Of a DNA stretch of 47,667 nt, positions 1 through 47,667 are shown piece by piece. The DNA is taken from contig JAJCYC010000237.1 of assembly GCA_029263115.1 (NCBI GenBank), positions 1-47,667 on the forward strand, given 5' to 3'. The first letter of the stretch is position 1. Every line of letters starts with the position of its first letter. The position numbers and the translations under genes are program-made. This stretch comes from Pseudonocardia sp. (GTDB taxonomy: Bacteria; Actinomycetota; Actinomycetes; Mycobacteriales; Pseudonocardiaceae). The notes beneath the pieces were generated by a model. The model had not been told where the DNA came from. It did not search any database and worked only from the letters and a program-made list of their open reading frames with translations.

Positions 1-1
1 G

Positions 2-1687
2 CTCTACGAGCGGCGCGCGGAGACCGTGCTGCACGAGATGGCGCACATGTGGTTCGGCGACCTGGTCACCATGCGCTGGTGGGACGACCTGTGGCTGAAC
101 GAGTCGTTCGCCACCTGGGCGTCGGTGCTCTGCCAGGCCGGGGCCACCGAGTACACCGGCGCGTGGACCACGTTCGCCAACGTGGAGAAGTCCTGGGCCT
201 ACCGCCAGGACATGCTGCCCTCGACGCACCCGGTGGCCGCCGACATCCCCGACCTGCACGCGGTCGAGGTGAACTTCGACGGCATCACCTACGCCAAGGG
301 CGCCTCGATCCTCAAGCAGCTGGTGGCCTACGTCGGGCTGGAGCCGTTCCTGGCCGGCCTGCGGGACTACTTCCGGGCGCACGCCTGGGGCAACGCCACC
401 TTCGACGACCTGCTCGGCGCACTGGAGCGGGCCAGCGGGCGCGACCTGTCGGACTGGGGCGCGCAGTGGCTGCGCACCACCGGGCTGAACCTGCTGCGCC
501 CGGACTTCACCGTCTCGGCGGACGGCAGCTTCGAGACCTTCTCGGTGTTCCAGGGCGGCGCCCGCCCGGGTGCCGGCGAGCTGCGCACCCACCGGTTGGC
601 GATCGGCGTGTACGACGACGATCCGGACGGGAAGCTGGTGCGCACCCACCGGGTCGAGGTGGACGTCACCGGCGAGCGCACCGAGGTCCCGGAGCTGGTC
701 GGCGTGCCGCGGGGCAAGCTGGTGCTGGTCAACGACGACGACCTGACCTACGGCGCGGTGCGGCTGGACGAGGACTCGCTGGCCACGGTGGTCGAGCGGA
801 TCGCCGACATCGCCGAGCCGCTGCCCCGCACGCTGTGCTGGTCGGCCGCCTGGGAGATGACCCGCGAGGCGGAGATGAAGGCCCGCGACTTCACCACGCT
901 GGTCGCCACCGGGGTCGGCGGCGACAGCGAGACCGGTGTGGTGCAGCGGCTGCTGATGCAGGCCCAGACGGCCGTCGGCGCCTACGCCGAGCCGTCCTGG
1001 GCTTCCGAGCAGGGTTGGCCCAGGCTGACCGGCGCGCTGCTGGACATGGCCCGGGGCGCGGAGCCGGGCAGCGACGCCCAGCTGGTCGCGGTGAACGCGC
1101 TCACCGGCGCACGGCTGGACGACTCGACGCTGCAGGTGATGGCCGGTTGGCTGGACGGAACGGACGGCCTGGCAGGTCTCGTTGTCGACACCGACTGCCG
1201 CTGGCGGCTGCTGCACGCGCTGGTGGCGCACGGCCGGGCCGGCGAGGACGAGATCGCCGCCGAGCTCGCCCGCGACGCCACCTCCAAGGGCGAGCGGCAG
1301 GCCGAGCAGGCCCGCGCGCTGATGCCGACCGCCGAGGCCAAGGAGCTGGCCTGGCAGCGGGCGGTGCACGACGACGACCTGCCCAACGCGGTCAGCGACT
1401 CGATCATCTACGGGTTCTCCCACCCGGCGCAGCGCGAGCTGCTCGGCGGCTACACCGAGCGGTACTTCGCCGAGGTCGCGCGGGTGTGGGAGCGACGGAC
1501 CAGCGAGCGGGCGCAGTCGATGGTGATCGGGCTGTTCCCGACCTGGGCGGTGGACAAGGCCACTGTCGATGCAGCGGACGCGTTTCTCTCCGACGAGTCG
1601 CACCCGCCGGCGCTGCGCCGGCTGGTGTCCGAGGGCCGGGCCGGGGTGGTGCGCGCGCTGGCCGCCCGGGAGTTCGACCAGTCCTGA
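2..1687 (+). CDS. pepN: Aminopeptidase N (M1 family), 5'-truncated by the window edge
   Basis: Cytoplasmic zinc metallo-aminopeptidase that removes N-terminal residues from peptides. The reading frame is open from base 2, so the start lies outside the window; about 560 residues are visible of a family that is usually about 850. The zinc motif HEMAH is at visible residues 11-15, followed after 18 residues by the third ligand, Glu34, in LNESFA, which is the M1 spacing. The conserved FDGITYAKGASIL segment with the transition-state Tyr follows. The long remainder is the helical ERAP1_C-type domain. It ends with TGA at 1687. The missing N-terminal part would hold the GAMEN exopeptidase motif. Nothing suggests it is broken. 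Identification is secure. Confidence 0.95.
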   Translation, partial: LYERRAETVLHEMAHMWFGDLVTMRWWDDLWLNESFATWASVLCQAGATEYTGAWTTFANVEKSWAYRQDMLPSTHPVAADIPDLHAVEVNFDGITYAKGASILKQLVAYVGLEPFLAGLRDYFRAHAWGNATFDDLLGALERASGRDLSDWGAQWLRTTGLNLLRPDFTVSADGSFETFSVFQGGARPGAGELRTHRLAIGVYDDDPDGKLVRTHRVEVDVTGERTEVPELVGVPRGKLVLVNDDDLTYGAVRLDEDSLATVVERIADIAEPLPRTLCWSAAWEMTREAEMKARDFTTLVATGVGGDSETGVVQRLLMQAQTAVGAYAEPSWASEQGWPRLTGALLDMARGAEPGSDAQLVAVNALTGARLDDSTLQVMAGWLDGTDGLAGLVVDTDCRWRLLHALVAHGRAGEDEIAAELARDATSKGERQAEQARALMPTAEAKELAWQRAVHDDDLPNAVSDSIIYGFSHPAQRELLGGYTERYFAEVARVWERRTSERAQSMVIGLFPTWAVDKATVDAADAFLSDESHPPALRRLVSEGRAGVVRALAAREFDQS

Positions 1688-1753
1688 GCGGTGCCTGGCG
1701 CACGTCCGGGTCACGCAGCGAGTCGCGACGGCGGCCCGCGCGTTGAACCGGGT

Positions 1754-1981
1754 GTGAAGGCGAACGCGCCCGCGCTGCTGGCGGCCTGCGGTCTGCTCGT
1801 GCTGCTCGCCGGGTGTGACTCGGCCGGGTCGAACCTGTACACCGTGCCGTCGTCGTCCCCGGCGCCCCCGGCGTCGGCCGCCCCACCGGACGCGGCCGGC
1901 GCGACCCCGGCCCCGGTTCCGGTGACCGTGACGAGTACCACCACGACCACCGAACGCACCACGGTCACCCAGCGCCCGTAG
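1754..1981 (+). CDS. Small predicted lipoprotein with Pro/Thr-rich tail
   Basis: A 75-residue protein starting at GTG 1754. An upstream in-frame ATG at 1691 would add 21 residues ahead of the signal peptide and is less likely. The N-terminus is MKANAP, then a hydrophobic stretch, then a lipobox Leu18-Ala19-Gly20-Cys21, so it should be lipid-anchored on the outer face of the membrane after cleavage before Cys21. The rest is low-complexity Ser/Pro/Ala followed by a Thr-rich end, typical of an unstructured wall-spanning stalk. There is no recognisable domain. It lies 66 bases after pepN and may be co-transcribed. Function is unknown. The lipobox is clear, but small GC-rich reading frames carry some risk of being spurious. 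Confidence 0.6.
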   Translation: MKANAPALLAACGLLVLLAGCDSAGSNLYTVPSSSPAPPASAAPPDAAGATPAPVPVTVTSTTTTTERTTVTQRP

Positions 1982-2086
1982 CGCCGGCGTGACGCGTTGG
2001 TCCGGGTCAGGGCCGCGAGGCCGGTACGGCCGTTCGCCCGGTGACGCTCCCCCGTTGCGTCGGGCGTAACACCGGTCCTCTACCGT

Positions 2087-2107
2087 GACCTGACCCGAGG
2101 TCAGGTC
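2087..2107. promoter_or_regulatory. Perfect 8-bp inverted repeat upstream of the 6-dehydrogenase
   Basis: GACCTGAC (2087-2094) and GTCAGGTC (2100-2107) are exact reverse complements separated by 5 bases. They lie 26 bases before the GTG start at 2134. Position and symmetry suit a repressor operator or a 5'-leader hairpin. A weak promoter-like pair (TTGCGT near 2055, TCTACC near 2079) sits just upstream. The symmetry is seen directly; the role is inferred. Confidence 0.4.
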
Positions 2108-2133
2108 CCTCGGGCCTGGCATGAGGGAGCACG

Positions 2134-3450
2134 GTGAAGGTCAGCGTATTCGGGCTCGGCTACGTCGGCGTCGTCTCGGCCGCGTGCCTGTCGGCACAAG
2201 GCCACGAGGTCGTCGGAGTGGACGTCAACCCGGCGAAGGTGGAACTGGTCAACAGCGGCCGGTCCACCGTCGTCGAGGAACGAATCGGGGAACTCATCGA
2301 GGAGGTCGTGCGCAGCGGCGCGCTGCGCGCCACCACCGATGTGTCGGAGGCGATCGCCGCCACCGAGATATCCCTGATCTGCGTCGGCACGCCGTCGGCG
2401 GCCAACGGCAGCCTGTCCACCGCCTACCTGGAGCAGGTGGCCGCCCAGATCGGCGAGGCGATCGCGGACAAGGCCGAGCGGCACACGGTCGTGTTCCGCA
2501 GCACCATGCTGCCGGGCACCTGCGAGCGGCTGCTCATCCCGGAGCTGGAGCGCACCTCCGGCAAGCAGGCGGGCACCGACTTCGGCGTGGCGATGAACCC
2601 GGAGTTCTTGCGGGAGTCCACCAGCGTGCAGGACTTCTACGACCCGCCCAAGACGGTGATCGGCGAGATCGACCAGGCCACCGGCGACGCGGTGCTGGCG
2701 CTGTACGAGGGCATCCCGGGCGAGGTGTTCCGGGTGCCGATCTCGGTGGCCGAGATGGTCAAGTACACCGACAACTGCTTCCACGGTCTGAAGATCGGTT
2801 TCGCGAACGAGATCGGGTCGATCTGCCAGGCGCTCGGCCTGGACTCGCACAAGGTCATCGATGTCTTCCTGGCCGACCGCAAGCTGAACATCTCCCCGGC
2901 CTACCTGCGGCCCGGGTTCGCCTTCGGCGGCTCCTGTCTGCCCAAGGACCTGCGCGGGCTGGTGCACGCCGCGCGGCGGGCCGACGTGTCGGTGCCGATC
3001 CTGGAGCACGTGCTGCCGTCCAACACCGCGCACCTGCAGCGGGCGTTCGACGCGGTCGTGTCCACCAAGCGGCGCAAGATCGGGTTGTTCGGGCTGTCGT
3101 TCAAGCCGGGCACCGACGACCTGCGGGAGAGCCCGCTGGTGGAGCTCGCCGAGCGGCTCATCGGCAAGGGCTACCAGGTGCGGATCTACGACGCGAACGT
3201 GACGCTGTCGCGGCTGATGGGCGCCAACCGGGAGTACATCGAGCAACACCTGCCGCACCTGGGCGACCTGCTCAGCGACTCGGTGGACGAGGTCATGGAG
3301 CACGCCGAGGTGTGTGTGATCGGCTGCAAGGACGAGGCGGTGCTCCACGCCCTCAAGGACGTCGACGACCGTACCGTGGTCGACCTGGTCCGGCTGCCCG
3401 ACGCCGAGGAGCGTCGCGGAACCGCCGGCTACATCGGCGCCGCCTGGTAG
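2134..3450 (+). CDS. UDP-glucose/GDP-mannose 6-dehydrogenase, GDP-mannose-like
   Basis: Cytoplasmic NAD-dependent enzyme that oxidises C6 of a nucleotide sugar twice to give the uronic acid. The 438 residues match family length. The N-terminal Rossmann motif GLGYVG is at 7-12, the catalytic Lys220 lies in CFHGLK, the nucleophile Cys268 lies in FAFGGSCLPKD, and SFKPGTDDLRESP opens the C-terminal nucleotide-binding domain. The segment DRKLNISPAYLRPGFAFGGS resembles GDP-mannose dehydrogenases of the AlgD type more than typical UDP-glucose enzymes, so GDP-mannuronate is my preferred product, with UDP-glucuronate as the alternative. GTG start with a GAGGGAG ribosome site 8 bases upstream. It is separated from the polysaccharide genes by a leftward group, but could feed them with a uronic acid donor. 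Confidence 0.88.
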   Translation: MKVSVFGLGYVGVVSAACLSAQGHEVVGVDVNPAKVELVNSGRSTVVEERIGELIEEVVRSGALRATTDVSEAIAATEISLICVGTPSAANGSLSTAYLEQVAAQIGEAIADKAERHTVVFRSTMLPGTCERLLIPELERTSGKQAGTDFGVAMNPEFLRESTSVQDFYDPPKTVIGEIDQATGDAVLALYEGIPGEVFRVPISVAEMVKYTDNCFHGLKIGFANEIGSICQALGLDSHKVIDVFLADRKLNISPAYLRPGFAFGGSCLPKDLRGLVHAARRADVSVPILEHVLPSNTAHLQRAFDAVVSTKRRKIGLFGLSFKPGTDDLRESPLVELAERLIGKGYQVRIYDANVTLSRLMGANREYIEQHLPHLGDLLSDSVDEVMEHAEVCVIGCKDEAVLHALKDVDDRTVVDLVRLPDAEERRGTAGYIGAAW

Positions 3451-3459
3451 ACCGTGCGC

Positions 3460-3483
3460 CGGCCCCTCAGCGTGGAGGGGCCG
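3460..3483. terminator. Bidirectional intrinsic terminator candidate
   Basis: CGGCCCCTC (3460-3468) and GAGGGGCCG (3475-3483) form a perfect 9-bp GC stem with a 6-base loop. It lies in the 41-base gap between two convergent genes, the 6-dehydrogenase ending at 3450 and the DUF5130 gene ending at 3492. There is no T-tract, as is common in actinobacteria. Confidence 0.7.
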
Positions 3484-3491
3484 AGCGCCGG

Positions 3492-3998
3492 TCAGGCGTG
3501 CGCGCCGGCCTGGTCGGACAGCATCCGCAGGCCGCTCAGCAGCCCGCCGACCAGATCGCCCTCGGAGAACGAGGCGGTCATGCTCATCACCGCGAGGTGG
3601 CAGGCGCGGTCGGGCAGCCGGACCTTCGCCTCGGGGCCGGTGACGATGGACAGCTCGCGGCGGGTCGGGTCGATGGCGATCAGCACCGCGTCGGCGCCGT
3701 CGGTGCCCATCTCGTCGTGCAGCCGCTCGGCCGCCGGTCGCGCCGGCCCGTCCAGCTCGCCGAGGAACACCGAGAACCGCAGCCGGGTGTGCCGGCTGAC
3801 CAGGGTCAGCGCCTCGTCGAGGCGGGCCAGTTGCACCGGGGAGAACGGGCCGGACGGCTCCGGTTCGGCTCCCACGTCGGCCGCGGCGGACACCCGCCCG
3901 GAGCCGGTGACCACCGAGCCGGCCGGCAGGTCGGCCACCTCGGACCCCGCGTGCTCCTCCGACCCGTGCTCGGGCCGGGTCAGCTCACCAGCCACCAT
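3492..3998 (-). CDS. DUF5130 (TPM-like) protein
   Basis: A 168-residue protein starting at ATG 3998, where a GGGAGGAG ribosome site lies just upstream; an upstream extension to 4103 has no such site. The first 65 residues are acidic and low-complexity. The rest contains a compact alpha/beta domain with FSPVQLARLDEAL, TRLRFSVFLGELDG, an ADAVLIAIDPTRRELSIVTG strand-turn-strand unit and a C-terminal GDLVGGLLSGLRML helix. This pattern matches the DUF5130 or TPM-related family found widely in actinobacteria next to respiratory and peptidase genes. There is no signal peptide and no membrane helix. It overlaps the 3' end of the CtaJ-like gene by 14 bases, so the two are probably translated together. 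Its biochemical function is not established. Confidence 0.72.
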   Translation of the reverse strand: MVAGELTRPEHGSEEHAGSEVADLPAGSVVTGSGRVSAAADVGAEPEPSGPFSPVQLARLDEALTLVSRHTRLRFSVFLGELDGPARPAAERLHDEMGTDGADAVLIAIDPTRRELSIVTGPEAKVRLPDRACHLAVMSMTASFSEGDLVGGLLSGLRMLSDQAGAHA

Positions 3999-4221
3999 CG
4001 GCTCCTCCCTTGACGGTCCCGATGGGTGCGTCGGCGCGCTCGGGCAGATCCGCGCCGGCCGGGTTCGCCGACCACCACACGGGGGCGTGCGACCACCGGT
4101 CACCGGGGCGGTACCGCGTGCGCTGGGACCGCAACCGGCCCGACGCGGCGAGCAGGGTGATCAGCAGATAGATGCCGAGCGGCACCAGCACGAAGACCAG
4201 CACGGTCTGCAAGACGGTCAC
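3985..4221 (-). CDS. ctaJ: CtaJ-like small membrane subunit of the bcc-aa3 oxidase
   Basis: A 78-residue single-span membrane protein beginning MTVLQTVLVFVLVPLGIYLL at GTG 4221; a start at 4254 would add 11 residues and cannot be excluded. The hydrophobic helix is followed by a basic stretch RSQRTRYRPGDRW and the motif APVWWSANPAG. An N-terminal helix plus RYRPG..W..PPVWWSANP resembles the small actinobacterial accessory subunit CtaJ seen in the mycobacterial cytochrome bcc-aa3 supercomplex. The nearby pepN and adjacent DUF5130 gene agree with the chromosomal setting I recall for that gene. The name rests on motif and context memory, not alignment. Confidence 0.55.
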   Translation of the reverse strand: MTVLQTVLVFVLVPLGIYLLITLLAASGRLRSQRTRYRPGDRWSHAPVWWSANPAGADLPERADAPIGTVKGGADGGW

Positions 4222-4257
4222 GGAGCCTGAGCGTAGTCGCGAGACCCCGGTCACTGG

Positions 4258-5748
4258 CTACCAGGTGGGCGGGTGACGATCATCCCACGGGGCCGCTGCC
4301 TCGAGCTGCCCGCCGAGTTCCAGCAGCAGCCCGTCCGTGCCGGGGCCGCCCACCAGTTGCACGCCGATCGGCAGCACCGCTGCCCCGCCGTCCGCCGGCC
4401 CGGACCAGCCCAACGGCAGGCTGAGCGCGGGCTGGCCGGTGATGTTGTAGATCGCGGTGAACGGGGTGAACGCCTGCTGCCGCTGGTAGTCGAGTGCCGG
4501 GTCGGTGTCCCCGGCGGGGCCCTCGGTGAACCAGCCGAGCGGGCGCGGCGGCAGCGCGAGGGTGGGGGTGAGCACCACGTCGTAGGCCGCGTGCGCGGTG
4601 ACCAGGAACCGGGAGGCGAGCTGGGCGGCCTGCGCGGCGGCCAGGAACTCCGGGCCACTGACCCGGGCGCCCCGGGCCCGCCACCAGGTGGTCAGCGGGC
4701 TGAGCTGATGCTCGGTGCCCGGCGGTACCGCGCTGCCGTGCGCGAGCACCGCCCACAGCGTCTCGAACACGGTGACGAAGGCGCCGGCGGCCTCGGTGCC
4801 GGCGGCCAGGCCCAGCTCGGCGTCCACCACCTCGTGGCCCAGGCCGGCCAGCAGCGTGCTCGCGTGCTCCCAGGCGGCCAGGCAGTCCGGGTGCACGGTG
4901 ACCCCGGGCAGCGCCGGGGTGGCGTAGCGGCCGATCCGCAGGCGCCCGGGGTCGGCGCGGCGGGCGGCGGCGGCGAACCCGCTCGGGGTGCCGGCCCGGC
5001 CGGCCGGGCGGGCCCAGGGCTCGGAGGGCACCGACACGGCGAGCGCGTCGAGCATCGCCGCCGCGTCGGCCACCGTGCGGGCCAGCGGGCCGGACACCGA
5101 CAGCCCGAGCGGGTCACCGCCGAGCGGCCCCCGGGAGACCAGGCCGCGGCTGGTCTTCAGCCCGACCAGCCCGTTCACCGACGCCGGGATGCGGATCGAG
5201 CCGCCGCCGTCGGTGCCGTGCGCGACGGGTACCAGCCCGGCAGCCACCGCGGCGCCGGCCCCGCCGGAGGAGCCGCCGGCCGAGCGGGTGGGGTCCCATG
5301 GGGTGACCGTGGGTGGGCGGCCGGCCGGCTCCGTGTAGGGCGGCAGCCCGAACTCGGGCACCGCGGTCTTGCCCAGGCTGATCATCCCCGCCTCGCGCAG
5401 CAGCCGGGCGGAGTCGTCGTCGACCTCGGGCACATGCTCGGCGTAGACCGGTGAGCCGAACGTGGTGCGCACCCCGGCGGTGACCGCCAGATCCTTGATC
5501 GCGGTGGGCACGCCGAGCAGCGGCGGCAGCGAGCCCGGGTCCCGCGAGCCGGCCAGCAGCCGGCGGGCGGCGTGCGCGGCATCCAGGGCCCGCTCGGGGG
5601 TGACGGTGACGAAGGCGGCGAGGCCCGGGTCGAGCCGTTCGATCCGGCGCAGGTGGTGCTCGACCAGCTCCACCGGGTCGAGCCGGCCGGCGCGGATCTG
5701 CTCGGCCTGCTGGACGGCGGTCAGCTCGTGCGGCTGGGTGGCGGACAC
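4258..5748 (-). CDS. Amidase signature family hydrolase
   Basis: Cytoplasmic amidase of the Ser-cisSer-Lys class (496 residues). The catalytic Lys is in GVPTAIKDLAV near residue 85. The Gly/Ser signature contains SAGGSSGGAGAAVAAG with the cis-Ser, and the nucleophile lies in GTDGGGSIRIPA. All three catalytic elements are present. The substrate cannot be deduced; family members cleave carboxamides, aryl acylamides or aminoacyl-tRNA intermediates. There are no gatB or gatC neighbours, so it is probably not the GatA subunit. GTG 5748 was chosen because it starts with the polar VSATQPHELTAVQQ that opens many family members; TTG 5760 is an alternative adding four residues. It is the first gene of a leftward group with the CtaJ-like and DUF5130 genes, and diverges from the Wzz-like gene. 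Confidence 0.88.
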   Translation of the reverse strand: MSATQPHELTAVQQAEQIRAGRLDPVELVEHHLRRIERLDPGLAAFVTVTPERALDAAHAARRLLAGSRDPGSLPPLLGVPTAIKDLAVTAGVRTTFGSPVYAEHVPEVDDDSARLLREAGMISLGKTAVPEFGLPPYTEPAGRPPTVTPWDPTRSAGGSSGGAGAAVAAGLVPVAHGTDGGGSIRIPASVNGLVGLKTSRGLVSRGPLGGDPLGLSVSGPLARTVADAAAMLDALAVSVPSEPWARPAGRAGTPSGFAAAARRADPGRLRIGRYATPALPGVTVHPDCLAAWEHASTLLAGLGHEVVDAELGLAAGTEAAGAFVTVFETLWAVLAHGSAVPPGTEHQLSPLTTWWRARGARVSGPEFLAAAQAAQLASRFLVTAHAAYDVVLTPTLALPPRPLGWFTEGPAGDTDPALDYQRQQAFTPFTAIYNITGQPALSLPLGWSGPADGGAAVLPIGVQLVGGPGTDGLLLELGGQLEAAAPWDDRHPPTW

Positions 5749-5802
5749 CCGGTGATCCAACCAGGTCGTGTCCGGAGGCAGGGTCGCGACGCCCGAGTTC
5801 GC

Positions 5803-5822
5803 GGATCACCAACGTTGACGAT
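5803..5822 (+). promoter_or_regulatory. Shared 20-bp upstream motif, copy 1
   Basis: GGATCACCAACGTTGACGAT lies in the divergent gap between the amidase and the first Wzz-like gene, 124 bases before the GTG at 5947. It recurs with one mismatch at 11,716-11,735, again upstream of a Wzz-like gene and on the same strand. It contains TTGACG, which could be a -35 box, and the palindrome AACGTT. No convincing -10 box follows at 16-18 bases, so an activator or repressor site is also possible. Confidence 0.5.
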
Positions 5823-5946
5823 GTCGCGGCCGCAGCGACCGGCGGAGGATCGACGGTGAGCCCGCGCCGTCTCCTTTCCGGGCGCCGCTGGCCATCTGGG
5901 GCGACGCCGAGTCGTGCGGAACGGACTCTGACTCTGGGGGGGGCGT

Positions 5947-7635
5947 GTGGACGAGGACGATCGATCGCGATTCGAGCCGTCTGTGTTCGGTGCGGTGCGG
6001 TGCTACCCGTTGCTGGTCCTGGCGATGACCCTGCTGACCGGGGCAGTCTTCGTGGCGGTCACGCTGCTGGTACCCGAGGTGTACCGGGCGACCGCGGCGT
6101 TCACGGTGCCCCAGCAGACAGGGTTGCAGGACCAGGGCGACCAGCAGTACCTCGACAGCCAGGTCGTGATCCTGCAATCGCAGGAGGTCGCCGAGCGCGC
6201 GGCCGCGATCGCCAACGCCGCCCTGCGCCGCGACGTTCTCGCCGTGGACGACTTCATCGGGCCGGGCAAGGCGTCGGAGATCACCCCGCCGGAGCGCGCG
6301 AACCGGGGCACCTTCGGCGCCGGGACGGTGACGGTATCGTTCACCTGGTCTGACGCGCGGGTCGCCAAGGACGGGGCGAACGCTCTCGTGGCCGCGTTCG
6401 ACGAGGCGCGCACGGCGTCCATCCAGGCGCTGGGCGACGCCACGGTGGCCAGCCTGCAGAAGCTGATGGACCAGGTTCCCCAGGCCCGCGACCAGCTGGC
6501 GGCCCTCGTCGACCAACGCTCCAAGGTACTGATCAAGCAGCAGCTCGACCTCGCGCAGCATCCGACGGTGGCCTGGGCCACCGAGCCCGCGGTGCCCTTG
6601 AACGCGAACTCGACGCGCATCGGGGGTACCGGCCTGATGGTCGGGTTCATCCTGGGGGTCGCGCTCGCGTTCGCCTGGGCCCGTCATCGATGCGGCTTCA
6701 CCGATCCGCTGCGTCCGACGGCGCTGTACCGGACGCCGCTGTTCGGGGACATCCCGCGCTGGGCACGGCGTGGCCGCCGGATGGACGCACCTGTCCAACG
6801 GCTTCCGGTGTCCACAACCGCCGACGTCAGGAGAGACACGACCGGGCGGACCCCGGCGGCCGAAGCCTTCCGGCTGGCCGCCGGGGCCCTGCGCGCGGCG
6901 GTCACAAGCCCGACGTCGGTGGTCATCGTGTCGCCCTCGGCGGGTCCGAATCAATCAGTCGTGGCGGCCAACATCGCGCTGGCGCTGGGCGAGGGCGGCA
7001 CCCGGGTACTGGTGGTCGACGCCGACCCCGGCGGTGAGCTCGCCGAGCTACTGGTGCCCGGGAGCGGCACCGAAGGAGGCTTCTCAGACGTGCTGGCCGG
7101 CCGGCGCGCGCTCGTCGACTGCATGCGGCTCAGCCCGAGCGACCCGGCGGTCATGGTCCTCGGATACGGCTCGTCGGAGATCGAGCGCGCCCACGGCGTC
7201 GCGTACCGCGCCGCGTTCAGCGTCCTGCTCAGTGAGGCGACAGCGAACTTCGACCTGGTGCTGGTCAACGGCCCGTCCCCGCTGCGGGACGGCGACGCGG
7301 GCGAACCGGTCGGCGCCTGCGACGCGGTGCTGATCTGTGTGTCCCCGGACGAGCCCATCCGCGAGCACCTCGAGCTCGCGCGGCGGCTCGGGCTGCTCGG
7401 CGCCGAGCCGGACGGCTACCTCTACCTGCGCTCGCCGATCCGACACCGAGTCCGTTCGCCCGAGCCCTCGCCAACCGATGGTGCTCCGTCTGACCTGGCG
7501 GTCAGCGCGGCCCCGGAAACCGCACCGGCCACCGGGATCTCCAACGGCAACGGGCACGCCACCAACGGCGTCGCGCCCCGCACTCCCGCGCCGACGCCCA
7601 CCAGCGTGGGGGTCCCGACGGTCGACGACCGGTGA
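5947..7635 (+). CDS. Wzz/Wzc-like polysaccharide co-polymerase with degenerate BY-kinase domain
   Basis: Membrane protein of 562 residues. TM1 (about 21-42) opens a Wzz-type extracytoplasmic domain with coiled-coil segments (about 45-215). TM2 (about 226-246) carries the usual Gly-rich GLMVGFILGVALAF. The C-terminal half (about 300-480) has the fold of a bacterial tyrosine (BY) kinase. The P-loop position reads SPSAGPNQSV (329-338) and lacks the Gly-Lys-Ser/Thr. Walker A' VLVVDAD (354-360) is retained. The Walker B position reads FDLVLVNGPS with Asn441 where Asp is expected. There is no Tyr cluster at the C-terminus, only a low-complexity SNGNGHATNG tail. It probably acts as a structural co-polymerase or scaffold rather than a kinase. 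GTG start after a G-rich leader. It overlaps the next gene by 4 bases (GTGA). Confidence 0.82.
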   Translation: MDEDDRSRFEPSVFGAVRCYPLLVLAMTLLTGAVFVAVTLLVPEVYRATAAFTVPQQTGLQDQGDQQYLDSQVVILQSQEVAERAAAIANAALRRDVLAVDDFIGPGKASEITPPERANRGTFGAGTVTVSFTWSDARVAKDGANALVAAFDEARTASIQALGDATVASLQKLMDQVPQARDQLAALVDQRSKVLIKQQLDLAQHPTVAWATEPAVPLNANSTRIGGTGLMVGFILGVALAFAWARHRCGFTDPLRPTALYRTPLFGDIPRWARRGRRMDAPVQRLPVSTTADVRRDTTGRTPAAEAFRLAAGALRAAVTSPTSVVIVSPSAGPNQSVVAANIALALGEGGTRVLVVDADPGGELAELLVPGSGTEGGFSDVLAGRRALVDCMRLSPSDPAVMVLGYGSSEIERAHGVAYRAAFSVLLSEATANFDLVLVNGPSPLRDGDAGEPVGACDAVLICVSPDEPIREHLELARRLGLLGAEPDGYLYLRSPIRHRVRSPEPSPTDGAPSDLAVSAAPETAPATGISNGNGHATNGVAPRTPAPTPTSVGVPTVDDR

Positions 7636-9050
7636 GGCCGGCGGCATCCATCGGGCCCACGGCCTCGGGCGCCGTCGCCGAGCCGCCGGCTCGGCTGCTG
7701 CTGCTGTTCGGGGGCCTGCTCGGCCCGCTGCTGGGCGGGTACCTGCTGTTCGACAAGGCGTTCGCCTACCTGCACGTGCCCGGCACGCCGCTGTTCGTCG
7801 GTGAGCTGGTGCTGGGAGTCGGGGTGCTCGGAGTCCTCGCGGCCACTCGATACCTGGTGACTCCGCTGCGCGAGGAGCCCATCCTCGCGCTGCTCGCCGC
7901 TTACGCCCTGTGGGGTGCGCTGCGTCTCCTACCCGGACTGCACGACTACGGCATCGACGCCGTGCGGGACTCAGCGCTGTGGTACTACTGCCTGAGCGCG
8001 TTCCTCATCCTGGCCACGCTGGCCCACCGGCCGGCGTTCCTGAACACGCTGCTCGGGCAGCTGGGCCGGTTGGCGCCGTGGTTGCTGCTGTGGCTTCCGA
8101 TCGGTCTGATCCTGCAACCGAGGTACACCACGTTTCCGCTGGTCCCGTTCACCGGCCTTCCAATCCTGTCCCACAAGCCGGGCAATGCGGCCCTCGCCGC
8201 CCTGCTGGTCCTGGGCTACCTGTGGCTGCTGCCCGACGAGCGCCGTACTCGGCTGCGATGGGCACTGAGCCTGCTGGCACTGCTCGTGATCGCCATGTCC
8301 GCGACGCAGAACCGCGGCGGCCTGCTCGGCGCGGCCGCGGGCGCGCTGGTCGGGCTGGCCTACCTGCGCGGTGGGCTGCGGCTCGCGGTTCAGGCCCTGG
8401 TCATTTCCGCGCTAGGATTGGGCCTGGCCACTACGCTCGCGGTGAAGGTCCCGTTCGCCGGCGTTCAGGGACGGGAGTTCTCCGCCGCGCAGCTGGTCCA
8501 GAACATCGTCAGCGTGGGGGGCGCGGAGGACTCGCCGGGCAACCTGGCGGGCACTGTCGACGGCAGGCGGGAGCTGTGGGTACGCATCCTGGACAAGCAG
8601 GTGGACGACGGCCGACTCGTCGACGGCTCCGGCTTCGGCCCGAACATCGCCGCCGACGTGGGCGAGTACGACGAGGGCAAGGAGACCCTGCGCAACCCGC
8701 ACAACTCGCATCTGCACATCCTGGCCCGGATGGGCCTGGTCGGGATCGCGCTCTGGGTCGCGCTGTGGTCGGCCTGGTACTGGCGGATGCTGCGGGGCTG
8801 CGGTCGGCTCGCCCGAGCCGGGCGGCACCGGGACCGGCAGATCGCCGTGCTGTGCATGATGTTCACCACCTCGGTGTTGGTGTCCACGTTCTTCGATCCC
8901 CAGCTGGAGGGGCCCACCGTCTCGATCCCGCTATGGACCGTCTTCGGCATCGGCATCGCCGTGACCAGCACCGGAGGCTGGTCCCGTGAGCGCGACCCCG
9001 ATCCCCGGCCGGCCCCACCGACCCGCCCGGCCCCGGCCCCGGGCGACTGA
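7632..9050 (+). CDS. O-antigen ligase/polymerase family protein (Wzy-like), copy 1
   Basis: Polytopic membrane protein of 472 residues with about 11-12 hydrophobic segments. It carries the Wzy_C-type features: a large extracytoplasmic loop after the mid-protein helices, and the conserved RNPHNSHLHILARMGLVG segment whose His is important in Wzy and WaaL enzymes. In a Wzx/Wzy pathway this protein joins undecaprenyl-PP-linked repeat units on the outer face of the membrane. GTG start overlaps the upstream stop by 4 bases, showing translational coupling to the co-polymerase. The last 25 residues are Pro/Arg-rich and cytoplasmic-looking. A second Wzy-like gene occurs at 21,421, so this locus has two candidate polymerases or one polymerase and one ligase. 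Confidence 0.85.
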   Translation: MRPAASIGPTASGAVAEPPARLLLLFGGLLGPLLGGYLLFDKAFAYLHVPGTPLFVGELVLGVGVLGVLAATRYLVTPLREEPILALLAAYALWGALRLLPGLHDYGIDAVRDSALWYYCLSAFLILATLAHRPAFLNTLLGQLGRLAPWLLLWLPIGLILQPRYTTFPLVPFTGLPILSHKPGNAALAALLVLGYLWLLPDERRTRLRWALSLLALLVIAMSATQNRGGLLGAAAGALVGLAYLRGGLRLAVQALVISALGLGLATTLAVKVPFAGVQGREFSAAQLVQNIVSVGGAEDSPGNLAGTVDGRRELWVRILDKQVDDGRLVDGSGFGPNIAADVGEYDEGKETLRNPHNSHLHILARMGLVGIALWVALWSAWYWRMLRGCGRLARAGRHRDRQIAVLCMMFTTSVLVSTFFDPQLEGPTVSIPLWTVFGIGIAVTSTGGWSRERDPDPRPAPPTRPAPAPGD

Positions 9051-9063
9051 GGCTCGACGTCAG

Positions 9064-10593
9064 ATGCCCATCCTGCGCCGGACCTCGGTGATCGTGCTCG
9101 TGCCGGTCCTGGCCGCTCTGCTGATCGGGTCCTCGCCCACCACGGCCAACCCGGTCACCGGGATCCCGGGCGCCGGACCGAGCGGCCCGGTCGGACCGAC
9201 CGAGCGCGCCTGCACCGGGGTACCGATCGCTCTCGGGAATCCGGTTCAGCGGGTCATCGACTCACACCCGGCCGGCTCGACTTTCTGCCTGGCCCCCGGT
9301 GTCCATCGGGTCAGCGCGCCGGTGCGCCCCCGGGCAGGTGATGCCCTGGTCGGGCTGCGAGGCGCGGTGCTCAGCGGTTCGCGGGTGCTCACCGACTGGC
9401 GCCCGAACGGCGCGCTGTGGTCCGCACGGGGAACCCTACCGCCGCAACCGGGTACCCACGAGTTCTGCCTGGAGACGGAGCCGAGCTGCGGGCGGACCGA
9501 GGACGTGTTCCTGGACAAGCAACGTCTGCGCCGGGTGGACTCGGTGTCGGCCGTCGTCCCCGGCACGGTGCACGCGGACTACCCGACCAGCACGATCACC
9601 CTCGCGGACGACCCCCGGTCGCGGCTGGTGGAGCAGGCGGTGGCCAAGAGCCTGGTGCAGTCCACTGTGGACGACGTCACCGTGGCCAATCTGGTCCTGG
9701 AGCAGGCGGCCAACGACGCACAGGTGGGCGCGGTGGAGAGCCGGCAGGTCAGCCCGCCGGGGCAGGGCTCGGGTTGGCGCGTCGTCAACAACGAGGTGCG
9801 GCTCAACCACGGTGTGGGCATCGGGTTCGGCGGGGCCAGCACGGTCACTGGGAACCTGATCCACCACCAGGGCCAGCTCGGGTTCGGCGTCTGGGGCACG
9901 GGGTCCGTGGTCAGCGACAACGAGGTCTCGTTCAACGGCACCGCTGGCTACTCCCCGGACTGGGAGGCCGGGGGCAGCAAGCTCTGGATGACCACCGGTG
10001 TCACGCTCGCCCGCAACCACGTGCACGACAACCTCGGGCCGGGGCTGTGGTCCGACGGCGGGAACATCGACACCACCTACGAGTACAACACGATCATCGA
10101 CAACTGGGGTGCCGGCATCCAGCACGAGATCAGCTACGACGCCGTCATCCGGTTCAACGAGGTCACCGGAAACGGCCGGCGGCACAAGGGCTGGAAGTGG
10201 GACGCCGGCATCCAGATCCAGAGCTCGGGTGGGTCCCGCGGTATCGAGGTGGCGCGCAACATGGTCACCGGCAATGCCAACGGAATCACCCTGCTCGACA
10301 GCGGGATGCGGGACACCGACGAGGACCCGGCGCCGCACGGCCCGCACCTGGTCCAGAACGTGTGGGTACACGACAACGTCGTCACGATGGGCCCGGGGGA
10401 GTTCACCGGCGCGGTGGAGGACACCGGCCGCCCCGACATCTTCACCGGCAACGGGAACCGCTTCGAGGCGAACGTCTACCGGCTGCCGTCACTGGACAGC
10501 GTGAACTTCTCCTGGCACGACCTGGACCTGGACTGGGCGGGCTGGCGGGGGTCCGGCAACGACCTCACCGGTCGGGCCGAACCCGCCGGGTGA
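9064..10593 (+). CDS. Secreted right-handed parallel beta-helix protein, copy 1
   Basis: A 509-residue exported protein. From ATG 9064 it begins MPILRRT, followed by a hydrophobic core and a signal-peptidase-like site near SSPTTANP. An in-frame GTG at 8986 would overlap the polymerase gene and place 26 extra residues before the signal peptide. The mature part has an entry segment AGSTFCLAPGVHRVS, then repeated beta-helix turns rich in NxVxxN and GIxxxxS units (for example NNEVRLNHGVGIGFGG and RNHVHDNLGPGLWSDGGNID). Such NosD/pectate-lyase-like folds bind or cut polysaccharides and include mannuronan C5-epimerases. A role in modifying the exported polymer is likely; the reaction is unknown. 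It starts 13 bases after the polymerase stop and has a paralogue at 19,889. Confidence 0.82.
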   Translation: MPILRRTSVIVLVPVLAALLIGSSPTTANPVTGIPGAGPSGPVGPTERACTGVPIALGNPVQRVIDSHPAGSTFCLAPGVHRVSAPVRPRAGDALVGLRGAVLSGSRVLTDWRPNGALWSARGTLPPQPGTHEFCLETEPSCGRTEDVFLDKQRLRRVDSVSAVVPGTVHADYPTSTITLADDPRSRLVEQAVAKSLVQSTVDDVTVANLVLEQAANDAQVGAVESRQVSPPGQGSGWRVVNNEVRLNHGVGIGFGGASTVTGNLIHHQGQLGFGVWGTGSVVSDNEVSFNGTAGYSPDWEAGGSKLWMTTGVTLARNHVHDNLGPGLWSDGGNIDTTYEYNTIIDNWGAGIQHEISYDAVIRFNEVTGNGRRHKGWKWDAGIQIQSSGGSRGIEVARNMVTGNANGITLLDSGMRDTDEDPAPHGPHLVQNVWVHDNVVTMGPGEFTGAVEDTGRPDIFTGNGNRFEANVYRLPSLDSVNFSWHDLDLDWAGWRGSGNDLTGRAEPAG

Positions 10594-10684
10594 CCACGCC
10601 GGTCAGGCCGATTCGCCGCTGAATGGTGGGTCGGTCAGGGTGCGAGCCGGGCGAGCCGGACCCCAGGATCAGACCAGCGCAGAA

Positions 10685-10719
10685 CCCCCGCGCTGCGGAG
10701 GTCTCCATCACTGCGGGGG
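10685..10719. terminator. Possible terminator between convergent genes
   Basis: CCCCCGC (10,685-10,691) pairs with GCGGGGG (10,713-10,719), leaving a 21-base loop, inside the 132-base gap between the beta-helix gene (ends 10,593) and the leftward lipoprotein gene (ends 10,726). The position is right for a terminator, but the loop is long and there is no T-tract. Nothing else was recognised in this gap. Confidence 0.35.
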
Positions 10720-10725
10720 GAGCAC

Positions 10726-11496
10726 TCAGCCGGTGTGGACGGCGCGGACCTGGTCGTTGGTGTTGAGCCCGGAGAGGATCTGGATCGTCCGGTCGCCGAT
10801 CATGCCCAGCTCGACCGAGGTCTCCCGCGCGGTGCCGTCGGGTGTCAGCTGGGTCACCGTGCCGGTGCGCCCGTTCACCCGGACCGCCGAGGCCGGCACC
10901 ACCATCGCGTTGTCGATCTTGTCCATGGCCACACTGACCCGGGCCGCGAGGCCGTCGGTCAGCCGCTCGTCGGGCTGGTCGAGCACCACGGTGACCAGGT
11001 AGCCGGCGTTGCGTCCGGGCACCGGCGGCTCGATGGCCGCCACCCTGGCCGGGCTGACCAGACCGGGCACCTGCTCGAAACTGACCTCGACCGACCGGCC
11101 GTCGGCCTCGGAGAACGGGACCACCACCTGGTGGGCGTTGACGTCCTTCAGGGTGATCAGCGTGTCACCGGCCGGGGCGTCCGCCGCGGCGCCGGGCACC
11201 GGGGTGCCGTGCGAGGCCTTCATCACCTGGCCGACCTGGCCGTTGATCCCGTCGACGACGCCGTTGTACGAGGACGGCTTGAAGGTCTTGTCCAGGCTGC
11301 GCTGGGCGAGCAGCACGTCGGCCCGGGCCTGGTCCAGGATCTGCCGCTGCACCTCGACGTCGTAGGGCCGCTCGATCTTGCGCAGCTCCTCGGCGTTCTC
11401 CGAGGCCACCCGGGACTTGCGGGCGGTCTCCACCGAGAGCTCCTGCGACACACACCCGCTGAGCAGGGGCACCAGCATCACCGACGCGGCCGCCAT
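10726..11496 (-). CDS. HlyD/RND adaptor-like lipoprotein
   Basis: About 256 residues from ATG 11,496; GTG 11,508 or 11,625 are alternative starts, and none has a convincing ribosome site. A hydrophobic stretch ends in a lipobox LLSGC, so the mature protein would be anchored outside the membrane. A helical hairpin follows (SVETARKSR through LLAQRSLDKT). Then comes a lipoyl/barrel-like segment with YNGVVDGINGQVGQVMKA and a beta-rich part ending in VVPASAVRVNGRTGTVTQL and GLNTNDQVRAV, as in membrane-fusion proteins. No permease or ABC partner is adjacent. It stands alone and opposite to the polysaccharide genes on both sides. In a Gram-positive envelope such a protein may link a membrane exporter to the wall; this is inference. 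Confidence 0.6.
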   Translation of the reverse strand: MAAASVMLVPLLSGCVSQELSVETARKSRVASENAEELRKIERPYDVEVQRQILDQARADVLLAQRSLDKTFKPSSYNGVVDGINGQVGQVMKASHGTPVPGAAADAPAGDTLITLKDVNAHQVVVPFSEADGRSVEVSFEQVPGLVSPARVAAIEPPVPGRNAGYLVTVVLDQPDERLTDGLAARVSVAMDKIDNAMVVPASAVRVNGRTGTVTQLTPDGTARETSVELGMIGDRTIQILSGLNTNDQVRAVHTG

Positions 11497-11584
11497 TGAC
11501 CCGGCCACCCGCGCCGGGCGCAGTCGCGAAGAAGCAGGCCGCCGAGGCCCGAACGGACTGGAGATCGCCGTTGATCCGGGCCCG

Positions 11585-11616
11585 CCGACGCTACGGGCGT
11601 ACGCCCGTAGCGTCGG
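11585..11616. promoter_or_regulatory. 32-bp perfect palindrome in a 358-base divergent gap
   Basis: CCGACGCTACGGGCGT (11,585-11,600) is followed directly by its exact reverse complement ACGCCCGTAGCGTCGG (11,601-11,616). It lies between the leftward lipoprotein gene (start 11,496 or upstream) and the rightward polysaccharide operon (start 11,855), where an operator shared by both promoters would be expected. If the lipoprotein actually starts at GTG 11,625, the palindrome would be coding. Apart from this palindrome and the motif at 11,716, nothing was recognised in the 11,497-11,854 gap. Confidence 0.55.
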
Positions 11617-11715
11617 AAACGTCACTCGGAGAAACGACGCCACGACCGCCCGGATACGCCTCGACCAGGTGATCACGAGCGAGCGACGGGCCGGGATCCG
11701 GTGACCGGCCACCCA

Positions 11716-11735
11716 GGATCGCCAACGTTGACGAT
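11716..11735 (+). promoter_or_regulatory. Shared 20-bp upstream motif, copy 2
   Basis: GGATCGCCAACGTTGACGAT matches the element at 5,803-5,822 in 19 of 20 bases and in the same orientation. It is 119 bases before the ATG at 11,855, against 124 bases for copy 1. The near-equal spacing to two Wzz-like genes argues for a conserved transcription signal over chance. TTGACG at 11,728-11,733 could be a -35 element. Confidence 0.5.
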
Positions 11736-11854
11736 TACCCGCACCCCCACTCGCCAGCACAGTAGCGAGGACCGAAATGGGACACCACCGAGCCGCGTCA
11801 GGGCCGGTGGACACGCGCGGGCCCCGCCGGCGCGTGCGAGGGGAAGTCGGGTCG

Positions 11855-12454
11855 ATGCGCGAGGACGTCGTTCGGCTGGCTGTGGCCGGCGCGCTGATCC
11901 GTCGCCGGTGGCCGCGGCTGGTCATCCTCGCCGTGCTCGGCGCCCTGGTCGGCGCCGGCGCGTCGCTCGTGGTGTCCCCCGGCTACGCCTCCACCAGCCG
12001 GGTGCTGCTGCAGGGCGAGTGGGACAAGACCGACACCCAGCCGGTCGATACCGTGCCGGAGCCGGCGCACCCGGTGACGATCCTGGACGGCGCCGAGACG
12101 CCCTCCCCCGCCGCCGGGCACGAACGCCACCTCGGCGTGGGCACCGTGGGCCCCGGCGCGGCCTGGACCGACCTCGCCCGGCTCGGCGAGGAGACGGTGC
12201 TGGTGGTCCGGGCCGGTCACGCCGACACCGCGTGGCTGCACACCGTGTCGCGGCAGCTCGCCGACGCGGAGATCACCGTGCTCGGCGTGGTGCTGGTGCA
12301 CCCGGACCCGAGGGACCGCACCGACGGCACCCTCTGGGACGAGCTGCACGCCGTGCGGGCACGGGCCGCGGCGCCGGCCCTGCTCGGCCAGCCGCTGATC
12401 GTCTCCACAAACGGCCACGGGCACGCAACCCCCGAGATCATGGAGGCCAGATGA
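11855..12454 (+). CDS. Shortened Wzz/BY-kinase-like protein, probable internal-deletion derivative
   Basis: A 199-residue protein. ATG 11,855 is preceded by GAGGGGAAG at good spacing; an ATG at 11,777 lacks this. The N-terminus has a basic cytoplasmic segment, one membrane helix (about 20-40) and the start of a Wzz extracytoplasmic domain (SPGYASTSRVLLQGEWDK, 41-58). After a short Pro-rich linker (about 60-105) it passes straight into what looks like the C-terminal part of a BY-kinase/ParA-like fold (ETVLVVRAGHADTAW, LADAEITVLGVVLVHPDP). The rest of the Wzz domain, TM2 and all Walker motifs are missing. The tail TNGHGHATPE echoes the SNGNGHATNG tail of the protein at 5,947. The frame is intact and the next gene overlaps by 4 bases, so it may be a functional mini co-polymerase or a fixed remnant. 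Confidence 0.65.
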   Translation: MREDVVRLAVAGALIRRRWPRLVILAVLGALVGAGASLVVSPGYASTSRVLLQGEWDKTDTQPVDTVPEPAHPVTILDGAETPSPAAGHERHLGVGTVGPGAAWTDLARLGEETVLVVRAGHADTAWLHTVSRQLADAEITVLGVVLVHPDPRDRTDGTLWDELHAVRARAAAPALLGQPLIVSTNGHGHATPEIMEAR

Positions 12455-13680
12455 GCCCGCGCGCCGCCCGTCAGCACGTCTGCATCGTGGTGCAGAACCT
12501 GCCGGTGCCGTTCGACCGCCGGGTCTGGCTGGAGTGCCAGGCGCTGCGCGCGGCCGGCCACCAGGTCTCGGTGGTCTGCCCGAAGGCGCCGGGCGACCCG
12601 GACCACCACGAGCTGGACGGCGTGCACCTCTACAAGTACCGCGCGTTCCCGCCGATCACCCGCAAGATCATGTTCGTCGCGGAGTACGCCTACTCGATCC
12701 TGGCCACCCTGCTCGGGCTGCTGCGCGCCTACCGGCGGGCCCCGTTCCGCACCGTGCAGCTGTGCAACCCGCCGGACGTGCTGTGGGTGGCCGCGCTGCC
12801 GTTCATCCTGTTCGCCCGGGTGCGCATGGTCTACGACCAGCACGACCTGTGCCCGGAGCTGTACCGCTCGCGGTTCGGCCGCGACTCCGACCTGCCCTAC
12901 CGGGCGCTGGTGGCCACCGAACGGATCACCTACGCGCTGGCCAGCCAGGTGATCTCCACCAACGAGTCCTACCGCGCGGTCGCCCTGACCCGGGGCCGCA
13001 AGCGCGCCGATGCGGTCACCGCGGTGCGCACCGGGCCGGACCCGGACCGGCTGTGCCCGGTCGAGCCCGACCCCACGCTGCGCCGGGGACACGACCACCT
13101 GCTGGCCTACCTCGGGGTGATGGGCCCGCAGGACGGCGTCGACCTGGCGCTGCGCGCGATGCACCACATCGTGCACGTGGCCGGGCGCACCGACGTGGCG
13201 CTGACCCTGCTCGGCGACGGGGACGCCGGGGCGCAGCTACGCGCCCTGTGCACCGAGCTCGACCTCGACGACCACGTGCTGTTCACCGGGCGGGCCCCGG
13301 ACGAGCTGGTGGCCCGGGTGCTGTCCACCGCCGACATCGGCCTGTCGCCGGACCCGAAGAACCCGCTCAACGACGTGTCCACCATGAACAAGACCATGGA
13401 GTACCTGGCCTTCGAGCTGCCCGTGGTGGCGTTCGACCTGGTGGAGACCCGGGTCTCGGCGGCCGACGCCGCCGACTACGCCGAGCCGAACCGGGTCGAC
13501 GACTTCGCCGAGACGGTGCTGCGGCTGCTCGACGACGATCTGCGCCGCAAGCAGATGGGGGTCGCCGGCCGGCGGCGGGTGTGCGACGTCCTCGCCTGGC
13601 GCCACCAGGTGCCCGCGTACCTGTCCGTCTACGACCGTGTCGTACGACCGCGTACCGCGCGGAAAGTGAGCGAGCGCTGA
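12451..13680 (+). CDS. GT4-type glycosyltransferase
   Basis: A 409-residue cytoplasmic or membrane-associated GT-B enzyme that adds a sugar to the lipid-linked repeat unit. The N-terminal domain starts VCIVVQNLPVPFDRRVWLECQAL, a typical opening for WbuB/WcaI-like actinobacterial GT4 enzymes. The hydrophobic patch VLWVAALPFILFARVRMVYDQHD probably contacts the membrane. The C-terminal nucleotide-binding domain has YLGVMGPQDGVDLALRAM, LLGDGDAGAQLRAL, FTGRAPDELVARVLSTADIGLSPDP and NKTMEYLAFELPVVAFDL. Donor and acceptor are unknown. ATG 12,451 overlaps the upstream stop (ATGA) and its own stop overlaps the asparagine synthase start (TGATG), so it belongs to one tightly coupled operon. Confidence 0.9.
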   Translation: MSPRAARQHVCIVVQNLPVPFDRRVWLECQALRAAGHQVSVVCPKAPGDPDHHELDGVHLYKYRAFPPITRKIMFVAEYAYSILATLLGLLRAYRRAPFRTVQLCNPPDVLWVAALPFILFARVRMVYDQHDLCPELYRSRFGRDSDLPYRALVATERITYALASQVISTNESYRAVALTRGRKRADAVTAVRTGPDPDRLCPVEPDPTLRRGHDHLLAYLGVMGPQDGVDLALRAMHHIVHVAGRTDVALTLLGDGDAGAQLRALCTELDLDDHVLFTGRAPDELVARVLSTADIGLSPDPKNPLNDVSTMNKTMEYLAFELPVVAFDLVETRVSAADAADYAEPNRVDDFAETVLRLLDDDLRRKQMGVAGRRRVCDVLAWRHQVPAYLSVYDRVVRPRTARKVSER

Positions 13681-15608
13681 TGTGCGGCATCGCGGGCAGC
13701 TACCTCTGGCCGGACGGCGGCCCGGTCACCGACCGGCTCAGCAAGGTCATCGCGCACCGGGGCCCGGACGCCGAGGGCCGCTACACCCACCGGGCCGGCC
13801 CCGGCGAGGTCAACCTGGGCCACCGGCGGCTGTCGATCGTGGACCTGTCCGAGACCGGGGCGCAGCCGATGGTCATCGACGGGTTGGCGCTGTCCTACAA
13901 CGGCGAGCTGTACAACGCTCCCGAGCTGCGCGCCGAGCTGGCTGGCGCGGGAGTCCGGTTCCGCGGCAGCTCCGACACCGAGGTGCTGCTGCAGGCCTGG
14001 CGGCGCTGGGGCACCGACTGCCTGCCCCGGCTGCGCGGGATGTTCGCGTTCGCGGTGTTCGACGAGCGCACCGGCGAGCTGGTGCTGGCCCGCGACCAGC
14101 TGGGCATCAAGCCGCTGTTCCTGGTCCGGCGCGACGGCGGCCTGCTGTTCAGCTCCGAGCTCAAGTCGCTGGCCGCGGTGCTCGGCGGCGAGCTGCGGGT
14201 GGACGAGTCGGCCCTGGTCGCCTCGCTGCTCTACTACTGGGTGCCGGACAGCCGCTGCGCGTACCGGGAGGCCGAGAAGCTGCCGCCGGGCAGCTGGCTG
14301 CGCATCCGACCGGACGGTAGGACCGAGCGCGGCACGTTCTGGTCGCTGCGCGAGGTGGCCGAGCGGGGCGCCGGCGAGCCCGAGCCCAGCGCCGAGGAAC
14401 TGCACGAGATCATCGCCGACTCCACCCGCTGCCACCTGCTCGCCGACGTGCCGGTGGCGACCTTCCTGTCCGGCGGACTGGACTCCAGCTACCTGACCGC
14501 GCTGGCCGCGCAGACCCAGCCGGGCATCGCGGCCTACACCATCGGCTTCCGCCCGCAGGACGCCAAGTTCGAGGCGATGCCCGACGACCTGGCCTACGCC
14601 CGCAAGGTGGCCGCCCGGTTCGGGGTGGACCTGCGCGAGATCGAGATCGCACCGAACCTGCAGGACATGCTGCCGCTGATGACCCACCACCTGGACGAGC
14701 CGATCGGCGACCCGGCGGCGATCAACACCTACCTGATCTGCACCGCCGCCCGGGAGGCCGGGGTGAAGGTGATGCTGTCCGGGATGGGCGCCGACGAGCT
14801 GTTCGCCGGCTACCGCAAGCACCTGGCCAACCTGCTCGCGCTGCGCTACCAGCGCACCCCCCGGGCGCTACGGGCCCCGGTGGAGTCACTGGTGGGCCGG
14901 CTGCCGGTGGCCAGCTCACGCCGGGGCTACCGCACCGTGCGCTGGGCCAAACGCTTCCTGTCGTTCGCCGAGCTGCCCGAGGAGACCGCGTTCCGGCGCA
15001 GCTACACCATGTACGACCGGGCCGAGCTGCTCGACCTGCTGCACCCCGACCTGGCCGGCTGCGTCGACGACGTGCTCACCGAGCACGCCGACACCTACCA
15101 CGACAACGCGCTGGACGACCACGTCAACCGGATGTGCCTGGCCGACTCCCGGATGTTCCTGCCCGGGCTCAACCTCACCTACACCGACCGGGCCAGCATG
15201 GCCGCCTCCACCGAGGTGCGCACCCCGTTCGTCGACGTCCGGGTGGTCGAGGCCGCGTTCCGCATCCCCGGCTCCAGCAAGATCGTCGGTCGGCGGAGCA
15301 AGGCGGCGCTCAAGCAGGCCGCGCTGTCCACCCTGCCGGCGGAGATCGTGCACCGGCCGAAGGGGCTGTTCAGCGCGCCGCTACGGGCCTGGATGAGCCG
15401 CGACCTGGCCCCGCTGGTGCGCGAGGTGGTGCACGACGGCGCGCTGGTCCGGGCCGGGCTGCTGCGCTCCGAGGCGCTGCAGCGGCTGGCCGCCGAGGAC
15501 GCCGCCGGCCGCAGCGACCACGCCAAGCACCTCTGGCACGTGCTGACCCTGGAGTACTGGTATCGCGCCGCCACCGAAGGCGGCTCCGGCCAGACCCGCG
15601 CCGCCTGA
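13680..15608 (+). CDS. asnB: Asparagine synthase (glutamine-hydrolysing), polysaccharide-cluster type
   Basis: A 642-residue two-domain amidotransferase. The class II glutaminase domain starts at the invariant Cys2 (MCGIAGSYLW) and includes RGPDAEG, GHRRLSIVDLSETGAQPM and SYNGELYN. The synthetase domain has the ATP pyrophosphatase loop SGGLDSS at 264-270, GMGADELFAGY, and the C-terminal VRTPFVDVRVVE and KGLFSAPL. All catalytic elements are present. In surface polysaccharide loci, homologues such as WbpS are thought to amidate a uronic acid carboxylate rather than aspartate. The 6-dehydrogenase at 2,134 makes a uronamide sugar plausible here; that is inference. The start overlaps the upstream stop. 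Confidence 0.92.
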   Translation: MCGIAGSYLWPDGGPVTDRLSKVIAHRGPDAEGRYTHRAGPGEVNLGHRRLSIVDLSETGAQPMVIDGLALSYNGELYNAPELRAELAGAGVRFRGSSDTEVLLQAWRRWGTDCLPRLRGMFAFAVFDERTGELVLARDQLGIKPLFLVRRDGGLLFSSELKSLAAVLGGELRVDESALVASLLYYWVPDSRCAYREAEKLPPGSWLRIRPDGRTERGTFWSLREVAERGAGEPEPSAEELHEIIADSTRCHLLADVPVATFLSGGLDSSYLTALAAQTQPGIAAYTIGFRPQDAKFEAMPDDLAYARKVAARFGVDLREIEIAPNLQDMLPLMTHHLDEPIGDPAAINTYLICTAAREAGVKVMLSGMGADELFAGYRKHLANLLALRYQRTPRALRAPVESLVGRLPVASSRRGYRTVRWAKRFLSFAELPEETAFRRSYTMYDRAELLDLLHPDLAGCVDDVLTEHADTYHDNALDDHVNRMCLADSRMFLPGLNLTYTDRASMAASTEVRTPFVDVRVVEAAFRIPGSSKIVGRRSKAALKQAALSTLPAEIVHRPKGLFSAPLRAWMSRDLAPLVREVVHDGALVRAGLLRSEALQRLAAEDAAGRSDHAKHLWHVLTLEYWYRAATEGGSGQTRAA

Positions 15609-15655
15609 CCCGCCAACCGCCCCGACACCCAGCAAGCCCCGACCGAGGGAGAGCA

Positions 15656-17908
15656 GTGAAGCAGGTCGTGCAGAACTACAAGAGCGGCGAACTGGCGCTG
15701 CTCGACGTGCCGGTCCCCGCGTGCAAGCCCGGTGGCGTCCTCGTGCGCACCTCGTACTCCCTGATCTCCAGCGGCACCGAGCTGATGAAGGTCTCCGAAG
15801 CCGGCATGTCGCTGCTGGGCAAGGCCAAGGCCCGCCCGGACCAGGTGGCGAAGGTGGTGCAGAGCGTCGCCAACCAGGGCGTCGGCGCCACCTACCGCAA
15901 GGTGATGGGCAAGCTCGACTCCTACACCCCGCTGGGCTACTCGCTGTGCGGGGTGGTCGAGCAGGTCGGCGCCGGTATCGAGGACGTGTCGGTCGGCGAC
16001 CTGGTGGCCTGCGCCGGCAACGAGCACGCACTGCACGCCGAGCTGAACTGGGTGCCGAAGAACCTGTACGCGCCCGTGCCGCCCGGGGTGGCAGCCGAGC
16101 ACGCCGCCTTCGCCACCGTCGGCTCGATCGCCATGCAGGGCGTGCGTCGGGGCGAACCGCAGCTGGGCGACCTCACCCTGGTCATCGGCCTGGGCCTGAT
16201 CGGGCAACTCGTCGTGCAGTTGCTCGCCGCCTCCGGTGCCCGGGTGATCGGCGTTGACCCCGACGCCGAGCGCTGCGCGCTGGCCGAGCGCTCCGGGGCG
16301 CTGGTCTGCGCGGCGCCGGACTCCGACGTGATCGACACCGCGGTGGCCGAGCTCAGCGGCGGCCACGGCGTCGACCAGGTGTACCTCGCCGCCGGCGGCA
16401 CGGGCAACGGGCCGGTCGAGCTGGCCGCGAAGGTCTGCCGCGACCGGGGTCGGGTGGTCGACATCGGCAAGTGCCGGCTGGACCTGCCGTGGAACGCCTA
16501 CTACGAGAAGGAGCTCGACGTCCGGTTCTCCCGCTCCTACGGGCCGGGCCGATATGACCCGTCCTACGAGCTGGACGGCCGCGACTACCCGATCGGCTAC
16601 GTGCGCTGGACCGAGCGCCGCAACATGGAGTGCTTCTGCGACCTGCTGGCCGGCGGCCGGGTCGACCCGAGCCCGCTGATCTCGCACATCGCCGAGTTCG
16701 ACGACGCGGTCCAGACCTACCAGCGGCTGCACGACGGCGAGCTGGCCGCGGTCGCGGTGCTCTTCCACTACCCGGAGAAGGCGCTCGCGGCGGCGACCCC
16801 GGCGACCAACGGCAACGGCACCAGTAACGGAAACAGCACCGTCGTCCGGGGCGAGCCGGCGGCACCGGTCCGGACCCCCGCGATGCCCCGGACCGGACCG
16901 GTCCGGGTGGCCTTCATCGGCGCCGGCAACTACGCCACCTCGATGCTGCTGCCGCACCTGACCCGGCGCTCGGACGTGCGGCTCGCCCAGGTGGTGACCA
17001 CCTCCGCGCTGTCCGGCGCGAACGCCCGGCGCAAGTTCGGGTTCGAGTCCGCCGGCACCGACGTCGACGCCGTGCTCGCCGACCCGGCGGTGGACGCGGT
17101 CTTCGTGGTCACCCGGCACAGCACGCACACCGAGCTGACCCGGCGGGCGCTGCAGGCCGGCAAGGCGGTGTTCGTGGAGAAGCCGCTCGCGCTGGACCCG
17201 GACGAGCTCGACGACCTGCTCGACGCGATCGCCGCGTCCGGCAACGACCGGCTGCAGGTCGGGTTCAACCGCCGCTTCGCGCCGCTGCTGGTCCAGGCCA
17301 AGCGGCACTTCGGCCGCCGGGTCGGGGCCGCGTCGGTGCGCTACCTGGTCAACGCGGGCAAGCTCGACCACGGCAGCTGGTACCTGGACAACTCCGGCGA
17401 GGGCACCCGGTTCATCGGCGAGGGCGGCCACTTCATCGACACCGTCAGCTGGCTGCTGGACGCCGACCCGGAGACCGTCCAGGCGCACGCCACCCCCGAC
17501 CGCAACGACCTGCAGGTCGTCCTCACCTACCCGGACGGCTCGCTGGCCACCATCTCCTACGTCACCACCGGCGCCAGCAGCTTCCCGAAGGAGACCCTGG
17601 ACCTGGTCGGCGACGGCAAGGTGCTGCGGCTGGACGACTTCCAGCGGGCTGCGGTGCACGGCCGCCACCGGTGGGTCAGCTCGCGGCTGCCCAAGGCCCG
17701 GGACAAGGGCCAGCGGGCCCAGATCGACGCGTTCCTGACCGCCGTGCGCACCGGCGGCCCGATGCCGGTGCCGGTCGACTCCCTGGCGGCCACCACCCGG
17801 GCCACGCTGGCCGCCGCGATCAGCCTCGGCACCGGCGGACCGGTCCGGCCGGACAGCCTCGCCCGGCAGGCCCCGCTGCTCGAGCTGGTCAACGGCGGCC
17901 AGCAGTGA
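15656..17908 (+). CDS. Bi-domain oxidoreductase (MDR dehydrogenase fused to Gfo/Idh/MocA)
   Basis: A 750-residue fusion. Residues 1-365 are a medium-chain, alcohol-dehydrogenase-like domain with YSLCGVVEQVGAGIEDVSVGDLVA-type core sequence and NAD-binding GLGLIG. A flexible linker of Asn/Gly/Thr repeats (about 382-395, NGNGTSNGNS) leads to a second Rossmann domain from about residue 415 (VAFIGAGNYATSMLLPHL) with the Gfo/Idh/MocA signature EKPLAL and a GEGGHFIDTVSWLL segment. Proteins with this fusion are common in surface-polysaccharide loci next to heparinase-like genes, as here, and are presumed to oxidise or reduce a nucleotide sugar; the substrate is not established. GTG start with GAGGGAGAG upstream. 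The stop overlaps the next start (GTGA). Confidence 0.9.
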   Translation: MKQVVQNYKSGELALLDVPVPACKPGGVLVRTSYSLISSGTELMKVSEAGMSLLGKAKARPDQVAKVVQSVANQGVGATYRKVMGKLDSYTPLGYSLCGVVEQVGAGIEDVSVGDLVACAGNEHALHAELNWVPKNLYAPVPPGVAAEHAAFATVGSIAMQGVRRGEPQLGDLTLVIGLGLIGQLVVQLLAASGARVIGVDPDAERCALAERSGALVCAAPDSDVIDTAVAELSGGHGVDQVYLAAGGTGNGPVELAAKVCRDRGRVVDIGKCRLDLPWNAYYEKELDVRFSRSYGPGRYDPSYELDGRDYPIGYVRWTERRNMECFCDLLAGGRVDPSPLISHIAEFDDAVQTYQRLHDGELAAVAVLFHYPEKALAAATPATNGNGTSNGNSTVVRGEPAAPVRTPAMPRTGPVRVAFIGAGNYATSMLLPHLTRRSDVRLAQVVTTSALSGANARRKFGFESAGTDVDAVLADPAVDAVFVVTRHSTHTELTRRALQAGKAVFVEKPLALDPDELDDLLDAIAASGNDRLQVGFNRRFAPLLVQAKRHFGRRVGAASVRYLVNAGKLDHGSWYLDNSGEGTRFIGEGGHFIDTVSWLLDADPETVQAHATPDRNDLQVVLTYPDGSLATISYVTTGASSFPKETLDLVGDGKVLRLDDFQRAAVHGRHRWVSSRLPKARDKGQRAQIDAFLTAVRTGGPMPVPVDSLAATTRATLAAAISLGTGGPVRPDSLARQAPLLELVNGGQQ

Positions 17909-19896
17909 CCAACGCCGGGTGGTACCTGCGGCGGGTGTCCCGGATGGGACCGGCCGAGGTCGCCGGGCGCGCGCTGGACATCTGGCGCAAGCGCGAATGG
18001 CGGTCGGTCGCCGGGCGCCCGGAGCTGACCGGCGACCCGTTGCCGTCGCGACGCCCGCCCGCCCCGATCCCGACCGCCGCGCTGGCCGCCGTCCCGTCCG
18101 GTGCCGCCGCCCGGCTGGTCGCCACCGCGGACCGGTTGATGGACGGCCACCACGAGTACTTCGGGGTGCCCCGCGACGACCTCGCCGACCCTGACTGGTC
18201 GCTCGATCCCAGCACCGGCCGGCGGGCTCCCACCGACGCCTACGCCTTCGACGTCCCCTACCGCGACGAGCAGGCGGTGGGCAACGTCAAGCAGCTGTGG
18301 GAACCCTCGCGCCACCAGCACCTGACCGTGCTGGCCGCCGCCCACGCACTCACCGGCGACGACCGCTACGCCGAGCGGGTCGCCGACCACCTCAAGTCCT
18401 GGTGGGCGACCAACCCGCCGATGCGTGGCGTGCACTGGGTCAGCGGGATCGAGCTGGGGATCCGGCTGATCTCGTGGGTCTGGGTGCGCAGGCTGCTCGC
18501 GGACTGGTCCGGTGCGGCCGGCCTGTTCGAGGACAACGCCGAGGCCCGCCACCAGGTCTGGCACCACCAGCGGTGGCTGGCCGCGTTCCCCAGCCGGGGC
18601 TCCTCGGCCAACAACCACGTCATCGCCGAGGCCGCCGGCCAGCTCGCCGCCGCCAGCGCGTTCGACTGGTTCCCGGAGTCGACCGGATGGCGGGCCTCGG
18701 CCCTGCGCTCCCTGGACACCCAGCTGCACCGCAACACCTTCGACTCCGGGCTGAACCGGGAGTTGGCCTCGGAGTACCACGGCCTGGTCCTGGAGCTGGG
18801 GCTGGCCGCCGCGATCGAGGCGGACGCCGCCGGGGTCACCGTCCCGGAGTCCACCTGGTCGGTGCTGCGCCGAATGACCGACGCGCTCGCCGCGATCGTG
18901 GACACCGGGCTGCACCCGCCCCGGCAGGGCGACAGCGACGACGGCCACGGGGTGGTCCTGGACGGCGCCGGCACCGACCGCTGGGCCTCGCTGCTGGCCA
19001 CCGGCGGGGCGTTGTTCGGCCGCCAGGGATGGTGGCCGGCGGTACCCGCGGACGACGTGCGCACCGCGCTGCTGGTCGGGCTGGTGAGCTCCCGACCGCC
19101 CACCTCCGGTCCGCGCCCGGCCACCCGGCCCGACCACTTCGCCGATGCCGGACTGACCGTGCTGCGCGGCGACGTGGCCGGCGGCGAGCTGTGGTGCCGC
19201 TGTGACGGCGGGCCGCACGGTTTCCTGTCCATCGCCGCGCACGCGCACGCCGACGCGCTGTCGGTCGAAGTCCGGCACGACGGTGTCCAACTGCTGGCCG
19301 ACCCGGGCACCTACTGCTACCACGGCGAACCCGAGTGGCGGGAGTACTTCCGGTCCACCCTCGGGCACAACACCCTGGAGCTGGACGGCACCGACCAGTC
19401 CCGCTCCGGCGGTCCGTTCCTGTGGACCCGCCACGCCCGGACCCGGGTGCTGGAGACACCCCGGGCCGGCTCGGCCGTGCAACAGTGGCGGGCCGAACAC
19501 GACGGGTACCGGCCGGTGACGCACCGACGCACCGTGGAGCTCGACAGCCGGCCTGCGTCCCGGTCGGCCCTGCGGATCGTGGACGAGGTGCGGGGCGGGG
19601 GCGGGCGATGCCGCCTGGTCTTCCACCTCGGCCCCGCGGTGACCGCCGAGCTCACCAACCATGTCGCGCGGCTGACCTGGACCCACGACGGGCGCGAGCG
19701 CGCGGCCACCCTCTCCCTGCCGACCGAGCTGACCTGGACCACGCACCGCGGCGAGACCGACCCACCGCTGGGCTGGTACTCCCCCGGCTTCGGTCGCCGG
19801 GAGCCGGCGACCACGCTCGTCGGGTCCGGTCGCGTCGAGCGGGCCGCGATCCTCACGACCGTGTGGCACCCGAGCCCGGACCCCGCAGATGGTTAA
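17905..19896 (+). CDS. Heparinase II/III-like polysaccharide lyase family protein
   Basis: A 663-residue protein: an N-terminal alpha/alpha toroid (to about residue 400) and a C-terminal beta-sandwich typical of the heparinase II/III and alginate-lyase-like superfamily. Candidate catalytic residues are Asn236/Asn237-His238 in SSANNHVIAE, Tyr291 in ASEYHGLV and His446/His448 in AAHAHADALS, followed by LLADPGTYCY and STLGHNTLELDG. No signal peptide or membrane helix is visible at the N-terminus (MTNAGWYLRRVSRMGPAEV), so it may act inside the cell, use another export route, or edit lipid-linked intermediates. Family members cleave uronic-acid-containing glycans, in line with a uronate-containing product. 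It overlaps the oxidoreductase upstream and the beta-helix gene downstream. Confidence 0.88.
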   Translation: MTNAGWYLRRVSRMGPAEVAGRALDIWRKREWRSVAGRPELTGDPLPSRRPPAPIPTAALAAVPSGAAARLVATADRLMDGHHEYFGVPRDDLADPDWSLDPSTGRRAPTDAYAFDVPYRDEQAVGNVKQLWEPSRHQHLTVLAAAHALTGDDRYAERVADHLKSWWATNPPMRGVHWVSGIELGIRLISWVWVRRLLADWSGAAGLFEDNAEARHQVWHHQRWLAAFPSRGSSANNHVIAEAAGQLAAASAFDWFPESTGWRASALRSLDTQLHRNTFDSGLNRELASEYHGLVLELGLAAAIEADAAGVTVPESTWSVLRRMTDALAAIVDTGLHPPRQGDSDDGHGVVLDGAGTDRWASLLATGGALFGRQGWWPAVPADDVRTALLVGLVSSRPPTSGPRPATRPDHFADAGLTVLRGDVAGGELWCRCDGGPHGFLSIAAHAHADALSVEVRHDGVQLLADPGTYCYHGEPEWREYFRSTLGHNTLELDGTDQSRSGGPFLWTRHARTRVLETPRAGSAVQQWRAEHDGYRPVTHRRTVELDSRPASRSALRIVDEVRGGGGRCRLVFHLGPAVTAELTNHVARLTWTHDGRERAATLSLPTELTWTTHRGETDPPLGWYSPGFGRREPATTLVGSGRVERAAILTTVWHPSPDPADG

Positions 19897-21427
19897 GCCG
19901 CTGACGTCCACGCCGGTGCACGATCGACGCATGACCTGGACCGTCGCGGTGATCGCGGCCGCGCTCACCCTCACCGCCTGCGCGCAGACCACGCCCCCGA
20001 CGAAGTCCGCGCCACCGCCCGGCACAGCCTCGGTGTGCGCGAACCGGGCCTCGGGGCCCGGGTCCGCCCCTGAAGGGTCCATCACCGTCGACCCGGAGAT
20101 CACCGGTGACCTGGCCGTCAAGACCCGCGTCAGCCCCGCCGGCTCGACATTCTGGCTTGCTCCCGGCACCCACACCTTGGGGACCGACCAGTTCGACCAG
20201 GTCGCCGTGAAGGACGGCAACACCTACGTCGGCGCTCCGGGAGCGATCGTGGAGGGTCAAGGGGAGAATCAGTACGCGTTCACCACACCGGCCCAGAATG
20301 TCACGATCCGCCACCTGACAATTCGGGGTTTCGTCCCGCCACAGGACCAAGGCGTCGTCAACCACGACTCCGGGGACGGCTGGGTCATCGAGGACAACAC
20401 CATCGAGGACAACAAGGGCGCCGGGCTCATGGCCGGTTCTCGTCAGCAGATGCGCCGCAACTGCCTGCGCAACAACGGCCAGTACGCGCTCAACGCCTAC
20501 CAGGCGGGCAACAAGATCACCGGCCTCGTCCTCGAGTACAACGAGATCACCGGCAACAACACCGAGAACTGGGAGGAGAAGTCACCCGGGTGCGGATGCA
20601 GCGGGGGCGTCAAGTTCTGGTCGGTCAACGGTGCCGACATTCGTTCGAACTGGGTTCACGACAACCGTGGAGCCGGGCTGTGGGCGGACACGAACAACAA
20701 CGACTTCCTGATCGAGGACAACCTGATCGAGGACAATGACGGTGAGGCCGTCTTCTACGAGACCAGCTACAACCTCGTCATGCGGCGGAACGTGGTCCGC
20801 CGGAACTCCCTGGCCCAGGGCCGCGTGTTCGCGGGACGCGATGACAACTTCCCCGTCGGAGCGGTGTACCTCAGTGAGTCCGGCGGTGAACCGCGGATAC
20901 CGGCACGCACGTCGAAGATCGAGATCGTCGACAACGTGTTCGAGGACAACTGGTCCGGCGTCACGGCCTGGGAGAATGCCGACCGCTTCTGCAACAGTGC
21001 GGCCAACACCTCGACGGGCACATGTACCCGACTGGTCCCGGACACGTCCACATGTTCGACTCCGGGAATCGCCACCGAGCCGCTCTACAGCGACTGCCGG
21101 TGGAAGACCCAGCGGGTGGACATCCACGACAACACGTTCTCGTACAACGCTTCCGTCGTCGGATGCCATCCGGGATTCGCCGCCCGGCAGACGGTGCTGT
21201 CGAACTACGGGACCTTTCCCGAATGGTCGCCGTACAAGGCAGACCGTATCCAGGAGGCGATCACCCGCCGGCAGGAGGTCAGATGGCGGGAAAACTCGTA
21301 CACCGGCCCGTGGACGTTCACGATCGCGGATGTGGGCAAGTCGCACGACGTAGCGGCCTGGCAGGGTGACCCGCACCGGCAGGACCAGGGAAGCACCTTC
21401 TCCGCCGGCCAAGGTCCTCGATGCTGA
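19889..21427 (+). CDS. Beta-helix lipoprotein, copy 2
   Basis: A 512-residue exported protein. From ATG 19,889 there is a basic HDRR, a hydrophobic core and a lipobox LTAC (Cys about 31), so it should be a lipoprotein; ATG 19,931 lacks positive charge before the core. The entry segment SPAGSTFWLAPGTHTLG mirrors AGSTFCLAPGVHRVS of the protein at 9,064, showing paralogy. Repeated coils such as VIEDNTIEDNKGAGLMAG, WVHDNRGAGLWADTNNNDF and LIEDNLIEDNDGEAVFYETS mark a right-handed parallel beta-helix. It probably binds, epimerises or trims the exported polymer at the cell surface. It overlaps the heparinase-like gene by 8 bases and the Wzy-like gene by 7. Confidence 0.82.
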   Translation: MVKPLTSTPVHDRRMTWTVAVIAAALTLTACAQTTPPTKSAPPPGTASVCANRASGPGSAPEGSITVDPEITGDLAVKTRVSPAGSTFWLAPGTHTLGTDQFDQVAVKDGNTYVGAPGAIVEGQGENQYAFTTPAQNVTIRHLTIRGFVPPQDQGVVNHDSGDGWVIEDNTIEDNKGAGLMAGSRQQMRRNCLRNNGQYALNAYQAGNKITGLVLEYNEITGNNTENWEEKSPGCGCSGGVKFWSVNGADIRSNWVHDNRGAGLWADTNNNDFLIEDNLIEDNDGEAVFYETSYNLVMRRNVVRRNSLAQGRVFAGRDDNFPVGAVYLSESGGEPRIPARTSKIEIVDNVFEDNWSGVTAWENADRFCNSAANTSTGTCTRLVPDTSTCSTPGIATEPLYSDCRWKTQRVDIHDNTFSYNASVVGCHPGFAARQTVLSNYGTFPEWSPYKADRIQEAITRRQEVRWRENSYTGPWTFTIADVGKSHDVAAWQGDPHRQDQGSTFSAGQGPRC

Positions 21428-22671
21428 CCGGTGACGGTGCGGATGGGGGCCCGACCCGGGTCGACCCCGACCAGGGTCTGCCCGAGCGGGTGCCCCCACT
21501 GGTCGGGGTGGCCTGGGCGCTGCTGCTGGCGAACACGCTCGGCTACACCTCTGTCGACCTGAACGTCCCGTTCTCGCGCTCGACCGCCCAACTGGTCACG
21601 ATGGGCTCGTTGATCGCCGCGTTCACGCTCGCCCTGCTGCTCAACCCGAGGGTCCGGCTGCGCCCGAGCCCAGCGCTGGCCATGCTGACCCTGCTGGTGG
21701 TGGTCAGCCTGGCGTCGAGCATCCGGCTCGAGGCGGGGTTGGGATCGATCGCCCGTTGCGGCCGGTTCCTGGTGTTCGTGGCGACTCTGTGGCTGCTGTC
21801 CGCGTGGTGGCGCGGCGACCTGCTCGTGGTCCGGAACCACCTGCGGGCCCTGTGCGCGATCATGTCCACCGTGTTGGTGGGCCTGATCATCTCGCCTGCC
21901 GCTGCCTTCTCCGGGCCGGACGACCGCCTGGTCGGAGCGATCTGGCCCATCCCCGCACCCCAGGTCGGGATGTGCTGCGCACTGACCATCGGACTAGTGG
22001 CGCTGCTGTGGCTGCACCGGTACGTCGATGGACGTGCCGCCCTGCTGATCATCGCTCCGGCGATCATGCTGTTGCTGCTCAGCCACACCCGCACCGCACT
22101 GATGGCGCTCTGCGTCGGGCTGGCGTTGGTCACGCTCACCCTGGTGCCGACCAACGCACGCGCCCGCCGGTTCCTGTTGGTCGGAGGCGGGCTGGGCGGG
22201 CTGGTCGCGCTGGCGTTCGGCTCCACGATCCAGTTCTGGCTGACCCGTGGACAGGACAGCGAGGAGCTGGCCAACTTCACCGGACGCGCGAAGGTATGGG
22301 ACGCGTTGCTGGCGACCGACCGCACACTGACCGAGCAGTTGCTCGGCGTGGGTCTGGGTGACAAGTCGTTCAACGGCCTGCCCATCGACAACGCCTGGTT
22401 GTCGATCTACTACGAGCAGGGTTGGCTCGGCGTCGCCGTCGTGACGAGCCTGCTGCTCAGCCTGCTCGCGGCCGCGGTGTTGCGCCCGCCGTCGCCACAG
22501 CGGGCCTGCGGGCTGTTCCTGGTCCTGTACTGCATCCTGGCCTCGTACACCGAGGTCGGCCTCGGTGACGCCTCCCCGTACATCCTGAGCCTCACCGTCG
22601 CCGGCGCGCTCCTACACCCCGCCGGCCCTCGAGCGGCGCAGCTCCCGACCCGTCTGGAGGCCCCACGATGA
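21421..22671 (+). CDS. O-antigen ligase/polymerase family protein (Wzy-like), copy 2
   Basis: Polytopic membrane protein of 416 residues with roughly 11 hydrophobic segments. It shows a Wzy_C-like architecture: a periplasmic-type loop with RGQDSEELANFTGRAKVWDALL and the family-typical NFTGR element, followed by LLGVGLG and PIDNAWLSIYYEQGWLGVAVV. Its sequence is only distantly related to the protein at 7,632, so the two are not a recent duplication. Likely roles are polymerisation of repeat units or ligation of the polymer to an acceptor. ATG lies inside the upstream gene's end, and its stop overlaps the next start (ATGA). Confidence 0.83.
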   Translation: MLTGDGADGGPTRVDPDQGLPERVPPLVGVAWALLLANTLGYTSVDLNVPFSRSTAQLVTMGSLIAAFTLALLLNPRVRLRPSPALAMLTLLVVVSLASSIRLEAGLGSIARCGRFLVFVATLWLLSAWWRGDLLVVRNHLRALCAIMSTVLVGLIISPAAAFSGPDDRLVGAIWPIPAPQVGMCCALTIGLVALLWLHRYVDGRAALLIIAPAIMLLLLSHTRTALMALCVGLALVTLTLVPTNARARRFLLVGGGLGGLVALAFGSTIQFWLTRGQDSEELANFTGRAKVWDALLATDRTLTEQLLGVGLGDKSFNGLPIDNAWLSIYYEQGWLGVAVVTSLLLSLLAAAVLRPPSPQRACGLFLVLYCILASYTEVGLGDASPYILSLTVAGALLHPAGPRAAQLPTRLEAPR

Positions 22672-23936
22672 ACCGTCAGCGGTTCCGGGTGCTCGTCGTG
22701 CACAACCGGTACCGATCCGAGCAGCCGAGCGGCGAGGACCAGGTCGTCGATCAGGATGTCGCGCTGCTGGCCGACGCCGGCCACGAGGTGGGCATGTTCG
22801 AGCGACGCAGCGACGACATCGCGGCCATGACGGTGGCGCGGAAGGTCGCGGTGCCGCTCCGGGTCCCGTGGAACGCGGCGGTCCGCACCGAGCTGGCGGC
22901 ACGGCTGCGGACCGAACGCCCCGACGTGGTGCACATCCACAGCACCTTCCCCCTGCTCTCGCCCTCGGTGGTGGCGGCGTGCGCGGACGCGGGCGTCCCG
23001 GCCGTGGCGACGCTGCACAACTACCTCCAGGTGTGCCCGACCGGAACGCTCTACCGCGCGGGCAGGGTGTGTACCGAGTGCGCCGGCGGGTCGCCGCTGC
23101 CTGCGGTACGGCACGGCTGCTACCGCGACTCCAGCGTGGCCACCGTGCCCGTCGCGGTGTCCTCGCTCGCCAACCGTCGCCGCTGGCGCACCGGCATCAC
23201 GCGGTTCTTCTGCGTCTCCGCCGCCCAGCGCGACATCCTGATCCAGGCCGGTATGCCCGCCGACCGGTTGACCGTGAAGCACAACTTCGTCCCCGATCGG
23301 GGTGCGCGGCGCACCGGACGTGGTGACCATGTGCTCTACCTGGGACGGATTACCGCGGAGAAGGGCATTCCGGTCCTGAGGGAGGCGTGGGACCGGCTGG
23401 CCGCGCGCGGCGGCGTCGGCATGCCGTTGGTCCTGGCCGGGACCGGGCCGCTGCAGGACGAGGTGTCGGCGTGGGCCGAGCGGCGAACCGACGTCCGCTA
23501 CCTGGGCCTCCAGTCGAGGGAGCAGTGTCACGCGCTCACCGAGCGGGCCGCCGTCGTCGTCGTGCCGTCCTCCTGGCTGGAGGCGTTCGGCCTGGTGGCG
23601 GTGGAGGCGATGGCCGCAGGGGTGCCGGTCGTCGCGGCCGGGCACGGCGCACTGGGCGAGCTGGTGCGGGAGGGCGTGACCGGGATGCTCCACCGGCCCG
23701 ACGACCCGGACTCGCTGGCCGACGGCATCGAACGACTGGTCACCGACGTCGCCGCGAACCAGGCGATGGGCGCGGCGGCCCGGCTCCACTATGAGCGGGA
23801 GTTCACCCCCGCCGTGGGGCTGGCGCGGCTGGTCGGTGGCTATCACGAGGCGATCGAGGCATTCTCCGGGCGGACCGGTGCCTCCGGGACTGGCGACACC
23901 TCCGGGCCAGGCGTCTCCGAGGCAGTGCACCGATGA
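22668..23936 (+). CDS. GT4-type glycosyltransferase
   Basis: A 422-residue GT-B enzyme. The N-terminal acceptor domain starts VLVVHNRYRSEQPSGEDQVVDQDVALL and contains PDVVHIHSTFPLLSPSVV and TLHNYLQVCPTGTLYRAGRVC. The segment around the cysteines (RVCTECAGGS, then RHGC) resembles a cysteine-rich insert seen in a subgroup of GT4 enzymes. The C-terminal donor domain has LYLGRITAEKGIPVLREAW, LVLAGTGPLQDEV and the GT4 motif PSSWLEAFGLVAVEAMAAGVPVVA. It probably extends the repeat unit on the cytoplasmic face; the donor sugar is unknown. It overlaps its neighbours by 4 bases on each side. Confidence 0.9.
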   Translation: MNRQRFRVLVVHNRYRSEQPSGEDQVVDQDVALLADAGHEVGMFERRSDDIAAMTVARKVAVPLRVPWNAAVRTELAARLRTERPDVVHIHSTFPLLSPSVVAACADAGVPAVATLHNYLQVCPTGTLYRAGRVCTECAGGSPLPAVRHGCYRDSSVATVPVAVSSLANRRRWRTGITRFFCVSAAQRDILIQAGMPADRLTVKHNFVPDRGARRTGRGDHVLYLGRITAEKGIPVLREAWDRLAARGGVGMPLVLAGTGPLQDEVSAWAERRTDVRYLGLQSREQCHALTERAAVVVVPSSWLEAFGLVAVEAMAAGVPVVAAGHGALGELVREGVTGMLHRPDDPDSLADGIERLVTDVAANQAMGAAARLHYEREFTPAVGLARLVGGYHEAIEAFSGRTGASGTGDTSGPGVSEAVHR

Positions 23937-24676
23937 TGAACCCGGTACCTGTGGACTCCTCTGCCGTGCGCCCGCTCGGCGGCCCGGCGGCTCCAGCTCC
24001 GCGATCGGACCCGCAACCGGCGCTGCCCCCCGCTTTGCGGCGGCCGGCCGCATTGGTCACCGCGGCCTCCGCCGCGGTGGCCACCGGGCTGGGCGTGACC
24101 TACGCGGGCGAGAGTGCGCCGAGCGTGGTCGACAGCTGGTTGCAACCTCCGGGCAACCCGTGGGTGGACGAGGCCACCACGACGGCGGCGCTGTTGGTCG
24201 ACGTCCTCGCCGAGCGGGTACCCGGGGTGGCACTCGCTCTGCTGGCCGCGGCGTTGTGTCTGCTGTTGCGGCGCCGCCGGCTGGCCGTTCTGGCCGTGGT
24301 CGGGCAGGGTGCGACCGGGGTGGCGGCCATCGGCCTCAAGCCCGTCCTGGGCCGGACCATTCACGACGTCCACTACTCCTACCCCAGCGGCCATACCGCC
24401 GCGCTGACCGCCCTGGTCATGGTGCTCGGGCTGCTGCTTCTCGACGTGGTCACCTCGCGGCACCCCGGCCGGGCAAGGGTGGCCACAGCCATCATGGTGG
24501 CTGCGGTGGTGGCCGCCGGCGCGGCGATGGGGTGGGCGCAGTCCTTCCTGGGCGCGCACTACCCCACCGACACCATCGGCGGGTTCTGCGCTGCCGTCGC
24601 GATCATGTGCACGGTGGCCTGGCTCGTCGACGCGATCGCGCCGCGGTTGCGGCGGTCCCGTCGTCCACCATGTTGA
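23933..24676 (+). CDS. PAP2-superfamily membrane phosphatase
   Basis: A 247-residue polytopic membrane protein with the three-part acid-phosphatase signature: KPVLGR (KxxxxxxRP-like), YPSGHTAAL, and AQSFLGAHYPTDTIGG (SRxxxxxHxxxD-like, with the second His and the Asp present). The first motif is slightly degenerate. In a polysaccharide operon the likely substrate is undecaprenyl pyrophosphate released by the Wzy reaction, which must be dephosphorylated for carrier recycling. This is the last gene of the rightward operon. It starts inside the GT4 stop region (ATGATGA) and ends 21 bases before the convergent 3,5-epimerase gene. Confidence 0.83.
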   Translation: MMNPVPVDSSAVRPLGGPAAPAPRSDPQPALPPALRRPAALVTAASAAVATGLGVTYAGESAPSVVDSWLQPPGNPWVDEATTTAALLVDVLAERVPGVALALLAAALCLLLRRRRLAVLAVVGQGATGVAAIGLKPVLGRTIHDVHYSYPSGHTAALTALVMVLGLLLLDVVTSRHPGRARVATAIMVAAVVAAGAAMGWAQSFLGAHYPTDTIGGFCAAVAIMCTVAWLVDAIAPRLRRSRRPPC

Positions 24677-24679
24677 CGA

Positions 24680-24702
24680 CGTAGCCGCGCCGGAGTGCTA
24701 CG
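24680..24702. terminator. Weak hairpin at the convergent operon junction
   Basis: CGTAGC (24,680-24,685) and GCTACG (24,697-24,702) form a 6-bp stem with an 11-base loop. It spans the 21-base gap between the two long convergent operons, overlapping the stop of the leftward gene. It might end transcription from either side, but the stem is short. Confidence 0.3.
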
Positions 24703-25246
24703 ACCGACCCCTCAACACGTCACGGAGCACGGGAGCACCGGCATCCCGCGCGGACGTCAACGCCACGGGGAGCGGCCACGGGATCGCCAGATCCGGGTCG
24801 TCGTGTGCGATGACCACGTCCTCCGACGGGTCGTGCTCGCGATCGATGCGGTAGGACACGTCGGCGGGCTCGGTCAGCGCCTGGAACCCGTGCGCACAAC
24901 CGGCCGGCACGTACACGGTCACCTGGGTCTCTCCGGACAGCTCGACGAGCTCGCGGTTGCCATAGGTCGGCGAGTCGGGACGCAGATCGACGATGACGTC
25001 CAGCACCTGTCCGTAGGAGCAGCGCACGAGTTTGGACTCTCCGGCGCCCGAGCGCAGGTGCATGCCTCGCACCACGCCCCGGTGTGAGCGCGAGACGCTG
25101 TCCTGGGCGAACCCGTCCGGGTCGATGCCGACCGAGCGAGCAGTCTCCCGGTCGAAAGTGCGGCTGAAAAAGCCCCGCTCATCGACATGCGGCGTCGGCA
25201 CGAACAGGTATGCGCCGGCGATCGCCGGGATCGGTACCGCCTTCAC
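24698..25246 (-). CDS. dTDP-4-dehydrorhamnose 3,5-epimerase family protein
   Basis: A 182-residue cupin-fold enzyme from GTG 25,246 with GGAGGA four bases upstream; TTG 25,258 is a poorer alternative. It has PTPHVDERGFFSRTFDRE, the active-site region SHRGVVRGMHLR with the conserved His, VDLRPDSPTYG, VYVPAGCAHGF and the SYRIDREHDP Tyr region. RmlC-type enzymes epimerise C3 and/or C5 of 4-keto-6-deoxy sugars. No 4,6-dehydratase or 4-ketoreductase partner is adjacent, so its keto-sugar substrate must come from elsewhere. It is the last gene of the leftward operon. Confidence 0.86.
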   Translation of the reverse strand: MKAVPIPAIAGAYLFVPTPHVDERGFFSRTFDRETARSVGIDPDGFAQDSVSRSHRGVVRGMHLRSGAGESKLVRCSYGQVLDVIVDLRPDSPTYGNRELVELSGETQVTVYVPAGCAHGFQALTEPADVSYRIDREHDPSEDVVIAHDDPDLAIPWPLPVALTSARDAGAPVLRDVLRGRS

Positions 25247-25279
25247 CGCGTCCTCCAACTCCTCTTTCTCACGCGCCGG

Positions 25280-26608
25280 TCAGGAGAATCTGCGGAAGAC
25301 CGGGCTTACCGGTCGTCCACCCATCCACGGAGCCGGGTCGTCGGCATCGAGCGCCTTGCGGTACGCCACGCACGCCAGTCCGACGGCCTCCACCGTCCGG
25401 TCGATGTCGTCATCGGTGAGCGCGCTGCTGACCACGAAGGACGGACCCAGGATCCCGCTGGTGATGAGCTGGCGGAGGAGCAGGGTCCGGTAGTCCTGCG
25501 ACGGCCGCAGGTTCTCGTCCAAGGTGGCGAACACAAGATTGCTCGCCCTACCCCGGACCACCAGATGATCCTCGACGCCCATCGCGGCGACCACCTCACG
25601 CACGCCGGCGGCGAGCCGCTCACCCAGGGCGTGCAGCCGGGCGGTGATCCCCTCGGTCTGGTAGATCCGCATGACGGCCATGGCGGCCGCCAGCGAGTGC
25701 GTCTCGGCGCCGTGGGTCGTGGAGAGCAGGAAGACCCGCTCCCTGCGGTCGCGCAGTCCCCCGAGTTCCATCAGTTCCCGGCGGCCCGCGAGTGCCGACA
25801 CGGCGAACCCGTTGCCGAGCGCCTTACCGAACGTCGACAGGTCGGGAACCACGCCGAAGAGACCCTGGGCACCCGTTTCGGACCAGCGGAACCCGGTGAT
25901 CATCTCGTCGAAGATCAGTACGCAGCCATGTCGGTCCGCGAGTGCTCGCAAGCCCGCCAGGTAACCCGGCGGCGGCTCGCAGGCGCCGGCCGGCTCGAGG
26001 ATGAGGCAGGAGACGTCGCCCTCGTGCCGTGCCAGCAGCTCCTCGGTGGCGACGAGATCACCATAGGGAAAGGTCACGGTGAGATCGGCGATCGCGGCGG
26101 GGATGCCGGCGTTCATCGGTGTGCTTCCGATGAACCAGTCGTCGGTGGAGAAGAACGGTTGGTCCCCGCAGATGGCGACCAGTGGGCGACCGGTGGCCGC
26201 CCGAGCCAGCCGGACCGCGGCCGTGGTGACGTCCGACCCGTTCTTCGCGAACTTCACCATGTCCGCCGTCGGGACGGTCGAGAGGAACTGCTCAGCAGCC
26301 TCCAGCTCGACGGCACTGGGCCGCACGAAGTTGCCGCCCCGCTCCAGTTCGGAGCGAACAGCCGACAGCACACCGGGGTGCGCGTGTCCGAGACTCACCG
26401 CGCGCAGACCCGAGCCGTACTCGATGTACTCGTTACCGTCCACGTCCCAGACGTGGCTTCCCCGGCCGTGCGAGATCACCGGGGCGAGGCCCTCGGGATA
26501 CTGGTCCTCGCCCTTGGCGTAGGTGTGGGCACCACCCGGAACCGAGCGGTGCAGACGGGTGTTCAGGTCGGCCGATCGTTGCCAGGTCCTCGGCATCACG
26601 CTCGTCAT
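25280..26608 (-). CDS. Class III PLP aminotransferase (GSA-aminotransferase-like)
   Basis: A 442-residue fold-type I PLP enzyme. It shows the class III pattern: VWDVDGNEYIEYGSGLRAVSLGHAHP, AKNGSDVTTAAVRLARA, LIFDEMITGF with Asp234-Glu235, and the Schiff-base Lys262 in STFGKALGNGF. The general fold matches glutamate-1-semialdehyde aminomutase. However, it starts with a polysaccharide-cluster-style N-terminus and lies between pyruvyltransferase and 3,5-epimerase genes, so transamination of a keto sugar or of a small side-chain precursor is more likely than heme synthesis. It overlaps the pyruvyltransferase stop by 4 bases. Confidence 0.85.
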   Translation of the reverse strand: MTSVMPRTWQRSADLNTRLHRSVPGGAHTYAKGEDQYPEGLAPVISHGRGSHVWDVDGNEYIEYGSGLRAVSLGHAHPGVLSAVRSELERGGNFVRPSAVELEAAEQFLSTVPTADMVKFAKNGSDVTTAAVRLARAATGRPLVAICGDQPFFSTDDWFIGSTPMNAGIPAAIADLTVTFPYGDLVATEELLARHEGDVSCLILEPAGACEPPPGYLAGLRALADRHGCVLIFDEMITGFRWSETGAQGLFGVVPDLSTFGKALGNGFAVSALAGRRELMELGGLRDRRERVFLLSTTHGAETHSLAAAMAVMRIYQTEGITARLHALGERLAAGVREVVAAMGVEDHLVVRGRASNLVFATLDENLRPSQDYRTLLLRQLITSGILGPSFVVSSALTDDDIDRTVEAVGLACVAYRKALDADDPAPWMGGRPVSPVFRRFS

Positions 26609-27918
26609 TGCTGGGCCTCGATCCTGGTCGACAGACTCCGGGCCCGATCCGACCCGGCCGCCGCGGGCGCGCTTCCAGGCGCTTCGATCAGCGTGTCCGA
26701 CAGGACGTCGAACTGCTCCTGGAGTCGCCGGCGATTGGCTCGGTTGCGCTCCGACATGGTCCGACGCAGCTCGCCCGTCCGGGACTCCAACGCGGTGAAC
26801 CGTTCGATGAGCCGGTCACCGTCGGTGGGCCCGACCGTCAGGCAGAACTCGCCGAGACCCATCGACTGCATCAGCCGGTCGTGCTTGGCCGCGTAGCCGA
26901 GGGACACCGTGGGCTTGGACAGCTTCAGCGCGCAGAGCACGTTGTGGTACCGGGTGGCGACCACGGCGTCCACAGTGGCCATCTGCCGCATGAGGTCCGG
27001 AAGGTCGGCGAGCGGCTCGGCGACGACGCACGACGGATCGAGGCCGGGCCGCCAGGACCGGAGGTCGGCGATGATGTCGGTGACGACCGCCTCGTCCGAC
27101 CGGTCGCCGGTGAACAGCCGCACCCGCCGACCACTGTCGACCAACCAGCGGACGAACGTGGTGATGGTCTCGAGGTAAGCCGCGTACACCTCGTCCGCCC
27201 GTCCACGCTCGGCGTTGCGCCCGCGGTAGGCCATCACCCCGACACCGACGATGCCGGTGCGGCTGTCCGGGTTCGGCGGATTCGGGAGCGCGAAGGCGAG
27301 GTCCGGGTAGACCTCGTCGGCCGAGGTATCGGCCCCCATGCTGCGCATCGCCTCGAGCGAATGGCGGTCTCGGTAGGAGCGGTAGGACGCCAGCCTCGCC
27401 GACCACCGGGTCAGCCAGCGGATGAGGGGCTCGTCGATCGGGTCCGCACCCACGCTGACCAACCCGGCCCGCGTCCCCGTGATGCGGGCGGCCGCGCAGA
27501 GCAGGAACAGCGAGTACGGGAATCCCCACGGCCGTAGCGGCTGGGTGGCCTCCAGGACGCCCATGCCAGGGACGATGACGACGTCGTGACGGCGGACCCA
27601 CGCGACCGTGCGCACGGCGTCGACGATCTTGGCGATCGCCTTCCGCGCGATCGACACCGGACCCGAGGCGGTCTGGTACTCGGACCTGGACCAGTGCAGC
27701 CTCGTCGCGGGCAGCCCGTACCGGGCTGTCACGCACTCCGGACCGGCGCACATGAAGTCCACGCGAGCGTCGGGATGGCGGTCCCGGAGATAGCCGAGGA
27801 CGGCCTCCAACGACCCGTCATTCCCGAGGTTCCCGGAACCGAGAAGGCCGAACAGACCGACCCTCGCGGGTCTCGGGCCCGAAGACCTGTGACGTGGGCC
27901 GGCGCCGGGACCCGCCAT
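26605..27918 (-). CDS. Polysaccharide pyruvyl transferase family protein
   Basis: A 437-residue GT-B-like protein from ATG 27,918, which overlaps the GT2 stop (ATGA). A 91-residue upstream extension lies inside the GT2 gene and was rejected. It has the family start VGLFGLLGSGNLGNDGSLEAVLGYL, the loop VVIVPGMGVLEA, SVGADPIDEPLIRW, and the C-terminal DAVVATRYHNVLCALKLSKPTVSLGYAAKHDRLM, which is the characteristic RxH..A...G.P...L pattern. Members of this family (CsaB-type) transfer pyruvate from phosphoenolpyruvate to form ketals on polymer sugars. The acceptor here is unknown. Confidence 0.88.
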   Translation of the reverse strand: MAGPGAGPRHRSSGPRPARVGLFGLLGSGNLGNDGSLEAVLGYLRDRHPDARVDFMCAGPECVTARYGLPATRLHWSRSEYQTASGPVSIARKAIAKIVDAVRTVAWVRRHDVVIVPGMGVLEATQPLRPWGFPYSLFLLCAAARITGTRAGLVSVGADPIDEPLIRWLTRWSARLASYRSYRDRHSLEAMRSMGADTSADEVYPDLAFALPNPPNPDSRTGIVGVGVMAYRGRNAERGRADEVYAAYLETITTFVRWLVDSGRRVRLFTGDRSDEAVVTDIIADLRSWRPGLDPSCVVAEPLADLPDLMRQMATVDAVVATRYHNVLCALKLSKPTVSLGYAAKHDRLMQSMGLGEFCLTVGPTDGDRLIERFTALESRTGELRRTMSERNRANRRRLQEQFDVLSDTLIEAPGSAPAAAGSDRARSLSTRIEAQQ

Positions 27919-28865
27919 CAGCCGGCCCCGTCGCGGGTGGCCCCGGACGCCTGGGCCACGGGCAGCGGGGATGCCGCAGTCCGCCGGGCGAACGGGTCGA
28001 ACCAGCGCGATGTCGCCGGGACGAGGCGGCTGGCCAGCCAGTGCGACAGGTAGCGGTAGCACGCCACCCGCTCCGGCGCGGGTAGCCCGGAGCGACGGAT
28101 TGCACCGACATACCCGGCCACGTATTCGGCGTGCAGCCGAGCCGTGGGGTGTCGAACCGGGTCCGACCGGCGGGGATCCAGGTTCGCGCAACGGGAACGG
28201 GTGGTCGGGCAGGCCTGCTCCGCGCGCTCCGGGTGGTCGCGTCGGAAGTAGAGCAGCTCCGGCACCTGGTAGAAGGGACCGTGCAGGGCGATCTCGGCGA
28301 CGAAGGTGCGATCGGCGTGGTGGTAGCTGTCGTGCGGCCTGACTCTCCGAAGGACATCCGAGCGGATGACGCCGTAGAAATCGTCACCACCGACACCGAA
28401 GAGCAGGCTCCGGAACCGCGCCGCGGCCGAGGGAGAATCCGTGGCCAGCGTGTAGTCGTACTTCTCGGCGATGTCACCGCGTTCGTCGATGATCGCCAGA
28501 TGGGCGTGGGTCAGGATGACCTCTGGTCGCTCGTCGAGCGCTTCGACGCACCGTGCCAGCAGGTCACGCCCGTACAGGTCGTCGTGCGAGGCCCACTTGA
28601 AGAACTCGCCGTGGGCCTCTCGGAGGAGCAGGTTGTGGTTCTCGGCGGCACCGAGGTTGCGTGGCTGGCGGATGTACCGGATACGCGGGTCGGCCGCGGC
28701 GTATCGCCGACAGATCTCCGCTGTCCGGTCCGTGGAGGCGTTGTCAGAGATGATCAGCTCTAAGTCCCGGTAGCTCTGATCGAGCAGGGCATCGAGCGAC
28801 TTGGCCAGGTAGTTCTCCCCGTTGTAGACCGGGAGCCCAATGCTGAGCCGCGGAACGGTGGTCAC
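27918..28865 (-). CDS. GT2-family glycosyltransferase
   Basis: A 315-residue GT-A enzyme starting at GTG 28,865, overlapping the flippase stop (GTGA). The nucleotide-binding core is obvious: LSIGLPVYNGENYLAKSLDAL, LELIISDNASTDRTAEIC, RNLGAAENHN, and the metal-binding ASHDDLYG. A variable acceptor part includes VGGDDFYGVIRSDVLRRV. The C-terminal 60 residues are basic and without a membrane span. It adds one sugar of the repeat unit; specificity is unknown. A long upstream in-frame extension inside the flippase gene is not used. Confidence 0.9.
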   Translation of the reverse strand: MTTVPRLSIGLPVYNGENYLAKSLDALLDQSYRDLELIISDNASTDRTAEICRRYAAADPRIRYIRQPRNLGAAENHNLLLREAHGEFFKWASHDDLYGRDLLARCVEALDERPEVILTHAHLAIIDERGDIAEKYDYTLATDSPSAAARFRSLLFGVGGDDFYGVIRSDVLRRVRPHDSYHHADRTFVAEIALHGPFYQVPELLYFRRDHPERAEQACPTTRSRCANLDPRRSDPVRHPTARLHAEYVAGYVGAIRRSGLPAPERVACYRYLSHWLASRLVPATSRWFDPFARRTAASPLPVAQASGATRDGAG

Positions 28866-30193
28866 GGAATCCTCGATTCGGTCGGGTCGAGCTGTTGCTC
28901 GCGGTTGGATGCTGTTGCCTCGATCCGGTGCCGCTCCCGAAGCGCCGCCCGCAGCTGGAGCCACCAGACCGAGTTGGTGGCCAGGACGCCGATGGCAACG
29001 CCCCACGCCGAACCGGACGCCCCTGCTGCCCAGGCACCGCCGAGCCCGCCGGTCAGGTAGGCCGCTGAGGTCCACAGCTGGGCCCGCAGGCCGCGGGGCG
29101 CGGCACCGAGGGTGCGCAGGCCGGTAGCCGCGCCGGTCGCCATCCCCGCCGCCATCACCTCGATCGTCACCGGCACGATCAGCCCCGACGCCGGCTCCCA
29201 CACCTCGCCCAGGACGGCACGGCCGGCGGCGTCGGGCACCAGTGTCAGCAGCACGATTCCCCAGCACAGCGCCGCACCGGCCTGCGCCCCGCCGAACGCG
29301 AGGCAGAACTTCCTCAATACGCCCGGCGAGCGACGCAGGGCCCGGGCGGCCTCCGGGACGGCGACCAGCGACAGGCCCATCAGCACCGCCAGGAACGGCC
29401 CGAGCAGCAGTATCGCGCCACGGACCGCCCCCACCGAGGCAAGCCCGGCGATCGCTCCCAGCCCGTAGATCCGCAGTTGCCCGGACCCGCTGTTGAACAG
29501 GTTCTCGACCATGTAGCGAGCACCCAGGTCGCGGTGCCGTCGCACCCACGCCCAAGCCCCGGACAGCCCGGGCAGCACCCCCGCCTGCAGTGGACCGACC
29601 CCCGCCGCCACACCCGCCGCGAGGCCCCAGGCCAGCACGAACGCGAACACCGAGTCGTGCAGGTACGCGATCGCCAGAGCCGGGACCAGCGCGGTGGCCC
29701 ACACGACGTCGTTCACGAAGGCCTTGCGGCCCTGGCCGGAGGCGAAGAACGCGTAGCGCCAGCTGTCCTGCAGCAGCAGGACCGGCAACGCGAGACTCAG
29801 GGCGACGAAGCCGGAACCGATGGTGCCACCGATGGCCAGCCCGGCGAGCAGGCAGATCGCCCCGGCTGCCAGGCCCACGCACAACGCCGTAGCCGAGGCC
29901 TGGCGTACCGCCGCCCGCCACACCGCCGGCTCGGCTCCGCTGAAACGGACCACGAGGGGATCGGTGGCCAGACCCCGGGACAGGTTGAGAACCACGGCGT
30001 AGGTGACCCAGGCGAGGCTGAAGGCACCGAAGGCGCTGACTCCGAGGGAGCGGGCGACGACGGCCCCGACCGCGAAGTTGGTGAGGCTGGAGACGGCCTG
30101 GTCCGCCAGGCCCCAGCTGATCCGGCCGGCCGCGGCGCGGCCCGTGCGGTACCGGGCGCCCCGGGTCCGGATCGCATCGAGGATCGGGGCCAT
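28862..30193 (-). CDS. Oligosaccharide flippase family protein (Wzx-like)
   Basis: A 443-residue polytopic membrane protein with about 12 hydrophobic segments, starting ISWGLADQAVSSLTNFAVGAVVARSLG, the usual opening of MOP-superfamily Wzx flippases. It would move the finished lipid-linked repeat unit across the membrane to the Wzy polymerase. ATG 30,193 has GGAGG about 10 bases upstream. Longer starts to 30,349 are possible but would put non-conserved sequence before the first helix. The gene begins after a 295-base gap, so a promoter may lie there. It overlaps the GT2 gene by 4 bases. Confidence 0.85.
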   Translation of the reverse strand: MAPILDAIRTRGARYRTGRAAAGRISWGLADQAVSSLTNFAVGAVVARSLGVSAFGAFSLAWVTYAVVLNLSRGLATDPLVVRFSGAEPAVWRAAVRQASATALCVGLAAGAICLLAGLAIGGTIGSGFVALSLALPVLLLQDSWRYAFFASGQGRKAFVNDVVWATALVPALAIAYLHDSVFAFVLAWGLAAGVAAGVGPLQAGVLPGLSGAWAWVRRHRDLGARYMVENLFNSGSGQLRIYGLGAIAGLASVGAVRGAILLLGPFLAVLMGLSLVAVPEAARALRRSPGVLRKFCLAFGGAQAGAALCWGIVLLTLVPDAAGRAVLGEVWEPASGLIVPVTIEVMAAGMATGAATGLRTLGAAPRGLRAQLWTSAAYLTGGLGGAWAAGASGSAWGVAIGVLATNSVWWLQLRAALRERHRIEATASNREQQLDPTESRIP

Positions 30194-30390
30194 CGCTGTC
30201 CGTCCTCCAGTCTCCTGCTCCGATCCGACCCGGACAATCATGGACGCGATCCTCCGGGCCTGGTCACCAGGCATCTGACGGAGCCAAGTGAGCCTCGTGA
30301 ACGTACTGTCGTCACTCTGCGCCCAGCGGTGTGTCCGTGCCATCGCCAACAGTGAGGATCGATCGTCAGTCGCCCCGTCGTCCCACCCCG

Positions 30391-30465
30391 ACCGTTGCCG
30401 CGACTGACGTTGCCGCGACTGTCGGTGCCGCGGTTGTCGGTGCCGCGGTTGTCGGTGCCGCGACC
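30391..30465. repeat. Five tandem 15-bp repeats in an intergenic gap
   Basis: Five direct 15-base units run from 30,391: ACCGTTGCCGCGACT, GACGTTGCCGCGACT, GTCGGTGCCGCGGTT (twice, identical) and GTCGGTGCCGCGACC. They share the core TGCCGCG in phase. They lie between the stop of the membrane-protein gene (30,489) and the flippase start (30,193). The 15-base unit keeps a reading frame, but no start or ribosome site makes a coding role credible. Nothing else was recognised in this 295-base gap. Confidence 0.75.
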
Positions 30466-30488
30466 ATCGGGCCGGATCCGTGGCGCTG

Positions 30489-32159
30489 TCATCGCGACCG
30501 CATCAACAGAATCCAGTCGGCGGTTCGCTCGACCTCGGTGTAGTGCTCGGCCAGATGCGGGCCGTACAACTCGAGCATCGCCGCGACCGTGGCCTGACAG
30601 CACCCCTCGCCGAGCGGCGTCGTCGGGACCATCACCCAGCGCGCCCCGTCCAACACCGTCGGGTCGGGGTGGCTGGTCCGGTTGAAGTTGATATTCAGAT
30701 CCCACCACAGGGGCTCACCCCGCCCGGGGGGCAGGGACATCGCGAATGAGAACGGGTTGGTCAGGGCCACGGTGAAGACCTGGTCCCCGGGCGAGATGTG
30801 CCGGCCGAGCAGCGCGATCCCGTCATTGATCATGCTCGGGACGTCGCTGGCCATCCGGTACGCGGTCGACCAGGTCGCGTCCGCCGGGATCACGAAGTCG
30901 CGAAGGTGGTCGCTGTGCATCCGCTGGCTTTCCTGTGGGTGCACCTCCTCCCCGCGCAATGAAACCGCCTTGCCCAGACCCATTGCGTCCTTGCCGACGA
31001 TCGGGCCGGCCGCGATCAGCACCAACGCCCCGACGCCGAGCAGCGAGGCTCGGGCCAGCGGGGCGCTCCGGTAGTGGTGGTGGCCGACGATCAGCAGCGC
31101 GACGGTCACCAGCGCCGGCAGCTCGTAGCGCTCCGGGGTGTTCACCGCCGAGACGGCGGCGGTCAGTCCGAGCACGGAGATCACGAGCAGGACCAGCCGC
31201 CAGAGCTCGCGAGTGGGCTCGCCCCGCCTGCGCGCGGACCGGAACAACCCCGCGATCACCCCGAGTGCGAGCACGCCGACCGGGAGGGTGTACCCCAGAG
31301 CCAGCACCAGTTTCCCGATTCGGTAGTTCTCGTCCTGGACGAGCGCCGTCACGGCCAGGTCATGGACATAGTCCGAGACCCGCACCCCGAACCCGAGCCA
31401 CATCCCGACCAGCACGGCCCCGAAAGCGAGCAGCGCCACCAGAACGGCCAGGATCCGATGCCGCGGCGTACGCAACACGCACCCCGCCGCGACCGCGAAC
31501 AGCCCGGCCAGGAAGAAGTTGATCTTGCAATAGAACATCAGGCCGAGCAGCACGCCCAGCACCACACCGTCCAGTGCCGCGGCTGTGCTCGTCCCGGGAC
31601 GGGGCTGAACCAGCAGCAGCACCAGCAGGATGGCGAACAGCGCCCAGCCGTACCGGTTGTAGAGCATCGCGTAGGTGGTGACCCACGGCGAGAAGCCCAG
31701 CGGCCGGACCGACACCACCAGCAGGGCGACGAAGACCGTGAAGCCGGCCGCGTACATTCCCGGCAGCCGGCGCCGGGCCACCACCCAGGCCATGGTCGCC
31801 GCCGCCCCGAGGAATATCAGGTTCCCGTACGTCGCGGCGGCGAGTGACGGAACCGGCTGCAGGCGCATCCCCAGCGAGGTCATCGCGTAGACGAGCAGCC
31901 CGATGGGGCTGGCGAAATCGGTGCTGGAGATCTGCCCCTCGATGATCCGGTACGCGCCGTCGAGCAGGATGAACACGTCCCACGGCGCGGCAATCGGCGC
32001 CGGACCGGTGAGCAGCGAGAACGCCGCCAGTCCGGTCACCCCGGCGAGGGCGACCAGACCCCAGACCCCAGTGCGACCGGGGTGCGTGCGTTCCCGGTCG
32101 GCGACGCCCGTCCGCCCGGCTGGCGTGGCGTCCGCCCGCCGGACGGTCGGTATTGCCAT
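30489..32159 (-). CDS. Polytopic membrane protein, GT-C glycosyltransferase-like
   Basis: A 556-residue protein with about 11 hydrophobic segments in the first 400 residues and a soluble C-terminal domain of about 150 residues containing PTTPLGEGCCQATVAAMLELYG. After the first helix an extracytoplasmic loop carries APWDVFILLDGAYRIIEG and an Asp-rich ISSTDF, placed as in lipid-phosphosugar-dependent GT-C enzymes such as ArnT/PMT types. It might add a side sugar to the polymer outside the membrane from a polyprenyl-phosphate donor. No family-defining motif is strong enough for a firm name. ATG 32,159 has AAGGAG about 10 bases upstream. Gaps of 125 and 295 bases flank it, so it may be less tightly coupled than its neighbours. 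The 125-base gap at 32,160-32,284 holds nothing recognisable. Confidence 0.7.
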   Translation of the reverse strand: MAIPTVRRADATPAGRTGVADRERTHPGRTGVWGLVALAGVTGLAAFSLLTGPAPIAAPWDVFILLDGAYRIIEGQISSTDFASPIGLLVYAMTSLGMRLQPVPSLAAATYGNLIFLGAAATMAWVVARRRLPGMYAAGFTVFVALLVVSVRPLGFSPWVTTYAMLYNRYGWALFAILLVLLLVQPRPGTSTAAALDGVVLGVLLGLMFYCKINFFLAGLFAVAAGCVLRTPRHRILAVLVALLAFGAVLVGMWLGFGVRVSDYVHDLAVTALVQDENYRIGKLVLALGYTLPVGVLALGVIAGLFRSARRRGEPTRELWRLVLLVISVLGLTAAVSAVNTPERYELPALVTVALLIVGHHHYRSAPLARASLLGVGALVLIAAGPIVGKDAMGLGKAVSLRGEEVHPQESQRMHSDHLRDFVIPADATWSTAYRMASDVPSMINDGIALLGRHISPGDQVFTVALTNPFSFAMSLPPGRGEPLWWDLNINFNRTSHPDPTVLDGARWVMVPTTPLGEGCCQATVAAMLELYGPHLAEHYTEVERTADWILLMRSR

Positions 32160-32284
32160 TGTCGATGAACTCCTTCGTGCTCAATGACCGCCGTCGACCG
32201 CAGTGGGGGAGCCCGTCGGGCCATCGTTGGCACCGTGCCGACCGGGGTCCGCGCGGCCGGTGGGAAATCCCTCGTCCACGTCGG

Positions 32285-33409
32285 TCAGGACGTGACTGAC
32301 TCGATCTTGGGCAATCGGGGCTTCGCCTTGCGGCGCGCCAACGGTTTCTCCACCAGGAACCAGGACCCGACGGTGAGCAGCGCCGTCAGGCCGATGATCA
32401 TGGCCCAGCGCCGGGGGCTCGGGTCCGGATCGAACCGCCGGACCGAGTACAGGACCACGAAGTGGTAGACGTACAGGCCGTAGCTCACCCGCCCGATCGC
32501 GATCCACACCCGCCAGGTCAGCAAGCGGGTCAGCAGCCTCCCTTCGACGAGGGATGCGAGCAACACCGCGGTCACCAGGGCGATCAGGGTCAGCCCGCCG
32601 GCGACCATCGAGGGCGAGTACTCGGGGATCGTGACGGAGCCCACCAGCAGCAGCCCGACCGCGGTCCAGCCGACCCAGGGCCGGAACCCGGCGGTCACGG
32701 CGGCCGGCCTCGCCTCGTGCAGGAAGGCCATGAACGCGCCGATCATGAGGGCATCCGCGCGCGAGGTGGTGGCGAACCACAGTTGGTCGTGCGGCAGCAC
32801 GAAGAACAGCGCGAGCCGGGAGACCACCACGACCAGGATGGCCACGCCGCACCACTGCATCCGGCGTCGGGGCGACCACGAGCGGCGGAAGAAGAAGATC
32901 AGGACCAGCGGCCAGAGCAGGTAGAACTGCTCCTCGATGGACAACGACCAGGTGTGCTTCAGCGGGCCGAGCGCCGGCTGGGAGATGACGTTGAACCAGT
33001 TGGCCGCGTAGCCCAGCACCGCCAGAACCACCTCGGTGGGCGAGAAGCCGCCCATCATCGGGTCGTCCGGGAAGGCCACCATGACCGGCACCGCCAGCGC
33101 GGTCCCGATCAGCAGCGCCGGAGCCAACCGGTAGGCCCGGTTGCGGTAGAACCGCTTCAGGTTCAACCGGCCGGTCCGCCGCTGCTCGGTGGTCAGCAGC
33201 GAGGTGATCAGGTAGCCGGAGAGGACGAAGAACATGTCCACGGCCAGCCAGCCGCCCTTCGCCGGCAGGCCGTAGTGGCAGCCGAGGATCACCAGGACGA
33301 AGAAGCCGCGGATGCCGTCGAACTCGGGTCGATAGGCCAACTTCGGGGTGGCGCTCATCGCTGCGCGAGTCTTGGTCTCGGCCGACCCGGACAGTGACTT
33401 CTCAGCCAT
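32285..33409 (-). CDS. Acyltransferase family 3 membrane protein
   Basis: A 374-residue polytopic membrane acyltransferase (OafA/NodX-type). It opens with YRPEFDGIRGFFVLVILGCHYG, whose His is the catalytic candidate, followed by GGWLAVDMFFVLSGYLITSLL, RFYRNRAYRLAPALL, HTWSLSIEEQFYLLWPLVL, and RVSYGLYVYHFVVL near the end. About ten hydrophobic segments are visible and there is no fused SGNH domain. It probably O-acetylates or otherwise acylates the exported polysaccharide. ATG 33,409 with GAGGAG upstream starts 5 bases inside the methyltransferase gene's end, indicating coupling. An internal ATG at 33,358 is possible. Confidence 0.9.
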   Translation of the reverse strand: MAEKSLSGSAETKTRAAMSATPKLAYRPEFDGIRGFFVLVILGCHYGLPAKGGWLAVDMFFVLSGYLITSLLTTEQRRTGRLNLKRFYRNRAYRLAPALLIGTALAVPVMVAFPDDPMMGGFSPTEVVLAVLGYAANWFNVISQPALGPLKHTWSLSIEEQFYLLWPLVLIFFFRRSWSPRRRMQWCGVAILVVVVSRLALFFVLPHDQLWFATTSRADALMIGAFMAFLHEARPAAVTAGFRPWVGWTAVGLLLVGSVTIPEYSPSMVAGGLTLIALVTAVLLASLVEGRLLTRLLTWRVWIAIGRVSYGLYVYHFVVLYSVRRFDPDPSPRRWAMIIGLTALLTVGSWFLVEKPLARRKAKPRLPKIESVTS

Positions 33410-34589
33410 GACGCTCCTCGACTGCGATGCTCGGTCGGGCTCCGGTCGCAGGCCGGCCGACCTGGTGCGGCTCGGGCAACGGCACGACGTACTCCGCTCC
33501 CCAACCGCCGCCGGCCTCCAGCTGCGCGACGATCTCGTCGGCGATGTCCCAGGTCAGGATCAGCACGACGTCCGGGCGGGCAGCCCGCAGCTCCTCGATC
33601 GGGCGGATCGGCACCCCGGCGCCCGGGATCCGCCGCCCGTGCTTGCCGGGCGCGGCGTCGACGGTGAACGCCAGCAGCTCGGGTCCGACCCGGCTGACGT
33701 CCAGCAGCACCGGCGCCTTCGACGGCGCTCCGTAACCGAGCACCGTGCGGCCCCGGTCGCGTTGCCCGGCGAGATAGTCACGCAGCACGGTCGCGGTGCG
33801 CCGGGCCGTGTCCTGCAGGATGCGGTACCGGTGGGGATCGGCAAGACCGGCATCGCGCTCGGCGCGCAGCACGGCGGCCACCGAGGGGCCCACCGTTTCG
33901 TCCGCCGAGCCCGCCGTCGAGCCCGCCGTCGAGCCGGAGCGCAGCGTGACCAGCAGGCTGCCGCCGAACAGCGGGACCTGGACGGCCTCGGTCACCCGCA
34001 GCTCCAGTGGGGCGGCCAACTCCTGGATCGCGCCAAGGGACAGGTAGGCCCAGTGCCCGTGCCGGATGGTGTCGAACTGGCACTGCTCGACCAGCGGGAG
34101 CAGGTGGTGGAACTCCAGTAGCAACCGCCCGCCGGGGGCCAGCCGCTGCGCCCGCAGCGCCAGACTGGCGGCGAGATCGGGTTCGTGGGCCAGCCCGTGC
34201 ACGTCCACCACGAGGTCTGCCGGCTCACCCTCCCCGGCGTCCCGGCACCCGGCGGCGCGCAGGCTGGGCAGCCAGGAGCCGCCGTGGTGGCTGGCGAACT
34301 CGGCGACCGTGGCGCCGTCCAGCTCGGGGTGACGGGCGAGCAGCGCCCGCACCGACGACCCGGCGTGCGCAATGCTGGTCGCCGACTCGACGGCCAGCGG
34401 CATCTCCGGCAGCAGCGGCCGCACTGGTCCGAGCTGGGCCAGGGTGCAGGCCCGGCACAGCCACAGCTCCAGCGGCCAGCGCGGGTCCTCGGTGGGGTCG
34501 GTCGCCGGCGGGAAGTAGTCCGCGGCGGTCTGCTCGCCGAGGTCCACCACCAGCTCGACCGTGTCCCGGCCGCAGCCTCGGCAGTTCAC
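33402..34589 (-). CDS. Diverged C-methyltransferase-like protein (zinc-binding/C-methyltransf_14 type)
   Basis: A 395-residue relative of NDP-hexose C-methyltransferases, starting at GTG 34,589 overlapping the epimerase stop. The N-terminal zinc knuckle is intact (CRGCG and, later, WLCRACTLAQ). The SAM-binding region is altered: where the paralogue at 37,143 reads VVEVASNDGYLLQ, this protein reads VAEFASHHGGSWLP. The following NNVYAHIPD block is replaced by DVHGLAHEPD. The catalytic-region YHEHFQYYT is replaced by RHGHWAYLS, keeping His-x-His. The C-terminal domain is well preserved (VLGYGAPSKAPVLLD, FTVDAAPGKHGRRIPG). It may be a methyltransferase with changed specificity, or a non-catalytic partner. 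Confidence 0.72.
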   Translation of the reverse strand: MNCRGCGRDTVELVVDLGEQTAADYFPPATDPTEDPRWPLELWLCRACTLAQLGPVRPLLPEMPLAVESATSIAHAGSSVRALLARHPELDGATVAEFASHHGGSWLPSLRAAGCRDAGEGEPADLVVDVHGLAHEPDLAASLALRAQRLAPGGRLLLEFHHLLPLVEQCQFDTIRHGHWAYLSLGAIQELAAPLELRVTEAVQVPLFGGSLLVTLRSGSTAGSTAGSADETVGPSVAAVLRAERDAGLADPHRYRILQDTARRTATVLRDYLAGQRDRGRTVLGYGAPSKAPVLLDVSRVGPELLAFTVDAAPGKHGRRIPGAGVPIRPIEELRAARPDVVLILTWDIADEIVAQLEAGGGWGAEYVVPLPEPHQVGRPATGARPSIAVEERHG

Positions 34590-35626
34590 CGGGCTCCCTG
34601 CAGCGCGGTCAGGCGCAGGTCCGGGGCGAGCTCGCCGGCCGCGGTCCGGTCGGCGAGCCGGGCCAGCCGGGTGAACCGGCGGTCGAACGCGTGCTGGGTC
34701 AACCCGTGCCGGGTGTAGGCGGCGACCAGCTCGCGCGCGCCCTCCGGGATGGTCCAGCGCGCCTCGCAGCCGGGCACCGCCACCCGGAACCGGGAGAAGT
34801 CCACCCGGTAGGAGCGCGGGTCGGAGCCGTACTCGCCGGTGATCAGCAGCTCCGAGCCGGGCACCGCGTCCACCACCGCGGCCGCGATGTCGGCGACCGT
34901 GCGGTTGTTGGCCTCGGTACCGATGTTGAACGCCCTCGTGTGCACCACCCCGGTGGGCGCGGCCAGGATCGCGGCGGCGGCCGACGCGATGTCCTCGGCG
35001 TGCACCAGCGGCCGCCACGGGGTGCCGTCGGAGAGCACCTTCACCACCCCGGTCAGCACCGCGTGGCCGACCAGGTTGTTCAGCACGATGTCCGCCCGCA
35101 ACCTCGGCGAGAAACCGAACGCGGTGGCGTTGCGCATGGAGGTCGGGCTGAAGTCGTCGTCGGCCAGGTCCTGCAGGTCGTCCTCGACCCGCACCTTGGA
35201 CTCCGCGTACGGGGTCACCGGCTTGAGCGGAGCGTCCTCGGTCACCAGGTCGTCGCCGCCCTGCGCGCCGTACACCGAGCAGGTCGAGGCGTAGACGAAC
35301 CGCCGCACCCCGGCGTCCTTGGCCAACCGGGCCAACCGGGTCGACGCATGGTGGTTGATCTCGTGGGTGATCTCCGGGGCCAGCGAGCCCAGCGGGTCGT
35401 TGGACAACGCGGCCAGGTGCACCACGGCGTCCACCCCGGCCAGCATCTCCGGCGTGACGTCGCGCAGGTCGACCGCGAGGCCCCGGGGGTCGGCCGGTGC
35501 CGGTCCGAGCACGCAGGAGGCGTACAGGCCGGAGTCCAGGCCGGTCACCTGGTGGCCGGCGGCAGCCAGCACCGGGGCCATCACGGTGCCCAGATATCCC
35601 TGGTGTCCGGTGAGCAGGACGCGCAA
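34586..35626 (-). CDS. NAD-dependent epimerase/dehydratase (extended SDR)
   Basis: A 346-residue nucleotide-sugar enzyme. The Rossmann motif is VLLTGHQGYLGTV, followed by VVHLAALSNDPLG, the Ser region YASTCSVYGAQGG and the catalytic YAESK. The Asp-Glu pair that marks 4,6-dehydratases after the active-site Thr (TDE) is absent here (TCSVYG), so epimerase or reductase activity on an NDP-4-keto sugar is more likely. The start is TTG 35,626 with AAGGAG seven bases upstream. It is in the leftward sugar block between the PIG-L deacetylase (35 bases upstream) and the diverged methyltransferase, with which it overlaps by 4 bases. Confidence 0.86.
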   Translation of the reverse strand: MRVLLTGHQGYLGTVMAPVLAAAGHQVTGLDSGLYASCVLGPAPADPRGLAVDLRDVTPEMLAGVDAVVHLAALSNDPLGSLAPEITHEINHHASTRLARLAKDAGVRRFVYASTCSVYGAQGGDDLVTEDAPLKPVTPYAESKVRVEDDLQDLADDDFSPTSMRNATAFGFSPRLRADIVLNNLVGHAVLTGVVKVLSDGTPWRPLVHAEDIASAAAAILAAPTGVVHTRAFNIGTEANNRTVADIAAAVVDAVPGSELLITGEYGSDPRSYRVDFSRFRVAVPGCEARWTIPEGARELVAAYTRHGLTQHAFDRRFTRLARLADRTAAGELAPDLRLTALQGAR

Positions 35627-35661
35627 CGCGGTCTCCTTCGGCTAATCGGTACGACTCGAGG

Positions 35662-36324
35662 TCAGCACGACTCGGTGGCCGGGCCCGGCCCGAGCGTGAG
35701 CTTGGTCAGGTGGAATGCCTCTGCGTAGCGCGACTGGCACTGCACGCCCCGGACCCGGGCCAGGCCGGCGAAGACCTCGCGGTCGAACCAGGGCTTGTCC
35801 AGCTGGGAGGGGTAGTACTCGAACAGCAGGTCCAGCTTCTCGGTGAGCACCTCGGCGGGTACCGGGAAGAAGACCGACGGCTGGAGCAGGTCGCTCTCCC
35901 ACTTGAGGATCTCGTAGCCGAGGGTCAGGTGGTCCCGGAACACGGTCGGCACCAGCTCGGCCAGGGTGCGGTGGTCCTGGTGCGCGTCGTGTACCGCCGG
36001 GGCCAGGATGATGTCCGGGTCGACGTCCTGGCGCACCTCGCGCAGCGCCGCCTTCACCTCCTCCCAGTAGCTGGGCAGCAGGGTGTCCGGCAGGTCGAGC
36101 ACGGTGGTCTCGAGCTTCGCGCCGGGGCAGCACGCGGCCAGCGCGGCGCGCTCCTCGACCGCTCTCGACCCGTCGCCGCCGGTGCAGACCAGGGCGGTGA
36201 CCCGCAGGCCGGGGTTGGCCCGGCACAGCTCCAGCACGGTGCCGCCGGCGCTGATCGCGATGTCGTCGCAGTGCGCGCCGAGCAGCAGCAGGTGCGCGCA
36301 CCGTTCCGGCAGCAGGCTACGCAT
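35662..36324 (-). CDS. PIG-L family deacetylase
   Basis: A 220-residue LmbE/PIG-L-type metal-dependent N-deacetylase. The metal motif is LLGAHCDDIAISAGGTV (H-x-D-D), and the third ligand region is DAHQDHRTLAELVPTVFRD. The remainder fits the fold, and no signal peptide is present, so it acts in the cytoplasm on a small substrate. In this setting a nucleotide-linked N-acetyl sugar or an acylated branched-sugar precursor is plausible. It begins directly after the nucleotidyltransferase stop codon with no gap, which implies co-translation. The substrate is not deducible from the sequence. Confidence 0.86.
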   Translation of the reverse strand: MRSLLPERCAHLLLLGAHCDDIAISAGGTVLELCRANPGLRVTALVCTGGDGSRAVEERAALAACCPGAKLETTVLDLPDTLLPSYWEEVKAALREVRQDVDPDIILAPAVHDAHQDHRTLAELVPTVFRDHLTLGYEILKWESDLLQPSVFFPVPAEVLTEKLDLLFEYYPSQLDKPWFDREVFAGLARVRGVQCQSRYAEAFHLTKLTLGPGPATESC

Positions 36325-37146
36325 CTAGCGGTCCAGCTCGGCCTGGATCGCGGCCTGCAGCGGACACCGGTCGTCTTCGCGCTCCCACAGCATCCACGGT
36401 CGGGTGCCGGCCTGGTAGGCGGCCTCCAGCGCGATCCGCTCCTTGACCGTGTCGGCGGGCTGCCAGAACCCCTGGTACGGATAGGCGAGCATCCGGCCCT
36501 CCTTGGCCAGGTCGGTGCAGGCGTTGCCGATCAGGTCACCGTTCTCCGGCAGGTAGTCGAACACCTCGGGCCGCAGCACGAAGTAGCCACCGTTCTCCCA
36601 CAGCGGCAGCTCCTGCACGGTGTTGATCCGGGTGATCGAGTTGTCGTCGCCCAGCTCGACGCAGTGGAAGGCCGACTGCGGCGGCACCGCCAGCAACGAA
36701 CCCACCGCGTCGCTGCGCCCGAACTTGTCGATCATGGCGTTCAGCGGCAGGTCGGTGAGCACGTCGGCGTAGTTGGCGAGGAACATCTCCTCGCCCTCGA
36801 CCAGGTGGCGCACCCGGCGCAGCCGCTCGCCGATCGGTGACTCCAGACCGGTGTGCACGAAGTTGATCGTCCAGTCCTCGATGTCGCTGGACAGCAGCTC
36901 GACCTTGCCGCCGCGCAGTACGAAGTCGTTGCTCGCGGTCTCGGAGTAGTTGAGGAAGTAGTCCTTGATGTGGTGCGCGCCGTAGCCCAGGCACAGCACG
37001 AAGTCCTTGTGCCCGTGGTGGGCGTAGTAGCGCATGACGTGCCAGATCAGGGGACGCGGCCCCACCGGGTGCATCGGCTTGGGCAGATCGGACATTCCGT
37101 CGCGCATCCGCATGCCGTAGCCACCGCAGAACAGGACGACCTTCAT
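36325..37146 (-). CDS. Sugar-1-phosphate nucleotidyltransferase (glucose-1-P cytidylyltransferase-like)
   Basis: A 273-residue enzyme with the nucleotidyltransferase signature VVLFCGGYGMRMRDGMSDLPKPMHPVG, then PLIWHVMRYYAHHGHKDFVLCLGYGAHHIKDYFLNY, which is the pattern of RfbF-type glucose-1-phosphate cytidylyltransferases, and FLANYADVLTDLPL with the metal-binding Asp. It probably activates a sugar phosphate as the CDP derivative for a branched or deoxy sugar. A CDP-glucose 4,6-dehydratase is not found next to it. ATG 37,146 overlaps the upstream methyltransferase stop (ATGA). Confidence 0.85.
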   Translation of the reverse strand: MKVVLFCGGYGMRMRDGMSDLPKPMHPVGPRPLIWHVMRYYAHHGHKDFVLCLGYGAHHIKDYFLNYSETASNDFVLRGGKVELLSSDIEDWTINFVHTGLESPIGERLRRVRHLVEGEEMFLANYADVLTDLPLNAMIDKFGRSDAVGSLLAVPPQSAFHCVELGDDNSITRINTVQELPLWENGGYFVLRPEVFDYLPENGDLIGNACTDLAKEGRMLAYPYQGFWQPADTVKERIALEAAYQAGTRPWMLWEREDDRCPLQAAIQAELDR

Positions 37147-38441
37147 GGTTTGACCACCTCAAGGGTCGGGATCGGGAACACCAGCCGGCCGCCCCACTCC
37201 CCCACGTAGGCCAGCTGTTCGGTCAGCTCGGCCCGCAGGTTCCAGGGCAGCACGAGGACGTAGTCCGGGCGGTCCTGCGCGATCCGCTCCGGTGGGTGAA
37301 TCGGGATCCGCACGCCGGGGGTGTACCGGCCGTGCTTGTAGGGGTTGCGATCGACGGTGTAGGCGAGCAGGTCCGGGCGGATGCCGCAGTAGTTCAGCAG
37401 CGTGTTGCCCTTGCCCGGCGCTCCGTAGCCGACCACGGTCGCGCCCTTGTCGGCCGCGGTCAGCAGGAACCGGAGCAGGTCGGTGCGGACCCGGGCCACC
37501 ATGGCCGCGAAGCCGTCGTGGCCGGCCGCGGTGTGCAGCCCGGCGGCCCGTTCGGCGGCCAGCACCTCGGCGACGGCCTCGGTCGGCTCGCCGGCCACCT
37601 CGGACGGGCGGGCCCACAGCCGGATAGATCCGCCGTGGGTGGGTACCAGCTCCACGTCCACCAGTGACAGCCCGCCGGAGGCGAGTGCACGCTGGGCGGT
37701 GAGCACGGTGTAGTACTGGAAGTGCTCGTGGTAGATCGTGTCGAACTGGGCGAGCTGGACCAGGGTGAGCAGGTGCTGCACCTCGATCGACACCCAGCCG
37801 TCGTCGGCCACCAGGGTCCGCAACCCCCGGGTGAACCCCACCAGGTCCGGGATGTGGGCGTAGACGTTGTTGGCGGCCACCAGGTCGGCCGGGCCGTGCT
37901 CGGCGCGCACGTCGGCGGCCGACTCCGGGGTGAGGAACGCGGTCAGCGTCGGTACGCCGCGCTCGCGAGCCGCCTCGCCGACATTCACCGACGGCTCGAT
38001 ACCCAGGCACCGGATCCAGCGCTTCACCACATGCTGCAGGAGGTAGCCGTCGTTGCTGGCCACCTCGACCACGAACGAGTCGCTGTCCAGTCCCACCCGG
38101 TCCACCGCGGACGCGACGAACCGCTCGGCGTGCGCCACCCAGGAGCTGGAGAACGACGAGAAGTAGGCGTACTCGGTGAACGTGGCCTCCGGCGAGATGT
38201 GCGCCGGCAACTGCACCAGCAGGCACCCCTCGCAGGTCCACGCGTGCAGCGGATAGGTCATCTCGGGGTCCTCGAGCTGCGTGGGCCCGAGGAACAGCTC
38301 GCACGGCGGGGTCGCGCCGAGGTCCACGAAGCTGCGCAGCGCGGTCGAGCCGCACAGCCGGCAGCGGTTCACCTTGATCAGGTCGGAGCCCACGGCGGCC
38401 GGTCCGGAGTCATTGGGCTTGGGTTCAGTAAGCACCGTCAC
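37143..38441 (-). CDS. NDP-hexose C-methyltransferase (class I SAM-dependent)
   Basis: A 432-residue three-domain enzyme of the TylC3/NovU type. The N-terminal zinc domain has CRLCG and WTCEGCLLVQ. The SAM domain has VVEVASNDGYLLQHV and NNVYAHIPDLVGFTRGL. The catalytic region IYHEHFQYYT is intact, and the C-terminal domain has VVGYGAPGKGNTLLNYCGI and YTVDRNPYKHGRYTPG. It would add a methyl group to a carbon of an NDP-4-keto-deoxy sugar, giving a branched sugar. GTG 38,441 lies 17 bases inside the end of the sugar-transferase gene. It pairs with the diverged relative at 33,402 in the same operon. Confidence 0.9.
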   Translation of the reverse strand: MTVLTEPKPNDSGPAAVGSDLIKVNRCRLCGSTALRSFVDLGATPPCELFLGPTQLEDPEMTYPLHAWTCEGCLLVQLPAHISPEATFTEYAYFSSFSSSWVAHAERFVASAVDRVGLDSDSFVVEVASNDGYLLQHVVKRWIRCLGIEPSVNVGEAARERGVPTLTAFLTPESAADVRAEHGPADLVAANNVYAHIPDLVGFTRGLRTLVADDGWVSIEVQHLLTLVQLAQFDTIYHEHFQYYTVLTAQRALASGGLSLVDVELVPTHGGSIRLWARPSEVAGEPTEAVAEVLAAERAAGLHTAAGHDGFAAMVARVRTDLLRFLLTAADKGATVVGYGAPGKGNTLLNYCGIRPDLLAYTVDRNPYKHGRYTPGVRIPIHPPERIAQDRPDYVLVLPWNLRAELTEQLAYVGEWGGRLVFPIPTLEVVKP

Positions 38442-39990
38442 CGTGGATCACCGCCTTGACCGTCTTCCAGAGGATCAGTGCGTCCAACGCGAGACTCCAG
38501 TTCTCCACGTAGCGCAGGTCGAGCCGGACCGACTCGTCCCAGGACAGGTCGCTGCGCCCGCTGATCTGCCACAGGCCGGTCAACCCCGGCTTGACCAGCA
38601 GCTTGCGCTGGGCGTCCCGCGCGTAGCTGGCCACCTCGTCGGGCAGCGGGGGCCGTGGGCCGACCAGCGACATCGAGCCGAGCAGCACGTTGAACAGCTG
38701 CGGCAGTTCGTCGATCGAGTAGCGGCGCAGCACCACGCCGACCGGCGTCACCCTCGGGTCGGACCGCATCTTGAACAGCGGACCGCTGCCCTCGTTGTCC
38801 TCGGCCAGCCGGCAGCGCAGCCGTTCGGCATCGGTCACCATGGTGCGGAACTTGATCATCCGGAAGTGCTGGCCGTCGCGGCCGACGCGGGTCTGGCGGA
38901 ACAGCCCGGGGCCGCCGTCGGAGCGCACCGCGAGGTACGCCGCCACGAACAGCGGCGTCAGTAGCATGATCAGCAGGAACGCTCCGATGACGTCCATCCC
39001 GGTCTTCACCAGCCGGGGGATTCCGGTGAAGGTGGGCTCGGTGAGCCGCAGCAGCGGAAGGCCGTCCACCGGGGTGACATGCAGCCGGGGCCCGGAGATC
39101 TCCATCAGCCCGGGGTGCACCACCAGCTCGGCGCCGCAGCCCTCGATGTCCCAGGACAGCCGGTGCAACCGCAGCGGCGTCCAACCCTCCGCCGGGGCCA
39201 CCGCGATCACCCCGTAGTCACCGCTGAGCGCCACGCGGCTGACCGAGTCCAGGTCGCCGACCACCGGCACCCCGGCGACGCTGGTCTCCAGCCCACCGGG
39301 CGTGCACGCCGCGCTGACCCACCAGCCGTAGTGCATGTCCCGCCGGGTGCGTTCGACGAGGTCGGCGATGAAGTCCCGGTCGCCGACCGCGAGCACCGGG
39401 CGCAGGCAGCTGCCGTGCAGTCGGCGACGGTGCAGCGGCTTGCGCAGCGCATAACGGCCGCACAGCGCCAGGAAACCGGCCAGCGGAATGATCAGGAACA
39501 CCCAGGGGCGCACTGAGGCGACCTGGAAGGCCAGTGCGGCCATGCCCAGGGTGACCGAGGAGTTCAGCACCGCACGGGTCAGCCGGCTGTACTCCTCGGA
39601 GCCGCTGCCGAGGATCCGGGAGTCCCACGCTCGGCAGGCCACGATCGCCACCACGAAGCCGACGAAGATCACCAACGCCATCCAGCGCGAGGTGTACGGG
39701 GTGGTGGCGTTGTCGCCGGGCCCCATCCACATCCCCAGCGACAGCGACAGGGTCAGCGCGAGCAGATCGGAGCCGATCACCGTCCAGGCGTAACGCCGTT
39801 CCCAGGCCGGACGGGGTGCCCGGGTGGCCGTCGCGCCCAGGCGCTCGGGCGTCTCCGGCACCGTCGACACGAGCCGGCCGTCATGTCTACCGGCGCCGGT
39901 GGGTCTGCCGGCGCCGTTACCGGCGGCACCCGGTCTAGGGCCACGTTCACCCACGAACGACGCCCCGCCCGATCCGTTGGACTCGCTCAC
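38425..39990 (-). CDS. Polyprenyl glycosylphosphotransferase (WbaP/CpsE-like initiating sugar transferase)
   Basis: A 521-residue membrane enzyme that transfers a sugar-1-phosphate to undecaprenyl phosphate and so starts the repeat unit. A Gly/Pro-rich N-terminus is followed by four or five membrane helices (about 70-185), a CoA-binding-like domain (about 190-310) and the catalytic bacterial sugar transferase domain from about 325. That domain has the re-entrant helix DVIGAFLLIMLLTPLF, then FRQTRVGRDGQHFRMIKFRTM, RRYSIDELPQLFNVLLGSMSLVGPRPPLP and KPGLTGLWQISGRSDLSWDE. All conserved elements are present. GTG 39,990 start. It is the first gene of the leftward operon and faces the divergent NRPS gene. 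Confidence 0.92.
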   Translation of the reverse strand: MSESNGSGGASFVGERGPRPGAAGNGAGRPTGAGRHDGRLVSTVPETPERLGATATRAPRPAWERRYAWTVIGSDLLALTLSLSLGMWMGPGDNATTPYTSRWMALVIFVGFVVAIVACRAWDSRILGSGSEEYSRLTRAVLNSSVTLGMAALAFQVASVRPWVFLIIPLAGFLALCGRYALRKPLHRRRLHGSCLRPVLAVGDRDFIADLVERTRRDMHYGWWVSAACTPGGLETSVAGVPVVGDLDSVSRVALSGDYGVIAVAPAEGWTPLRLHRLSWDIEGCGAELVVHPGLMEISGPRLHVTPVDGLPLLRLTEPTFTGIPRLVKTGMDVIGAFLLIMLLTPLFVAAYLAVRSDGGPGLFRQTRVGRDGQHFRMIKFRTMVTDAERLRCRLAEDNEGSGPLFKMRSDPRVTPVGVVLRRYSIDELPQLFNVLLGSMSLVGPRPPLPDEVASYARDAQRKLLVKPGLTGLWQISGRSDLSWDESVRLDLRYVENWSLALDALILWKTVKAVIHGDGAY

Positions 39991-40327
39991 GCCGAAACAA
40001 CCCCCTTGCGGTACACCGGCCGAGGCCGTTCGTTGCCTCTGGAAGACTCGCGGAACCGGCCCCGGGAATCATCGTCACGACTAACGAACGGACCACCCCG
40101 AACCACCGGGAAACCTCGGGGACAGGCGGGTGGGTCAGATCGGCATCGGGCCCAACCGGACGGCGTCAACCACCCCGGTCCGCGAGGTCCGCCCGCTCAT
40201 GGGCGCGATGACCTGTCACGGTCAGATCATCAAAATTTACGTGTTTAGGGATGCCTGTGCCGGGCAAGCATGGGCCGCCCGGCTGAAACCCAGATCCACA
40301 TACGTCGGGGTCGGGGGCGGTTGTTCG
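39991..40327. other. 337-base divergent intergenic region with spaced dyad
   Basis: This gap separates the leftward polysaccharide operon from the rightward NRPS/PKS genes and must hold promoters for both unless they are read through from elsewhere. A perfect 9-base dyad is present: CCGTTCGTT (40,026-40,034) and AACGAACGG (40,083-40,091), separated by 48 bases. It is nearer to the sugar-transferase gene and could be a looped or double operator. No clear -10/-35 pair was found on the minus strand. Confidence 0.4.
40226..40247 (+). promoter_or_regulatory. AT-rich island, candidate NRPS promoter
   Basis: The stretch ATCATCAAAATTTACGTGTT and the following bases are conspicuously AT-rich in a region that is otherwise very GC-rich. 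It lies 80-100 bases before the chosen NRPS start at 40,328. This supports that start over in-frame ATGs at 40,130, 40,199 and 40,208, which lie upstream of the island. No consensus hexamers could be assigned with confidence. Confidence 0.4.
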
Positions 40328-43300
40328 ATGGTCTCACCACTCTGCACACCACAGCGCGCGCACATCTCGCCGCCGGGGCAACTCCCTGCGCAGGGCCACG
40401 AGCGGGTGCGGGTGGCCTTCGTCGGTGACGGCCCGTTGCTACCCGCCTGCGCCGAACACGCACTCGGGCTCGGCCTCGACGTGGTACTTGTGGCAACCGA
40501 GGACACCGAGGTCGCCGGCTGGGCGCGCTCAGCCGCGGTCCAGGTCATCGCGCCGGACGGCGGCCTGGCCGAGGCGCTCGTCACGGCCGGGGCGTCGGTG
40601 TTGCTCAGCGTGGCCAACCTGCGCCTGCTGCCCGCGTCGGTCCTGGAGGCGGTCTCGACCGCGGTCAACTTCCACGACGGCCCGCTGCCGGGGTACGCCG
40701 GGCGCAACGTCACGTCGTGGGCGCTGCTGGCCGACGAGCCGACCCACGCGGTCACCTGGCACCTGATGCAGGCGCGCGCCGACACCGGCGCCGTGGTGGC
40801 CACGGCGGCGTGGCCGGTGAGCCCGGACGCGACCGCCGAAACGCTCAACAAGCGGTGCTTTGCCGAGGGTCTCGCCACCTTCGCCGAGGTGGCCTCGGGA
40901 CTGGCCAGCGCGACGCTGCCGGCCACCCCGCAGCCGCCCGGCACCCGGCGGTTGTGCCGATCGACCGATCGCCTCGGGGCGCGTTCCCTGCTCGACCCGG
41001 CCCGGCCCGCGGCGGAACTGGCCCGTACGGTGCGTGCGCTGGACTTCGGTGCCCGGGTGCCGAACCCCATCGGCGTTCTGCGCGCCGTCAGCGGCGGCCG
41101 GGGCTGGCTGGTCACCGAAGCGAGCGCGGATGGCACCGGCGCGGGTGTCGCCGTGGCGACCGCTGACGGTGAGCTGCGGGTCACCCGGATCACCCGGCTC
41201 GACGGTGCGCCGACCGAGCCGAGCCAGGTGGAGCTGGGTTCCGGGGTCCCACCGCGGCTGGCGGCCGCGCTCGACGAGCTCGACAACGAACTGGCACGCC
41301 AGGAGCCCGGCTGGATCTCCCGCCTGAGCGGTGTCAATCCGATCGAGCTCCCGGTTCGGCCGGGCCAGGGCCGTGGTTGGCGGGAGATCGCCGTACGGGG
41401 CCCGAGCGCCCGCCGGCTGGACCCGCCCACTGCAGTCGCCGTGGGCGCGGCATGGCTGGCCCGGCTGACCGGCGCCGACGAGGTCACGATCGGTGTGGTG
41501 CCGGACCGGGCGACCGCCGACCGGCTCGACGGGCTCGCGCCGCTGGCCGCCCCGCCGGTGCTGACCATCCGCCCGGATGCCCCGGCCCTCCCGGCAGCGG
41601 AGCTGGCCGACTGCGCGGCCCGGGGCCCTTGGCTGGTCGACCTCATCGCCCGTACCCCGGCGCTCGCCGGTCGAGCGGCGCCGGCCGTCGTCGTCGACCT
41701 GGTCGGCGTGGCCGAGTCGTTGCCCGGTGAGGTGCTGCGGTTGTCGTGCCGGGCGGACGGCAGTGTCGTGCTCGGCCACGACCGGGCCGCGATCCACGAA
41801 GCGGACGCCGCCCGGTTTGCCCGGCAGCTGGCCGGGTTCGTGACCTCCGCCGGTGGCCCGGAGCGCCTCGCCGAGCTGTCTCTGGTCGAGCTCGACGGTG
41901 CCGATGCCTCGTGGGCGGTCGGGGGCCGTTCCGGTCACGACCGTGGCCGCAGCGCATGGGACGAGGTGCGGGCCGGGCTCGAACGCCGCGCCGAGCAGCC
42001 CGTGCTCAGCGACGCCTCAGGGCGCGCGGTGCGCGGAGGCGAACTGGTCGGGCTGGCCCAGGGGCTGGCCACGACGCTGGCCGAGCGCGGGGTCGGCCGC
42101 GGCGACCGGGTCGGCCTGGCGGTGGAGCGGGGGGTGGACCTGGTGGTCGCGGCCCTGGGCATCCTCGCCTCCGGCGCGGCCTACGTCCCGCTCGACCCGA
42201 CCTACCCGGACGAAAGGCTGGCGATGATGGCCGCGGACGCCGGCCTCGCCGCGGTGCTGGCCACCAGTGCCGCCGTCGGCACGCGGGTGGCCCCCGGGGT
42301 CGCCCTGGTCGATCCGAGGACGCCGGCCTGCGATCGGCGTTCCGCGCCGGCCGGGCCGACCCCGCACGACACCGCCTACGTGATCTACACCTCGGGCTCC
42401 ACCGGCCGCCCCAAGGGCGTCGTCGTCGAGCACCGTCAGCTGGTGCATTTCTTCGCCACGATGGACGAGGTCGTCGACCAGGACCCGCCCGGGACCTGGC
42501 TCGCCGTCACCAGTCCATCGTTCGACATCTCGGTCCTGGAGCTGCTGTGGACCCTGGCCCGTGGCTTCGACGTCGTCGTGGCGCCCGACCGGGTCGGGTC
42601 GGCATCGGCGCCACTGCCGGTCCCGAAACTGAGCCTGTTCTTCTTCGCCGCGAGCTCGGCCGACGGCTACGGCCTGCTGCTCGACGGTGCGCGGGCGGCC
42701 GACCGGCTGGGCCTGCACGCCGTCTGGACCCCGGAGCGCCACTTCCACGACTTCGGTGGCCCCTACCCGAACCCCGCGGTGACCGGCGCCGCGCTGGCCG
42801 CGGTGACCGAGCGGGTACACGTTCGCGCCGGCAGCACGGTGCTGCCGCTGCACTCCCCGATCCGGGTGGCCGAGGAGTGGGCCGTGGTCGACCAGCTCTC
42901 CGGCGGCCGGGTCGGGGTGTCGTTCGCCACCGGTTGGCAGCCCGACGACTTCGTCCTCAACCCCTCGGCCCGGCCGGGGGACAAGCAGCGGCTGATCACC
43001 GACATCGAGCTGGTTCGCCGGCTGTGGCGTGGTGAGACGGTCAAGCTGCCCGGTATCGGCGACCAACCCGTCGCGGTCCGGACCTTGCCCCGTCCGGTGC
43101 AGGCCGAGCTCCCGATCTGGCTCACCTCGGCCGGGTCCGCCTCGACCTTCGAGCTGGCGGGCCAGCTCGGGGCCGGGGTCCTGACCCACCTGTTGGGCCA
43201 GCGTCCCGACGCCCTGGCCCAGAACGTGGCTGCCTACCGGGCGGCGTGGCGGTCCGCCGGCCATCCCGGCACCGGGCACGTCACGCTCATGCTGCACACC

Positions 43301-44857
43301 TTCCTGGGCCACGACGCCGAGCGCGTCGCCGCCCTGGTGCGGGAGCCGATGAAGACCTACCTGGGCACCTCGGTGTCGCTGCTGCGTGACGTCGCGTCGA
43401 CGTTCCCGACGTTCCAGTCCGGTGGCAAGGTCGACGACGCCGCCATCGCGGCGCTGGCCCCCGATGAGCTCGATGCGCTTCTCGGCGTCGCGGCGGACCG
43501 CTACTGCGCCGAGGCCGGCCTGATCGGCACCCCCGCCGAGGTCGCCGAACGGGCGGTCGCGCTGGTCGGTCTGGACATCGACGAGTTCGCCTGCCTGGTG
43601 GACTTCGGTGTCGACGACGCGGAGGTGCTGGCGGCGATCGAGCTGCTGCCGACTTTCGAGGAGGCCCTGCGCACCCGGCTGGCCGCCCACGCGGCCGACA
43701 TCGCCGCGCCGGTCGCGCTGGCCGGTATCGCCGAGCGTCACGGTGTGACCCACCTGCAGTGCACCCCGTCCCAGGCAGCCATGCTCGTGGGGGACCCGAC
43801 AGAGCGCGTGCTGCTCGGCGGGCTCCGGCACCTGCTGGTCGGCGGCGAGGCACTGCCCCCCGACCTCGCGGACCAGCTGCGCCAGGCCGTGCCCGGTCGG
43901 TTGACCAACGTCTACGGTCCGACCGAGACGACGGTCTGGTCACTGAGCCACGAGCTGTCGGCGGGCCGGACGGGCCCGGTGCCGATCGGTCGCCCGCTGG
44001 CCAACACCACGATCGGCGTGCTGGACGGGCGCGGACGGCTGATGCCGGTGGGCTGCGTCGGCGAGCTGGCGATCGGCGGCGAGGGTGTGACCGCCGGCTA
44101 TCACGACCGCCCCGAACTGACCGCCGATCGGTTCCGGTCGGTCGAGGGCCTCGGTCGCGCCTATCTCACCGGCGACGTCGTCCGGGTCGACCCGGACACC
44201 GGGGAGTGCGCTTTCCTGGGCCGGCGCGACAACCAGATCAAGCTGCGCGGCCACCGGATCGAACTCGGTGAGATCGAGGCGGTCCTGGCCGACGCGCCCG
44301 GCGTCGGACGGGCCGCGGTCACCGCCATCGGGACCGGTGCAGGCGCCAACCTCGTCGGTTATCTCGTCCCGGAGCCCGGAGCAGCAACCGTCGACGAATT
44401 CGCCGTGCGCACCCATGCCGAGGCGCGGCTTGCTCCGATCATGATGCCGAGCCAGCTGGTGACTCTCCCGGCGTTCCCGCTCACCCCCAACGGCAAGCTC
44501 GACCGCGCCGCACTGCCGGCGCCGGGCGCGGCCGAACCGGTGGGGCCACCGGTGGGTGACAAGGAGTTGTGCACGGCGACGGCCTGGGCCGAAGTCCTGG
44601 GCCGACAGATCGGGCGGGACGAGAACTTCTTCGACGCTGGCGGCAACTCGCTGGCCGCTGTCCAGGTGTTCCGCGCCCTGGCCGGGACGGCGCCCCGGCT
44701 CAAGCTGACCGACGTGTTCCGATATCCCACCGTACGACTGCTCGCCGCGCACCTCGATCGCCAGTCGAACAGTGCGGTTGCGGCGGCCGGCTCCGAACGA
44801 CCAGCCAGCCGCGGTGACCGACGCCGCGCCCTGCTCGCACAACGGGAGCGCACATGA
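40328..44857 (+). CDS. NRPS: formyltransferase, partial C, glycine A domain interrupted by luciferase-like monooxygenase, PCP
   Basis: A 1509-residue synthetase. Residues about 27-210 form a formyltransferase domain with Asn114, His116 (VNFHDGPLPGYAG) and Asp152 (ARADTG) in the catalytic positions. Residues about 340-525 resemble only the acceptor half of a condensation domain; no HHxxxDG is present. The adenylation domain runs from about 555: A2 YVPLDPTYPDERL, A3 YVIYTSGSTGRPKG (684-697), A4 FDIS (732-735). A luciferase-like FMN monooxygenase interrupts it (about 766-1110; FFFAASSADGYGLLLDGARA, AEEWAVVDQLSGGRVG). The domain resumes near 1122: A5 VYGPTET, A7 YLTGD, A8 RGHRIELGEIE, A10 PNGK. 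Substrate-code positions read DILQLGVVWK, which is glycine-like. PCP Ser1441 lies in DAGGNSL. Start chosen for GGGGGCGG upstream. It overlaps the PKS gene (ATGA). Confidence 0.9.
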   Translation: MVSPLCTPQRAHISPPGQLPAQGHERVRVAFVGDGPLLPACAEHALGLGLDVVLVATEDTEVAGWARSAAVQVIAPDGGLAEALVTAGASVLLSVANLRLLPASVLEAVSTAVNFHDGPLPGYAGRNVTSWALLADEPTHAVTWHLMQARADTGAVVATAAWPVSPDATAETLNKRCFAEGLATFAEVASGLASATLPATPQPPGTRRLCRSTDRLGARSLLDPARPAAELARTVRALDFGARVPNPIGVLRAVSGGRGWLVTEASADGTGAGVAVATADGELRVTRITRLDGAPTEPSQVELGSGVPPRLAAALDELDNELARQEPGWISRLSGVNPIELPVRPGQGRGWREIAVRGPSARRLDPPTAVAVGAAWLARLTGADEVTIGVVPDRATADRLDGLAPLAAPPVLTIRPDAPALPAAELADCAARGPWLVDLIARTPALAGRAAPAVVVDLVGVAESLPGEVLRLSCRADGSVVLGHDRAAIHEADAARFARQLAGFVTSAGGPERLAELSLVELDGADASWAVGGRSGHDRGRSAWDEVRAGLERRAEQPVLSDASGRAVRGGELVGLAQGLATTLAERGVGRGDRVGLAVERGVDLVVAALGILASGAAYVPLDPTYPDERLAMMAADAGLAAVLATSAAVGTRVAPGVALVDPRTPACDRRSAPAGPTPHDTAYVIYTSGSTGRPKGVVVEHRQLVHFFATMDEVVDQDPPGTWLAVTSPSFDISVLELLWTLARGFDVVVAPDRVGSASAPLPVPKLSLFFFAASSADGYGLLLDGARAADRLGLHAVWTPERHFHDFGGPYPNPAVTGAALAAVTERVHVRAGSTVLPLHSPIRVAEEWAVVDQLSGGRVGVSFATGWQPDDFVLNPSARPGDKQRLITDIELVRRLWRGETVKLPGIGDQPVAVRTLPRPVQAELPIWLTSAGSASTFELAGQLGAGVLTHLLGQRPDALAQNVAAYRAAWRSAGHPGTGHVTLMLHTFLGHDAERVAALVREPMKTYLGTSVSLLRDVASTFPTFQSGGKVDDAAIAALAPDELDALLGVAADRYCAEAGLIGTPAEVAERAVALVGLDIDEFACLVDFGVDDAEVLAAIELLPTFEEALRTRLAAHAADIAAPVALAGIAERHGVTHLQCTPSQAAMLVGDPTERVLLGGLRHLLVGGEALPPDLADQLRQAVPGRLTNVYGPTETTVWSLSHELSAGRTGPVPIGRPLANTTIGVLDGRGRLMPVGCVGELAIGGEGVTAGYHDRPELTADRFRSVEGLGRAYLTGDVVRVDPDTGECAFLGRRDNQIKLRGHRIELGEIEAVLADAPGVGRAAVTAIGTGAGANLVGYLVPEPGAATVDEFAVRTHAEARLAPIMMPSQLVTLPAFPLTPNGKLDRAALPAPGAAEPVGPPVGDKELCTATAWAEVLGRQIGRDENFFDAGGNSLAAVQVFRALAGTAPRLKLTDVFRYPTVRLLAAHLDRQSNSAVAAAGSERPASRGDRRRALLAQRERT

Positions 44858-47544
44858 CAGACATCGCCATCGTCGGCATGGCCGGACGCTTCCCCGGTGC
44901 CCCGGACGTCGACGCCCTGTGGGAGCTCGTGCGCGACGGCCGCGAGGGCCTGGTCGACCTGGACGATGCCGACCTGCTGGCCGCAGGCGTGGACCCGGAC
45001 ACGATCGCCGACCCGGACTACGTGAAGCGGGCCGGGGTGCTGGCCGAGGTCGACTGCTTCGACGCCGCGCTGTTCGGTATCGGACCCGGCGACGCGGCCG
45101 TGATGGACCCCCAGCACCGCCTGCTTCTGGAGTGCGCGTGGGCCACCCTTGAGGCCAGTGGCCACGTACCCGGGAACTTCCCCGGATCGGTGGGGGTGTT
45201 CGCCGGTTGCGGGCCGAACACCTACCTGCTGCACAACTTGCTCACCCGGCCCGAGGTGGTCGAGCGGCTCGGCTGGTTCCTGCTGCGGCACACCGGCAAT
45301 GACAAGGATTTCCTGAGCACCGGCATCTCCTACCGCCTCGACCTGCGCGGGCCGAGTGTGGCGGTCCAGACGGCCTGCTCGACCTCGCTGGTCGCGGTGC
45401 ACATGGCAGCTCAGAGCCTGTTGTCGCTGGAGTGCGACATGGCACTGGCCGGCGGGGTGACGGTGGACGTGCCGCACGGGGTCGGCTACCGCTATGCCGA
45501 GGGCGAGGTGGTCTCTCCCGAGGGCAAGTGTCGGCCGTTCGACATCAAGTCCGCCGGCACAGTCCTGGGCAGCGGGGTGGGGATGGTTGCGCTGCGCAGG
45601 CTCGAGGACGCCGAGGTGGACGGCGACACGGTGCTCGCGGTGATCAAGGGCACGGCAGTCAACAACGACGGCACCCGCAAGGTCGGCTACCTCGCGCCGA
45701 GCGTCGACGGGCACATCGAGGTCGCCAGAGAGGCCCTGGCCGTGGCCGGTGTGGACCCGGCGACCGTCGGGTTGTTGGAGGCGCACGGCACCGGCACCGC
45801 GGTCGGTGACCCGATAGAGGTCGCGGCGCTCACCGAGGCCTACGCGGCCGGCGAGGAGCGTGGCTGGTGCCGCCTCGCCTCGACGAAGGCCAACATAGGC
45901 CACTGCGACACCGCCGCCGGGATCGCCAGCCTGATCAGCGCGGTGCAGGCACTACGGCACCGCTGGCTGCCGCCACTGGCCGGCTTCACCGCGCCGAACC
46001 CGCTGCTCGACCTCGACCGCACGCCGTTCCATCTGTCCTCGACCGGTTCGGCCTGGCCGGCCGGAGCCACTCCTCGGCGGGCCGCGGTGAGCAACCTGGG
46101 CATCGGCGGCACGAACGCGCACGTCGTGCTGGAAGAGGCAGCCGAGCCGCGGCGGGGGCCGTCCGGCGGCCCGGCGCTGCTGCTCGTCTCGGCCGCCACC
46201 GCGGACGGCGCGGACGCCGCCGTGACCCGGCTGTCCAGATACCTGGGTGACCGACCGACCACGGATCGCCCCGCGGCCGCACACACCCTGCTGACCGGAC
46301 GGCGCCGGTTCGCCCAGCGGCGGGCGCTGGTGGCCGACAGCGGCGGCACGGCGTCGATCGGCGTGTCCGACGGACCCGACGATGCCGCGCCTCGGGTGGT
46401 GTTCTGCTTCCCCGGGGGCGGCTCGGGCTACCCGGGGATGGCCGCCGGGCTGCTCGTCGGCGACAGCCGTTTCGACACGTTTCGTTCCGCCTTCCAGGAG
46501 GTCCGTACCGCCCTCGCCGACCACGGCGGCCCCGACGTGGCCCACTACCTGGATCCCGGCGCGGACGCTGCGGCCATGCGCCGCACCACGGTGTCTCTGC
46601 CGACCGTGCTCGCCGTCGAGCTTGCGCTGGCTCGCCAGTTGCGGGCCTGGGGGATCACCCCGGCGGCGACGCTGGGGCACAGCCTCGGGGAGTACTCCGC
46701 GGCCCACCTGGCCGGTGTGCTCGACCTCGACGGGTTGGCGAAGCTGGTCGTCTGCCGGTCACAGCTGGTCGAACGGGTCAGCGGGGCAGGTGGAGCGATG
46801 GCCGCGGTGTCGATGTCGGAACGCGATCTACTGCCCTACCTCGGCGCGGAGCTGTCGCTGGCCGCGGTCAACGCGCCTGACGAGTGCACCGTCTCCGGCC
46901 CGGTGCATGCAGTGGACGAGCTGCAGCGCCGGTTGGAGTCACGGGAATCGGTCGACGCCGCCGTGCACCGGCTCGGGCTCGCGGCGGCCGGCCACTCGAG
47001 CCTGCTCGACCCGGTGCTGGAGGAGTTCGCCTCGGTGGCGGCCCAGGTCCCGTTGCGGGCGCCGACCTCGCCGTACATCACCAACGTGACCGGTCGGTGG
47101 GCCACGGCCGAGGATCTCGCCGACCCCCGCTGGTGGGTCCGTCATCTACGCGGCACGGTGCGCTTCGCCGACGGGCTGGCCACCGCGCTGGGCGGCGGTC
47201 CCACCATCCTGCTGGAGGTCGGCCCCGGTCACGCGCTGAGCAGCTACGCCGGGTTGAGCGAACCCGGCCCGGTCGCCTCGGTTCCCATGATGCGCCACCC
47301 CACGGAGTCCGGTCCCGACGACGTCCACCTACTCGGCGCACTCGGCCGGGGATGGACAGTCGGGATGGAAGCCTACTGGGCCAGCGTCGTCGCTCCGCCG
47401 GGCCCGCGCCGGCAGGTGCCGCTGCCCGGCTACCCGTTCGCCCGCACCAAGCACTGGATCGGCCCGCCGATCCAGGCTGCCTCGCGGGCCGCGCGACGGG
47501 GGCCCCGGCCGCTCGATTCCTGGGCCAGCAGGGCCTCGGCGTAG
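44854..47544 (+). CDS. Type I PKS, KS-AT only, probably truncated by an insertion sequence
   Basis: An 896-residue protein. The ketosynthase (1-430) has Cys175 in TACSTS, His311 in EAHGTGT and His350 in NIGHCDTAAG, so it should be active. VNNDGTRKVGYLAPSVDGH is the form seen in hybrid NRPS/PKS ketosynthases that take chains from carrier proteins of peptide modules. The acyltransferase (about 515-800) has Ser610 in GHSLGEYSAAHLAG and His714 in AAGHSSLLDP; malonyl-CoA is my tentative extender. The post-AT linker PLPGYPFARTKHWIG is present, after which about 26 low-complexity residues lead to TAG at 47,542. No ACP, KR or TE follows, so the module is incomplete. An ISAs1-like element begins at or near the stop. 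ATG overlaps the NRPS stop by 4 bases. Confidence 0.88.
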   Translation: MTDIAIVGMAGRFPGAPDVDALWELVRDGREGLVDLDDADLLAAGVDPDTIADPDYVKRAGVLAEVDCFDAALFGIGPGDAAVMDPQHRLLLECAWATLEASGHVPGNFPGSVGVFAGCGPNTYLLHNLLTRPEVVERLGWFLLRHTGNDKDFLSTGISYRLDLRGPSVAVQTACSTSLVAVHMAAQSLLSLECDMALAGGVTVDVPHGVGYRYAEGEVVSPEGKCRPFDIKSAGTVLGSGVGMVALRRLEDAEVDGDTVLAVIKGTAVNNDGTRKVGYLAPSVDGHIEVAREALAVAGVDPATVGLLEAHGTGTAVGDPIEVAALTEAYAAGEERGWCRLASTKANIGHCDTAAGIASLISAVQALRHRWLPPLAGFTAPNPLLDLDRTPFHLSSTGSAWPAGATPRRAAVSNLGIGGTNAHVVLEEAAEPRRGPSGGPALLLVSAATADGADAAVTRLSRYLGDRPTTDRPAAAHTLLTGRRRFAQRRALVADSGGTASIGVSDGPDDAAPRVVFCFPGGGSGYPGMAAGLLVGDSRFDTFRSAFQEVRTALADHGGPDVAHYLDPGADAAAMRRTTVSLPTVLAVELALARQLRAWGITPAATLGHSLGEYSAAHLAGVLDLDGLAKLVVCRSQLVERVSGAGGAMAAVSMSERDLLPYLGAELSLAAVNAPDECTVSGPVHAVDELQRRLESRESVDAAVHRLGLAAAGHSSLLDPVLEEFASVAAQVPLRAPTSPYITNVTGRWATAEDLADPRWWVRHLRGTVRFADGLATALGGGPTILLEVGPGHALSSYAGLSEPGPVASVPMMRHPTESGPDDVHLLGALGRGWTVGMEAYWASVVAPPGPRRQVPLPGYPFARTKHWIGPPIQAASRAARRGPRPLDSWASRASA

Positions 47545-47667
47545 TTGATCTGCCCGTTATGTGAGCAGGTCGAGGGCGCGGTTGGGGTGTCGGGCGGTGT
47601 GTCGGCAGGCTTGGGCGATGTTGCTGGCGCCGGCCAGTCGGTGGCGGCTGACCGCGAAGTTGCGCAG
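47529..47667. mobile_element. ISAs1-like insertion sequence, one end visible
   Basis: The right edge of the window holds the 3' end of a leftward transposase gene and a short flank that should contain the element's terminal inverted repeat. CAGGGCCTCGGCGTAGTTGA begins at 47,529. A CAGGG start would suit an ISAs1-family end, but the other end is outside the window and the boundary is therefore a guess. If it is right, the PKS stop codon at 47,542-47,544 lies inside the element. Confidence 0.5.
47557..47667 (-). CDS. ISAs1-like transposase, C-terminal 36 residues only
   Basis: Reading leftward from the window edge the frame gives LRNFAVSRHRLAGASNIAQA and continues CRHTARHPNRALDLLT before TAA at 47,559-47,557. 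The pattern LRNxA..xLRLAGxxNIAxAxRHxARxPxRxLxLL is the familiar C-terminus of ISAs1-family DDE transposases. The catalytic domain and start lie beyond the window. Whether the full gene is intact cannot be seen. It is convergent with the PKS gene, leaving only 12 bases between the two stops. Confidence 0.7.
   Translation of the reverse strand: MRNFAVSRHRLAGASNIAQACRHTARHPNRALDLLT

Follow-up and report, generated by a model that had tools for sequence, protein, structure and literature searches.

A gene towards one end of a 47,667-nucleotide stretch of Pseudonocardia DNA (the window) codes for an NRPS protein whose adenylation (A) domain is split by a luciferase-like monooxygenase (LLM) and preceded by a formyltransferase, and it lies in the company of genes for surface polysaccharide. 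This raises the question of which chain such a protein would start, and what the product would be used for. The reading that we put forward, and to which we give an even chance, is that it is the chain-initiation NRPS module of an assembly line of two proteins, one NRPS and one PKS, which serves a surface polysaccharide. The protein itself probably loads glycine, adds a formyl cap, oxidizes the residue and hands it over to a one-module PKS.

Domain organization of the starter protein

The frame at 40130–44857 on the forward strand contains no stop throughout and codes for one protein; homology to its relatives starts near 40412, and the start codon at 40130 is putative. Pfam domains follow each other in the order Formyl_trans_N, AMP-binding (in two stretches), Bac_luciferase, AMP-binding_C and PP-binding, and the features are as follows.

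40130..44857, + strand: NRPS starter protein, formyltransferase, unassigned region, A domain split by the LLM, PCP (ORF, Pfam, NCBIfam, 19-row alignment)
40412..41251, + strand: formyltransferase domain of the Fmt/ArnA fold, catalytic N-H-D present (Pfam, alignment, structure comparison)
41252..41974, + strand: 241-residue region between formyltransferase and A domain, without Pfam match and without HHxxxDG
41981..42589, + strand: N-terminal part of the A domain, with its cores as far as A4 (FDIS) (Pfam, alignment)
42629..43648, + strand: FMN luciferase-like monooxygenase inserted in the A domain, family TIGR04020, nearest solved structure that of PuwE, 6KET (profile, structure)
43703..44497, + strand: A domain, second part, cores A5–A10 (Pfam, NCBIfam, alignment)
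44579..44755, + strand: peptidyl carrier domain (PCP) with GGNSL (Pfam, alignment)

A preliminary description of the window, made from the letters of the DNA, had placed an LLM at 42623–43657 between cores A4 and A5 with the later A cores intact, and had proposed a profile search (TIGR04020, Atu3671-like proteins) and a structure prediction as checks. In the NCBIfam profile search the insert scores 424.9 bits against TIGR04020 (seco_metab_LLM), over the curated cut-off of 244.45, and a search of the genome of the window sets its limits at 42629–43648. The A-domain profile TIGR01733 matches in two stretches on either side. An alignment of 19 rows (the window protein and 18 relatives) shows core A3, FDIS (A4), the insert some 30 residues past FDIS, then GVTHLQCTPSQ and NVYGPTE (A5), and further on A7, A8, A10 and the carrier motif GGxSL, all intact. 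The placement thus stands, and the monooxygenase between A4 and A5 is an arrangement of the MtaG/MelG type. We note that the introduction of PMC12283262, as excerpted, puts such monooxygenase (MOX) inserts between A8 and A9, unlike PMC10204066 (also in excerpt); the window insert departs from that placement.

Loss of FMN-binding residues had been named as a point that would speak against a working enzyme; the window keeps 51 of the 51 near-invariant columns of the LLM family (at least 95% conserved in 51 other domains). A degenerate LLM can be ruled out on these 51 columns. The closest solved structure by sequence is 6KET (PuwE; E 9.2e-92), and the predicted structure recovered both folds, the LLM at model residues 217–567 (6KET, Z 37.3 over 334 residues) and an A fold that spans the insert (1AMU, Z 31.7 over 447 residues). 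With a mean pLDDT of 75 and a pTM of only 0.45, both folds are to be trusted, and the relative orientation of LLM and A domain is not.

The substrate pocket was anchored on motifs rather than aligned to GrsA residue by residue, with what we take to be the GrsA numbering. This alignment of 19 proteins gives DILQLGVVWK for the window, identical to the earlier reading by hand. Pockets of the relatives follow the pattern DILQ(L/M/F/A)G(M/V)(I/V)WK, and DILQLGMIWK occurs exactly in 8 of the 19 rows. The latter is the code of all four glycine-activating A domains with a MOX insert reported in PMC12283262 (in excerpt), from which the window pocket differs by V at 322 and 330. The pocket residues point to a glycine-type A domain, with glycine as the predicted substrate.

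The formyltransferase was identified by Pfam (Formyl_trans_N) in the same frame, where the preliminary description had put it. Its catalytic triad N, H, D is found in all 17 rows with a fused domain, window included. Structure comparison, which covered mainly residues 1–280 and not the 241-residue stretch, relates it to ArnA, Fmt and the hydrolase domains of 10-formyl-THF dehydrogenase (Z 22–25), and the profile match to ArnA reaches 105.8 bits vs 48.9 bits for LgrA. The fused F domain of linear gramicidin synthetase works on the amino acid once it is bound to the PCP, as has also been proposed in the case of conglobatin (PMC4504003, in excerpt). The 241-residue stretch that follows has no Pfam match in the window protein. 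A remnant of a condensation (C) domain was considered for it and dropped: the stretch is without any match in the window and in three of five homologues, and the other two gave two weak matches far below the cut-off.

The absence of a complete C domain, as claimed before, agrees with the Pfam search (no Condensation match) and with the missing HHxxxDG motif. Since a formyltransferase is present, a C domain is not, and a KS-AT gene follows directly downstream, chain initiation is the natural reading, as it had been for the preliminary description. The fusion of a formyltransferase with N-H-D to A-PCP, with no C domain, is the make-up of formylating initiation modules of the LgrA/CongA type. The lack of a C domain, the N-terminal formyltransferase and the KS-AT partner set the protein apart from terminal-amide modules of the MtaG/MelG type, although it may function in a similar way.

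The partner PKS and its apparent interruption in this genome

Pfam places a KS-AT gene directly after the NRPS gene, consistent with the hand-over to a KS proposed earlier.

44854..47544, + strand: KS-AT half of the partner PKS (Pfam), matching the PKS of the related locus L009 up to 47475, then repeat DNA
47529..47667, − strand: end of an insertion-element-like ORF that is repeated in the genome, at the edge of the contig (genome search)

The preliminary description is supported as to a KS downstream and had missed that the partner is a single module and that it runs into repeat DNA. The missing KR-DH-ACP-TE half lies on another contig of this genome (C313, 223–3027): with the L009 PKS as query, the window half corresponds to residues 3–880 and the C313 half to residues 1054–2041. 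The repeat at 47529–47667 matches six other places in the genome, in one case over no more than 31 bases, and at the start of C313 stands the tail of a related ORF, which shares 43% identity over 35 residues with the repeat tail in the window. Tails of this kind occur in ISAs1-like transposases. In the simplest reading the PKS gene appears to have been split between AT and KR by an insertion; the alternative is a failure of the assembly at the repeat.

Because the PKS appears interrupted in this genome, the pathway may be dead here. One could go further and regard the locus, for this genome only, as a decaying remnant without present function, which would be compatible with the other readings at the level of the family. 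At the contig edge the KS-AT half passes into repeat DNA, and on C313 the KR-DH-ACP-TE half begins beside a related repeat tail; both would fit such decay, but the NRPS gene is intact with its motifs kept, and assemblies also fail at repeats, giving contig ends there; we regard a remnant as possible, if somewhat unlikely.

AT, KR and DH were judged by the customary motif rules. The window half carries KS C-H-H and AT GHSxG (AAGHS), while on the C313 half KR has its Ser and Tyr motifs, DH a His and an Asp, ACP reads GGNSL, and TE has GYSGGG and its His. The order KS-AT-KR-DH-ACP-TE was recovered by Pfam in four of the four relatives tested, and the Deinococcus partner (L085) ends in a Condensation domain instead of a TE (Pfam), which would fit acyl transfer to an amine or alcohol. 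Among the 18 related PKSs aligned, the motifs of KS Cys, AT Ser, KR Tyr and DH His are present in all 18, those of DH Asp and ACP Ser in 17 (all but L067, whose assembly breaks the gene into two frames), TE Ser in 16 (exceptions L067 and L085, the latter without TE) and TE His in 15 (exceptions L067, L085 and L010, the last an alignment gap). In most rows the DH motif, HRxxxGxxxxPG, has one residue more than the HxxxGxxxxP of textbooks, so that DH activity is uncertain. The AT motif, AAHS or in the window AAGHS, does not settle the extender unit. As a lone module with KR before DH, the PKS could also be used iteratively.

Relatives and the polysaccharide setting

A scan of a genome collection gave 74 loci, and a scan of plasmids returned 2043 records, among them 12 that cover at least 80% of the query, seven of which were taken into the analysis; the counts below leave out the loci of the window itself (L001 and L090). 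Eighteen related loci combine an LLM-split A domain, a formyltransferase and an adjoining homologous PKS. They come from Rhodobacterales, Hyphomicrobiales, Ilumatobacteraceae, another Acidimicrobiia MAG and Deinococcus, and seven of the 18 are from plasmid records. Of the 17 loci in which the gene start is present, 16 have formyltransferase and A domain in one protein, and Deinococcus (L085) has the formyltransferase as a separate gene; at L015 the NRPS gene begins at the contig edge, with its start off the contig. The homologous PKS adjoins the NRPS in 18/18 loci, across Alphaproteobacteria, Acidimicrobiia and Deinococcus, and is present at every locus found with both formyltransferase and LLM. 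The 33 other LLM loci, mostly actinobacterial, served as controls. Such a formyltransferase was seen in none of them, 19 of which are only 4 kb (two more are below 6 kb) and thus too short to show it reliably; L018 (4.4 kb, no formyltransferase seen) is counted among these 33.

A PPTase gene or remnant is present in 13 of the 18 loci. In 12 of these it comes immediately behind the NRPS, counting L087, where the match is partial, and L067, where the PPTase lies within the NRPS frame. The draft genome of the window (completeness 94.55%) gave no PPTase, perhaps because of a gap.

Among 296 sampled genomes from the class of the window, TIGR04020 is above cut-off in 20 and a formyltransferase of this kind (E <= 1e-20) occurs in five; in the four besides the window's own no LLM stands beside the formyltransferase, among matches at E <= 1e-20. 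The possibility that the combination is common in this class was set aside on this sample, in which both domains were seen in one frame only in the genome of the window. This makes a horizontal arrival plausible. No single supported clade unites the 19 family members in the LLM tree (2 changes, and one in 7% of the bootstrap trees), and the tree therefore neither shows nor excludes a single origin.

The window contains the following genes around the pair.

38425..39990, − strand: sugar transferase (Bac_transf)
37143..38441, − strand: C-methyltransferase (Methyltransf_13/14)
36325..37146, − strand: nucleotidyl transferase (NTP_transferase)
35662..36324, − strand: PIG-L deacetylase family
34586..35626, − strand: NAD-dependent epimerase/dehydratase
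32285..33409, − strand: acyltransferase family 3
26605..28191, − strand: polysaccharide pyruvyl transferase
25280..26608, − strand: class III aminotransferase
24698..25258, − strand: dTDP-4-dehydrorhamnose 3,5-epimerase family
22668..23936, + strand: group 1 / family 4 glycosyltransferase
7632..9050, + strand: Wzy_C O-antigen ligase/polymerase family
5947..7635, + strand: Wzz chain-length determinant family
2134..3450, + strand: UDP-glucose/GDP-mannose dehydrogenase family

A second Wzy_C match in the window (21421–22671) is below the Pfam cut-off. By label transfer, at least two polysaccharide genes are present in 15 of the 18 related loci, as they are in the window. The loci below two are L010 (one, with chain-length and export-like genes by eye) and L013 and L015, each truncated at the edge of its contig, with none. 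None of the 33 other LLM loci has two glycan genes and three have one; the glycan query set was drawn from the window and the family loci themselves, with self-matches excluded. Annotated neighbors in the relatives (L088 is without annotation) include sugar transferases, glycosyltransferases, flippases, WecB/TagA/CpsF enzymes and polysaccharide export proteins. In six of the 18 loci the PKS and NRPS genes have a GT2 gene between them, as judged by annotation (L083, L087, L089), Pfam (L067) or similarity (L017, L063). A type I PKS among polysaccharide genes, with its domains established in four loci and glycan genes in 15/18, is what characterizes PKSs of capsule or EPS clusters (RkpA/WcbR type). 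The formylating starter module recognized in the preliminary description stands, and the recurrent NRPS-PKS pair in polysaccharide loci had escaped it. The recurrence of the pair in surface-polysaccharide clusters of several groups suggests a non-sugar building block for the cell coat.

Proposed pathway and known systems

From these domains, motifs, gene pairing and surroundings we infer an order of steps, a number of extensions, a product and a use for it. The A domain would load glycine onto the PCP, the formyltransferase would cap its amine, and the inserted FMN-dependent LLM would hydroxylate the alpha carbon to give N-formyl-alpha-hydroxyglycyl-S-PCP, a carbinolamide, which is the likely starter. 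The formyl group is expected to stabilize this carbinolamide, which favors retention over cleavage. The partner KS would extend the starter by one unit, probably malonyl, and KR and DH would reduce and dehydrate it to 4-formamido-4-hydroxybut-2-enoyl-ACP; the predicted product is this four-carbon 4-formamido-4-hydroxybut-2-enoyl unit, probably for an exopolysaccharide. The TE (in Deinococcus the C domain) could release the acyl group as the acid or as the 5-formamido-2(5H)-furanone lactone, or transfer it to a sugar or a glycosyl acceptor within the exopolysaccharide. We take the predicted gamma-lactone to be the N-formyl analogue of the Fusarium butenolide.

The oxidation had been offered as a different chemistry, which does not hold. 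Glycine alpha-hydroxylation by such domains is in print, so that the oxidation here is of a known type, and alpha-hydroxyglycine is kept in solanimycin B (PMC10204066, in excerpt). The parallel with MtaG and MelG drawn earlier is confirmed by the same source: in myxothiazol and melithiazol biosynthesis a flavin monooxygenase (FMO) between a4 and a5 hydroxylates the glycine alpha carbon, and the carbinolamide is then cleaved. The FMO of the solanimycin system is placed between a8 and a9, and product B retains its alpha-hydroxyglycine. In PKS lines, LLMs are described as alpha-hydroxylases or chain-shortening oxidases (PMC8739492, in excerpt).

Were the carbinolamide to collapse here as well, formamide would leave and glyoxylyl-S-PCP would be the true starter, the module performing an on-carrier deamination of glycine. 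Hydroxylation followed by cleavage in the myxothiazol and melithiazol systems provides the model for this (PMC10204066, PMC12283262, both in excerpt), but free alpha-hydroxyglycine should collapse without a formyl group, so that the formyltransferase, conserved in 17/17 fused rows, would be superfluous, and solanimycin B keeps its alpha-hydroxyglycine (PMC10204066, in excerpt); we think such a collapse quite unlikely. It is highly improbable, in our estimate, that the formyltransferase instead acts on an amino sugar of the polysaccharide, leaving alpha-hydroxyglycyl or glyoxylyl as the NRPS starter: its better match to ArnA and its occurrence as a separate gene in Deinococcus would fit, yet it is fused to the A domain in all other related loci with the gene start present, and F domains act on the PCP-bound amino acid in linear gramicidin and, as proposed, conglobatin biosynthesis (PMC4504003, in excerpt). 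The polysaccharide islands and plasmids could also be no more than mobile gene depots that house the pair, whose product would then be a secreted small molecule of the usual kind, such as a signal, an antibiotic or a metallophore. Conglobatin and oxazolomycin are examples of secreted products that begin with formyl-glycine and involve a KS partner (PMC4504003, in excerpt), and the seven loci from plasmid records agree with this view. The glycan context, however, recurs in three bacterial groups, GT2 genes lie between PKS and NRPS in 6/18 loci, and the 33 other LLM loci (19 of them 4 kb) are without such context, so we hold a secreted product to be unlikely.

Returning to a line dedicated to surface polysaccharide, one may speculate further that this is a widespread, probably horizontally shared cassette for a non-carbohydrate monomer of exopolysaccharides, in which a glycan-attached latent electrophile cross-links or glues the matrix; we offer this as a tentative idea that is rather doubtful as it stands. 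The group would be 4-formamido-4-hydroxycrotonyl, its butenolide, or a masked aldehyde that it can release, and the product of an assembly line would then be cell-surface material and not a diffusible metabolite. The NRPS-PKS pair ties modular natural-product enzymes to surface polysaccharide assembly, and as a two-protein line it could be rebuilt in vitro. If its product decorates or links glycans, this would be a new chemical type of substituent in biofilm matrices and would explain database entries that are named only by their LLM domain. A glycine A-MOX unit in the starter position is also useful for learning when a carbinolamide is kept and when it is cleaved.

A search of the open-licence literature with narrow terms, which does not imply absence from print, returned no description of the cassette and no orthologue with a known product, and an LLM in a formylating first module was without match in the literature found. 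The known systems each share part of the arrangement. RkpA and WcbR are, like the partner PKS of the window, encoded by type I PKS genes among capsular polysaccharide genes; the excerpted text of PMC3908369 mentions no NRPS, formyltransferase or LLM partner for them. The LLM domains of PuwE (6KET) and MupA/Atu3671 belong to the same monooxygenase family, and by the partial descriptions consulted they stand outside formylating glycine starter modules. LgrA (linear gramicidin), CongA (conglobatin) and OzmO (oxazolomycin) share F-A-PCP initiation with the window, and CongA also a predicted glycine that is passed to a KS, whereas PMC4504003, as excerpted, mentions no monooxygenase insert for the three; conglobatin is moreover a secreted macrodiolide whose oxazole closure is assigned to CongE. 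SolF, from the solanimycin system, resembles the window in having an FMO inside a glycine A domain and differs in its location between a8 and a9 and its role in chain elongation, with no formyltransferase mentioned in the excerpt. MtaG and MelG, as described in excerpt, come closest in the position of the flavin monooxygenase, between A4 and A5, and in the alpha-hydroxylation of glycine (predicted for the window); those two cleave the carbinolamide and set the chain free as an amide, whereas the module of the window is formylating, has no C domain and stands before a KS.

Sequence surrounding the NRPS

Two right-handed beta-helix (NosD-like) proteins are encoded among the polysaccharide genes, and two long ORFs of the same region gave no Pfam match at E <= 0.0001. 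The break between the PKS halves, on contigs C237 (the window) and C313, is bordered by the tails of two related, insertion-element-like repeat ORFs.

Window 8986-10593 and 19889-21427: right-handed beta-helix proteins
Window 28862-30349 and 30489-32159: long ORFs without Pfam match
Window 47529-47667 and L093 (the C313 stretch) 1-123: repeat ORF tails flanking the break

A PPTase (PF01648) was not found in the draft genome of the window, while the same search was positive in 10 of the 14 control genomes; the absence probably reflects an assembly gap.

Variation among related loci

The Deinococcus locus (L085) has a separate formyltransferase gene, and its PKS ends in a Condensation domain instead of a thioesterase. 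In Limimaricola cinnabarinus LL-001 (L067) the PKS is divided between two frames, and the NRPS reading frame also contains a PPTase match, possibly a fusion or an assembly error. Paracoccus marcusii (L089) carries an additional NRPS, truncated by the locus edge with A-PCP-TE visible, which adjoins a WecB-type glycosyltransferase and lies approximately 8 kb from the PKS.

L085 15785-16696 and 20400-27767: formyltransferase gene and PKS
L067 12061-17457: NRPS frame with PPTase match
L089 3-2390: additional NRPS

A possible formylating starter lacking the monooxygenase

In a genome sampled from the same class as the window (G057, locus L122), a formyltransferase-A-PCP arrangement without the luciferase-like monooxygenase insert lies close to KS genes, and resembles the starters of conglobatin and oxazolomycin.
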